The notes beneath the pieces were generated by a model. It made no database searches and was not told where the DNA came from. It saw nothing but the letters and a program-made list of their open reading frames with translations. 35,637 bases of DNA from a virus: positions 1-35,637 of the IMG/VR virus record IMGVR_UViG_3300021091_000210. One strand, 5' to 3'. The translations under genes and the position numbers were made by a program. Numbering within the stretch: position 1 is the first letter of the stretch; every line of letters starts with the position of its first letter. Shown here piece after piece: positions 1-35,637 of this stretch.

Positions 1-54
1 ACGATTTCGTGAATACATGTCATATGCCCAATTTCTAAATTCGTTGTCATCCAT
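1..54 (-). CDS. Partial CDS, small phage protein (C-terminus off window)
   Basis: A reading frame starts at ATG 52-54 and runs off the left edge, so only 18 residues are visible (begins MDDNEFRNWAYDMY). The ATG lies 8 bases inside the end of thyX, the tight overlap used throughout this window, and a GGAG-like ribosome site stands upstream. The aromatic, Asp/Arg-rich start resembles short conserved proteins of T4-like phages. I cannot assign a function from the visible part. Confidence 0.55.
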   Translation of the reverse strand, partial: MDDNEFRNWAYDMYSRNR

Positions 55-730
55 TTTTATTCTCCACAAAGTCTGAGATCATAGGGAACACTTTACTTAT
101 AACATCTGCACATGCGTTTGCAATCTGAATGTGTTCTTTCTGTGTGCCATTACCACTTCGCAATTCAATGTAATGCACCCAACTTCTAAGTGTGCCATTG
201 ACATATAATCTAGATACAGTCAATCCTTCTGGTAGTACTGCTCTTGCTTGTTCTTTTGCAATACCGTTATCAATCGCCCATTTGTATGCTTGCTTTGATG
301 CTAAGATAACTTTCAATTGTTCTTCTTCCCATCGTTCTTTTAAATAATCGTCATTTACTTCTATACTGTTTTGTCGATTCTTGGTGTCCTGAAGGCGTGC
401 CTCTCTACATACGAAATCCAAATCTTTTGTTGGATCGGCGTAGCGTTGGCTAAATTCTTGAAAGGAAAAACTTCTGTGTCGCAACAATTGTCTTGCGATA
501 TCTCTTGTGGTTTCAACTTCAAGGCAGGCTGAGACCATTTCAAGTGGGGACCAATGTTTGTTTTTGACGAGGTATTTGATAAGTCGTTCTGAAGTTTCTG
601 TATTGGACTGATTGGCTGGATTCGAAACTCTCGCACAATACGCCACCAAGTCCTGGGCATCAAAGGTATGTTGTAAAGCATTTTTAAATTCCTCAGAGGG
701 TTGACTATAATTGATTAATTTTACCTTCAT
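47..730 (-). CDS. thyX: Flavin-dependent thymidylate synthase ThyX
   Basis: ThyX makes dTMP from dUMP using methylene-tetrahydrofolate, FAD and NADPH, supplying thymidylate for phage DNA synthesis. The diagnostic ThyX motif RHR-x7-S is present at about residues 84-94 (RHRSFSFQEFSQRY), followed by an Arg-rich C-terminal half containing ARAVLPEG. At 227 aa the length is normal for the family. An upstream in-frame ATG exists at 742. I prefer the ATG at 730 because it overlaps the primase stop as ATGA and has GGAAGA a few bases upstream. It is co-transcribed with primase from the promoter near 1790. T4 itself uses the unrelated ThyA-type enzyme, so this is a replacement typical of many environmental phages. 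Confidence 0.95.
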   Translation of the reverse strand: MKVKLINYSQPSEEFKNALQHTFDAQDLVAYCARVSNPANQSNTETSERLIKYLVKNKHWSPLEMVSACLEVETTRDIARQLLRHRSFSFQEFSQRYADPTKDLDFVCREARLQDTKNRQNSIEVNDDYLKERWEEEQLKVILASKQAYKWAIDNGIAKEQARAVLPEGLTVSRLYVNGTLRSWVHYIELRSGNGTQKEHIQIANACADVISKVFPMISDFVENKNG

Positions 731-1755
731 GTTTTCTTCCATAAATTAAATTGCAACATCGCTTCAGGACCAGAGAATGAGTTTTTATTTATTGTATTCT
801 GTATCTCTTCAGCACTTAAATTCTGCTTCACTACCATGTCATTGATATCTTTTTCCACAATCTCCTTTGGCCAGATACAAACTGTAAATCCATCATCGAT
901 TGCAGATTTTATTTCTCTAACGATTTCTTTGTTTCTAGGTTCATTATCATATACTAAAATCAATTTCTCTTTAGGCAAAAACTCACCAACTGATTTTAGA
1001 TTTGCATTACCAGCACCAACTGCATTGTGTAAGAATAAACTATCAATTGGTCCTTCTGTTACATAAATTGTCTGATCTTTGTCTACATTGTTCAGACAAA
1101 AAATCATTGGTGCATCATCTATAATTCGCATTGTGACATAGCGCAACTTCTCACCACGAATTGCACGACCAGAAAGCCCAACTAAATTATCTTCGCCGTC
1201 AAAAAAAGGCAATACGAGCCTCGGCTCATTGCCTAGTATCTTATCTTCATAACCATCAGCGAATTGTTTAAATTTTGCTATGTCATCAACATAGCATAAC
1301 TCTTCATATCTATGTTCTGGAATCTTTCTAGAATGAAGGTATTTGAGTACCTCATGATCATTTGCCAATTTTTTAATTGGTGTCAATAAACCTTTGAATG
1401 CATTGTCTTGCTTACTGCTTGCAAATGTAACAGGCTTGAAAACAAACCCGTGATCTTTGTGTGCCTTGCGTCCAGTTTCACCAGACTTGTATCGATCAAG
1501 GCAATACTCTTTATACAAATTTGGATCCATAAACTTAATGAGATTGCCAAATGACATTGACGCTTGGCAATTGTGACATTTGTAAAACAATCCACCTTTG
1601 TTTGGGTAAAGATAGCCCCTCGCTTTGTTGCGATTGGTTTGACTGTCGCCACATATAGGACAACGGAAGTTATAATTGTAGTCGCCTTTTCGCTTAAACT
1701 TATCAAGTCTATGAGAAATAGTACCGACATACTGTTGATCAAGCCACATACTCAT
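727..1755 (-). CDS. 61: DNA primase, T4 gp61-like
   Basis: Synthesises RNA primers for lagging-strand replication together with the gp41 helicase encoded at 15205-16605. The N-terminus holds a zinc-binding domain with C32-x2-C35 (CPICGD) and C60-x2-C63 (CHNC). The middle holds a TOPRIM-like region with an acidic loop in YVTEGPIDSLF and LVYDNEP. At 342 aa it matches the size of T4 gp61. A second in-frame ATG lies two codons inside. It is the first gene of a two-gene primase-thyX unit behind a strong promoter. Unlike T4, it is far from the helicase gene. Confidence 0.92.
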   Translation of the reverse strand: MSMWLDQQYVGTISHRLDKFKRKGDYNYNFRCPICGDSQTNRNKARGYLYPNKGGLFYKCHNCQASMSFGNLIKFMDPNLYKEYCLDRYKSGETGRKAHKDHGFVFKPVTFASSKQDNAFKGLLTPIKKLANDHEVLKYLHSRKIPEHRYEELCYVDDIAKFKQFADGYEDKILGNEPRLVLPFFDGEDNLVGLSGRAIRGEKLRYVTMRIIDDAPMIFCLNNVDKDQTIYVTEGPIDSLFLHNAVGAGNANLKSVGEFLPKEKLILVYDNEPRNKEIVREIKSAIDDGFTVCIWPKEIVEKDINDMVVKQNLSAEEIQNTINKNSFSGPEAMLQFNLWKKT

Positions 1756-1777
1756 ATTATAAAATACTCCAGAGATA

Positions 1778-1805
1778 CGATTTCTGCTAGTATAGCAGAA
1801 AATCG
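1778..1805. promoter_or_regulatory. Dyad centred on the -10 of the primase promoter
   Basis: A perfect 9-bp inverted repeat with a 3-base centre (TTTCTGCTA-gta-TAGCAGAAA, 1781-1801). It is extended to nearly 12-bp arms by flanking CGA/TCG with one extra base. The -10 TATACT sits at its centre, so a protein bound here would block transcription. It has no following T-run, so it is not a terminator. Operator function is inference. Confidence 0.5.
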
Positions 1806-1817
1806 CTTACAGGTCAA
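1789..1817 (-). promoter_or_regulatory. Sigma70-type promoter with extended -10 (primase-thyX)
   Basis: On the minus strand TTGACC (1812-1817), a 17-base spacer ending in TGC, then TATACT (1789-1794). The -35 directly abuts the TAG stop of the upstream gene. The predicted start near 1782 gives a leader of under 30 nt before the primase ATG. It belongs to a set of seven similar promoters in the window, all with TGn immediately before the -10. Confidence 0.8.
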
Positions 1818-2249
1818 CTAGGCAAATAAGGCTAGAAGTGCTTCTAACTTAACATTGGAGATAATCCATGCCAAAACAACTACACCACCAGCAAGCATCC
1901 ATTTCCATTGAAGGATTTTTTTGAGATCATCGTCTTCCTTCTTGTTGTGTTCATTAATGGTAGAATGGAGAGATTTAATCTCATCCATAATTCTACGCTC
2001 TGTCAATTCTATCTTATCAGATAGGTTTCTGTCAACTGTTGTGATGCGAGAATGAAGTTCTTTGATATCTTGTCCAGTATCTTCTTGTTTTTTGTTCATA
2101 TCTGTGTAAATTTGATTAACCATACGGTCTTGGTTGTCCACCAACTTTTCAATGATAGTGTCCATCTTCTCGCACAAGTGCGTGATGTTGGAGACCTGAG
2201 TTTTCAGGACCTCCACATCAACTTTAAGAGCGACTACAGGATCGTTCAT
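1818..2249 (-). CDS. Coiled-coil protein with C-terminal membrane anchor
   Basis: A 143-aa protein. Residues about 5-105 are charged and heptad-like (several MDTIIEKL, ITTVDRNL, LTERRIMDEI segments), predicting a long coiled coil. One hydrophobic segment follows near residues 117-135 (WMLAGGVVVLAWIISNV), with a short tail. It is the last gene of the lysis/membrane group and overlaps the preceding gene by four bases. The tail-anchored coiled-coil shape would suit a membrane adaptor or lysis-associated protein. No family is recognised, so function is unknown. Confidence 0.8.
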   Translation of the reverse strand: MNDPVVALKVDVEVLKTQVSNITHLCEKMDTIIEKLVDNQDRMVNQIYTDMNKKQEDTGQDIKELHSRITTVDRNLSDKIELTERRIMDEIKSLHSTINEHNKKEDDDLKKILQWKWMLAGGVVVLAWIISNVKLEALLALFA

Positions 2250-2470
2250 TTCTTTTCTGGAACTTTTGTTCCTTCAAGTTTCTTGTGAACCTTCATCTCT
2301 TTGCATTCTTGTACTTGCTTACCAGCCTTATCAAGAACTGGTTTGCCATCTTTAGTTACCTTGTCAATACAAACCTTTTTGACTTCAGCCGCTTTCTTTT
2401 CTTCAGCATAAGCGACAGTACCAAATGCCAATGACATTGCTACGAGTGTTGATGTGATTAATTGTTTCAT
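2246..2470 (-). CDS. Small exported protein with signal peptide
   Basis: A 74-aa product with a clear N-terminal signal peptide (MKQLITSTLVAMSLAFG, then VAYA before EEKK, a good signal peptidase I site). The mature part is very Lys/Glu-rich with two cysteines (VCIDK and ECKEM), which could form a disulfide in the periplasm. A strong ribosome site (AGGAGG) precedes the ATG, and the start overlaps the end of the holin-like gene. Its position in the lysis group suggests a periplasmic role. The function is not recognised. Confidence 0.8.
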   Translation of the reverse strand: MKQLITSTLVAMSLAFGTVAYAEEKKAAEVKKVCIDKVTKDGKPVLDKAGKQVQECKEMKVHKKLEGTKVPEKK

Positions 2471-2724
2471 ACTTCCTCCTGATTATTAGTATATTTATTT
2501 GATGATGATTTTCTATCAGCGAATCTTTCGGTAACTGTAACACCAAGACCGGCAATAGCAATCATCATCATGCTTTCAAACATGTACTCTTTTACTTCAA
2601 TTCCAAAAAACAAATTAGAAAAGAATGCAATACTACAAAAGACGAAAGCAAGGAAAGTAACAACTCTCTTGCTACTCCAAGTTCCGTCTTCTCCATCTTG
2701 CAACATGCTTTTTAGAAAAGTCAT
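2467..2724 (-). CDS. Holin-like small membrane protein
   Basis: The ATG at 2724 (MTFLKSMLQDGEDG), one base after the previous stop, gives 85 aa. A longer in-frame start at 2772 would lie inside the upstream gene and is not preferred. The architecture is a short polar N-terminus, two hydrophobic segments near residues 22-40 and 47-63 (VVTFLAFVFCSIAFFSNLFF and MMMIAIAGLGVTV), and a charged C-tail. This resembles small two-span phage holins, which form the inner-membrane hole that starts lysis. The nearby endolysin and spanins support the idea, but the 158-aa neighbour is an equal candidate. Confidence 0.65.
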   Translation of the reverse strand: MTFLKSMLQDGEDGTWSSKRVVTFLAFVFCSIAFFSNLFFGIEVKEYMFESMMMIAIAGLGVTVTERFADRKSSSNKYTNNQEEV

Positions 2725-2725
2725 T

Positions 2726-3202
2726 TTAAATCTCTGGTTGTGGTGCTGGTGCAGGACCTGGCTTGCCACCAAAGCCTGTTACAATTTGTCCGCTTGATGC
2801 AGATTCGTAATCAAACTTAGGTTCTTTCTTGAATGGATTTTTAATATCGCCTAAATCAAAACCAATGCCGCCACCTGATGTTGGTGCTGGTGGTGGGGGT
2901 GGTGTGTATGGTTTGTTTGCAGAATCAAGTGCTTTTGCTCTCAACTCTTTATCGTCACCAGCAAGCATAATGCCTGATAGAGTACCAGTCAAAAATGTTG
3001 CAATTGGAATGATCAACTCAAAGAATTTATTGTCAACTGGTGACATGCCATTCATTGGTTGAGTAACAAAGATCAAAGAATATAGAACGACAAACACAAT
3101 GCCGAACAATGTCAAACCTAAAATGATACCAATAAAAAACTTAAGGCGAGCATTTAACTCTTCTGAGGTGTATTTTTCACCATCGAATAAACTTCTAATC
3201 AT
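2726..3202 (-). CDS. Two-span membrane protein, holin-like candidate
   Basis: The start at 3202 (MIRSLFDGEKY) overlaps the preceding TGA as ATGA with AGGAG seven bases upstream. An earlier ATG at 3208 would be too close to that site. The 158-aa product has hydrophobic segments at about 23-46 and 62-80. A proline-rich cytoplasmic or periplasmic linker (YTPPPPPAPTSGGG) follows, then a Gly/Pro-rich tail. Similar proteins (EELxAR start, FF.LI.PIATFLTG) occur beside endolysin genes in environmental T4-like phages, as I recall. Holin or antiholin is plausible but unproven. Confidence 0.75.
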   Translation of the reverse strand: MIRSLFDGEKYTSEELNARLKFFIGIILGLTLFGIVFVVLYSLIFVTQPMNGMSPVDNKFFELIIPIATFLTGTLSGIMLAGDDKELRAKALDSANKPYTPPPPPAPTSGGGIGFDLGDIKNPFKKEPKFDYESASSGQIVTGFGGKPGPAPAPQPEI

Positions 3203-3417
3203 TTGCATTCTCCTTTACGACCTTGTGGCGCTGATTGTGGATTGTTATTATTTTTTTCATAATGCGTCAAGTCTTCAGGACAAGTTCCGTTTGCACTACA
3301 GTATGGTTTCTTGCAAATTTGCAAATCCCAATTTGTAGGGTCCTGACAAGGATAACGATATCTCTCTCCATCACATGCGGCTAGAAGCGGCAACAATAAG
3401 ATGAATAAGTATTTCAT
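3199..3417 (-). CDS. Small lipoprotein with conserved cysteines
   Basis: A 72-aa protein beginning MKYLFILLLPLLAAC, a classic lipoprotein signal peptide with lipobox LAAC at residues 12-15. The mature part is Cys-rich (CQDP, CKKPYC, GTCPED, GECK), suggesting disulfides in the periplasm. Its start overlaps the endolysin stop (TAATG) with GGAG upstream, so it is translationally coupled to the endolysin. It may act in lysis or superinfection exclusion. It is not the canonical o-spanin, which lies at 4052-4315. Confidence 0.85.
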   Translation of the reverse strand: MKYLFILLLPLLAACDGERYRYPCQDPTNWDLQICKKPYCSANGTCPEDLTHYEKNNNNPQSAPQGRKGECK

Positions 3418-4043
3418 TAGTGTACTCCTAGAACATGTAATGCATGTTCATAGTGTTTGATTCGGTCATCAAGCCCAATCGTTCCACCATTGATACGCTT
3501 AGTCAATGTAACAATGTCACCTTTATCTGCCCATTGGTTGAGTTTGTTTGTTTCCCAAAACCAACATGCAGATTGTGCGGCACCTTCGAATGTGCCAAGA
3601 TACTCGGTTGCTTCATCAGCAGAAATTTCTAATGATGCGGCGAACCAAGAATAATTATCTCTACCTGTAAGTTGAATCAATCCACGACCACGATACTTGT
3701 AACCATCACCAGATTCTTCTGGTCCGTTACCCATGCGGTTTGCGTAGATGCGATTTGCGATTGCTTCTTGTTTGTTTGGCATTGAAGCATAGCGTTGTGC
3801 GATGGCATCATCAGGAAAATATTTTGGAAATAATTTTCTAAGACTTGCCGCACGATAGTTTAGATTCTCTTGTAGAACCATAAAGTTTCCAGATTCATGG
3901 GCACATTGTGCAATGAACCCAGCCATTCTTTGTGGTGTATTGATTTCGTAGTCTGGAAATAATTGTGCTAGAGCATTATGCCATTGTGTGACATATGGGT
4001 TTCTAGGCAATAATTGTTTCAATTGCTCTTGTGTTAATTCCAT
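3417..4043 (-). CDS. Endolysin, glycoside hydrolase family 19 (chitinase/lysozyme type)
   Basis: Cleaves peptidoglycan glycan strands at the end of infection. The GH19 hallmarks are AHESGNF with candidate catalytic Glu50, the second Glu59 in QENLNY, and GDGYKYRGRGLIQLTG at about 112-127. There is no signal peptide, so release to the periplasm would need a holin. The 208-aa length equals a single catalytic domain. It has a strong ribosome site (AGGAGGT). It is flanked by spanin genes upstream and holin-like genes downstream, a complete lysis module. T4 uses a different lysozyme (gpe). Confidence 0.93.
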   Translation of the reverse strand: MELTQEQLKQLLPRNPYVTQWHNALAQLFPDYEINTPQRMAGFIAQCAHESGNFMVLQENLNYRAASLRKLFPKYFPDDAIAQRYASMPNKQEAIANRIYANRMGNGPEESGDGYKYRGRGLIQLTGRDNYSWFAASLEISADEATEYLGTFEGAAQSACWFWETNKLNQWADKGDIVTLTKRINGGTIGLDDRIKHYEHALHVLGVH

Positions 4044-4051
4044 TGTACCTC

Positions 4052-4315
4052 CTATTTAATTTCGAATGTTTTCTTTTGAACATTATACCATTCAATCCAT
4101 GCTTCACTCTTCAAAGCACATTCATGATATAGAGTGTAGTTCTCAGTCACAGATTTGACAACCTCACTCAATGCTGGATCATTTTTTTGAATTTGCTTTA
4201 ACTGAACGCAAGGCTTCATCAGCGTTTCTGGTGCATCAGGAAACTTTCTTTTAACTGGCACAGTAATGCTACAACCTGCAAGCATTACGCACATTGCTAA
4301 AACAATCACTTTCAT
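4052..4315 (-). CDS. Outer-membrane spanin (o-spanin, Rz1-like lipoprotein)
   Basis: An 87-aa protein with lipoprotein signal MKVIVLAMCVMLAGC (lipobox LAGC, residues 12-15). The mature part contains VPVKRKFPDAP and two further cysteines (KPCVQ, HECAL). It directly follows and overlaps by four bases the inner-membrane spanin gene, the arrangement of separated Rz/Rz1 pairs. The o-spanin joins the i-spanin across the periplasm and drives outer-membrane fusion at lysis. The call rests on architecture and context. Confidence 0.8.
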   Translation of the reverse strand: MKVIVLAMCVMLAGCSITVPVKRKFPDAPETLMKPCVQLKQIQKNDPALSEVVKSVTENYTLYHECALKSEAWIEWYNVQKKTFEIK

Positions 4316-4752
4316 TTTGCTTTTGCACCCTCTGCGGCTTTGTTCACAACATTCACAACTTCTTTAGGAATTTCACACTTAGCATCAAACTTTACAATCT
4401 CCCTATCAACATACTTTATAATCTCATTGCCTTTTTCACGAACAACTTCAGTTTTTACTACAACCTTTTCTACTATCTTTACATTTTCTTTTGCCGCTTT
4501 GGCTTCTGATTCGGCGACTTTTACTTCCATCTCTTTTACTCTTGCCTGCCATGCTTCTTCATTTGAAATTGCACCAGACATATAGGTGCCAAGCATAATT
4601 AGCAATACGGATACGATCTGAATTGGTGTCTTATAGACATACAATGGACCAATTGGTATGAAACGCAAAAGATAGGTCACTAAGAATCCTATCACACCTG
4701 CGAAAAAGATTCCGTAAAATATCCAGTATGGTAACCATTGCAATATCCACAT
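4312..4752 (-). CDS. Inner-membrane spanin (i-spanin, Rz-like)
   Basis: A 146-aa protein with two hydrophobic N-terminal segments (about 7-32 and 43-62, containing IPIGPLYVYKTPIQIV between them). A charged helical region at about 68-115 (VKEMEVKVAESEAKAAKENV) predicts a periplasmic coiled coil. A tail with FDAKCEIP could give an intermolecular disulfide. Families of this shape paired with a following small lipoprotein are phage spanins. Having two membrane segments rather than one is unusual for Rz but common among related phages, as I recall. Confidence 0.75.
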   Translation of the reverse strand: MWILQWLPYWIFYGIFFAGVIGFLVTYLLRFIPIGPLYVYKTPIQIVSVLLIMLGTYMSGAISNEEAWQARVKEMEVKVAESEAKAAKENVKIVEKVVVKTEVVREKGNEIIKYVDREIVKFDAKCEIPKEVVNVVNKAAEGAKAK

Positions 4753-4763
4753 ACATTACACCT

Positions 4764-5462
4764 TTAGTTTAAAAAAGATTCGGTGAACATTCCACTACGA
4801 CCATAGCGCAAGAAAATCATTGCGCCTGTTTTATCATCTTGAAGTATGATTGGTTTCTTTGGATACTTACGACCAAATTGACGAATCTCATTGCCAATCT
4901 CATCGTTGCCAACATATGTTTCATATTTCAAGTACTTTTTCTTACCAAGTCTTGCTTTGTTGAATCTCTCTGTATCAACAACAAATACATCATTGTTTGC
5001 AAACTTTGCTCTGCGTACAAGTGCCATCTGTGCTTTCTTGCCAACTGGTGCATCATCACCTGTGCCTGCAATGTTTCCACCACCAACTGCATTGACTGGT
5101 GCTTCTTCTTTAAGAAGTTTCTTTGTAAACTGTTCATTCAGCCTATGCTTACGAAACTCCTCTTCAAAATTTTCTTCAGTTAAATTCTTTTCTTCTTTAA
5201 TCAACCACAATGCGGCGGCATATGATGCAATGCGTGTTTTACCACCAGGTACCATTGCAAGTAGTTTTTTCAACTTGATCATAAGAACATCAAATGTAGT
5301 CAAAGAATCTTTTTCTGCTATAGTTCTACGATCATCACCTTTTTTAAGTATGTTTCCTTCAGCATCAATCACGCCAAGTTTAAAGGCTTCCCACTCAGTA
5401 AAAGGCTGAGTAAGTCTTCTTAGGATTCGATATACAACATATAAATCTACTAAGTTTGCCAT
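4764..5462 (-). CDS. Conserved T4-like phage protein, unknown function
   Basis: A 232-aa protein beginning MANLVDLYVVYRILRRLTQP. It has an N-terminal helical part, a Lys/Glu-rich middle (LTEENFEEEFRKH), a Gly-rich linker at about 127-140 (GGGNIAGTGDDAPVG), and a basic C-terminal domain with KYLKYETYVG. The Gly-rich linker between two folded parts looks like a virion or head-assembly protein, and it sits next to structural genes. I recognise the family as recurrent in environmental T4-like phages but know no function. Confidence 0.8.
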   Translation of the reverse strand: MANLVDLYVVYRILRRLTQPFTEWEAFKLGVIDAEGNILKKGDDRRTIAEKDSLTTFDVLMIKLKKLLAMVPGGKTRIASYAAALWLIKEEKNLTEENFEEEFRKHRLNEQFTKKLLKEEAPVNAVGGGNIAGTGDDAPVGKKAQMALVRRAKFANNDVFVVDTERFNKARLGKKKYLKYETYVGNDEIGNEIRQFGRKYPKKPIILQDDKTGAMIFLRYGRSGMFTESFLN

Positions 5463-5806
5463 ACTTTTCTCTGTATCTCTTTTAACAATTCTTCATCATG
5501 TTCGACATTCTTTATGTAATCTAAAAAAATTAAAAAACTGTTCAATGTTTTATGATTCTCTTTTTCAACTTTAAAGGTTAACATATTAACTGTTGCCTCT
5601 ACACCAAAAACATTTGAGAGAAAGATGATGTGATTCAATATCAATCTTTCTCTCAGTTCACTTTTTTCTGCGTACTTGTTAATTAGTCGCTTGATATACT
5701 TAATTTTGTTTAAGTCTTCAAGAAACTCAAGTACCGATATGCAATTTGGATTTTGATAATTGTTGATTGCATATTCATCAAAATCATCTTCATTGTGTAT
5801 TAACAT
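5450..5806 (-). CDS. Conserved small T4-like phage protein (DUF7207-like)
   Basis: A 118-aa acidic, helical protein. The core (FLEDLNKIKYIKRLINKY then ELRERLILNHI and FGVEATVNML) matches a recurrent T4-like phage family that I recall as DUF7207; the number should be checked. It overlaps the next gene by 13 bases. It lies between structural candidates and may be a virion assembly factor. No catalytic motif is visible. Confidence 0.8.
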   Translation of the reverse strand: MLIHNEDDFDEYAINNYQNPNCISVLEFLEDLNKIKYIKRLINKYAEKSELRERLILNHIIFLSNVFGVEATVNMLTFKVEKENHKTLNSFLIFLDYIKNVEHDEELLKEIQRKVWQT

Positions 5807-5811
5807 AACGA

Positions 5812-6231
5812 TTAGAATGCGCTAAGTGATGCCCTCACAATGTTTGTTGAGTTAGCCGCAATGTAAATGTAATTATCATCCCATGCGATTGTACCAACTG
5901 CCCAACCAGCCAATGTATTATTACCACTTGCAGGCGTTTGCTTTGTGCGAATACGAATCTCATCATTATTGAAATCGGCAAGACCAACAACTTCAAAGCG
6001 AGTGTTTGGTGTGACTTTAACAACATCACCACCAATGGTTGCAGTACCATTTGTAGTATTTGCGCTAATGTTAATTGTGCTGAATACCGTCTGAGATGTT
6101 TCACCAAAGATATCACCAAGTTCAATTTTCTTTGATACTGGTGAACCTGTTGGATCATCAATGATCAACAATAGATCGGTGTTTGCTGGTGCAGTCAATG
6201 CGGTCAACTGCGTTACTTTTTTATCTGCCAT
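5812..6231 (-). CDS. Probable virion fibre-like structural protein
   Basis: A 139-aa protein starting MADKKVTQLTALTAPANTDL, a short N-terminal module often found on phage head or tail fibre-type proteins. A beta-rich, Thr/Asn/Ala-rich C-terminal part follows, with WAVGTIAWDDNYIYIAANS. That ending resembles capping domains of virion surface proteins. It has a strong ribosome site (AGGAG) and lies just after a terminator, so it is the first gene of its own transcript unless late readthrough occurs. The exact virion location is unknown. Confidence 0.65.
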   Translation of the reverse strand: MADKKVTQLTALTAPANTDLLLIIDDPTGSPVSKKIELGDIFGETSQTVFSTINISANTTNGTATIGGDVVKVTPNTRFEVVGLADFNNDEIRIRTKQTPASGNNTLAGWAVGTIAWDDNYIYIAANSTNIVRASLSAF

Positions 6232-6246
6232 TTTTTTCTCCTAATT

Positions 6247-6271
6247 TTATAAACCCCCTCCGAAGAGGGGG
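6247..6271 (-). terminator. Rho-independent terminator with UUCG tetraloop
   Basis: On the minus strand CCCCCTC-TTCG-GAGGGGG (6254-6271), a perfect 7-bp GC-rich stem with the C(UUCG)G loop favoured in T4, followed by TTTATAA. It closes the transcript of the structural gene ending at 6307. Confidence 0.85.
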
Positions 6272-6306
6272 AATGCTACTTCCGGGACTCGGACCAAAAA
6301 TTAAAA

Positions 6307-6783
6307 TCAAGAATCTTGTAAGATTGTATCGTCAGTATTCGCATCACCAGTGATTGAAGACATTGCTACAAGTACTTCAGTCTTACGGCGTGTTGTGCCA
6401 TGTACATCAACATATGAAACATGCTTGACCCAACCAGGTGTGCTTAGGCCGCGCAATTCGTTGTTGGCAACTGATGCTTCAGTAGTGTCAACACCAAAGA
6501 TTAAATTGCCGCTTATTTCTGATGCTGGAACATACTTAGGCGAATCTTGCCCAGTAATTGTAACGCCAGATACATTTGCTACATTCCATGCAGGGCTAAT
6601 CGTCAATGATGTATTGCTTGAAATTGTAATAACTTTACGCTTGCGACCGTTAATGAAAATAGAATCGCCTTTTTCTAGTTCTGTAGTGAATACAGTATTT
6701 GTACCGGTAACAGTAGTTGAAGTATTAACAGCCGCAACTGTACCCGTTAATGAGAATGAATCTCTTTTTCCCCATAGTGCCAT
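6307..6783 (-). CDS. Probable virion structural protein
   Basis: A 158-aa protein beginning MALWGKRDSFSLTGTV, rich in Thr, Val, Gly and Ser with beta-strand patterning and no membrane segment. Similar short ALWGK-type proteins occur near head genes of T4-like phages, as I recall. It has a strong ribosome site (AAAGGAG), a TATAAATA late promoter 54 bases upstream and a strong terminator downstream. That forms a single-gene late transcription unit, fitting an abundant virion component such as a decoration or neck protein. Confidence 0.7.
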   Translation of the reverse strand: MALWGKRDSFSLTGTVAAVNTSTTVTGTNTVFTTELEKGDSIFINGRKRKVITISSNTSLTISPAWNVANVSGVTITGQDSPKYVPASEISGNLIFGVDTTEASVANNELRGLSTPGWVKHVSYVDVHGTTRRKTEVLVAMSSITGDANTDDTILQDS

Positions 6784-6795
6784 AGTTTTTCTCCT

Positions 6796-7287
6796 TTAAT
6801 ATCCTAATCTTCGTAGTTGAGATATGGTTTTCATAGTATTTATATGACGAATACCTATACCACCCTTTGCAACCCATTCATCTATGTTTTTTATGTGGTC
6901 ATCGATAAGTAAGTTTGGTTTACCATCCTTGTTTACTGCATAATTCTGCTTCTGGTCACGAGGAACGAGATGAATCTCTTTCACACGACCAAGATGCTTT
7001 CGAATCCACTCAACCTTCTCTGGTCTGCTTGTAGGCATTCTTCGTGAAGGCGTAGAAAGGATGATAGGATCATATGCACGAATGAATTTCCAAAGTGCTT
7101 GCCCATCAGGCATCCAATCTAAGTTTGCCCAAAATTTAGGTACTGTCTTAAGTGCATTCCACTTAGGTTCTTTCTCTTCATCAGAAAAGTCACGCATACC
7201 TTTCATTTTAAGTGCTTTATTTGCACTATCCATGAAATTTACGAGAACTTGATCCATATCACAATAAATTTGAGGCAACTGTTCCAT
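6796..7287 (-). CDS. HAD-family 5'(3')-deoxyribonucleotidase-like phosphatase
   Basis: A 163-aa protein. HAD motif I is CDMDQVLVNF (nucleophile Asp10 and Asp12), motif II is Ser/Thr in LSTPSR near residue 78, and the acidic motif IV is LIDDH near 127-131. The size and the LWKFIRAYDPII segment match the NT5C-like deoxyribonucleotidases found in many phages, which dephosphorylate nucleotides to adjust dNTP pools. The start directly follows the stop of the 576-aa gene (TAAATGG). A late promoter for the next gene lies inside its C-terminal codons. Confidence 0.85.
   Translation of the reverse strand: MEQLPQIYCDMDQVLVNFMDSANKALKMKGMRDFSDEEKEPKWNALKTVPKFWANLDWMPDGQALWKFIRAYDPIILSTPSRRMPTSRPEKVEWIRKHLGRVKEIHLVPRDQKQNYAVNKDGKPNLLIDDHIKNIDEWVAKGGIGIRHINTMKTISQLRRLGY
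6837..6844 (-). promoter_or_regulatory. T4-type late promoter TATAAATA
   Basis: An exact TATAAATA on the minus strand, inside the 3' end of the HAD gene. Initiation about 6 bases downstream would give a leader of roughly 48 nt to the structural gene starting at 6783. Confidence 0.75.
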
Positions 7288-9018
7288 TTATTTCTTTTCA
7301 TCAACTTCAGGATCGATTGTAATTGGTTCTTGTTTACCGCTTACCTTCTCGCCTTTTTTAACTGGTTTTTCATTTCCTGTGGCTTCTTTTTTTGCGCCTA
7401 TAGTTTTTTCTTCATTCATTTTTCTAACAACACGATTCTGTGCAAGAGGTGAAACAAATTTGATCTTTGCGCCAGCAAGTGATTGAAGTGTTTTCAAATC
7501 AAGTTTATCTAGCATTGCAATAAGTTTCTTGTAGGTATCGCTAGAAGGATCAACTTTATTGATCTTGCTATACTCTTGACGCAACTTGTCAATCTGTGCT
7601 GAAGAGAATGCTTCTGCAATTTCTTCTTCAGACATAATGCTACCAACAACTTTTCTTGCTTGTGATTTCATCTTTCCTGGAATCATTACACCTTCTTCTT
7701 TTGGTGTCTTGCCTGCTTTCTTCATAGAGATTGCAATTGCCGCTTGTTGTGCTGGTGAAGAGGCTTCATTCTTTGGCACACAATTTGGCACCATTTTATC
7801 ACCTTTCTTTTTCATACCTTCTTGTTTGTGAGTGTCCCAACATGCTTCGTCAATGTCTTCTTTGTACATATTCAATTCATAACGCTTGTTGTCAAGATTG
7901 GCAACTTGTACTTGAATTGCTTTCTTACCAGTCTTGTCAAGTAGACGATAAGCATTTGCTTTGCCTGATGCTGGCTTTCTTGGACCCATTGCAACATTTC
8001 TATCAATCTCTAGTGGATCAATTTCAATGTTATACTTCTTCTTTGCAAAGTCATAAGCATGAGCCATTGCTGAAGAAAAGTCTTTGTGATAAAGTTCGTA
8101 GCCTGTGCTTGATTTGGATTCATCAAGTTCAATCTCTTCTTTCTTCAATTGCTTTCTCAATGCCATCTTTGCAAGATGGGCTGCTCTTGAAGGACCAGTG
8201 CCACCTTTACCAGGAATCACACCAGGATTCTTTTTTGGTTTGTCTGGTGTAAATGGTGGTTGTGTTTTCTTTTCTACTTCTTCACCAAATTTATCACCAA
8301 CTTTACCTCTGATTGTCATTCCTAGATGATGACTCCCTTTTTCTTTTGCATTTGCATCTTTCATCTTTTTCATCATTTCTTCTTTGTTGCCTTTAGCAAC
8401 TATTTTTTTACTTGGAGAATGAACAAGCGCATATCCTGTTGATTTTGGAATTGCTTCATCAAGTTCAATTTCTTCTTTATAAAGTTTTGCGATTTCAGCA
8501 CCAGATATGTAATCGGGAAGAACATCTTCTAAAGATTTTTTAATGTTTAAAGATTTTTTTGCGGCTGTTACAAATTTACCAGCAAAAGGTTCTAGTGTTT
8601 TATTTTTTCTCATTTTCGATGCTACATCATTAATGTCCATCATAAGTTCTTTTACTTTGCCTTCATCAAGTTCAATTTCTTCTTTTTTTAATGAACCTGC
8701 TGGTTGACCTTTTGCCTTTTCTTTGTCTTTAGGCATTGTACTCACACCTTTTGGTGCGACATGTTTTTTAACTCCAGATGCAGGAAAAGATTTTGCAACA
8801 TCAGGCTTAACTTCTTCATGTTTTGCTTGATGCATGGCATCTAATTGATTAAAGAATGCTTTCTTTTCATCAGGCGACAACTGGCTTATTGAAGTAATGC
8901 CTTTTTTCTTCATCAAGGCTTTTACTTTTGCTTGATACTCAGTTTCTTCTTTCTGAATGTTTCTTACTGCATCAAGTAATGACTGTGGTAATCCAAATTT
9001 GCTTGACATGTTGTCCAT
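7288..9018 (-). CDS. Modular head-interior protein candidate with repeated ELDE linkers
   Basis: A 576-aa, Lys/Glu-rich protein beginning MDNMSSKFGLPQSLLDAVR. Folded-looking stretches are separated by near-identical linkers KEEIELDE ending at residues 119, 188 and 300, plus KEDIDE at 391 and EEEIAEA at 466-470. Each ends in hydrophobic-x-Glu before a small residue, the pattern cut by the T4 prohead protease. After Glu391 comes a Cys module (ACWDTHKQEGMKKKGDKMV then PNCVP) shared with the 982-aa protein. It has a strong ribosome site (GAGAGGA). A processed internal head protein is inference; no enzyme motif is seen. Confidence 0.85.
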   Translation of the reverse strand: MDNMSSKFGLPQSLLDAVRNIQKEETEYQAKVKALMKKKGITSISQLSPDEKKAFFNQLDAMHQAKHEEVKPDVAKSFPASGVKKHVAPKGVSTMPKDKEKAKGQPAGSLKKEEIELDEGKVKELMMDINDVASKMRKNKTLEPFAGKFVTAAKKSLNIKKSLEDVLPDYISGAEIAKLYKEEIELDEAIPKSTGYALVHSPSKKIVAKGNKEEMMKKMKDANAKEKGSHHLGMTIRGKVGDKFGEEVEKKTQPPFTPDKPKKNPGVIPGKGGTGPSRAAHLAKMALRKQLKKEEIELDESKSSTGYELYHKDFSSAMAHAYDFAKKKYNIEIDPLEIDRNVAMGPRKPASGKANAYRLLDKTGKKAIQVQVANLDNKRYELNMYKEDIDEACWDTHKQEGMKKKGDKMVPNCVPKNEASSPAQQAAIAISMKKAGKTPKEEGVMIPGKMKSQARKVVGSIMSEEEIAEAFSSAQIDKLRQEYSKINKVDPSSDTYKKLIAMLDKLDLKTLQSLAGAKIKFVSPLAQNRVVRKMNEEKTIGAKKEATGNEKPVKKGEKVSGKQEPITIDPEVDEKK

Positions 9019-9019
9019 G

Positions 9020-9301
9020 TTAATCCTCTCTAATTTCTAGAATTAAGTTTCCGTTGCCTCTGATAACTCTATGATAGCGCATCGCTTCAATAAAGTATGT
9101 CTTTCCTTTTTCTAACTCAACTGGAAGTTCATCGTCAAACTGCAACTTCCAATCGTTTGATTCTTTTACAAACACATGTCGATCTTTACGATCTCTATGC
9201 CAAACCAACTCTTCGTTTTCTACAGATTCTAAAAATGTTCTTACCTTAAAATCTGAAAACAAAACTTCAGTATATGGATTACCAGAAGAAGTTTCCGCCA
9301 C
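9020..9301 (-). CDS. Conserved small protein, possibly cupin-like
   Basis: The frame opens with GTG at 9301, overlapping the end of the 982-aa gene by 23 bases. No ATG is available before residue 73, so the exact start is uncertain. The 93-aa product has a pattern familiar from T4-like phages: FKVRTFLESVENEELVWHRD, a beta-rich middle with ELEKGKTYFIEAMRYHR, and GNLILEI. The His-containing, beta-rich core is compatible with a small cupin fold. The function is unknown. It lies between two large modular proteins and may be co-expressed with them. Confidence 0.75.
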   Translation of the reverse strand: MAETSSGNPYTEVLFSDFKVRTFLESVENEELVWHRDRKDRHVFVKESNDWKLQFDDELPVELEKGKTYFIEAMRYHRVIRGNGNLILEIRED

Positions 9302-12227
9302 CGCTTAATCCCAATTGTTTTGCATATCTTGGTGTATTGCAAGCCCAATATGCGGCACTTGTTCTATCTTTCTGCATACTGCATTGATGACGAGCCGCAA
9401 AAGATTTTCTTGCTTCTGGATCATTCATCTTGACTGATAGACCAGTAGTGTCACCCCATGTGACTTTCTTAATACCACCATCTGGTTTGCGAACAAACAC
9501 ATAAAACTTCTTAGGACCACCACGCTTTGGTTGATTCAATGGTGGATCTTTTTCTTTATCTTCTTCTTCGTACATTGGGCAATCAAGTGGAACATTGCGA
9601 CCTTCGTACTTAGCAAACTCACCAATGTCGGTTTCTGTAATGAGTGCTTTGTCTTCAGAGCAAAGTTCTAGTTTGCCTTCGTTATACAACTTTCTTGCTT
9701 CACGAAACACTTCGAAATATTTTTCAGAACCAACACGATAAACATTTTCAAACAAAGGCACATTGTTATCTACATGCCAATCAATTGCTTCATGTAGTTT
9801 ACCTTCGCCAAACAACTTAAACATGCGTTGCATATTGGCATTGTTAATTGCATCTATTGCGTCATTTGCAGAGTATCTTGCCTTTGTAATCTCAATGCTT
9901 TGTCCTGGAGTAGCCCTTGCGTATGCAATTCTTGCTTGATCAGTTCCATATTCAAGGGCTTCGATAAAATTTGCAAATTCCTCATTCTTTGTAACCTTCT
10001 TCGCAAGGTCACTATCAGCACCTCCCCAAGTGCCTTTGCCTTTGGTGATAAATGAGTTCACTCTTGCAAATGCCCATTGTTGTGCAGTAGTGCCTGGTCT
10101 GTGACCGCCTTGCCATGCCGCCATACCACGATTATAAACTTGCTTGAGAATGCTATATGCAATGCCAGACTTTTCTGCTTTCTTTTTTAGTCCTTCGATT
10201 TCTTCGAATAAGTCAGAAAACTCTTGAAGTTCTTCTTCATTCAATTCTTCTTTTGGTATACTTATAATTGCCTCATATATTTCTTCATCGTCAACTTCAT
10301 ATTCATCTTCATCTTCTTCCTCATCATCATCATAATTATACATGCCTTCAAACTCAAGATAGTCTGTTACGCTTTCAATATAATCTGCGGCTTTTGTAAT
10401 TTTAGAAAGAACCCATGCTTCTGGTTCTTCATCTAGTCCATCTAAAATTTCTAGAAGCACTTCTGCATCTTGCATTAAATTAGCAACTTCAATTTGTGCC
10501 ATTTGAATGCCATCTGTTTCATCGTAATCATATTCATCGTTTTCTTCATTTGTTTCAAAAGTATCTTCAAACATTTCATCAAGTTTTTTGCCTGTAACTT
10601 TTGTTACAAGAGCCCACGCTTCTTTAAATTTTTGTTGGCCAATGAGTTTTTTCAATTCGGCAATTTGTGTTGAACTTGCCTTTTGATAAAATTCAAAAAC
10701 TTCCATTGCGCCAATATTGCCTTTGTATATTGCTTCTTTTACATCAAACTCTTCTTTTTGCAATTGAGTTCTTGTCAAACGGAACAATTGATCAGATGAT
10801 GTGACCATGTCAAGCAATGTTGAAAGAAGATTTTGTGTTGCACTTCTTTCTTGAGGATTTAATACCTCGCCAGCATCCATTTTTGAAATTGAACGCTTGA
10901 TGATTGCTAGAAGTTTTTTATCAGCAAGCCCCATGCGAACCAATTGTTCTAATTTGTTGACTTGTTTTTTATCCATCTCTTCGCCAAACATCTGCTTAAA
11001 CTTCTTTGTATGCTTTGATTGTGGCATATCTTTTTCTCTTGCTTCTTTGTCGCCTGGTGCATCTGCGTATGCTGATTTGTCATCATCTGCTTTTGGACCC
11101 ATACGCTTGAAGTGTGCATCTCTGCGCTCTTTGGTATCTTTGTCTAAACCTTTAAAATACTTCGCTGGTTGTGTGCCTGATTTACCAGCAACATCTTTAT
11201 CTTGTGCAACTTTGCCTTCAAAGAAATTTTTAAATTGTTCATTCTTTGATGCTTGATTTTGTCGCTTCTTTCTTTCGATTTCTGCTTTGCGTACTCTTGG
11301 CAAAAGACGCATTGAAATTTTTGCGATTGCGCCTTTCATTTTTTCAACTTTTTTGTCAACGGCAATTTTCTGCCCTACTGACAAAGATTTGTATGCCTTG
11401 CCGGCGCCAAATCTACGCTTTAGAAATTTAAGTGCGGCTCTTCTTGCTCTAGTCTTTAACTTAGACTGAGAGGCAAAACGGCGCATTGCAAGTTCTCTAG
11501 TTCGTTTTAATTTAGCCTTCATTCTTCTCAACACCATACCTCTTTTTCTGCGTTGAGCCATTGATAAGGCTTCGTTTGTTTTCTCTTCAGGAACGCAATT
11601 TGGTACCATACGATTACCCTTCTTCTTTAGTCCTTGTTGTTTGTAACCAACCCAACATGCTTCGTCAACGGATTCTGTTAATCTCATTCCTTTTTTAACT
11701 GCATCAAACATTTGCTTTGCTTGTGCATCGTTGATTGCAGAAGGAACACCTTCTTTAAATTTATTGAAATCGTTATCTCTTACAAAACCACGCATCTTGG
11801 ATGCAGACATGCCTGACACACCTTCGGCATCAGGATCACGCTCACCTGCGCTAATGACTTCTATTGAATTAAAGGTAAAGTCTTTACCATTGTATCGATT
11901 CAATAGTCTTTCAAACTCTGCAACTCTGTCACTACCAACTACAAGAGTTACATCTGTGAATTTTTCTTTTTCAAGTTCAATCATTACTTCGATGATTGTT
12001 CTTGCTCTTGACTTGACTACATCAATCATTTTATTAAAAGCAAGTTTCGCAAACTTGATTTTGTCATCGTATGAGAGTGGATCTTTTTTTGGATTTGTCG
12101 TGTGGGAAAGATACAGTCTAGCGACTGCGCCACGAGATTTTGCCGCTTTGGCTATGCTTTTTGCGACCAATTCATGTCCGGTCGTGGACGGATTCATTCT
12201 ACCGAATCCTAGTGTTACTTTCTTCAT
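9279..12227 (-). CDS. 982-aa nucleotidyltransferase fusion, modular virion-associated candidate
   Basis: The N-terminus (about 1-160) is an HxGH-type nucleotidyltransferase: GRMNPSTTGHE at 9-19 and GMSASKMR at 139-146, the equivalents of HIGH and ISSTxxR. A Cys module (VDEACWVGYKQQGLKKKGN, about 187-213) shared with the 576-aa protein follows. Then come a very basic helical region (225-320) and an acidic segment (560-650). Next is a GHRPGTTAQQWAFARVNSF module (about 680-745; recalled as DUF5824) and a C-terminal KFYVFVRKPDG...ARHQC module (906-982; recalled as DUF5872). Hydrophobic-x-Glu|Ala sites separate several parts. Substrate and location are unknown; virion packaging is inferred from neighbours. 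Confidence 0.85.
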   Translation of the reverse strand: MKKVTLGFGRMNPSTTGHELVAKSIAKAAKSRGAVARLYLSHTTNPKKDPLSYDDKIKFAKLAFNKMIDVVKSRARTIIEVMIELEKEKFTDVTLVVGSDRVAEFERLLNRYNGKDFTFNSIEVISAGERDPDAEGVSGMSASKMRGFVRDNDFNKFKEGVPSAINDAQAKQMFDAVKKGMRLTESVDEACWVGYKQQGLKKKGNRMVPNCVPEEKTNEALSMAQRRKRGMVLRRMKAKLKRTRELAMRRFASQSKLKTRARRAALKFLKRRFGAGKAYKSLSVGQKIAVDKKVEKMKGAIAKISMRLLPRVRKAEIERKKRQNQASKNEQFKNFFEGKVAQDKDVAGKSGTQPAKYFKGLDKDTKERRDAHFKRMGPKADDDKSAYADAPGDKEAREKDMPQSKHTKKFKQMFGEEMDKKQVNKLEQLVRMGLADKKLLAIIKRSISKMDAGEVLNPQERSATQNLLSTLLDMVTSSDQLFRLTRTQLQKEEFDVKEAIYKGNIGAMEVFEFYQKASSTQIAELKKLIGQQKFKEAWALVTKVTGKKLDEMFEDTFETNEENDEYDYDETDGIQMAQIEVANLMQDAEVLLEILDGLDEEPEAWVLSKITKAADYIESVTDYLEFEGMYNYDDDEEEDEDEYEVDDEEIYEAIISIPKEELNEEELQEFSDLFEEIEGLKKKAEKSGIAYSILKQVYNRGMAAWQGGHRPGTTAQQWAFARVNSFITKGKGTWGGADSDLAKKVTKNEEFANFIEALEYGTDQARIAYARATPGQSIEITKARYSANDAIDAINNANMQRMFKLFGEGKLHEAIDWHVDNNVPLFENVYRVGSEKYFEVFREARKLYNEGKLELCSEDKALITETDIGEFAKYEGRNVPLDCPMYEEEDKEKDPPLNQPKRGGPKKFYVFVRKPDGGIKKVTWGDTTGLSVKMNDPEARKSFAARHQCSMQKDRTSAAYWACNTPRYAKQLGLSGGGNFFW

Positions 12228-12310
12228 GGAGTTTTCCTTAGACTTATCCTAGCAGGTTTGCCATAGCCTAACTGCCCATATTTCTTATTTAGTAAATCAC
12301 CATGCTTCAC
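12224..12310 (-). CDS. Candidate 28-aa small protein (GTG start)
   Basis: A frame GTG 12308-12310 to TGA 12224-12226 fills the gap between the 319-aa and 982-aa genes and overlaps the latter's start as ATGA, the usual coupling here. The product is short and basic (MKHGDLLNKKYGQLGYGKP, then ARISLRKTP). No clear ribosome site precedes the GTG. It may be a real small protein, a translational coupler, or chance. Confidence 0.4.
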   Translation of the reverse strand: MKHGDLLNKKYGQLGYGKPARISLRKTP

Positions 12311-13256
12311 CAGACATTTTGATTGAAGAAGCAAGTTTTTCTGATTCAAACTTGAAACGCATTTTCATGATCTTCTTATTATTTGCCATCACACCAATTG
12401 ATTCATTTCCAACTTTTTCAAGTTCAAATTTAAGTGACGCAAGAGCATCAAGTTTCTCATTTTTCGTTGGATCTAATACTGTAGCAGAGTATGGTTCCTT
12501 ATTTCCTTGACCAGTAATCTTTACATATGGAGGATACATCACATCTGCGTTCATCCAGTCTGTCATTAGATATTCAAGCAAATCTTTTGGTTTCATTAAA
12601 TTAAGACGGCTGTATAAATCATCACGCATGGCAGCCAGCATGAGTACACCAAGTTTTTCTGTCTTTTCTTTAAGTTTTGCATTTGCACGAATAAATAATT
12701 TTCTCTTTGCATCTGTATTTGGAAGACCAAGTACTGCAACTGCTTGTGCTAATTGTTGTTTGTATGTTTCTCCAATATTAGTGCCAAGTGCTTTGTCAAC
12801 TGTGCCTACACCAGGATTCTTAAAGCCAATCTCACCTCTTCCTTTTGTTGACTTTGCTGAAAGTCCAAGCCAACCATTAGATGGTCCTCTTGAAAATAGA
12901 ATAAGTGTATCTGTTGGATTTTTTGATTGATCAACTTCTACACCTACAATTGTAGTCATAATACCAGGGCGGGCAGTCCAGTAGATATGTTTAATTGGCA
13001 ACTTATATCCGTGAGTTTTTGCATACTTTAAAAACTCTTCAGCCATTACTTTTGCATGACCTGTAGCACGGTTTAAATTTTCTGGTGTGACTTGCTTTAT
13101 TCGTTGTAGATACTTTGCTTTTGCTTGGTTGTCATACCATTTTTCATTGTTTAAAAAGTAACCAACAAGAATTTCATTGATATCTGATATGAGTGTATTT
13201 GGATTCACTTTCTTCTCCTGTTCGGTAATAAACGCTTTAAAACCCATTATTGCCAT
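12297..13256 (-). CDS. Head-targeted nuclease-like protein (CTS-like leader)
   Basis: A 319-aa protein opening MAIMGFKAFITEQ, matching the T4 internal-protein capsid-targeting consensus (T4 IPIII: MKTYQEFIAEA) at the aromatic, FI and Glu positions. Cleavage would follow Glu12. Further in, E28 in a helix, D116 (NPTDTLIL) and S133-x-K135 (LGLSAKS) form a possible degenerate PD-(D/E)XK nuclease core. The ATG at 13256 has AGGAAC about 9 bases upstream; the ATG three codons in is less well placed. It lies beside the 410-aa gene with the same leader. Nuclease activity is a weak inference. Confidence 0.75.
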   Translation of the reverse strand: MAIMGFKAFITEQEKKVNPNTLISDINEILVGYFLNNEKWYDNQAKAKYLQRIKQVTPENLNRATGHAKVMAEEFLKYAKTHGYKLPIKHIYWTARPGIMTTIVGVEVDQSKNPTDTLILFSRGPSNGWLGLSAKSTKGRGEIGFKNPGVGTVDKALGTNIGETYKQQLAQAVAVLGLPNTDAKRKLFIRANAKLKEKTEKLGVLMLAAMRDDLYSRLNLMKPKDLLEYLMTDWMNADVMYPPYVKITGQGNKEPYSATVLDPTKNEKLDALASLKFELEKVGNESIGVMANNKKIMKMRFKFESEKLASSIKMSGEAW

Positions 13257-13303
13257 AATTTTTTGTTCCTATTCTTATAAGTATGGGTGTAGCCTTTCAT
13301 ATG

Positions 13304-14536
13304 TTACCTTTGCCATCCTTTAATAACATCTGGTGAGAAATTAGCGTAACTGAAACGCATTCTGTCTACCAACTTTACAGTATTACCTCCCAAGTGGTCA
13401 ATTGCAACATATCCCTCAACACCAGTCACTTCATAACCTTTGTTTGTCATAAGGAAAGTATCAATTGATTTCACTTGGTCGAGTTTCGTAATCAACATCA
13501 ACTTTGCTTCAGCAAGTAGATTCATCAAAGTAAAAATTGCTTCAAGTTCAGATTGATGCTTTGGTGTAAAGTATGCAAGAATCTCATCTCTCTTTGCGTA
13601 TGTAGATGATTTACCTTTTTGTGTTTTCTTTGAAGCCGCTTCTTTTTCGTAATAGTCGTGAATGTATTGAATGAGTTCTTTTACATGTCGCTTAACATTT
13701 GTAACCTTCAACTGATTTCTCACTTTTGTGTTGTTGAATGTCTTGATTTTTTCTCTCAAGTCATCGTTGTCTGCAATCATGTTCAATGCTTTTGCATCAA
13801 TACGATAGAAAACTTTACCTGCATCAGAAAGAATGTTTGTAATTTTTGTTGTTTCTGCGTTTGTCAATGTTGCTTTGCCTGAAAGGTCACGATAGTTCAC
13901 ATCGGTTGACCAAACTCTAGAAGTTTTATTGATCATTGAGAGAATGTCTTTACCAAAAACTGCTTTCATCTCTTCAAAAGTATTGCCTTCGTACATTGTA
14001 TGCCATACAACGCCAATATTTGCGGATTTTATTTCTTTAGCAAGTTCACTTTCTGTTGGTATTGCGTATACAATTGTGTTTGGATGAAAGGTAATGTACT
14101 CTTGCCCATCAATTGTTGCAGTCTTTAAGTCTTTCTTTGTGAAAAGCAAGTCACCTTGAATCACACCTTTCTTGATTCCAAGGTTTTTAAATTCTTCAAG
14201 AGATACTTTCAGTTTTTCTGCAAGGTCTCCTGAAGTGTCGGCATCGATCTCAGATGGCGTCTTGTATATTTTGGGATTCTTATTGAATATTCCCTTCTTT
14301 GCGACAAAAAATTTCCCATCGCTTGGATCAATTCCAACGAAAACTGCTGGCGCACCATCCCACTTTACTGTAATGTCTACACGCTTGGTAGATTTACCAG
14401 CAAGCATATCACGCACCGCTCTAAGTGCGTTAATACTATCTCTAGTTCCTTTAACACCGCCATTGAGAACATCGTCTTCCGCGTGTTCCATGTGCGTGTT
14501 TTTTTGCTCTGTAATAAATTGTTTAAATTTCAACAT
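13304..14536 (-). CDS. Head-targeted ligase-like nucleotidyltransferase (CTS-like leader)
   Basis: A 410-aa protein opening MLKFKQFITEQ, an 11-residue match in pattern to the T4 capsid-targeting sequence with expected cleavage after Glu10. The body resembles covalent nucleotidyltransferases. K58-W-D-G is ligase motif I with the lysine nucleophile, QGDLLF near 126-131 resembles motif III, VEGYVAID near 373-380 resembles motif IV, and VKLVDR near 387-392 resembles motif V. The long helical insert between III and IV is unusual. I recall the family as DUF6267 of cyanophage-type myoviruses. A TATAAATA late promoter lies about 36 bases upstream. Its substrate (DNA or RNA ends) is unknown. Confidence 0.8.
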   Translation of the reverse strand: MLKFKQFITEQKNTHMEHAEDDVLNGGVKGTRDSINALRAVRDMLAGKSTKRVDITVKWDGAPAVFVGIDPSDGKFFVAKKGIFNKNPKIYKTPSEIDADTSGDLAEKLKVSLEEFKNLGIKKGVIQGDLLFTKKDLKTATIDGQEYITFHPNTIVYAIPTESELAKEIKSANIGVVWHTMYEGNTFEEMKAVFGKDILSMINKTSRVWSTDVNYRDLSGKATLTNAETTKITNILSDAGKVFYRIDAKALNMIADNDDLREKIKTFNNTKVRNQLKVTNVKRHVKELIQYIHDYYEKEAASKKTQKGKSSTYAKRDEILAYFTPKHQSELEAIFTLMNLLAEAKLMLITKLDQVKSIDTFLMTNKGYEVTGVEGYVAIDHLGGNTVKLVDRMRFSYANFSPDVIKGWQR

Positions 14537-14546
14537 TGCCTTAGAT

Positions 14547-14572
14547 AAAAAAAGTCCATCTTACGATGGACT
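14547..14572 (-). terminator. Strong Rho-independent terminator
   Basis: On the minus strand AGTCCATC-GTAA-GATGGACT (14553-14572), a perfect 8-bp stem with a GNRA-type loop, followed by seven T including the last stem base. It ends the transcript carrying the small gene at 14593-14931. Its 5' arm overlaps the late promoter of the next gene. Confidence 0.9.
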
Positions 14573-14579
14573 ATTTATA
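14572..14579 (-). promoter_or_regulatory. T4-type late promoter TATAAATA
   Basis: An exact TATAAATA on the minus strand, ending on the first base of the terminator hairpin. Initiation about 6 bases later (near 14566) falls inside the 5' arm, so the late RNA would lack the complete hairpin. The leader to the 410-aa gene is about 30 nt. Confidence 0.8.
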
Positions 14580-14592
14580 AGTTTACAATGTT

Positions 14593-14931
14593 TTATCGCC
14601 GCATGGTGGCTTGATCCTTGGCTTCATCTTCCGTGAAGATCGGCACGGCATTTGACTTGTGAAGAGTGCCGATGCCAAGCATTTTATCGCCCGTATATCG
14701 TTTCTCTTCTAAAGGTTTCGTGCAAGTCATAGGACCTGAAGGAGGCAAACTTGGATAGTAAGGTGTTTCTCTCACAAAAGTTTTGGGGGGAACATAAATG
14801 TCGCTTTTTTTAGACTTAGCAACAGGTTTTGTCGCATGTTTTAGTTTAATGGCTTCCCACTCAGCGGCAAGTTGCCGTTGTTTTGCATTGGGCTTACGCT
14901 TTTTACTTCGTTGATTTGTGTAAATTATCAT
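14593..14931 (-). CDS. Conserved small basic phage protein
   Basis: The ATG at 14931 gives a 112-aa protein (MIIYTNQRSKKRKPNAKQRQ). The upstream in-frame ATG at 14955 lies before the -10 of the promoter, so it cannot be used from that transcript. The N-terminal half is very Lys/Arg-rich. The C-terminal half carries the pattern RETPYYPSL, YTGDKMLGIGTLHKSNAVP and a final MRR, recurrent in T4-like phages as I recall. The basic N-terminus suggests nucleic-acid binding. No known function. The gene ends just before a strong terminator. Confidence 0.8.
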   Translation of the reverse strand: MIIYTNQRSKKRKPNAKQRQLAAEWEAIKLKHATKPVAKSKKSDIYVPPKTFVRETPYYPSLPPSGPMTCTKPLEEKRYTGDKMLGIGTLHKSNAVPIFTEDEAKDQATMRR

Positions 14932-14937
14932 GCTTAC

Positions 14938-14966
14938 ACTATAACATAACGACAAACTCCTGTCAA
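14938..14966 (-). promoter_or_regulatory. Sigma70-type promoter, extended -10, near-leaderless
   Basis: Minus strand TTGACA (14961-14966), a 17-base spacer ending TGT, then TATAGT (14938-14943). The expected start is about 14931, exactly at the ATG of the 112-aa gene, so the mRNA may have no leader. Confidence 0.8.
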
Positions 14967-14988
14967 TACTGTAAATTTATACAGTATT
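14965..14988. promoter_or_regulatory. Inverted repeat abutting a -35 box
   Basis: 9-bp perfect arms (AATACTGTA and TACAGTATT) with a 6-base AT spacer. It touches the -35 of the promoter at 14961 and the stop of the 73-aa gene at 14987. With no T-run it is more like an operator than a terminator. The function is inferred. Confidence 0.5.
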
Positions 14989-15208
14989 ATTTAATTTCAT
15001 ATAGTGAAATGGTATCGTCTACTCGGAGTGTGGGTTGTGCGGCAGGAAAAGTAAATGACATATTATCATCGACCTGAATATTGTCTAATGATGCAAAATA
15101 CAAATCAGATTCTTTTTTGCCTATCTCTTCTTTTGGTTTGCCAATGTGTGATTCAAGTTCTTCAACCAATGCTTTCATCTCTACTAAAATTTCGTTTAAA
15201 GTTCTCAT
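14987..15208 (-). CDS. Small unknown protein downstream of helicase
   Basis: A 73-aa acidic protein whose ATG overlaps the helicase stop as ATGA. The N-terminal half is a predicted helix or coiled coil (LNEILVEMKALVEELESHIG). The C-terminal half is beta-like with FTFPAAQPTLRVDD. No family recognised. Coupling to gp41 suggests an accessory role in the replisome, which is inference only. Confidence 0.75.
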   Translation of the reverse strand: MRTLNEILVEMKALVEELESHIGKPKEEIGKKESDLYFASLDNIQVDDNMSFTFPAAQPTLRVDDTISLYEIK

Positions 15209-16605
15209 ACTTTGAACCCCTCAAATTTGCGTTGTTTATCCCTACGCCCGAAATCTGATTTATCGAACACAGGACCATCATCTTGCCCACTATCAAGAAT
15301 ATCATTTTGGGCACTTTGTTCAGCATCATACAATTTCATCTTCGCTTTATCAACACCAATGACAAATCGTTTGTTTGTATCAGGATTGTTATAGCGGTTC
15401 TTCAATTGCTTGACCATAATCTGATTAAGATCAATCAGTTCTTCAGTACTTATAAGTGCAATCATGAAGTCTGCGGTCGCAGGTAGACCAAATGATTCGC
15501 TTGTATCGGTTAGATCAACATCTGAATTTGAATAACCGCCTCTTGTTGTTTGTGTTGCCGAAATAACAGGAACTTTATACTCAACCGCAAGCCCTCGCAA
15601 CTCTTCTGCAATTGCTTTGATGTATGAATACGAATTAACATTTGATCCATGTTTGATTCGTGCTGATGCACAAATGTTCAGATAGTCAATGTAGATGATA
15701 TCAGGAACAAATTGTCGCTTCAGTTTCAGTTCATTCAACAAATGCTTGAAGTGTGATACACTTGCACTCGCAGTTGGATATTCTTTTATGATCAATCGAC
15801 CTAGAGTTTTCTCTTTCAGTCTTTCGATCTTTTTGAGATAAGATTCTTTTGGTAGTGAAGCGAGTTTGTCAACATCGGTGTTCAATAGATTTGCATCGAT
15901 TCGCTCTGCAATTCTTTCTTCAGCCATTTCAAGTGTAATATACAACACATTTTTACCAAGAGATAAATTCGATGCCGCACAATGGCACATGAACATAGAC
16001 TTACCAACACCAGTACCAGCAAGAATAATGTTTAGTGTTTTCTCTGGTAGACCGCCTTTTGTAATTCTGTTAAGATAGTCGAGGTCAAAAGGTATACGCT
16101 TCTCAATCTTATGATAGAAATCATAGCGATTCGGTGCATCATCAAGAAAGTCATGACCAACATGGTTATCAAAAGAAATCGCCAATGCGTCAGATAGAAT
16201 AGTAGGAATTGCGCCTTTGTTATGTTTACTTTTTCCACTTTCATCTAGAATCTGTATAGATTCCATAATTGCGTTGTAGATAGCCTTTTCTTGACAAAAC
16301 TTCTCAGTAGCATCAACAAGCCATACCGTGTCTTTCTTGTCGAATTCAGCAGTCGCAAGTTCCTGAATAAGTGCGGTAATCTTTTTGTGCTGATCACCAG
16401 AGAGATTGGTCCTCTTATCAACTTCGATTTCAATTGCTTCGGTGGTAGGTAGAGTGTTATACTTTGTGATGTATCTGTGTACTTCTTCAAAGACTGTCTT
16501 TTCGGAATGTTCAGAAAAATACTCACCGGATAGAAACGGAAGAGTTTTTCGTGTGTACTCATCATCGTTAATCAGGTGTTTCAGTATCTTTTTTTCTACG
16601 CTCAT
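15205..16605 (-). CDS. 41: Replicative DNA helicase, T4 gp41 / DnaB family
   Basis: A hexameric 5'-3' helicase that unwinds the fork and works with the primase (727-1755). At 466 aa it is close to T4 gp41 (475). The RecA-like C-terminal domain has Walker A GTGVGKS at 197-203, Walker B in DIIYIDYLN, and a Gln/Thr-rich sensor in ISATQTTRGG. The N-terminal domain (about 1-150) is helical, as in DnaB. The gene start overlaps the previous gene by 38 bases. T4 encodes its helicase loader gp59 elsewhere; none is visible here. Confidence 0.95.
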   Translation of the reverse strand: MSVEKKILKHLINDDEYTRKTLPFLSGEYFSEHSEKTVFEEVHRYITKYNTLPTTEAIEIEVDKRTNLSGDQHKKITALIQELATAEFDKKDTVWLVDATEKFCQEKAIYNAIMESIQILDESGKSKHNKGAIPTILSDALAISFDNHVGHDFLDDAPNRYDFYHKIEKRIPFDLDYLNRITKGGLPEKTLNIILAGTGVGKSMFMCHCAASNLSLGKNVLYITLEMAEERIAERIDANLLNTDVDKLASLPKESYLKKIERLKEKTLGRLIIKEYPTASASVSHFKHLLNELKLKRQFVPDIIYIDYLNICASARIKHGSNVNSYSYIKAIAEELRGLAVEYKVPVISATQTTRGGYSNSDVDLTDTSESFGLPATADFMIALISTEELIDLNQIMVKQLKNRYNNPDTNKRFVIGVDKAKMKLYDAEQSAQNDILDSGQDDGPVFDKSDFGRRDKQRKFEGFKV

Positions 16606-16873
16606 ATTCTCTTTCCGCTTGCTCTAAACTTTCGATTAGAATGTTGTTCATAATTTTTTCAAGCACCAACTCAAACTCTGCATTCTTTTCTAATTTGTCA
16701 TTGTTATGTACTGTATAGTCGAATGAAAGTGTGCAAGTTTCATTTTCTTCATCTTCATCAACTTTGACTGTACCGAATGTGAATTGTGTGTCTTTGAAAT
16801 CACCTGTTGTGATTTCAATTGTTGCAATATCATTCTTTTCTTTGTATTCAAGAATTCTGTAGTCTTCATTCAT
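16568..16873 (-). CDS. Small unknown acidic protein between uvsX and helicase
   Basis: The start at ATG 16873 ([14 protein letters not shown]) gives 101 aa and overlaps the uvsX end by eight bases. A longer frame to 16972 would lie within uvsX and is not preferred; ATG 16879 is also possible. The pattern is a beta-rich N-terminal domain ([19 protein letters not shown]) and a charged C-terminal helix ending in [11 protein letters not shown]. Overlaps on both sides place it firmly in the recombination-replication operon. The function is not recognised. T4 has UvsY as UvsX mediator, but I see no specific resemblance. Confidence 0.75.
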
Positions 16874-17948
16874 TTTCATTTTCAGTCGCCAATTCTTCAA
16901 ATTCTTCCATTGATTTATCACCAACTGCACTTTCTTGCCCATACAAGAATTCTTTTCTACATGCTTCGTCAATCTTGTCTAGGACTTCTTTGGTGAAATA
17001 CTTTTGTGGTTCTTCATTGATTGCTTTACCAAAAACTTTTGTGCCATCAGGCAGTTCGTATCGTGTTGATACTTTCTTGATTATATCATACTTCTCAGCA
17101 ATGTCAAGCAAACCATAGTAACGATCAAGCCCTGTGCTATAGGTAATTTTTACTTCTACCATTGCATTTTCTTTTGTCAATCGTGACTTTATAAGTTTTG
17201 CTTTGACAATGTTACCAATAACTTCGGTGCCATCTTTGTCTTTCTTCTTTGAGAGAAAAACAATTGTTGATGCGGTGTATTTCAAACCAGAACCACCAGA
17301 CATTTCTTTGGTTGGAATGTATGCACCAACAACATCGTACACATGGTTCGTCACAAGCAATGGCACACCAATCTTTGCAAGTTTCAGATTGAGTACACGA
17401 AAGGTTGCTTTGAGAATTGATGCTTTGGTCATGTCTTTTGTTTCTTTGCCTTCAGCAGTATCTTCCATTTCTTTCGTAGAAGACAACTGACCGAGAGAAT
17501 CAAGCACCATCATCATTGGTTTGCGTTTTGCTTCTGGTTGTGTAGAGTACTTGTCAATGATCTGCAATGCAGTATGACGAAACTTTTGAATTGTATCTGG
17601 TTCAGAGATTACAACTCGCTTCGTATCTACACCACGAGATTCCATCATGCTTTTTGTGACTGCGGCTTCAGTATCAAAGTAGATCACACCACCTTCAGGA
17701 TTTGCATCTAAGAATTGTTTGACAATGCCCAATACGAAAAAGGTTTTGCCGGTTGCAGATTCTCCTGCAAAGGCGGTGACTTTATTGTTGGGCACTCCAC
17801 CATATATACTTCCACTAAGGATTGCGTTGAGAGCATAAGAACCAGTATCGATACAACCACTAAATTCAGCACTAGCAGTACCATCAGCGAGAATTGTAGT
17901 ATCTTCATCTTTTAATTGCTCCACCAAATCGCTAAAAAAATTACCCAT
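16866..17948 (-). CDS. uvsX: UvsX recombinase (RecA family)
   Basis: A strand-exchange protein for recombination-dependent replication and repair. At 360 aa it compares with 390 in T4. Walker A GESATGKT is at 62-69, a Walker B-like strand is in [13 protein letters not shown] near 147-159, and the region with [12 protein letters not shown] and [10 protein letters not shown] corresponds to the L1/L2 DNA-binding part. The acidic tail ([13 protein letters not shown]) is typical of RecA-like proteins. It sits in one operon with the sugar-nucleotide genes upstream and the helicase downstream. Confidence 0.95.
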
Positions 17949-17950
17949 AA

Positions 17951-18463
17951 TTACCTCTCAGATTTTATATCAAGTTCATTTAAATATCGGTCAAGTAATG
18001 CTGGCGAATGTTGTTCTATTGCCGGCTCTGCCCTATCATTTTGCCTTTGCAACTCTAATTCAAATGTTCGTTTTCTTAAATCACTAGAACTATATGAATG
18101 TCTACGCTTATGATAATATATTTCGATCCCGTTGTCAATACAATATTGCTTGCCTGTGAAATCTCTACCAAGATATTCTTCACTAAGAAAACGAATATGT
18201 ATATCTTGCGTCATAAGCAAATTCAATAAGTCCATTTCGGTACTATATACCAAAATTTCATCAACATAACGGCAAGCCTGTAATTGCACATAGCGTTCAT
18301 AGATTGACTGAATCGGTTTATTTTTTACACCAGGTCGATCAATGGTAGGATCAACTTGCAATGCAACTTTAAGATAGTCGCACAATTCTTTCTCCTGCTT
18401 TAGCATGGTAACATGACCAGCATGAAGAAGATCAAATGATGAACATTGAAAACCTATTTTCAT
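17951..18463 (-). CDS. Cytidylyltransferase-like nucleotidyltransferase
   Basis: A 170-aa protein with [12 protein letters not shown] at 7-18, containing the HxGH motif (H14-A-G-H17), and [10 protein letters not shown] near 120 in place of the ISSTxxR motif. This is the fold of glycerol-3-phosphate cytidylyltransferase and ADP-heptose synthase domains, which join CTP or ATP to a phosphorylated sugar or alcohol. The start overlaps the dehydratase stop by four bases, so the two are coupled. Together they could modify host surface polysaccharide or build a nucleotide sugar. The substrate is not determinable here. Confidence 0.85.
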
Positions 18464-19392
18464 GTTCTACCCCTCATATATTTAATTGTTTCTTCAAGAC
18501 CCATGTTTAAATCCCATCTTGGCAACCAGCCAATCATATGCTTGATGTATGAACAGTCTGTATAATATCTAGCATCATGCCCTGGTCGATCTGCAACATA
18601 TTCAATTAAATCTTGGCTAACATTTAGTTTCTTGATGATTGTCTTTACCAAATCAAGATTTTTGATTTCACAATCTCCACCAATGCAATATCGATCACCA
18701 ATTAAACCTTTGAGGTAAACATTCCAAATGGCATCGCAAGTGTCTTCAACATAAATCCAATCTCGTATTTGTTGACCGTCACCATAAACTGGAACAGGTT
18801 TACCTTTTAATAAATTGCTAATTGTTTTTGGTATAAGTTTTTCTGTGTGCTGATAAGGTCCATAGTTATTAGAACTATTGACAATAATGGTGTTGAGTTT
18901 GAAAGTTTCTCTATATGCATTCACAAAATGTTCTGCGGATGCTTTAGACGCTGAATATGGATTTCGTGGTTTGAGTGGTGAATGTTCATTGAATGATCTT
19001 GGTTCAAAGACTTGACCAAAGACTTCATCCGTAGAAACATGTATGAATCGTGCTTCTGGTCGATACTTTCTTACACACTCTAATAGATTGATTGTGCCAA
19101 TAATGTTTGAATGCACAAATGGCATACAATTATTAATTGAATTATCTACATGACTTTCTGCGGCAAAATGAAATACTGTTGAAATAAGATGATTCTTAAT
19201 GATCATCTCCATTCGTTCTAGATTTGCAATGTCTTCGCAATAATGAATTACTTTAGTTTTTGCTAACTCGGCACCATTTGATGCATATGTTAGTTTGTCA
19301 ATCACAATGATATCTTTTAAACTAATGAAATTCAAAATGTATTTCACAAAGTTTAATCCTATAAAACCTGCGCCGCCTGTAATCAAAATCAT
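18460..19392 (-). CDS. dTDP-glucose 4,6-dehydratase-like (RmlB family)
   Basis: A 310-aa extended short-chain dehydrogenase. The NAD-binding GGAGFIG is at 6-12. The dehydratase signature STDEVFG has the Asp-Glu pair that separates dehydratases from epimerases. The catalytic Y-x3-K is in YSASK. RDWIYVED and RPGHDARY are RmlB-typical sugar-nucleotide contacts. All key residues are intact, so it is probably active, making a 4-keto-6-deoxy sugar nucleotide. It is an auxiliary metabolic gene inside the replication operon, likely acquired from a bacterium; its base composition looks like its neighbours. Confidence 0.92.
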   Translation of the reverse strand: MILITGGAGFIGLNFVKYILNFISLKDIIVIDKLTYASNGAELAKTKVIHYCEDIANLERMEMIIKNHLISTVFHFAAESHVDNSINNCMPFVHSNIIGTINLLECVRKYRPEARFIHVSTDEVFGQVFEPRSFNEHSPLKPRNPYSASKASAEHFVNAYRETFKLNTIIVNSSNNYGPYQHTEKLIPKTISNLLKGKPVPVYGDGQQIRDWIYVEDTCDAIWNVYLKGLIGDRYCIGGDCEIKNLDLVKTIIKKLNVSQDLIEYVADRPGHDARYYTDCSYIKHMIGWLPRWDLNMGLEETIKYMRGRT

Positions 19393-19395
19393 AAT

Positions 19396-20235
19396 TTACC
19401 TCTCAAATTTTGTTTTCTTTTCTATTTCTTCCTTGTCCATAGGAATTGGGTCTAATGATGTAAGATCAATTTTAGTTTTCTTTTTAATCTTATCAAGCCC
19501 CTTTACAAAATCGTCTTTTAAATCTGTAGTCATATCAACAAATGCTGGTTGTTCTTCTGGCTTTTTGTATTGATTAAAAGAATAGTTTGCGGCAATCACC
19601 AACAAGACCGCAAGCGGATCAAACACAAAAATCAACAATATAATTACAAATCGAACCGCAGAATCAAAATGATTCTCTGCATCAGAGCCATAGATCAACT
19701 CTGCAATGTATCTTAATGGTCCCACTTCTGCCATCAATGCATTCTCTGCTTTCATCAATGGTAGTTTTTCTTTTTGAATTGAAATCAATTCTTCTTGCGT
19801 TTGCTGAATTGCTCTATCGGTTGATCTTGAAATTTTATCAGGATCATCACCTGCTCTTTTAAGTAGATACTGCAATCTTTCTTTTGTAATCTTTTCTTTC
19901 TGCTCCAGTACTTTTAATTGTACTGAAGTGTCACCAGCATCAATGTTTGATTCAATGTGTGCTTTAGATAGAAAACCAAAGATGCCTAATGATGTAATGA
20001 ACATCAGCACCACAACTGCAAATGTTAAATAGTATTTAAGAAAGCGAGGTGCTTCGTGCCAATTCTTGTACAACCAAGATGCCGCAATTAACTTACCTGC
20101 TTCAAGCCCACCACCCATCAATGCAATAGGGAAAGGGCTTGCCGCAAAGATTGCGATAAGCCCAACAATTGAGTACCATGCCGCAATGGCTGATACAAAT
20201 AATGCACATGCAAGAGTGAGTAAAGCGAAAAGCAT
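19396..20235 (-). CDS. Multi-span membrane protein with central coiled coil
   Basis: A 279-aa protein. Hydrophobic segments lie near 2-22, 24-45 and 68-88, then a long charged helical region (about 105-165, VLEQKEKITKERLQYLLKRA). A further hydrophobic segment is near 192-215 (FVIILLIFVFDPLAVLLVIA), followed by a cytoplasmic tail. Proteins of this layout are frequent in T4-like phages and are usually unassigned. The size and coiled coil resemble envelope-associated scaffolds. No enzymatic motif is seen. Confidence 0.8.
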   Translation of the reverse strand: MLFALLTLACALFVSAIAAWYSIVGLIAIFAASPFPIALMGGGLEAGKLIAASWLYKNWHEAPRFLKYYLTFAVVVLMFITSLGIFGFLSKAHIESNIDAGDTSVQLKVLEQKEKITKERLQYLLKRAGDDPDKISRSTDRAIQQTQEELISIQKEKLPLMKAENALMAEVGPLRYIAELIYGSDAENHFDSAVRFVIILLIFVFDPLAVLLVIAANYSFNQYKKPEEQPAFVDMTTDLKDDFVKGLDKIKKKTKIDLTSLDPIPMDKEEIEKKTKFER

Positions 20236-20236
20236 G

Positions 20237-20638
20237 TCAACCTCTTGTCAAAGACAAAATTTTATCAATCTGATCTTGAATCTTTTCGGTTCTGTTTGGC
20301 CAGTAAATATATTCTTTTTCTGGATTCTTCATAAGATTCACAAGCAAAGGCATAATCATTTCTTCTAATTTTTTTAACTTGCCTTTTGTTTCTTCTTGCA
20401 ACTTTTCTCTTTCGGCATCAAGCCCTAACTTACCTTCATTGTACAATTGAAGAATGCTATCCATTTTGTTTTCAAGGCGAGAGATGCCTTCTACTGATGC
20501 GCCTACAGTTTCACGAATGACTGTAGTTTCAAGTGTATCATGATTGACTACTGGTGTCAATTCTGCTTCATCAACTGCGCTGAAACCAAAATCTTCCATT
20601 GATCTTGGCAACAAATATTCTGTTGGTATTTTACTCAT
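20237..20638 (-). CDS. Conserved T4-like phage protein, unknown
   Basis: A 133-aa protein with a short N-terminal region (YLLPRSMEDFGFSAVDE), a predicted helix or coiled coil (ISRLENKMDSILQLYN and LQEETKGKLKKLEEM), and a conserved ending (YIYWPNRTEKIQDQIDKI). I recognise the tail as recurrent beside DNA polymerase or membrane genes in environmental T4-like phages. The start overlaps the polymerase C-half stop (ATGA). Possible replication accessory, function unknown. Confidence 0.8.
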   Translation of the reverse strand: MSKIPTEYLLPRSMEDFGFSAVDEAELTPVVNHDTLETTVIRETVGASVEGISRLENKMDSILQLYNEGKLGLDAEREKLQEETKGKLKKLEEMIMPLLVNLMKNPEKEYIYWPNRTEKIQDQIDKILSLTRG

Positions 20639-21726
20639 TTAAAAAACCCCATTAGTGATGATACTGGTTCTGGATTCCAACCAAATGTGTTGACGATAAT
20701 CTTAAGTGGTTCAATATATGCTTTTTCAAACTGTGTATCATAATCGATATACTTCTCCATGCCAAACTCTTTTGGTAGAACATTCAATACAGAGAAAACA
20801 TTTTCTTGTAGTGGGTTCGGCATCTTCATGTAACAAAACTTGATCTTGTCGCCATCACGAATTGCTTGGTACTTTTTTTCTAACTTCTTTTGCCTCAGCA
20901 TATGATTGTATAGAAGACTGCCACGAACATGAATTGGTGTGCCTTTTGGATACAATGATGTTGAAGACTTGCTATCATATTTAGTCAGTTCAGAAACACC
21001 TCTTGGAAACGCAACATCTTCAAATGGCAGAGTACTAAACTCTTCTTTGAATTTGGCATTGAATGCCTGAAATTCAATTTCATTACCTGCCATAATGATC
21101 TTAAGTGCTTCTTTAATTTTTTCACGGCATGACATTGGCGTGGAAGACTTGACTGCTTCAATACCCATCATCTTAAGTTTAGGTTCTGCAAATCGCACAC
21201 CTTCTGAATCCCATACATTAAGAATGTATCTTTTCTTTGCAGTCCAGATGCCTTTGTCGGCAATGACTTCTCGCTTCATTTGCATCTTTTGATCATAGGC
21301 ATTCATGTAGTCTGCCAGTTCTTGATATGACTTATCGATGTATGGTTCAATCTTATCCGAACATGCTTTGTCGATTAGATTTACAATCTCTTCTCTACCT
21401 TTGTCTTTGAATACTTTTTCAACAAGTGGACCAAGGTGCAGATAGATCGAATCGGTATCTGATGCAATAACATAATCTATGTTCTCAGTCTTTAGCAATT
21501 TGTTCATATAGATGTTCAATTTCTTTTCAATCCAACGAATAGCCAATTGACCAGAGAGTGTGATTGCCTCTGCTTGACGAATATCAAAGAAGCGAAAGTA
21601 TTCATTACCTAACGCACCATAGGCAGAATTCAACTGAACCTTTTTGGCAAGTTGAAGATTTTTGTAGCGTGAGATTTCATTTTCTAATTGCCTCTTACGC
21701 TTGAGCAATTCTGTTTTTTCAGACAT
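20635..21726 (-). CDS. 43: DNA polymerase, C-terminal part (palm/fingers/thumb)
   Basis: A 363-aa second piece of a family B polymerase. It starts with a charged helix (SEKTELLKRKRQLENEISRY). Motif B follows as KKVQLNSAYG (28-37) and motif C as ASDTDSIYL with D90 and D92, then the thumb. Together with the 480-aa piece the total is 843 aa versus 898 in T4 gp43, so little is missing. It lacks motif A and the exonuclease, so it can only work by assembling with the N-terminal piece. Translation is coupled: its ATG overlaps the oxygenase end by 8 bases. Confidence 0.93.
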   Translation of the reverse strand: MSEKTELLKRKRQLENEISRYKNLQLAKKVQLNSAYGALGNEYFRFFDIRQAEAITLSGQLAIRWIEKKLNIYMNKLLKTENIDYVIASDTDSIYLHLGPLVEKVFKDKGREEIVNLIDKACSDKIEPYIDKSYQELADYMNAYDQKMQMKREVIADKGIWTAKKRYILNVWDSEGVRFAEPKLKMMGIEAVKSSTPMSCREKIKEALKIIMAGNEIEFQAFNAKFKEEFSTLPFEDVAFPRGVSELTKYDSKSSTSLYPKGTPIHVRGSLLYNHMLRQKKLEKKYQAIRDGDKIKFCYMKMPNPLQENVFSVLNVLPKEFGMEKYIDYDTQFEKAYIEPLKIIVNTFGWNPEPVSSLMGFFK

Positions 21727-22228
21727 AGTGAAAGTAGGTACTCATAATATATTTTGGTGTTTGTGTTGGCATCAAACCTTCGTGTGGATACATCCACATT
21801 GGAGGAAAGACTAAAACATTTCCTTGTTTTGCTTCATAGGTAAACTCATCATTTGGTGTATAAAACTTTGTGCCTGCTTCATTATCATTAAGATAAAATA
21901 AAAATGCAAGGTATCTAGTACATGATTGTACACTAATTGCATCGGCATGTAAAGGGAAGCAATGTTTATTTGGTTCATATCTTTTTACACGGAAAGATTC
22001 AATTCTTCTTTTTGTGGGCAAAAGTTTTTTAGGATCGTATCTAGCAGTATAATCTTCTGCAATGCCTTTGGCAACTTCAACCAAATCTTTATGCTCACTT
22101 GTCCAATGAACAATTTCGATTTGATCAAAGATATCATAGGAGGTATCTTTGTTTTCATCTGCATCAAACTTTGCCATGATGTATTCGCAGATTTCTTTCG
22201 GTAGAACATTTTGATACATCTGAATCAT
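21719..22228 (-). CDS. 2-oxoglutarate/Fe(II)-dependent oxygenase
   Basis: A 169-aa protein of the prolyl-4-hydroxylase-like type. The iron ligands H94-x-D96 (LHADA) and H149 (YPHEG) are present, with K159 in PKYIMST at the usual 2OG-binding position. Substrates of phage members are mostly unknown (protein or nucleic acid hydroxylation). The gene is wedged exactly between the two halves of the DNA polymerase, with a 4-base overlap upstream and 8 downstream, so all three are read from one mRNA. No homing-endonuclease signature is visible. Confidence 0.88.
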   Translation of the reverse strand: MIQMYQNVLPKEICEYIMAKFDADENKDTSYDIFDQIEIVHWTSEHKDLVEVAKGIAEDYTARYDPKKLLPTKRRIESFRVKRYEPNKHCFPLHADAISVQSCTRYLAFLFYLNDNEAGTKFYTPNDEFTYEAKQGNVLVFPPMWMYPHEGLMPTQTPKYIMSTYFHYV

Positions 22229-23667
22229 GATAATTCCTTCAATTGTACTTTGACGCTTTCTAATTCTTTCTGCGCTTCAATCATCTTCTTCTTATATAGA
22301 AGACGGTCATCATACATTTTCTGCATCATCTCAGGAAGAAAGCCTTGTTCGTTTCGTTTGAAATAATGACCATTGGCTGCCATACAATATTCATTGTCAG
22401 GTGCATATTTGATGTTCAGTAAATTTTCAATAGAAATTGAACTATGCTTACCATCAACAATTGTTTCAGGTGAAACATTGTATTGCATAATCAAGTGCGG
22501 ATAGAGTGAGTTCAAATCAAACGACACAACCCATTCATATTTACCTGGTGTTGGTTCTTTCACATAAGCACCAGCATACTGTTCGTTCTTTGATGTGTGT
22601 TTGTTTTGTGGTACGACAATACCTTTCTTCCACAAATGATTGTGAGTGAGAGTATCCCACATGCGTACTTGTGTGAATACATCGGTGAAGTTTACTTTAG
22701 CATCATATGCAAGAGCAAGCACCATGTCAATGAATTTCATCTTCTCATCTAATTTATCGACAAGTTCCACATCTTTGATGTTATAGTCAATAAATTTTTG
22801 ATAGTCAAGTTTATAGAGTTGGTGTAGCGTTTCATATTCAGAGTAATCAATTTTGTTCTCACCAAGTTCAATGTAAGCAATGTGGTCAAGGCGAAATGAT
22901 TCTTGCTGAGAGTATGTAAATTTTTTGTAGAGTTCTAGGTAGTCTAGAATTGAGATGCCAACAAGATCAAATGCAGTCTGTTGACGATTGTGAATTGTGG
23001 TTGTGCGTTCACCAATCATACGATATAGCGACAAACGATTTGCAACCTTATCGCCCATCAAACGATTGATACGATTGTAGAGATATGGTATGTCAAAGAA
23101 TTGAATGTTCCATCCAGTTACAATGTCTGGCGACTTCTCTTCCCACATTTGAATAAACTTCATGATGAGGTCGTTTTCATCTCGGCACATAGAGTATGTA
23201 ACATCATCACGATAGTTATTATACTTGCCGCAACCAAACACATAGAAGTGGTTGTTAATCTTGAGTGAGATAGCGGTGATTGGTTCGCTTGCTCTGTCTG
23301 GTTCAGGAAAACCATTCTCTGATCCAACCTCAATGTCAAGATTTGCAATGCGAATCAGTTCACGGTCATAGTACACTTCATCTGGATACTGTTCATTGAT
23401 ATACACATAGGCATAGTTCGTTGAACCATAGATTGGAAAGTTTTCTACTGTTTCATATCGGTCAACAAATTCTTTTGCGTCACGCATAGAACCCAAGTCT
23501 ACGGGTGCAACAAACTTACCATCAAGTGTGCGATATTCAGTTTCTTCTTTTGCGGGAACGAAAAGAGTAGGATTGTATTCTACTTTGCGAGAATATCTCT
23601 TACCGTTTTCGTATCCTCTTTCAAGAATGAAGTTACCTTTGCGTGTAAAGTGCGTATAAAATTTCAT
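22225..23667 (-). CDS. 43: DNA polymerase, N-terminal part (exonuclease and motif A)
   Basis: A 480-aa first piece of the gp43-type family B polymerase. The 3'-5' exonuclease has D111-x-E113 (NLDIEVG; T4 has D112/E114), the ExoII region VTGWNIQFFDIPYL and ExoIII YNIKDVEL. Motif A is SFDLNSLYPHLI. The protein ends in a charged helix (KKKMIEAQKELESVKVQLKE), the tip of the fingers, before motif B. The missing half is the gene at 20635-21726. All exonuclease residues are intact, so proofreading should be active. The ATG overlaps the previous gene by four bases. Confidence 0.94.
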   Translation of the reverse strand: MKFYTHFTRKGNFILERGYENGKRYSRKVEYNPTLFVPAKEETEYRTLDGKFVAPVDLGSMRDAKEFVDRYETVENFPIYGSTNYAYVYINEQYPDEVYYDRELIRIANLDIEVGSENGFPEPDRASEPITAISLKINNHFYVFGCGKYNNYRDDVTYSMCRDENDLIMKFIQMWEEKSPDIVTGWNIQFFDIPYLYNRINRLMGDKVANRLSLYRMIGERTTTIHNRQQTAFDLVGISILDYLELYKKFTYSQQESFRLDHIAYIELGENKIDYSEYETLHQLYKLDYQKFIDYNIKDVELVDKLDEKMKFIDMVLALAYDAKVNFTDVFTQVRMWDTLTHNHLWKKGIVVPQNKHTSKNEQYAGAYVKEPTPGKYEWVVSFDLNSLYPHLIMQYNVSPETIVDGKHSSISIENLLNIKYAPDNEYCMAANGHYFKRNEQGFLPEMMQKMYDDRLLYKKKMIEAQKELESVKVQLKELS

Positions 23668-23957
23668 CGTATGATTGGTTGTTTAGCAATGACAATTCCT
23701 GATCCAAATATCTCATTATACTTGTTTTCGATCTTAATGTCAACGCCTGTAACAAACAATACATGTTTATCTTTAAGTGTAACTTCTTTTTCGGTAGAGA
23801 ATAGTAACCAAGGTTGCATGTTCAAAGATGGTTTGCCATCTGGACCTGCACCAATTACAATTACGCATGGGTTTTTAATTCGGTGTGTATCAGTTGAAGA
23901 TTGTAAAATTTCACCAAGTATTTCTTCACCACTAATCAAACGAAATAGTTTAATCAT
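23664..23957 (-). CDS. Sm/LSm-like small protein
   Basis: A 97-aa protein beginning MIKLFRLISGEEILGEILQS, then strands with KNPCVIV, LNMQPWLLFS and VLFVTGVDIKIENKYNEIFGSG. The order of short strands and the ISGEEI.GEI opening match the Hfq/Sm-like proteins I recall next to gene 43 in marine T4-like phages. Such proteins bind RNA as rings and could regulate phage or host mRNAs. The identification is from pattern memory only. Confidence 0.65.
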   Translation of the reverse strand: MIKLFRLISGEEILGEILQSSTDTHRIKNPCVIVIGAGPDGKPSLNMQPWLLFSTEKEVTLKDKHVLFVTGVDIKIENKYNEIFGSGIVIAKQPIIR

Positions 23958-23975
23958 AATTTTCTTTCATATGAA

Positions 23976-23995
23976 ATGGGGGCATATGCCCCCAT
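23976..23995 (-). terminator. Perfect 20-bp palindrome, terminator-like hairpin
   Basis: ATGGGGGCATATGCCCCCAT is self-complementary and would form an 8-bp stem on a 4-base loop in RNA, followed by TTTCAT. The weak T-run makes termination incomplete. It lies between the 36-aa gene and the Sm-like gene and may also limit the Sm-like/polymerase readthrough. Confidence 0.6.
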
Positions 23996-23997
23996 GT

Positions 23998-24108
23998 TTA
24001 CTCAATGTGATGGTGTTTGCGATAATACTTTGCCTGCTTTAAACGGGCTTCAGCAATAGATTCACCAACAATAACAAGATAATTCCAAATACTACTTAGC
24101 ACCTTCAT
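23998..24108 (-). CDS. Small 36-aa protein after hsp20
   Basis: ATG at 24106-24108, stop at 23998-24000. GAGG lies seven bases before the ATG, and the start overlaps the hsp20 end by 17 bases. The product is MKVLSSIWNYLVIVGESIAE followed by a basic end with KQAKYYRKHHH. Short proteins of this form (hydrophobic start, ARLKQA helix, basic tail) are common in T4-like phages. The function is unknown. The hairpin that follows closes the unit. Confidence 0.65.
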   Translation of the reverse strand: MKVLSSIWNYLVIVGESIAEARLKQAKYYRKHHHIE

Positions 24109-24616
24109 ATGCATCCTCTTCTACAAGCAATTGTGGCTTGTTCATGGAAGCAAATTCGGATACAGTAGAACCTTCTTCGCTAACTTCGATTTTTTTTGGT
24201 TTCTTATGTTCTGGAATGATTTTCTCTAAACCAATTTTGAGCATACCATTGATCAGAGCCGCACCTTTGATTTCGATCTTGTCATCAAGAGCAAATGTGC
24301 GAGTAAAGTTTCTTGCGGCAATACCTTGGAAGAGATAATCATATGGGTTTGTTGTATCTTCTTTAGCGTTACCTTTTACAATCAACTTATCATCCGCAAA
24401 TTCAATTTCGATTTCTGATTTAGAGAAACCAGCAACCGCAAGTTCGATAACATAGTGAGTGTCATCAACTTTTTTGATGTTGTATGGAGGATAGTTAGGA
24501 ATGTTTTTAGTAATATCATCATGAATTTTTGCTAGGCGATTGAATTGATCATCAAAGCCGACAAAAAATTTATCAAAGTCCTTGAAACCAGGACCAAAAA
24601 CAGATAGATGTGTCAT
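24092..24616 (-). CDS. Small heat shock protein Hsp20 (alpha-crystallin family)
   Basis: The ATG at 24616 (MTHLSVFGPGFKDFDKFF) follows AAGGAGA, so I reject the longer frame that begins at 24676. The 174-aa product has an IbpA-like N-terminal arm (GPGFKDFDKFFVGFDDQFNR), then the alpha-crystallin domain from about residue 41 to 130. That domain includes the DTHYVIELAVAGFSKSEIEI strand pair and ALINGMLKIGLEKIIPEHKK. It acts as a holdase, preventing aggregation of unfolded phage or host proteins. It shares a late-promoter transcript with the 74-aa gene. Such genes are frequent in marine T4-like phages. Confidence 0.93.
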   Translation of the reverse strand: MTHLSVFGPGFKDFDKFFVGFDDQFNRLAKIHDDITKNIPNYPPYNIKKVDDTHYVIELAVAGFSKSEIEIEFADDKLIVKGNAKEDTTNPYDYLFQGIAARNFTRTFALDDKIEIKGAALINGMLKIGLEKIIPEHKKPKKIEVSEEGSTVSEFASMNKPQLLVEEDAYEGAK

Positions 24617-24629
24617 AGAGTTCTCCTTA

Positions 24630-24854
24630 TTACTTAGTTGCAAAAGCCTTTTTCGCATCGAAATTAAAAAGCGCATGGTTTGTAGTTGTTACAAAATTAA
24701 GCGTTTCTTGTCCAATGGTCTTTGCGAAAGATGACTGTGCATCAATGTAAGTTTGGAGTGGTTTTGCAATTTCTGCGTTAGGAACGAATGTCTTAACGAA
24801 TTGCGTTTTGGCGCCGGTAACGGCATCGATTACTGCATTATATGCTGAGATCAT
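24630..24854 (-). CDS. Small helical protein, phasin-like pattern
   Basis: A 74-aa, Ala/Thr/Phe-rich, probably all-helical protein (MISAYNAVIDAVTGAKTQF; YIDAQSSFAKTIGQ; NFVTTTNHALFNF). The FIDAQ..FAK pattern recalls short phasin-like or structural helices. It has a strong ribosome site (AAGGAG) and is the first gene behind a TATAAATA box, with hsp20 14 bases downstream. A late, possibly abundant protein. Function unknown. Confidence 0.75.
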   Translation of the reverse strand: MISAYNAVIDAVTGAKTQFVKTFVPNAEIAKPLQTYIDAQSSFAKTIGQETLNFVTTTNHALFNFDAKKAFATK

Positions 24855-24885
24855 AGATTTCTCCTTAGTTAAGCGAGTTAAATTT

Positions 24886-24906
24886 TGCTACCCGTTCGGC
24901 GTAGCA
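24886..24906 (-). other. Leader hairpin upstream of the 74-aa gene
   Basis: On the minus strand TGCTAC-G-CC-GAAC-GG-GTAGCA forms an 8-bp stem with one bulged G. It lies in the roughly 70-nt leader of the late transcript, upstream of the ribosome site. No T-run follows, so it may stabilise the mRNA rather than terminate it. Confidence 0.45.
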
Positions 24907-24912
24907 GATACA

Positions 24913-24952
24913 TCAAGGAATGCATCATAGTTATTTATAACGCATCCCTTGA
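24913..24952. repeat. Inverted repeat flanking the late promoter
   Basis: 11-base arms (TCAAGGAATGC and GCATCCCTTGA on the + strand) with one mismatch (a G-U pair in RNA) and an 18-base spacer. The spacer carries TATAAATA and its own smaller palindrome GTTAT-aa-ATAAC. Role unknown. Confidence 0.6.
24932..24939 (-). promoter_or_regulatory. T4-type late promoter TATAAATA
   Basis: An exact TATAAATA on the minus strand, in a non-coding gap. Predicted start about 24926, leader about 72 nt to the 74-aa gene and hsp20. It sits inside a larger inverted repeat. Confidence 0.8.
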
Positions 24953-24969
24953 AATTCCGTTTTATGGAA

Positions 24970-25197
24970 TTATGATTGCCAAATCATACGGCGAGAAACA
25001 AAGTAAGTAGTGCGACCTTCGGTGTTGATTGTTGTGCGAACACGATAGCCGAGTTCACGCAGATCGCTCATACGGGCACGGAGGTTCTTGACACCAAAGA
25101 GTGCCCGTGCCTGTGGTGCAGAGATTCCACGATTCTTTCCACGAAGGAAAGAAATAAGGCTCTCAACTTGTGTTTTACCAGTTTTAATAAATGCCAT
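24970..25197 (-). CDS. Small helix-turn-helix DNA-binding protein
   Basis: The ATG at 25197 (MAFIKTGKTQVESLISFLRG) has AAGGAG upstream. The longer frame starting at 25215 is not preferred. The 75-aa basic protein contains GISAPQARALFGVKNLRARMSDLRELGY, a clear winged-HTH pattern, then a beta-hairpin wing with VRTTINTEGRTTYFVSRR. It probably binds DNA as a transcription regulator. Its own promoter carries a dyad in the spacer and an attenuator-like hairpin follows, so autoregulation is plausible. Confidence 0.8.
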   Translation of the reverse strand: MAFIKTGKTQVESLISFLRGKNRGISAPQARALFGVKNLRARMSDLRELGYRVRTTINTEGRTTYFVSRRMIWQS

Positions 25198-25223
25198 AGT
25201 AATGCTCCTTATCAAGTCAAATT

Positions 25224-25251
25224 AAAAAAAAAAGATGATTAACCTATCATC
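25224..25251 (-). terminator. Leader attenuator/terminator before the HTH gene
   Basis: Minus strand GATGAT-AGGTTA-ATCATC followed by ten T. It lies after the promoter at 25258 and before the HTH ribosome site, so it would reduce transcription of the HTH gene, and it also ends regA-side readthrough. Confidence 0.7.
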
Positions 25252-25257
25252 AAAGGA

Positions 25258-25287
25258 ATTGTAACACATTTTATATGTGTTTGTCAA
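25258..25287 (-). promoter_or_regulatory. Sigma70-type promoter of the HTH gene with spacer dyad
   Basis: Minus strand TTGACA (25282-25287), 18-base spacer ending TGT, TACAAT (25258-25263). The spacer holds a perfect 7-bp inverted repeat AACACAT-n5-ATGTGTT (25263-25281), well placed for a repressor. The TGA inside TTGACA is the regA stop codon. Confidence 0.75.
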
Positions 25288-25688
25288 ATTCTTTTCTTAT
25301 TTCCAATACTGTATTTTGTCACAAGTTCCCAATCGTCACGCTCGGTATACGACAAAATTTTAATTTGCGAAAGTGGTGCAATTGGATTTTCTGCTTGGTC
25401 TTTACTTACGATATCAACAAGCCCCCACTCTGCGAGTAACTTGGCAATAGTGTTTCGTCTGCCTAGATCATTGTCATCAAAATCTGTTGACTTACCATCT
25501 AGGGCAAATAATTCTTTAAAGTGTACGATATAGTACTTACCTTTTTTGTGAAGAATATGGCAAGATTGATAGAGTTTCTTTTCTTTCCGAGATGCCACAC
25601 CAATACGGGTAAGTGTTTCCCTAACCTTAAGGAAATCGTCTTCTTCTTTTAAACTTACCTCCAACAAATTTTCAACACTCAAACTCAT
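25284..25688 (-). CDS. regA: RegA translational repressor
   Basis: An RNA-binding protein that represses translation of early phage mRNAs by occluding initiation sites. The match to T4 RegA is strong along the length (KEEDDFLKVRETLTRIG; KLYQSCHILHKKGKYYIVHF; TIAKLLAEWGLVDIV; WELVTKYSIGNKKR). It is 134 aa versus 122 in T4. It follows gp62 with an ATGA overlap, the T4 gene order 45-44-62-regA being kept with small insertions. In T4, gene 43 follows directly; here several genes intervene. Confidence 0.96.
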   Translation of the reverse strand: MSLSVENLLEVSLKEEDDFLKVRETLTRIGVASRKEKKLYQSCHILHKKGKYYIVHFKELFALDGKSTDFDDNDLGRRNTIAKLLAEWGLVDIVSKDQAENPIAPLSQIKILSYTERDDWELVTKYSIGNKKRI

Positions 25689-26092
25689 GTTTTTCTCTCC
25701 TTGGTGTTCGTACCACCTTTTTGTAGTTTTTCTTTTATAATTTTTATTTGATCATCGGTGAGAATATTAATAATATCTTTTGCTTTGGATTTATTATACC
25801 CAAAATACTCGGACACAATATCTAACTTCTCAATTTTATCCTGCTTCAACCACTTACTGTAACGCTTTCGTGGTCTGATACTATTTAGTAAATAGGCAAA
25901 TTGAGGTTCTCTGTCAAGCAAAGCGAGGCGATTCATCTCATTAGCATAGAGAATTGTATCGGCAAAAAAAGACAAACCACGATTCACAATGAATGGCTCA
26001 TAGACCTTTTCCGCTAATTCTGGGTTGTCACTCTTGGCAATTAAGTTTTCTTTTGAATGAGTAATTGCATTGATAAAATCAAAGGGTGACAT
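25685..26092 (-). CDS. 62: Clamp loader small subunit, T4 gp62-like
   Basis: The ATG at 26092 (MSPFDFINAITHSKENL) overlaps the stop of the preceding gene as TAATG. A start at 26104 is less likely. The 135-aa product is shorter than T4 gp62 (187) but placed correctly between gp44 and RegA. The middle (AYLLNSIRPRKRYSKWLKQ) and the C-terminal helix fit gp62 of distant T4-like phages. It completes the gp44/62 complex that loads the gp45 clamp. Confidence 0.85.
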   Translation of the reverse strand: MSPFDFINAITHSKENLIAKSDNPELAEKVYEPFIVNRGLSFFADTILYANEMNRLALLDREPQFAYLLNSIRPRKRYSKWLKQDKIEKLDIVSEYFGYNKSKAKDIINILTDDQIKIIKEKLQKGGTNTKERKT

Positions 26093-26268
26093 TATGCCAC
26101 CCAATCTTCGGCAACACTTTCGGCATATGTTTCTGTATTGACTGCGTACTCTACATCCATGTGTGGTTTGAGTGTATCAATAAGTTTTACAACAAAATGT
26201 GGATCGTCAAAAAATACTTTGGCAATCTTACTCATGTCATCACTAAAATATTCGGAAAGAAGTTTCAT
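26092..26268 (-). CDS. Small 58-aa acidic protein in the clamp-loader operon
   Basis: ATG 26266-26268 overlaps the nuclease stop as ATGA, and its TAA overlaps the gp62 ATG as TAATG. The product is MKLLSEYFSDDMSKIAKVFF and an acidic C-terminus containing YAESVAEDWVA. Coupled on both sides, it is very probably translated. Function unknown. It may be a partner or inhibitor of the upstream nuclease or a replication accessory. Confidence 0.75.
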   Translation of the reverse strand: MKLLSEYFSDDMSKIAKVFFDDPHFVVKLIDTLKPHMDVEYAVNTETYAESVAEDWVA

Positions 26269-26933
26269 GATCTAGTCCTTTTAAAGAAATCAATTAGGGT
26301 TTTCATTTTGGAGATTGTTTCACGAACAATCGGCTTCTTCTTATATAGTCTGAGAAACAATTCATTAATCTCTTGGTCTTTGTATACCACATTCATAACA
26401 TCGTTAAACGATATCTCCAATATATCAGAGCAAAGAGTTTCGCCAGAAATGATTTCAAAGAGTGGATCATTGAAATAACTATCTTTGCGATTTCTCTTAT
26501 CAATAGCACCACCAGAAAAATCTGCAATTTTAATTTCGACAGTTTTAAAATCAACTTGAAGCAATTCTCTCAGTTCAGTATAAGACTTCTGTTCGGTTGG
26601 TGCTTGTTTACTATCCATGTTGAATGCGTTTGTTTTAAGTTCGCATATCACCAACTTCTTTTTCTTTGGATAGTAAACAACAAAATCAGGCTCACTCTTA
26701 TGAAGTCTTGTCTTATAAAAAAGAGTTTTATCTTTACACTTGCTTCTTGAGTTCCAATCAGTAACAGGCAATTGACAAAGACTACGCATAATCTTTTCAA
26801 TGTTTGTTCCTAACTTCGATTGTGCTGAAGACAAAGTGCTATACAATCTTGCGGTTTCAAGATCACCCGTTAACAAGTATATAGGTGTGCTTCGCAAATG
26901 TTCGTCACTTAGTATTTTTTCTTCAATAATCAT
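26265..26933 (-). CDS. PD-(D/E)XK nuclease-like protein inserted in the clamp-loader operon
   Basis: A 222-aa protein with a textbook PD-(D/E)XK core: Glu46 in a preceding helix, P82-D83 (SEPDFVVYY), and E98-L-K100 (LVICELKTNAF). The fold is shared by restriction enzymes, resolvases and recombination nucleases. It starts four bases inside the gp44 end, separating gp44 from gp62, which T4 encodes side by side. It could be an intronless homing-type nuclease, a counter-host restriction enzyme, or a replication repair nuclease. The target is unknown. Confidence 0.8.
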   Translation of the reverse strand: MIIEEKILSDEHLRSTPIYLLTGDLETARLYSTLSSAQSKLGTNIEKIMRSLCQLPVTDWNSRSKCKDKTLFYKTRLHKSEPDFVVYYPKKKKLVICELKTNAFNMDSKQAPTEQKSYTELRELLQVDFKTVEIKIADFSGGAIDKRNRKDSYFNDPLFEIISGETLCSDILEISFNDVMNVVYKDQEINELFLRLYKKKPIVRETISKMKTLIDFFKRTRS

Positions 26934-27868
26934 TTTACTTCACAAGATGCCATTACTTCAGTCAGAAAAGCAACCATGTTGATTTCTTGATCAGCCACGA
27001 ATGCAGATTTGTATTGATAGTCACCAAGCAATACAACCAACTGTGGAACAGATTCGGGTGTGAAGTAATCGATTGCATGATCAAAGAAGTTTCTAAACAA
27101 GACAGATGATTCATTGTCTAGATTATCTACAACCCACTTACGCATAGTGGTGAAGTCTTTCTCACCAATTGCGGTGAGTAAAGTTTTCATTGTGACTTCA
27201 GTTGCGTTTGATAAAAGACCAGAATCAATTTTGCCTGTAGCAGAGTAACGCTGAAGTTCATTCAGCACTCGGCGCCAATCAGGAAAATGTTTCTTGATGA
27301 GTTCAGCGACAACCTTACTTTCGTATTCTACTTTTTCGTTTTGCAGAATGCCTTCAACACGCTTAAAGAATTGTGTAGCAAGTTTTGGTTTGTCTGAGGC
27401 AATTATCTTAAATTGTATAACTGAGCACCGGCTATGTAGTGGTGCAATAATTCTGTTGAGAAAGTTACAAGTAAGAATAAAACCGCAATTATTAGAATAC
27501 TCTTCCATAAAATTGCGTAGTGCTGGCTGAGTACTTTGAGGATTAAGATAGTCTGCCTCGTCAAGTATAACATACTTGCGACCACCAACGAATGAAACAG
27601 TCGAGGCAAAGTTTTTAATCTCATTACGGAGCGTATCGATATTGCCATTCATACTCCCATTGATTACGATATAGGAGCACCCAAGTTCATCAAGCATTGC
27701 TTTCGCAATCGTAGTCTTGCCAACACCTGGACCACCAGCAAGAATTAGATTTGGTACTTCCTTTTGATTAACAAATTGTTGAAATGTCTTTTTAAGATCG
27801 GCAGGAAGGATTGTATCTTCCACAATCTTTGGGCGATATTTTTCTACCCACAAGAATTCTTCTTTCAT
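26930..27868 (-). CDS. 44: Clamp loader ATPase, T4 gp44-like
   Basis: An AAA+ subunit that opens and closes the gp45 ring on primed DNA. At 312 aa it compares with 319 in T4. Walker A GGPGVGKT is at 45-52, Walker B ILDEAD at 101-106, and the arginine-finger SRC near 146-148. It begins MKEEFLWVEKYRPK, as in RFC-type loaders. It has a GAGG ribosome site and follows its own promoter-like sequence near 27899. Confidence 0.96.
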   Translation of the reverse strand: MKEEFLWVEKYRPKIVEDTILPADLKKTFQQFVNQKEVPNLILAGGPGVGKTTIAKAMLDELGCSYIVINGSMNGNIDTLRNEIKNFASTVSFVGGRKYVILDEADYLNPQSTQPALRNFMEEYSNNCGFILTCNFLNRIIAPLHSRCSVIQFKIIASDKPKLATQFFKRVEGILQNEKVEYESKVVAELIKKHFPDWRRVLNELQRYSATGKIDSGLLSNATEVTMKTLLTAIGEKDFTTMRKWVVDNLDNESSVLFRNFFDHAIDYFTPESVPQLVVLLGDYQYKSAFVADQEINMVAFLTEVMASCEVK

Positions 27869-27898
27869 CTTTCACCTCATTCATAACATAAAAAATAT

Positions 27899-27927
27899 AT
27901 TCTAACACAAAAAATGTTAAAAAGCAA
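27899..27927 (-). promoter_or_regulatory. Promoter candidate upstream of gene 44
   Basis: Minus strand TTGCTT (27922-27927), 17-base spacer ending TGT, TAGAAT (27899-27904). The -35 region reads ATTGCTTTT, close to the T4 MotA box of middle promoters, but its spacing to the -10 is a little long for MotA. An early or middle role is uncertain. Confidence 0.5.
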
Positions 27928-27947
27928 TATCAAGGTGTGAAATGTCT

Positions 27948-28106
27948 TTAGGTTGTGCTTTCGGTGTTTGCACTTCCCTCACACGCTTCACAATCACAGG
28001 AGCCACCAAACCTACGCCAAATGCCCCAAGTAAGCCAGTTTCCTTCAAAAAGTTTCTTCGATTGTTCATCATCTGGTAACTCATCATTTACTTGGTTAGA
28101 ATTCAT
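27948..28106 (-). CDS. Small 52-aa protein with CxCxxC motif
   Basis: ATG 28104-28106, TAA 27948-27950. The product contains MNSNQVNDELPDDEQSKKLF, then a Trp-rich segment (WLTWGIWRRFGG), then CDCEAC, a compact cysteine cluster that could bind a metal. AGGA is about 13 bases before the ATG, a weak site. It fills the gap between gp45 and gp44 on the coding strand. Function unknown. Confidence 0.6.
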   Translation of the reverse strand: MNSNQVNDELPDDEQSKKLFEGNWLTWGIWRRFGGSCDCEACEGSANTESTT

Positions 28107-28117
28107 TTTGCAATTAA

Positions 28118-28786
28118 TTAATCCTCATAGCGTGAACCTGCTTCGGTTGCAATCCAATATTCAATTGGGTCTTTCTTCGACTTGAAGTGTGAGATACCCT
28201 TAGAAGAAATCTTTACATCATAGTCACCAGGAATCATTTTAAGATTCTCAGTTACAAAGATCATTTGAAAGTTTGCATCGGTATCACCAACATCAATGGA
28301 GAATACATCTGAATCGCCATTTTTTACATCAAGGGTTGCAATAGAGATTTTCTTGCGATTGCCACGGACTGCAATGTTAGGCAGACCAAGAACACCTGCA
28401 AGTTTGAGAACCTGATTAAGATCATCTTTTGTGAGTGTGAAATTCACTTCGGCACTTTTCACATCCAAGTCTTTATCTGGTGGGGCAACGACCATTGTTT
28501 CATCTGATAGCCCATAAGTGGTGCTAGATGAACCTGAGGTGATTTTCAAAGTCTTGTCATTGACTTTTACATCTGGTTCTTTGAGAGAGGTCAACAATGC
28601 AAGCAAACGATTGAGGTCGTAAATTGCAAAGTCTTTATCAAAGGTTTCTGTTACGGTTGCTTTCGCCATAACATTTTGTTGTTTACTGATTGTACGGAGA
28701 GTACTACCAGTTTTAAATACGATACCTTGATTGATCGTAGAAAAGTTTTTCAAAACATTCAAGGTTGGTTCACTTAATTTCATCAT
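28118..28786 (-). CDS. 45: Sliding clamp, T4 gp45-like
   Basis: A trimeric ring that tethers the polymerase and, in T4, also activates late transcription. At 222 aa it compares with 228 in T4. Two PCNA-like domains are visible by repetition of strands (for example FAIYDLNRLLALLTSLKEPD and later VKNGDSDVFSIDVGD). Alternative starts ATG-ATG are adjacent; GGAG is six bases before the first. The gene overlaps the end of the DUF3310-like gene by 17 bases. Its presence together with TATAAATA boxes is consistent with clamp-dependent late transcription. Confidence 0.93.
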   Translation of the reverse strand: MMKLSEPTLNVLKNFSTINQGIVFKTGSTLRTISKQQNVMAKATVTETFDKDFAIYDLNRLLALLTSLKEPDVKVNDKTLKITSGSSSTTYGLSDETMVVAPPDKDLDVKSAEVNFTLTKDDLNQVLKLAGVLGLPNIAVRGNRKKISIATLDVKNGDSDVFSIDVGDTDANFQMIFVTENLKMIPGDYDVKISSKGISHFKSKKDPIEYWIATEAGSRYED

Positions 28787-29060
28787 TACTTACTCCTTCA
28801 TATAGGTCATGTACATATAACATAATCATAGCATAGTGTAAGACTTTTAGCAAGTCTTTTCGATTCTTTCCTTCTTTTTTACCATAGCGTTGAGCATACT
28901 TCACAATGTTACCTCTGGTGAAACCAATACCATCGCCATTGTCAATGATAAATTCTGTAGTTTGAAATTTGCTCTGTGAGTAATGTTCACCATATGTCTT
29001 GTCAACATACTCTCTCAATTCCTGCAATATTGCAGGTTCATTATATTTGTATTCAATCAT
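28770..29060 (-). CDS. DUF3310-type nucleotide-kinase-annotated small protein
   Basis: A 96-aa protein; the start is ATG 29060, since the preceding GTG is only the codon before. The recognisable core is GFTRGNIVKYAQRYGKKEG followed by KNRKDLLKVLHYAMIML, the hallmark of the DUF3310 family. That family is often labelled nucleotide kinase, though direct evidence is thin to my knowledge. It ends inside the gp45 start, so the clamp is translated after it. Confidence 0.8.
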   Translation of the reverse strand: MIEYKYNEPAILQELREYVDKTYGEHYSQSKFQTTEFIIDNGDGIGFTRGNIVKYAQRYGKKEGKNRKDLLKVLHYAMIMLYVHDLYEGVSNDEIK

Positions 29061-29074
29061 CACAAAATTCTTAA

Positions 29075-30031
29075 TTACTTTTTAGGAGAATCATTACTCG
29101 CAGTTGGTGACGCACCGACTGCCGCAAGTGCCGATAGTGAACCACCAAAGATATAGGTGCCTGTGTGCTTGAGTTTAACCCATGGTAGCATCCAAATGTG
29201 ACCACCTGCTTTACGCAGATATTGGCAGAACATATAGTCTTCAGATAGATAACGCTTTGAAGATTCTGGTTCTCTTGAAAGATACTCTGCCGCTTTTATT
29301 TTGAGTTCATCAATGTCTTTACCTTCAGCCAAATCTTCTAGCACCTTGTGCATGTCATCAAAGGTGTAACCACGATCAATGACGCAATCAAAGTAAGTCA
29401 TAATCTCACGGGAACCATCAAAGTTCTTTGTGCGAACATGGTCTGGTTTGTAAGAGAAGTTTGGATATGCTTCATCAAACTTTTCAAATGCTTCACGCTT
29501 GATCATCATGAAACCAGTACCGCCTTCTTTTACTTCAACTGGTTCATCTACTTTGAATGAAGTAATGTGTTCAGCAGGATTGAAAACATAGTCACCAACA
29601 AATTCTTCAAGCATCATTGGATTTTTATCTGCGAATCCTTTATCGACTGCTTGCTTGATCTTCTCCCAAGAAATTGCTTTCTTTGGATACGGACCACAGA
29701 CCACATCCATTTCTTTACCATTGTAACCATTGGTGAGATAGTGTGACATGACCAGAATATCATGGGCTTCGAAATGAATGTCACTATCAATGAACAGAAG
29801 GTAGTCATAGCCACTTCGCAGAAATTCATCCGCCAAATAGTTTCTCGCTCTGGTGATGAGTGATTCGTTGAACATGAAAAAAAGTTTGGCATCAATTTGA
29901 TGTTTGGTTGCCAGAATCATAAAGTCTGTAAGTGCTTTGGTATATGAACCATAACACATACCACCATACATTGGTGAGGCAATAAAAATCTTTTTTGACC
30001 TTAATTGTTCTAGATTCAATTCAAGTTGCAT
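29075..30031 (-). CDS. Glycosyltransferase-like protein (GT-A type)
   Basis: A 318-aa protein. After SKKIFIASPMYGG come SLITRARN near 58-64 and FIDSDIHFE with D82-S-D84, a DxD motif typical of GT-A glycosyltransferases that bind sugar nucleotides via a metal ion. Further in, GGTGFMMIKREAFEKF and SEDYMFCQYLRKAGG fit the acceptor side of this fold. It may glycosylate phage DNA, virion or host surface. A TATAAATA late promoter lies about 36 bases upstream, so expression is likely late. Confidence 0.8.
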   Translation of the reverse strand: MQLELNLEQLRSKKIFIASPMYGGMCYGSYTKALTDFMILATKHQIDAKLFFMFNESLITRARNYLADEFLRSGYDYLLFIDSDIHFEAHDILVMSHYLTNGYNGKEMDVVCGPYPKKAISWEKIKQAVDKGFADKNPMMLEEFVGDYVFNPAEHITSFKVDEPVEVKEGGTGFMMIKREAFEKFDEAYPNFSYKPDHVRTKNFDGSREIMTYFDCVIDRGYTFDDMHKVLEDLAEGKDIDELKIKAAEYLSREPESSKRYLSEDYMFCQYLRKAGGHIWMLPWVKLKHTGTYIFGGSLSALAAVGASPTASNDSPKK

Positions 30032-30066
30032 AGTTTCTCCATTATTATAAGAAGTTACAAGTGTTT

Positions 30067-30074
30067 TATTTATA
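30067..30074 (-). promoter_or_regulatory. T4-type late promoter TATAAATA
   Basis: An exact TATAAATA on the minus strand. The start near 30061 gives a leader of about 30 nt to the glycosyltransferase gene. It lies a few bases after the T-run of the preceding terminator. Confidence 0.75.
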
Positions 30075-30078
30075 TATG

Positions 30079-30106
30079 CAAAAAGAGGTCACAAATTGTG
30101 ACCTCT
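30079..30106 (-). terminator. Rho-independent terminator after the AAA+ gene
   Basis: Minus strand AGAGGTCACAA/TTGTGACCTCT, up to an 11-bp stem in the palindrome (30084-30106), followed by TTTTGC. It ends the transcript of the AAA+ ATPase. Confidence 0.85.
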
Positions 30107-30125
30107 GTTTATTAGTACCGCTTTT

Positions 30126-31304
30126 TTAGAACGGCATTTCTTCCTCTTCGGATTTCACTTCGGCAGGTTGAGCCGGAGTGGCAGTAAGATCAATACCAGC
30201 ATCAATCTTGGTATACAGATCAAGGAAAGAAGTCTTGGTCTCACCATCGAAACGATTGATACAGTACTGAATCGCATCCATCTTATCACCAAAGATTGTA
30301 TATGCTTCGGCAATGTGGACAAGACGGCGAGTGGAAATCAATTCATCAATCGCACCTTCTTCGAAAGTCTTACGAATGATATCAGCCCACTTCACAAGAT
30401 TGTCAGCAAATGTAACATCTTGAATGCCAAGATTGTCAAACACTTTCTTAAGAATCTTGGTTTCGACCTTAGTGTCAGGATATTCCTGTTCGACTGTAAT
30501 CGGGAACCGCTCAAGGAAGGCATCATCAAGAATCGTAGCCGCCATGTAGCGACCAGTTTCATCACCTTTACCTTTTGTGTTTGCGGTAGCGATAATGTTG
30601 AAACCAGCAACAGGTTCGACAAACTCACCAGTCTTCTTAATCAGAATACCTTTGCCTTCAAGAATACCTTGCAGACACATAAGTTTGTTAGAGCCACGAT
30701 CAATCTCATCAAGCACAAGGACAGAGCCACGCTTCATTGCTTGAATTACAGGACCATCAAACCATTTGGTCTCGCCATCAATCAGACGAAAGCCACCAAC
30801 CAGATCATCTTCATCGGTCTCAGGTGAAATGTTCACACGGAGAAACTCTCGCTTGGATTGGGCACAAGATTGTTCGACCATGAAAGTCTTGCCGTTGCCA
30901 GACAGACCAGAAACGAAAACAGGATAGAATCGCTTGCTAGCCACAATGGCTTTCATCTTGTCAAAGAAACCAAACGCAACATACAGAGGATTCACTTTTG
31001 GAATTACTGAACCTTCTTCAACACGACCAACAGAGGAAATTTTTGCGACAGGTTTTGCAACAGGCGCAACAGGAGTTTGTCTAGGCATTTCAACCACATT
31101 CGATGCAAGGTTAAGGTCGATGCCGAATTCACTCAACGGCAGTTGATACTTACCACGACCAACTCGATATTTATCAGCCTCAAGCCAAAACTGCCGACTG
31201 AAACCTTCGCTAGAAAGTTCGACCAATTGGGAACGGCTCACAACATTACCATAACGCTTTGCGGCTTTAGTCAAGAAGGCAACTTTTTCGCTTTGGCTAA
31301 TCAT
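30126..31304 (-). CDS. CobS/MoxR-type AAA+ ATPase
   Basis: The start is ATG 31304 with AAAGGA upstream; the GTG before it is not preferred. The 392-aa protein has a variable N-terminal part to about residue 100. An AAA+ domain follows with Walker A GLSGNGKT near 144-151, a DEDDLVGGF loop, Walker B VLVLDEID near 195-202 and sensor IIATANTKGKGDE. This is the CobS-like/MoxR group that remodels partners through a VWA protein. The next upstream gene encodes exactly such a VWA protein, so a complex is likely. No cobalamin genes are nearby. Confidence 0.88.
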   Translation of the reverse strand: MISQSEKVAFLTKAAKRYGNVVSRSQLVELSSEGFSRQFWLEADKYRVGRGKYQLPLSEFGIDLNLASNVVEMPRQTPVAPVAKPVAKISSVGRVEEGSVIPKVNPLYVAFGFFDKMKAIVASKRFYPVFVSGLSGNGKTFMVEQSCAQSKREFLRVNISPETDEDDLVGGFRLIDGETKWFDGPVIQAMKRGSVLVLDEIDRGSNKLMCLQGILEGKGILIKKTGEFVEPVAGFNIIATANTKGKGDETGRYMAATILDDAFLERFPITVEQEYPDTKVETKILKKVFDNLGIQDVTFADNLVKWADIIRKTFEEGAIDELISTRRLVHIAEAYTIFGDKMDAIQYCINRFDGETKTSFLDLYTKIDAGIDLTATPAQPAEVKSEEEEMPF

Positions 31305-31339
31305 CACAAATTTCCTTTCATCATCAAGTTAACAAACAT

Positions 31340-31368
31340 AGTATACCAAAGAATTGGTGGTATGTCAA
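31340..31368 (-). promoter_or_regulatory. Sigma70-type promoter of the AAA+ gene
   Basis: Minus strand TTGACA (31363-31368), 17-base spacer ending TGG, TATACT (31340-31345). A dyad ATACCA-n9-TGGTAT (31343-31363) overlaps the -10. The TGA inside TTGACA is the stop of the VWA gene. Confidence 0.85.
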
Positions 31369-33551
31369 GCAATTTCTGCAATTACTTTGGACAGTAGCAC
31401 TCGGTTGGTCAAGCGGTTTTGATTCATTTTCAGAAATGCACCCTTAAGTTTGCGAGTACTTACTTCTTTGTCCCCAAGGATATCATCCAAGTCTTCATCT
31501 TCAACATTCAGGTTCTTACCACCAGGAATCAAAAAGTACTGATTGTATCCATAGTTAGGAATCGAATAGAATTTTTCACTCTTGAAAGATTTGAAATCAC
31601 TATCAGGAACAAACATATCAAAACGGCGCATTGCATCAAAGAAGTGGCGCTTATTGCCTGGCAGAATATAGAAGCCAATCAAATTGCAACCAGTACGATC
31701 TTTAAGAATCTGCAATAGAACAGGTGTCACACCATTGTCGCCAACACGATATCGTTTTTGTGTCACTTTGTCTTGAATGTAAGAAATACTATGGCGAGTA
31801 GCGGCACCAATTCGAATCGATGAATAAATGTCTTCATTTTTGGTATAAAGACTGCTACTATCATCACCATCAGTAAGAAAGACAACATCAACGATTTCTG
31901 CTTTGTGCGATTTGCGAAAACGATTCACAATGTCACTTGCCGCATAGATTGTTGCATTCAGCGGAGTGCCACCAAGAGTTAGTGCGAGATTCATGTTACC
32001 ACGAACCCTTGCATAGTAATCATTGACTAGGACACTATAGTTTAACAGATCAGTAGCCATCTTACGATACTCTTGATTTTTCATTCGGCTAGAGAAAAGA
32101 TTCAACAGAGTAAACTGTTCTTCAAACGAAATATCGCCAGATTTATTCTTGAATACATTTTTATCCATACGCTTTTTGCAACCGTATTCATCAAATTCTT
32201 CAAAGTATTCGGTAGAGAATGCGTACACTTCAAAAGGCACATTTACTTTACGACAGAAGGTTGTAAGAGTAATCAACTGTTCAACGGTGCCAGTTAGATT
32301 ATCAGTCATGGAACCAGACCAGTCAATGAACATTACAATGCCGTGATTCTTACCAGCAGAAATCGAACCAACTTTGCGAAAGATATTGTCATTGAATTTG
32401 TAAGTGTGAAGTTTATTTGTATCAATCACACCAGTATCAGACACAACCACACGGCGCAATTCAGCCGCTTTCTTTTTCATCTCAAATTCTTTGACAAGAT
32501 ACAAAACTGCATTCTTCGTTTTCTTTTCGAATTCAATCAGAATGTCGTTTTTGTAATCTTGATCTTGACCAAGAAACACTTTGCCAACAAGTTTCTTGAA
32601 TGGCACAATCATCTTGTCATAATCAACTGATTCGGAACATGATGCAAGCGGACCATTGTGAATCTCTTTTTTCTCGGCTAGACCACGGAGAGCCTGTTCA
32701 AGATTTTCATCGGTAGAAGATTTCACTTCATCATAATCTTTCAATTCTGCTGGTTGATGATCTTCGAATTGAGGTTCGGAAGGCTCATGAGAATATGAAC
32801 CACGATCATTTTTCTCATCCTCACCGTCATCTTCATCTTCAGCATCGACCATGTCAGGATTCAAGTCTTGTGCATCATCTTGAAATGGATCATTGAAATC
32901 ATCAAAGTCTTGATCCATATCCATTTCATCATCGAATTCGCCAGCGGCAAGTTTCTCTTTGAATTCTTGCATGGCTTCTTCACGCTTTTGTTCTAACTCT
33001 TCTTTGCAGTAGTCATACAATTCTTTACACACCGAAACAACATCATCAAAGGTATCACAGGCGGCAACCTTTTTGACAAGTGCTTGCTCTTCGGTTGTGA
33101 AATCAACTTGAAAGAAAGGACCAATCTTAAAGTAAAGATTGATTCGATCAATCAATAGCATTTTGTTTACATCTTTGTTTTTTACTTGAAAGAAATCACG
33201 GTTGACAAATTCTTTGTAACCGACATTGAATGATTTTTTGAGACCAGGATAGCGGTCTTTGATGCGCCGTTCAATACGGGCATCTTCAACAACATTGAGG
33301 AATGTTTTGAACCCTTTAGGCATACCTTCTTGACACGCACCATAATCATTTGGTGTATCAATAGCATGACCGACTTCGTGACCAATGAATAGGTCTTCCA
33401 TCTCAGCGGTCATGTCATTTAGAATGGGGAGTGTAAGTGTCCGTGACGCAACATTGAATGATGCCGTATCTGTTTTACGATATTCAACATTGATATTTTC
33501 AGTCGCCAAGAGTTTGGCAAGGTTTGATTTAGAAACTTGAGTGGTTTGCAT
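31365..33551 (-). CDS. VWA-domain protein with HExxH metalloprotease-like motif (CobT-like)
   Basis: The start is taken at ATG 33551 (MQTTQVSKSNLAKLL), with AAAGGG upstream; ATG 33554 is equally possible. The roughly 728-aa protein has an N-terminal zinc-type motif GHEVGHAID with the downstream acidic helix VVEDARIERRI as third-ligand candidate. A long acidic middle follows (about residues 205-260, many Asp/Glu). The C-terminal VWA domain has the MIDAS signature D-W-S-G-S (VMFIDWSGSM) plus FLTDGDDSS. It pairs with the AAA+ ATPase, as in CobS/CobT or MoxR/VWA systems. The role in phage is unknown. Confidence 0.85.
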   Translation of the reverse strand: MQTTQVSKSNLAKLLATENINVEYRKTDTASFNVASRTLTLPILNDMTAEMEDLFIGHEVGHAIDTPNDYGACQEGMPKGFKTFLNVVEDARIERRIKDRYPGLKKSFNVGYKEFVNRDFFQVKNKDVNKMLLIDRINLYFKIGPFFQVDFTTEEQALVKKVAACDTFDDVVSVCKELYDYCKEELEQKREEAMQEFKEKLAAGEFDDEMDMDQDFDDFNDPFQDDAQDLNPDMVDAEDEDDGEDEKNDRGSYSHEPSEPQFEDHQPAELKDYDEVKSSTDENLEQALRGLAEKKEIHNGPLASCSESVDYDKMIVPFKKLVGKVFLGQDQDYKNDILIEFEKKTKNAVLYLVKEFEMKKKAAELRRVVVSDTGVIDTNKLHTYKFNDNIFRKVGSISAGKNHGIVMFIDWSGSMTDNLTGTVEQLITLTTFCRKVNVPFEVYAFSTEYFEEFDEYGCKKRMDKNVFKNKSGDISFEEQFTLLNLFSSRMKNQEYRKMATDLLNYSVLVNDYYARVRGNMNLALTLGGTPLNATIYAASDIVNRFRKSHKAEIVDVVFLTDGDDSSSLYTKNEDIYSSIRIGAATRHSISYIQDKVTQKRYRVGDNGVTPVLLQILKDRTGCNLIGFYILPGNKRHFFDAMRRFDMFVPDSDFKSFKSEKFYSIPNYGYNQYFLIPGGKNLNVEDEDLDDILGDKEVSTRKLKGAFLKMNQNRLTNRVLLSKVIAEIA

Positions 33552-33576
33552 CATTGCCCTTTCGATCACAGACTAT

Positions 33577-33605
33577 ATAGTAACATAACTTTTTGGCAAT
33601 GTCAA
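33577..33605 (-). promoter_or_regulatory. Sigma70-type promoter of the VWA gene
   Basis: Minus strand TTGACA (33600-33605), 17-base spacer ending TGT, TACTAT (33577-33582). The 10-base palindrome ACTATATAGT (33572-33581) overlaps the -10. The stop codon of the 114-aa gene lies in the -35. The -10 match is moderate. Confidence 0.65.
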
Positions 33606-33946
33606 GCAAGTGCCGCCGCTTCATCAATCAACTTGATGCGAGGGTCGGAAGGATTCATCTCTTCAAGCACCATTCGCTCTTCCATCATGTTGCCAACATC
33701 GGCACCAATGTAGGGGTTAGCAGGTTTTGCCTTCGGTTTGAATTCGCTCAAAGGCTTCCACGATATCTTGCGAAAGAACCAGTCAGGCACCGTGACTTTC
33801 ACTTGATAGTCTTTACCGATGAATTTTACTTGGGCTACTGAAAGCGGCATCCAAGATTCACGCCCATCCTTTACAACCAGAATTGCTTTATCGGTTTTCG
33901 CTTTTGAGGTACCGACAATATTGTAATAGGCAACGGTGCGACCCAT
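33602..33946 (-). CDS. Small unknown basic protein
   Basis: A 114-aa protein starting MGRTVAYYNIVGTSKAKTDK. Its first half is beta-rich (AILVVKDGRESWMPLSVAQV; YQVKVTVPDWFFRKI), then a linker FKPKAKPANPY and an acidic helix (MMEERMVLEEM). The ATG overlaps the previous stop as TAATG. The pattern SWMPLSxxxV is familiar from unassigned phage proteins. No function recognised. Confidence 0.78.
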   Translation of the reverse strand: MGRTVAYYNIVGTSKAKTDKAILVVKDGRESWMPLSVAQVKFIGKDYQVKVTVPDWFFRKISWKPLSEFKPKAKPANPYIGADVGNMMEERMVLEEMNPSDPRIKLIDEAAALA

Positions 33947-34248
33947 TATACATTCTCCTTCATGTTAATTTCTTCAAAACCATAATTGGCAACAACAAAG
34001 GTTTTATTGGCGACAAGGTCTTCAATGATATCACCAACTGATACACTATGCATCGGTTCTATTCTCTCAAGTTTAGATTCAGGACCGATATTGCCGATAG
34101 TGAAAACATCATCAAGAGATTTTCCGTCAACTAAAGCGACCATGCGATACTCATCGGATATCTCTGCAATTTGTTCGGCACTCATAAAGTAGAGTTCACG
34201 AACATTGGGATTCTCAAAAGGCAACTGATAGACTGCGAACCGTTTCAT
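33946..34248 (-). CDS. Small unknown protein, first gene of an early unit
   Basis: The start is ATG 34248 (MKRFAVYQLPFENPN) with GAGGAGAG upstream. The GTG at 34269 is a less likely start. The 100-aa product is acidic with EQIAEISDEYRMVALVDGKS, MHSVSVGDIIED and FVVANYGFEEI. The last pattern (VGDhh and YGFEEI) is common in unassigned T4-like phage proteins. It is the first gene behind the promoter at 34279. Function unknown. Confidence 0.78.
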   Translation of the reverse strand: MKRFAVYQLPFENPNVRELYFMSAEQIAEISDEYRMVALVDGKSLDDVFTIGNIGPESKLERIEPMHSVSVGDIIEDLVANKTFVVANYGFEEINMKENV

Positions 34249-34278
34249 TAATCTCTCCTCATCAATCACTATAGATAC

Positions 34279-34306
34279 AGTATACCATAGTGGGTGAGGA
34301 AGTCAA
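34279..34306 (-). promoter_or_regulatory. Sigma70-type promoter
   Basis: Minus strand TTGACT (34301-34306), 16-base spacer ending TGG, TATACT (34279-34284). Arms CACTAT and ATAGTG (34267-34292) flank the -10. It shares TGGTATACT exactly with the AAA+ promoter. Confidence 0.8.
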
Positions 34307-34342
34307 CACTTTTTTTGAATTGTGTTGCAGGAAAACAACAAG

Positions 34343-34368
34343 AAAAAACCCTTGTGGGGCAAGGGTTT
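34343..34368 (-). terminator. Rho-independent terminator after the GIY-YIG gene
   Basis: Minus strand AAACCCTTG-CCCCA-CAAGGGTTT (34346-34368), 9-bp stem, followed by three more T (a run of six). It ends the GIY-YIG transcript. Confidence 0.9.
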
Positions 34369-34394
34369 GGGTGGTGCTTTTAGTTAGTTAGTAC

Positions 34395-35360
34395 TTACTC
34401 ACTAAAGAATTTTGTGAGTGTGTTGGCGGATGCTTGTTCGGCTTCTCTTTTTTTTCTATAATATTCTTTCATTGCCGCAGATTTTTTAGCCTTTATTTCT
34501 GGCTTACTCAAGGCTTCTTTGATTGCCGCAGACATTTTAGCCCTTACTTCTGGCTTACTCAAGGCTTCTTTCGTTGCCGCAGAATGTTTAGCCTTTACTT
34601 CCGGTCTATTCATTGTCGCAGACATTTTAGCCTTTACTTCTGGTCTACTGAAGGCTTCTTTTAATGCCGCAGATATTTTAGCCCTTACTTCTGGCTTACT
34701 TAAGGCTTTTTTCCTTGCCTCGGATATTTTAGCCCTTACTTCTGGTCTACTCATTACCTCAGAATGTCTAGCCTTTACTTCCGGTCTATTCATGGCTTCT
34801 TTCATTGCCGTAGACATTTTAGCCCTTACTTCTGGCTTACTCAAGGCTTCTTTCGTTGCCGCAGATATTTTAGCCCTTACTTCTGGCTTACTCAAGGCTT
34901 CTTTGATTGCCGCAGAATGTTTAGCCTTTGCTTCTGGTCTATTCATTGCCTCAAAATATCTAGCCTTTACTTCTGGTCTATTCATGTAGACTTTCATTGC
35001 CGCAGACATTTTAGCCCTTACTTCTGGCTTACTCAAGGCTTCTTTGATTGCCGCAGATTGTTTCATTCTTGTTTCATCTGACTTTATTGCGCCGCTAGGA
35101 CCCCCATCACCACCATCAGTTAAATTTCTAAGAATTCCTGTGCCATTATCTTTTCTTCCGTATTTTGCAATTAACTCTTTTTCAATCGTAAAGGCTTCTT
35201 CTTCAGTTAAATTTTCAGAGTGAAATATTATTCTTGTTTTATCAGCAGGAAGTTTCATTCTTCTTCCATTATTCGTGAATGCTCTTTTGCCTTTACCTTT
35301 ACCAACATAGTAAGGTGTATTATCTTCTCTCAGATAAAGATAAACATAAAAATCATTCAT
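34395..35360 (-). CDS. GIY-YIG homing-type endonuclease with NUMOD3-like repeat tail
   Basis: A 321-aa protein. The N-terminal GIY-YIG domain has FYVYLYL (4-10) and YYVGKG (17-22) in the GIY and YIG positions, an Arg near 26, and IEKELIAKYG with a candidate catalytic Glu near 60-62. LTDGGDGG follows, as in T4 seg-type enzymes. Residues 110-301 are twelve tandem repeats of 17 or 13 aa built on PEVRAK or PEVKA, like NUMOD3 DNA-binding units. The gene starts within the stop of the partial upstream gene (ATGA) and ends before a terminator. Free-standing homing nucleases spread this way. Confidence 0.92.
   Translation of the reverse strand: MNDFYVYLYLREDNTPYYVGKGKGKRAFTNNGRRMKLPADKTRIIFHSENLTEEEAFTIEKELIAKYGRKDNGTGILRNLTDGGDGGPSGAIKSDETRMKQSAAIKEALSKPEVRAKMSAAMKVYMNRPEVKARYFEAMNRPEAKAKHSAAIKEALSKPEVRAKISAATKEALSKPEVRAKMSTAMKEAMNRPEVKARHSEVMSRPEVRAKISEARKKALSKPEVRAKISAALKEAFSRPEVKAKMSATMNRPEVKAKHSAATKEALSKPEVRAKMSAAIKEALSKPEIKAKKSAAMKEYYRKKREAEQASANTLTKFFSE
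34458..35033 (-). repeat. Tandem 51/39-bp coding repeats in the GIY-YIG gene
   Basis: Nine 17-aa units and three 13-aa units (units 2, 6 and 9), totalling 192 codons. The consensus is [S/N]-[K/R]-P-E-V-[R/K]-A-K-x-S-A-A followed by a variable KEAL. DNA copies are nearly identical, implying recent duplication. A degenerate unit precedes the array (residues 94-109). Confidence 0.9.
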
Positions 35361-35637
35361 GGCTTATAGAAGACAAAAATTGGTTCGTACTTGAGCCACA
35401 TGCCGTTGACCTTGCAAAAGTTTTTTGCTTTTGGTAGACCAGTATCAGGATCAATGCGATTGCCGCCAGGCATTTGTGCGAGTGACATTTTCAAAACGCC
35501 TTTGTACTCCATGCCCAATTCTTCAAGAATGTCACGGCTATCTTTTTCAAGTGGTAGCATGTCTGCACCAAACTTTGCATCAGCAATGTTCCACAATAGA
35601 TAACGATCATTGCGTAACCATTCAACCGCAGTCGCAA
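35357..35637 (-). CDS. Partial CDS, unknown protein (N-terminus off window)
   Basis: The reading frame stays open to the right edge; the visible part is 93 residues ending at TGA 35357-35359. The sequence includes EWLRNDRYLLWNIADAKFG, LEKDSRDILEELGMEYKG, a turn with PGGNRIDPDTGLPKAKN and KYEPIFVFYKP. No start is inside the window; TTG 35596 would be artificial. I do not recognise the family. Its 3' end is followed immediately by the homing endonuclease. Confidence 0.65.
   Translation of the reverse strand, partial: ATAVEWLRNDRYLLWNIADAKFGADMLPLEKDSRDILEELGMEYKGVLKMSLAQMPGGNRIDPDTGLPKAKNFCKVNGMWLKYEPIFVFYKP

Follow-up and report, generated by a model that had tools for sequence, protein, structure and literature searches.

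A T4-type leader on two adjacent enzyme-like proteins, a DUF6267 candidate nucleotidyltransferase and a putative nuclease, in a viral genome fragment

The stretch of viral DNA analysed here (35,637 nucleotides, hereafter the window) derives from a virus that appears to infect aquatic bacteria and to be a distant relative of T4. Two adjacent genes, confirmed on the minus strand where the sequence-only reading had placed them, encode enzyme-like proteins of 410 and 319 amino acids (aa), starting with MLKFKQFITEQKNTHMEH and MAIMGFKAFITEQEKKVNPN, respectively. The 410-aa gene (13304..14536, minus strand) belongs to Pfam DUF6267 (PF19782) and, on the combined basis of Pfam, PHROG 455, a structural model and sequence motifs, encodes a predicted covalent nucleotidyltransferase behind an N-terminal leader. 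The 319-aa gene (12297..13256, minus strand) encodes a member of an uncharacterised family, likewise with a leader, for which the family alignment and a model point to a PD-(D/E)XK-like signature. The third gene of this conserved block is a 982-aa open reading frame (ORF) (9279..12227, minus strand) recognised by domain and PHROG matches, with an NMNAT/cytidyltransferase-like domain at its N-terminus; it has no leader in the window and is tagged in some relatives. The 982-aa protein, with its fused NMNAT-like domain, is also rich in Lys and Glu, as is a 576-aa protein (7288-9018, minus strand) with repeated KEEIELDE segments, and segments of the type CWxxYKQxGxKKKGxxMVPNCVPxE are common to both. 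These two proteins resemble prohead core or scaffold-like polypeptides.

The leader of the 410-aa protein, MLKFKQFITE (14507..14536, minus strand), has a predicted prohead-protease cut after Glu10, and that of the 319-aa protein, MAIMGFKAFITE (13221..13256, minus strand), a predicted cut after Glu12, giving the N-termini MLKFKQFITE/Q and MAIMGFKAFITE/Q (slash marking the cut). In the T4 record, IPII and IPIII begin with MKTYQEFIAEA. Both proteins had been claimed to align with this leader position by position; the 410-aa protein does so in exact register, and the 319-aa protein is offset by two residues. The first 10 residues of T4 IPIII suffice for head targeting, which depends mainly on residues 4 and 7, with processing depending on residues 8 and 10, and the cut motif of the T4 protease gp21 is L/I-X-E (PMC9026906). 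F4, F7, I8 and E10 of MLKFKQFITE all fit these targeting and cutting positions. Among the 49 genes of the window, solely the 410-aa and 319-aa genes match a strict leader pattern; when residues 2-21 of each gene were shuffled, the mean number of matches was 0.13 and the probability of two or more 0.0086, and with T4-like residues required (aromatic, F, I/L and E in order) none of 5000 shuffles gave two matches.

A late promoter had also been proposed ahead of the first gene, and the T4-type consensus TATAAATA is indeed found there (14572..14579, minus strand), 36 nt before the ATG of the 410-aa gene and at a similar position in several of the nearest relatives. The window holds four such sites, every one on the coding strand, a count that is not significant alone (shuffle mean 1.76, with 6 of 100 shuffles reaching 4). 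The promoter abuts a terminator-like hairpin with a T run (14553..14572, minus strand), so that a late transcript would begin within the stem and thereby escape a terminator that halts transcripts from upstream. This promoter-into-hairpin layout (14553-14579, minus strand, in the window) is kept upstream of DUF6267 in loci L016, L017 and L019-L022, with differing stem sequences.

The behaviour of the leader among homologues was surveyed in both families. For DUF6267, the 410-aa protein was compared with 80 IMG/VR homologues, of which 78 carry the core pattern F/L/Y..[FYH][LIVTM].E within the first 14 residues, as 58 distinct 12-mers ahead of a fixed body; control 14-residue windows inside the same proteins contain the pattern in 7 of 2160 cases (0.3%). 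The body (KNTHMEH...) starts immediately behind the leader, with a linker of 0-12 residues in more distant homologues, and the Pfam model begins at residue 13, leaving the leader outside. The DUF6267 proteins of the cyanophages S-SZBM1, P-HM2, S-CAM9, S-8S56, S-RIM44 and P-SSM4 have no leader and begin at the body, e.g., MAKNTHLEHLEDD. Tagged DUF6267 proteins occur in phage isolates, namely Methylophilales phage Melnitz (LINFSKYITE/DKGG...), whose slot protein is tagged too (MQGFKTFLSE/AKVK...), and Stenotrophomonas phage DLP6 (MMKFTQFLAE/SKDV...). In the 319-aa family (80 loci surveyed, 78 of them new), the leader is absent from 72 of the 78 new loci, most of whose proteins start M(A)TANTILSDINEI, and present in the other 6; L125 exemplifies members with a leader and L127 members without one. 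It is borne by relatives adjoining DUF6267 (L023, L031, L047-L049) and also by L010, and in some tagged relatives it stands before an apparent old start Met, as in MKTFKEYITE/MATANTVLSDINEI (MKTFKEYITE/MATANTVL). AlphaFold2 gives pLDDT values below 50 for residues 1-15 of the 410-aa protein and values of 51-59 for residues 1-20 of the 319-aa protein, the bodies being modelled with confidence. The existence of orthologues without a leader, the variable linker, the placement before an old start and the disorder in the models together show that the leader is a detachable module.

The body of the 410-aa protein is an unambiguous DUF6267 member (E 6e-104; 348.8 bits against a gathering cut-off of 27). 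This family (PHROG 455, T4-GC 71) has no assigned function and is often fused to, or located beside, a cytidyltransferase; a search of the accessible literature found no paper mentioning DUF6267. Conservation across 92 divergent sequences singles out four motifs, all on the minus strand: a motif I, K58-W-D-G61 (14354..14365; K58 and D60 100%, G61 99%), holding the candidate nucleotidylated lysine; a motif III-like Q127-G-D129 (14150..14158; 99-100%); a motif IV-like E374-G-Y-V377 (13406..13417; E374, G375 and V377 100%); and a motif V-like K388-L-V-D-R392 (13361..13375; K388 and R392 100%). Their order is the one seen for motifs I, III, IV and V in the ligase and capping-enzyme superfamily, and this ordered set of invariant motifs supports the earlier suggestion of a ligase-type nucleotidyltransferase body. 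A Foldseek search of the PDB with the 410-aa model places DNA ligases at ranks 1-5, as weak matches (best E 0.026, probability up to 0.84) with low TM scores, perhaps because of a helical insertion at residues 226-355 of the model. Profile comparison of DUF6267 with T4 gp30 and Rnl2 detected no relation (probability <1%), and a sequence search against PDB chains gave no match. From motifs and model combined, DUF6267 is probably a ligase-type nucleotidyltransferase, with catalysis predicted from the conserved residues.

The 319-aa protein had been read as possibly a nuclease. Alignment of 41 sequences reveals an invariant acidic residue in the N-terminal helix, E28 (13173..13175, minus strand), as a candidate for the nuclease active site, together with P114-T-D116 (12909..12917, minus strand; D116 invariant), a candidate for the PD of PD-(D/E)XK, and S133-A-K135 (12852..12860, minus strand; S133 and K135 invariant), a candidate (D/E/S)XK. 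These residues fit the PD-(D/E)XK plan with Ser replacing Asp/Glu, and the strand order in the model is compatible with it. The fold search lent no support to this part of the claim: no credible nuclease match was obtained from the PDB, the top matches, to pyrrolysyl-tRNA synthetase (E 0.4), being treated as noise, and structural matches at E <1e-3 are exclusively uncharacterised viral proteins. A giant-virus protein (BFVD A0A3G5AE67, Satyrvirus) is structurally related to the 319-aa model (E 1.5e-5). On the strength of its invariant residues, the 319-aa protein is predicted, with moderate confidence, to be a nuclease. Of 78 loci examined for the 319-aa family, 69 have DUF6267 at a distance of at most 5 kb, and other phages have a different tagged nuclease-like body in the same slot beside DUF6267. 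By this conserved gene pairing, the two families are partners.

The same leader extends well beyond this pair. Across the loci of both families, the coding strand holds 284 leader-bearing ORFs and the opposite strand 6. Their bodies form 32 clusters, 18 of them shared by two or more loci. The sequence-only reading had proposed testing whether the leader is conserved while bodies vary, and one leader is indeed found on more than a dozen unrelated neighbouring bodies. These bodies include a HAD phosphatase with a DIDET motif that matches PHROG 415 polynucleotide kinase, a P-loop kinase (Zeta_toxin/AAA_33, PHROG 505 polynucleotide kinase), a SpoT-like HD hydrolase (TIGR00691, E 1.7e-27; L071, 5447-6001, plus strand), a protein matching PADLOC REase_II (E 6e-11) and several others containing PD-(D/E)XK-like strings, SDIIIEYGGKKAWLEVK and IPDLVMTIDKKTTQFEIKG among them. 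The tagged SpoT-like hydrolase of L071 is possibly an injected (p)ppGpp hydrolase. The tagged HAD phosphatase is found in L064 (5396-6001, plus strand), where it lies directly upstream of DUF6267, and in nine other loci, and tagged zeta-toxin/polynucleotide-kinase-like kinases are found near DUF6267 in L028 (4171-5016, plus strand) and in contig G001 (37744-38805). In L143, L146, L153 and about 20 more loci, DUF6267 is C-terminally fused to the cytidyltransferase in an ORF of about 620 aa with a single leader. On a genome-wide scale, a loose leader pattern barely exceeds the shuffled background in S-SZBM1 (3 vs 2.1), for which reason the strict pattern and clustering were used; the loose counts in contigs G001-G003 are 12, 10 and 7, against 2.9, 2.7 and 1.6 in shuffled sequence. 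The three longest contigs contain 17 genes that match the strict pattern, and 13 of these are no more than 20 kb from DUF6267 (Fisher P = 3e-6).

A link with head assembly is provided by the long DUF6267 contigs. A T4-type prohead protease (PF03420) is encoded in 6 of 12 of these, including all three that exceed 130 kb, and in each of these three the genes for portal and protease flank one for a leader-bearing protein (MKTFSRILSE..., MKTFSKLLSE... and MAIKRFKSFVSE...), as they flank gp67/gp68 in T4. Near their N-termini, the major capsid proteins of the same three contigs contain LLxE sites, in the region where T4 gp23 undergoes cleavage. The window is a 35.6-kb fragment without head genes, so a prohead protease of its phage is not seen.

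Evidence from particles comes from the third member of the block. Leaders are present on the NMNAT-like cytidyltransferases of S-SZBM1 (MRFRQFIIEA), S-CREM2 (MKNFSSFLTEA) and S-SCSM1 (MKSFLQFLKEA), and the virion proteomes of all three include the tagged protein (PMC9146016, PMC10665884, PMC9602691). GenBank notes assign the cytidyltransferase to cluster T4-GC 190, a member of the cyanophage core that Sullivan et al. (2010, PMC3037559) name as a virion protein identified by experiment. Thus the same block and the same leader are represented among proteins detected in particles. The accessible text of the cyanophage papers proposes carriage or co-purification, the latter offered as an alternative in two later proteome papers, and makes no mention there of a targeting leader. 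The untagged DUF6267 of S-SZBM1 (SSZBM1_141) is missing from the published virion list of that phage, in which tagged genes are not significantly enriched (1 of 3 tagged vs 30 of 218 overall). SSCSM1_90, an untagged nuclease-slot protein, carries a virion-protein annotation and belongs to PHROG 1462, as does the tagged slot protein of L028; the tag is therefore not a strict requirement for presence in the virion. The gene block is virion-associated, and the tag may be sufficient for this. A literature search found no virion proteome for any phage in which DUF6267 or the 319-aa protein is tagged.

From these observations we infer, with fair confidence, that internal-protein targeting of the T4 type has been applied to nucleic-acid enzymes, the 410-aa and 319-aa proteins being packaged, cut and injected as a pair that would process ends. 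Both genes would form part of a "cargo" block that aquatic phages of the T4 type devote to morphogenesis. Late in infection, the leader would bind the prohead core and bring its protein inside, where a T4-type prohead protease would cleave after ...ITE; the mature enzyme would then remain with the packaged DNA and enter the next cell alongside it. There, DUF6267 most likely forms a covalent nucleotidyl adduct at Lys58, in the manner of DNA and RNA ligases, in order to join or modify the ends of nucleic acids. Its partner would be the 319-aa protein, most likely a nuclease of the PD-(D/E)XK type, the pair probably processing and resealing DNA (or RNA) ends before phage gene expression. The target may be broken DNA of the phage itself, host DNA or RNA. 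T4 tolerates a packaged foreign nuclease until its activation (PMC9026906), and a nuclease as head cargo is thus not absurd. Since relatives bear the same tag on many unrelated enzymes, injection of preformed enzymes along with the DNA is probable in this group of viruses. A wider and more tentative proposal, to which we give somewhat less than even weight, is that of an injected end-processing kit, with an interchangeable nuclease and a ligase-type enzyme, complemented in relatives by a kinase, a phosphatase, a SpoT-like hydrolase and an NMNAT, in which the portable tag would select the time-zero enzymes of each lineage.

Three other explanations bear on the same data. That the leader does target the prohead, with the enzymes acting there during assembly or DNA packaging, e.g., by trimming and resealing damaged DNA in the head, is unlikely but deserves some weight, as the core, protease and internal proteins of T4 all pass through the same prohead (PMC5694885) and tagged proteins are also encoded beside the prohead protease. 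It is countered by the T4 leader proteins of known function (Ip1-Ip3), which act post-injection (PMC12373910), and by the neighbouring tagged SpoT-like hydrolase, which has no obvious prohead role. Less probable again is that the peptide merely resembles the T4 leader and serves as a docking tag for another complex, such as the late transcription machinery, the replisome or a scaffold of the block. Short amphipathic F..[FY][LI].E peptides could bind many partners, the block adjoins replication genes, and one slot protein is virion-annotated although untagged; nevertheless, the four invariant positions coincide with the ones that T4 genetics identified, the body follows the Glu after a variable linker, and the same leader is found on a protein encoded between portal and prohead protease.

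The remaining explanation, in which both proteins are ordinary intracellular enzymes of DNA repair or recombination and the N-terminus is simply the conserved first helix of the fold, is very improbable. Such a role would suit the broad conservation of DUF6267 among aquatic phages of the T4 type, as well as the cyanophage proteins that work without the peptide, yet the leader is missing in many close orthologues, is common to unrelated bodies and is disordered in the models. A first helix was therefore rejected, and since the leader is disordered in the predicted structures, the possibility raised in the sequence-only reading, that the first 12 residues might be an integral, uncleaved part of the folded domain, was not borne out. 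Capsid targeting, which that reading had favoured, held up in every one of its proposed checks that could be run on sequences and models, without particles.

Capsid targeting of the two enzymes compares closely with the T4 precedent. The capsid-targeting sequence of IPI, IPII and IPIII is reportedly the subject of work by Mullaney and Black from 1996. Shared features are the 10-residue leader with an aromatic residue at 4, F at 7, I/L at 8 and E at 10, the L/I-X-E cut motif and a common leader on unrelated bodies. T4 differs in that the bodies of its internal proteins are small inhibitors of the GmrSD restriction enzyme (PMC12373910), whereas here they are enzyme-like and of 200-450 aa; in addition, the leader is gained or lost among orthologues and a nuclease and ligase-type pairing is conserved. 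The T4 ADP-ribosyltransferase Alt is likewise an enzyme that travels in the head and is processed by gp21 (PMC9026906, PMC5694885), but it acts on RNA polymerase, has the leader MELITELFDE and is unrelated in sequence. The tagged bodies of relatives suggest a kinase, phosphatase and ligase-type set like that of T4 PseT/Pnkp, Rnl and gp30, although these T4 proteins have no leader and no sequence relation to DUF6267 was detected. T4 makes these healing-and-sealing enzymes inside the infected cell. Literature on capsid-targeting sequences in marine phages comprised T4 and giant-phage work, with none on marine T4-like phages among the matches listed, and no accessible paper was found that describes a leader-tagged nuclease and ligase-type pair.

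If injection of the tagged enzymes is correct, a ten-residue signature in a genome sequence would predict head-carried, injected phage proteins across a widespread aquatic group with little virion proteomics. It would also give DUF6267 its first function, explain the cytidyltransferase in cyanophage virions and suggest that enzymes, besides small inhibitors, are a main cargo in these phages. Gain and loss of the leader between orthologues have produced natural tagged and untagged counterparts, which allow a direct test of the benefit of packaging.

None of the proteins of the window has a PADLOC match. Elsewhere in the window, the T4-type DNA polymerase appears split into ORFs of 480 and 363 aa (20635-21726 and 22225-23667, minus strand), between which lies a short, unrelated oxygenase-like ORF (21719-22228). 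A 321-aa ORF (34395-35360, minus strand) has, by eye, a GIY-YIG/NUMOD-like N-terminus and contains many short repeats, ALSKPEVRAKMSAA.

Follow-up and report, generated by a model that had tools for sequence, protein, structure and literature searches.

The window analysed here is a 35,637-nucleotide stretch of viral DNA (IMG/VR record IMGVR_UViG_3300021091_000210) that carries three genes head to tail on its minus strand, from 23667 to 20635, in the order 43A, oxygenase, 43B. We assigned 43A (22225..23667, 480 aa) to the N-terminal half of a T4-like gp43 DNA polymerase, with the exonuclease, motif A and the first fingers helix, and 43B (20635..21726, 363 aa) to the C-terminal half, with the second fingers helix, motifs B and C and the thumb; the gene between them (21719..22228, 169 aa) encodes a 2OG-Fe(II) oxygenase with a predicted prolyl-4-hydroxylase fold and the residues H94/D96/H149/K159. 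An initial annotation had distributed the polymerase motifs over the 480-aa and 363-aa genes in this way, and the ORFs, Pfam and PHROG_262 all agree: 43A matches PF03104 (exonuclease, 6e-24) and the first part of PF00136 (DNA_pol_B, 5.5e-20, profile 23-147), PF00136 resumes in 43B (profile 143-239), and along the 856 positions of the full-length gp43 profile PHROG_262, 43A covers 7-495 and 43B covers 496-852. As had also been proposed, the halves add up to nearly a full-length protein (843 aa vs. ~827-831 aa in intact relatives), and the break lies at the fingers tip; in RB69 numbering, the phmmer alignment of 43A ends at residue 503 and that of 43B begins at 554, and the tail and head lengths support the same position when set beside those of Aeromonas, G001 and marine splits. 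The suggestion that the ends at the break are charged helices held as regards the helical nature of the 43A end, which forms a single helix (residues 443-479) in an AlphaFold2 model (pLDDT ~61-77 there). The window's gp43 is a split T4-like gp43 of the 43A/43B type, encoded in separate adjacent ORFs with the break at the fingers tip.

The three genes are interlocked by the 4- and 8-base overlaps that the annotation had listed. The 43A stop and the oxygenase start share ATGA (22225..22228, 4 bases), with AAGGA in the 43A tail a few bases 5' of it, and the oxygenase stop and the 43B start share ATGTCTGA (21719..21726, 8 bases), so placed that the 43B ATG is embedded in the final oxygenase codons (TAT GTC TGA). 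The polymerase ends next to the insert, namely the 43A tip QKELESVKVQLKELS plus stop (22225..22272) and the 43B tip MSEKTELLKRKRQLENE (21676..21726), both belong to the piece that distinguishes alleles with the oxygenase (occupied) from those that lack it (empty).

The inserted oxygenase

The identification of the insert as a 2OG-Fe(II) oxygenase with complete ligands was borne out by its sole Pfam match (PF13640, 2OG-FeII_Oxy_3, 3.2e-8) and by an H-x-D...H triad, followed 10 residues later by a lysine, that is invariant in 43/43 aligned rows. A sequence search of the oxygenase against the PDB gave no match at E 1, and fold search alone gave matches: the AlphaFold2 model (pLDDT 92.9) was aligned by VIA with 5c5t, a viral collagen prolyl hydroxylase (Z 19.0), with P. 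putida P4H (Z 18.2) and with PHD2 (Z 17.6). The modelled protein has the double-stranded beta-helix fold of prolyl hydroxylases, and judging from this model its most likely action is to hydroxylate a proline residue in some protein of the host or the phage. With the prolyl 4-hydroxylases (PBCV-1 vCPH, Pseudomonas putida P4H and PHD2) it has in common the beta-helix fold, the HxD...H motif and a basic 2OG-binding residue; it differs in its low identity to them (14-18%), in its shortness (169 aa) and in its place inside a polymerase gene, and its activity is a predicted one. AlkB-type DNA repair enzymes were absent among the 50 VIA matches listed, which leaves room for AlkB kinship. A search of genome contigs with the oxygenase alignment returned only 2 distant matches (31% and 39%) and no clue to the host.

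Matches to PHROG_2297 (2e-15) and PHROG 274 (1e-6), labelled 'DNA endonuclease', raised the possibility of a hidden nuclease; the labels misfit the fold, and we set them aside because Pfam and fold both say oxygenase. No nuclease domain such as would mark a homing endonuclease was found in the insert, for which Pfam gives only 2OG-FeII_Oxy_3 and the fold is that of a prolyl hydroxylase. Judged from codon substitutions, the gene is shown to be kept under purifying selection (dN/dS 0.03-0.19 in the 6 informative pairs of 7 computed).

Conservation and phylogeny of the insert

The order 43A-oxygenase-43B recurs with unchanged neighbours in 22 further IMG/VR contigs from 20 metagenome ids, with both halves visible in 19; many are strongly diverged, and their junctions are identical in kind. 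The 43A/oxygenase overlap is ATGA or GTGA in 19/19 rows and the oxygenase/43B overlap is ATGTYTRA in 20/20 rows, and a pattern search for the latter junction matched 20 contigs and no additional ones. An arrangement so conserved is beyond chance in this T4-like bacterial virus group, and related phages do share the breakpoint, as the annotation had asked to see. An assembly or sequencing artefact is ruled out by the 22 independent contigs and 20 metagenome ids, and the relatives' sequences give no sign of a frameshift. The 43B match of L186 starts late, and L194 has 43B only.

Our polymerase tree, with the tip columns removed, comprised 17 of the 23 occupied records, counting the window, and 24 intact loci chosen by hand; as duplicates or fragments we omitted L060 (identical to L059), L081, L006, L088, L185 and L186. 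Another row set had near-copies above 96% removed, and in that set the split loci L129 and L133 are labelled 'int'. In the polymerase tree the oxygenase-split allele occurs in 3 places: occupied L059 stands beside intact L069 (94% identity, branch values 96/95), occupied L191 stands beside intact L008 (86% identity, 100/99), and a single clade of occupied polymerases was rejected (AU test, p ~1e-99). Two of the three occupied lineages stand on one or two contigs each (L059/L060; L191). The oxygenases of L059 and L191 are sisters (69% identical, 99/98), unlike their polymerases. The flanks of L059 follow L069, with 90%/83% identity over the adjoining 60 nt to either side vs. 68%/70% to the window, though its tips match those of occupied alleles; the flank windows of L191 are less clear, and there the downstream comparison slips beyond ~240 nt because it allowed no gaps. 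The synonymous divergence between L059 and L191 (dS 1.31 for the oxygenase, saturated for the polymerase) likewise points to transfer, and is too noisy to be given weight. A recent transfer of the oxygenase between the window and L082, which the identities might suggest (96% for the oxygenase, 86% for 43A), was rejected because synonymous divergence is alike (0.74 vs. 0.64 and 0.54). Inserted oxygenases are interspersed in their tree with free-standing genes (L195 and L198-L211), on branches that carry no star, so that travel in either direction would fit.

Trees and flanks together show that three polymerase lineages have the cassette at one and the same site and that its tips travel with it. 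A site that exists in occupied and empty form, with what reads as horizontal spread, is the pattern of a homing insertion, and the insert appears to have passed from one virus lineage to another.

Origin of the split and proposed mechanism

The piece that would have moved is compact, a cassette of ~0.6 kb in which the oxygenase lies between a short 43A tip (14-15 codons plus stop) and a 17-codon 43B tip. It holds the 43A stop, the overlapping oxygenase start and the 43B start, and thus suffices to convert a single reading frame into three linked ones; within it we found no nuclease or other motor. We consider it probable that gp43 is a two-subunit polymerase here and that the cassette which split it has no nuclease and owes its spread to recombination. 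43A and 43B would be made as two polypeptides that meet at the fingers and form one enzyme without covalent joining, as experiments have established for Aeromonas phage 25 only (PMC2988022), and translation of the three ORFs may be coupled through their overlaps. Co-infecting phages would probably have exchanged the cassette by recombining through the gp43 sequences that flank it, perhaps with the aid of a homing nuclease elsewhere.

A continuous polymerase might nonetheless be restored by splicing, an intein or ribosome bypass. The two halves happen to share a frame and the oxygenase-type gaps are multiples of three, but the entire gap is coding oxygenase under purifying selection, and there is no room for an intron or intein because this ORF occupies all of it; moreover, Rfam gave no intron in window positions 20000-25000 nor in L005, L012, L059, L098, L181 and L255, and Pfam no intein domain (E 0.01). 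The splicing element that might have removed the oxygenase was thus not seen, and we find restoration of this kind hardly credible. The distribution of the allele could also reflect a single old insertion, with an oxygenase-split ancestor whose intact relatives regained the unsplit gene by recombination in several precise losses. The allele is indeed old, since the distinct inserted oxygenases are deeply diverged (56-98% identity) and the junction is conserved, and loss through recombination with intact alleles can occur. However, L059 is nested with intact L069 and L067 (100/100), which share an intact-tip style (QKKKE..K...KFEC.KQ) found more loosely in distant intact relatives, and the sister relationship of the L059 and L191 oxygenases is at odds with their polymerases; we judge this history quite improbable.

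A functional reading would make the oxygenase a partner of the polymerase or replisome that hydroxylates gp43, UvsX or another replication protein, its position enforcing matched synthesis. The mutual overlap of the three ORFs fits this, as do distant homologues in the replication cluster of phages with unsplit gp43, between uvsX and gp41 or directly after gp43. Yet in 67/80 loci from the 43A scan the polymerase is intact and no oxygenase match occurs within the locus DNA examined, and other homologues adjoin tail genes (L089, L207) or sit far from gp43 (G001), so that a partnership seems unlikely to us. Compatible with the cassette explanation would be a history in which gp43 was originally interrupted at the fingers tip by the gene of a homing endonuclease, whose place the oxygenase took later. 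In other lineages the same site holds HNH genes (L122, L127, L170), a GIY-YIG gene (Aeromonas 25), small ORFs (ACG-2014f) or nothing (L111, L120, L131), and G001 has an HTH-type nuclease-like gene in its split gp43 and, elsewhere in the contig, a free-standing oxygenase 53% identical to the window's. But nuclease remnants are absent from the gap of every oxygenase-type occupied contig, and the oxygenase alleles have tips unlike those of the HNH alleles; such a replacement is possible, though we lean against it. To the cassette explanation we add a tentative proposal, in which our confidence falls a little short of even: that the oxygenase and its two polymerase tips form a new type of mobile cassette, a site-specific passenger of the gp43 fingers tip that lacks a nuclease. 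Its own stop and start would let the essential gene survive as two subunits, and it would spread not through a homing nuclease but through an enzyme favoured by selection, which might be a prolyl hydroxylase with host translation or the replisome as its target.

Known split genes and the meaning of the cassette

Split essential phage genes are commonly read as scars that selfish homing nucleases have left. Dassa 2009 is said to describe fractured genes with split inteins, in which essential replication genes were broken by mobile DNA. The HEG-islands of PMC10448857 likewise involve essential replication genes that mobile DNA has broken or carried along; the window's cassette differs from both in having neither intein nor nuclease. 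The closest parallels are Aeromonas phages 25 and 44RR2.8t, in which a T4-like family B polymerase is likewise divided at the fingers tip between two adjacent genes, all parts being co-directional. The annotation had linked such Aeromonas splits to homing nucleases, and record DQ529280 bears this out, with 43B, a GIY-YIG endonuclease and 43A annotated. The gap of phage 25 holds this nuclease and that of 44RR2.8t spans ~50 bases, whereas the window's gap is filled by an oxygenase overlapping both sides; the 43B of phage 25 additionally carries an intron. According to PMC2988022, the phage 25 halves co-purify and have polymerase activity. Synechococcus phage ACG-2014f (whose gap holds two small ORFs) and the uncultured contigs L111, L120, L122, L127, L131 and L170 are broken at the same site in separate lineages, with tips that differ from the oxygenase type. 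The PHROG_61 oxygenases of the uvsX-gp41 region (e.g. S-PRM1) are homologous to the insert (31-40% identical) and belong to the same replication cluster, but they are free-standing, beside an intact or differently split gp43.

The view that an oxygenase in the gap is unusual agrees with our finding no report of one within gp43 in the PMC literature searched (subscription papers, e.g. Petrov 2010, lay outside this scope). Because the same break occurs elsewhere, with homing nucleases or small ORFs in the gap or with an empty gap, the split is of a known kind; the oxygenase cargo is new. Here this scar site in the replicative polymerase bears a conserved enzyme without nuclease function, and close relatives with and without the insert exist (polymerases 94% identical); the assembly of a split family B polymerase and the homing-like spread of a nuclease-free cargo are therefore directly testable. 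Protein engineers gain a naturally two-part polymerase that is divided at the fingers tip, and the replication cluster is seen to include a prolyl-hydroxylase-like phage enzyme.

Layout of the split polymerase and position of the break

The window (an IMG/VR virus record of 35,637 bases) carries on its minus strand a T4-like replication cluster ordered gp45, gp44, gp62, regA, hsp20, 43A, oxygenase, 43B and two more genes, followed by an epimerase gene, a cytidylyltransferase-like gene, uvsX and gp41. The polymerase halves 43A (22225-23667, minus strand) and 43B (20635-21726, minus strand) flank the oxygenase frame (21719-22228, minus strand) head to tail, and the 4- and 8-base overlaps reported in the initial annotation were recovered as ATGA (43A/oxygenase) and ATGTCTGA (oxygenase/43B). 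Together, the halves cover the full-length gp43 family PHROG_262 (856 positions; 7-495 by 43A and 496-852 by 43B); PHROG families 2062 (502 positions) and 1918 (382 positions) each match one half, which suggests that split halves may already be numerous enough for families of their own.

The initial annotation had placed the break at the fingers tip, and alignment to RB69 polymerase agreed: 43A ends at residue 503 and 43B starts at 554, a span that we take, from the domain limits, to lie within the fingers. Between the conserved Arg that precedes the first fingers helix and NSxYG of motif B, the intact (unsplit) alleles L069 and L008 have 44 residues, as against 24-25 plus 32 in occupied (oxygenase-split) alleles, which break at the same site as the window. 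An AlphaFold2 model of 43A finishes in a single continuous helix (residues 443-479). Its palm part (358-395) was poorly predicted in the absence of 43B, which would be expected of halves that depend on each other.

Two further features of the window were recorded: a ROSE_3 RNA thermometer-like match (24849-24908, minus strand; 35.4 bits, below the gathering value of 43; E 1.1e-4) 5' of a small ORF and the Hsp20 gene, absent from L005, L012, L059 and L181 when searched at E 0.1; and an ORF (34395-35360, minus strand) whose N-terminal 154 residues match homing endonuclease family PHROG_314 (E 2.8e-19), its long remainder giving only scattered Pfam matches.

Recurrence and probable exchange of the oxygenase allele

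A scan with 43A returned 80 loci, 67 of them with an intact polymerase frame, nine with 43A-oxygenase-43B, one with 43A and oxygenase before the contig end, and three stopping short of the site or of 43B. After further scans and a junction pattern search, the occupied set comprised 22 contigs from 20 metagenome ids (L001-L007, L059, L060, L076, L081, L082, L086-L088, L181, L182, L185, L186, L190, L191 and L194; remaining oxygenase-split locus ids are extra copies of these), all in the same order, with both halves visible in 19; the DNA pattern for the oxygenase/43B junction matched 20 contigs, none of them new. Oxygenase aside, neighbouring gene order is equal in occupied and intact relatives, and L081, a separate contig, encodes three proteins identical to the window's within the stretch covered. 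Recurrence in independent contigs thus gave no indication of the assembly frameshift that the initial annotation wished to see checked, and assembly error is excluded in practice.

In a polymerase tree (41 rows, 805 columns, tip columns left out), the occupied rows were divided among three positions. Fifteen make up the window clade (100/99), L191 pairs with intact L008 (100/99; 86% identity over 536 columns), and L059 pairs with L069, also intact (96/95; 94% over 803 columns), this second pair being nested in a clade that includes the intact L067 (100/100). By parsimony, three changes were required, and forcing the 17 occupied rows into one clade cost 381 log units (p-AU 1e-99). Contrary to this tree, the oxygenase tree made L059 and L191 sisters (99/98, 69% identity). 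Compared in 60-nt windows around the site, DNA of L059 was 72-93% identical to L069 (90% and 83% nearest), versus 53-85% to the window. The L059 tips, the 43A end and 43B beginning flanking the oxygenase (QKELELINEKLNAL and MSEKEQLLKRKEELIKN), follow those of L191 (QKELEKVNERLAQL and MSEKEQLLLKKEQLLKD) and do not match the intact L069 tip (QKKKETVKTPEDKFECDKQ). Since the flanks of L059 thus resemble L069 and its tips L191, the piece exchanged between lineages is roughly 43A tip, oxygenase and 43B tip. Gain and loss are not separable by the tree alone; however, the tips of the empty pair members have the same style as those of their wider group of relatives, which makes gain more likely in L059. 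Against a simple history, free-standing oxygenases (L195, L198-L211) fall among the inserted ones, on weak branches, and the L191 flank windows are less decisive.

The inserted oxygenase

All 19 rows that show the first junction have the stop of 43A overlapping the start codon of the oxygenase (ATGA 17, GTGA 2), and 43B starts within the last oxygenase codons (ATGTYTRA) in 20 of 20, so that the insert supplies both the 43A stop and the 43B start; these overlaps would allow coupled translation of all three genes. The window clade has an AAGGA within the tail of 43A, a few bases 5' of where the oxygenase starts; it is absent from L059, L060 and L191. Low dN/dS (oxygenase 0.03-0.19 over six informative pairs; polymerase halves 0.05-0.13) indicates that all three genes are in use.

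The iron ligands, described as complete in the initial annotation, are invariant (H94, D96 and H149, with K159; 43/43 rows). An AlphaFold2 model from the 43-row alignment (pLDDT 92.9) matched prolyl hydroxylases (PBCV-1 vCPH, Z 19.0, 155 residues, 2.3 A; P. putida P4H, Z 18.2; algal P4H and PHD2, Z 17.6). For cyanophage 2OG oxygenases, DNA repair or a 2OG drain has been suggested (PMC3037559); for the window's oxygenase, the modelled prolyl-hydroxylase fold points to a protein substrate instead.

In cyanophages and their relatives, distantly related homologues (31-40%) are encoded between uvsX and gp41, and closer free-standing ones (44-60%; L195-L211) are found at other genome positions; no close member was found among phage-collection isolates (best among matches listed, of 383 records: 36.9%). 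In L241, L243, L247 and L252, a distant homologue (33-34%) lies directly 3' of the gp43 C-terminal half; uvsX follows it in all but L252, which ends there. In L198, L202, L203, L205-L208, L211 and L240, homologues (45-46%) lie ~0.8-0.9 kb from a homologue of the membrane protein encoded at 19396-20235 in the window, with no gp43 in the available DNA.

Other splits at the fingers tip

Split gp43 in Aeromonas phages with a homing nuclease, as mentioned in the initial annotation, was confirmed: phage 25 has a GIY-YIG endonuclease between 43A and 43B, where the window has an oxygenase, and in phage 44RR the halves lie ~50 bases apart. The phage 25 halves are reported to co-purify and to be active (PMC2988022). 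A 43B scan gave 78 loci with both halves, 10 of them split: L101 and L102 are oxygenase-split contigs already known; L111, L120 and L131 have no insert (one-base ORF overlap in L111 and L120); and L122, L127 and L170 hold HNH nucleases (PHROG_655 and 374). The gap holds two small ORFs in Synechococcus phage ACG-2014f and, in G001, a gene of 309 aa that gave helix-turn-helix and nuclease-like matches.

Several of these loci have further peculiarities. The other two of the ten split loci, L129 and L133, are broken elsewhere in gp43, a short way past motif A, and hold an HNH gene there (2668-6065 in L129). The L170 polymerase (1543-4825) is spread over three ORFs of 373, 95 and 385 aa, with an HNH gene preceding the third; the additional interruption reflects either another break or a frameshift. 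In ACG-2014f (L098 3362-4552), the annotated start of 43B falls within the conserved motif B region; the frame is open through the conserved part 5' of it, but no in-frame ATG, GTG or TTG start was found there. The same locus has a manA RNA motif flanked by two tRNA genes (9065-9423). In G001, a free-standing oxygenase of the same family (L197 6366-6923) lies ~8 kb from the split gp43 and nuclease-like gene (L255 2084-5685).

In the searchable, largely open-access literature, we found no published report of an oxygenase within a split gp43. Given the varied gap content in Aeromonas phages, ACG-2014f, G001 and the contigs, the fingers tip of gp43 is a recurrent docking site. The two-gene polymerase of the window is genuine, natural and conserved; such polymerases have been known since the Aeromonas phages, but this one is set apart by its non-nuclease cargo, which we found at the same gp43 site in three lineages.
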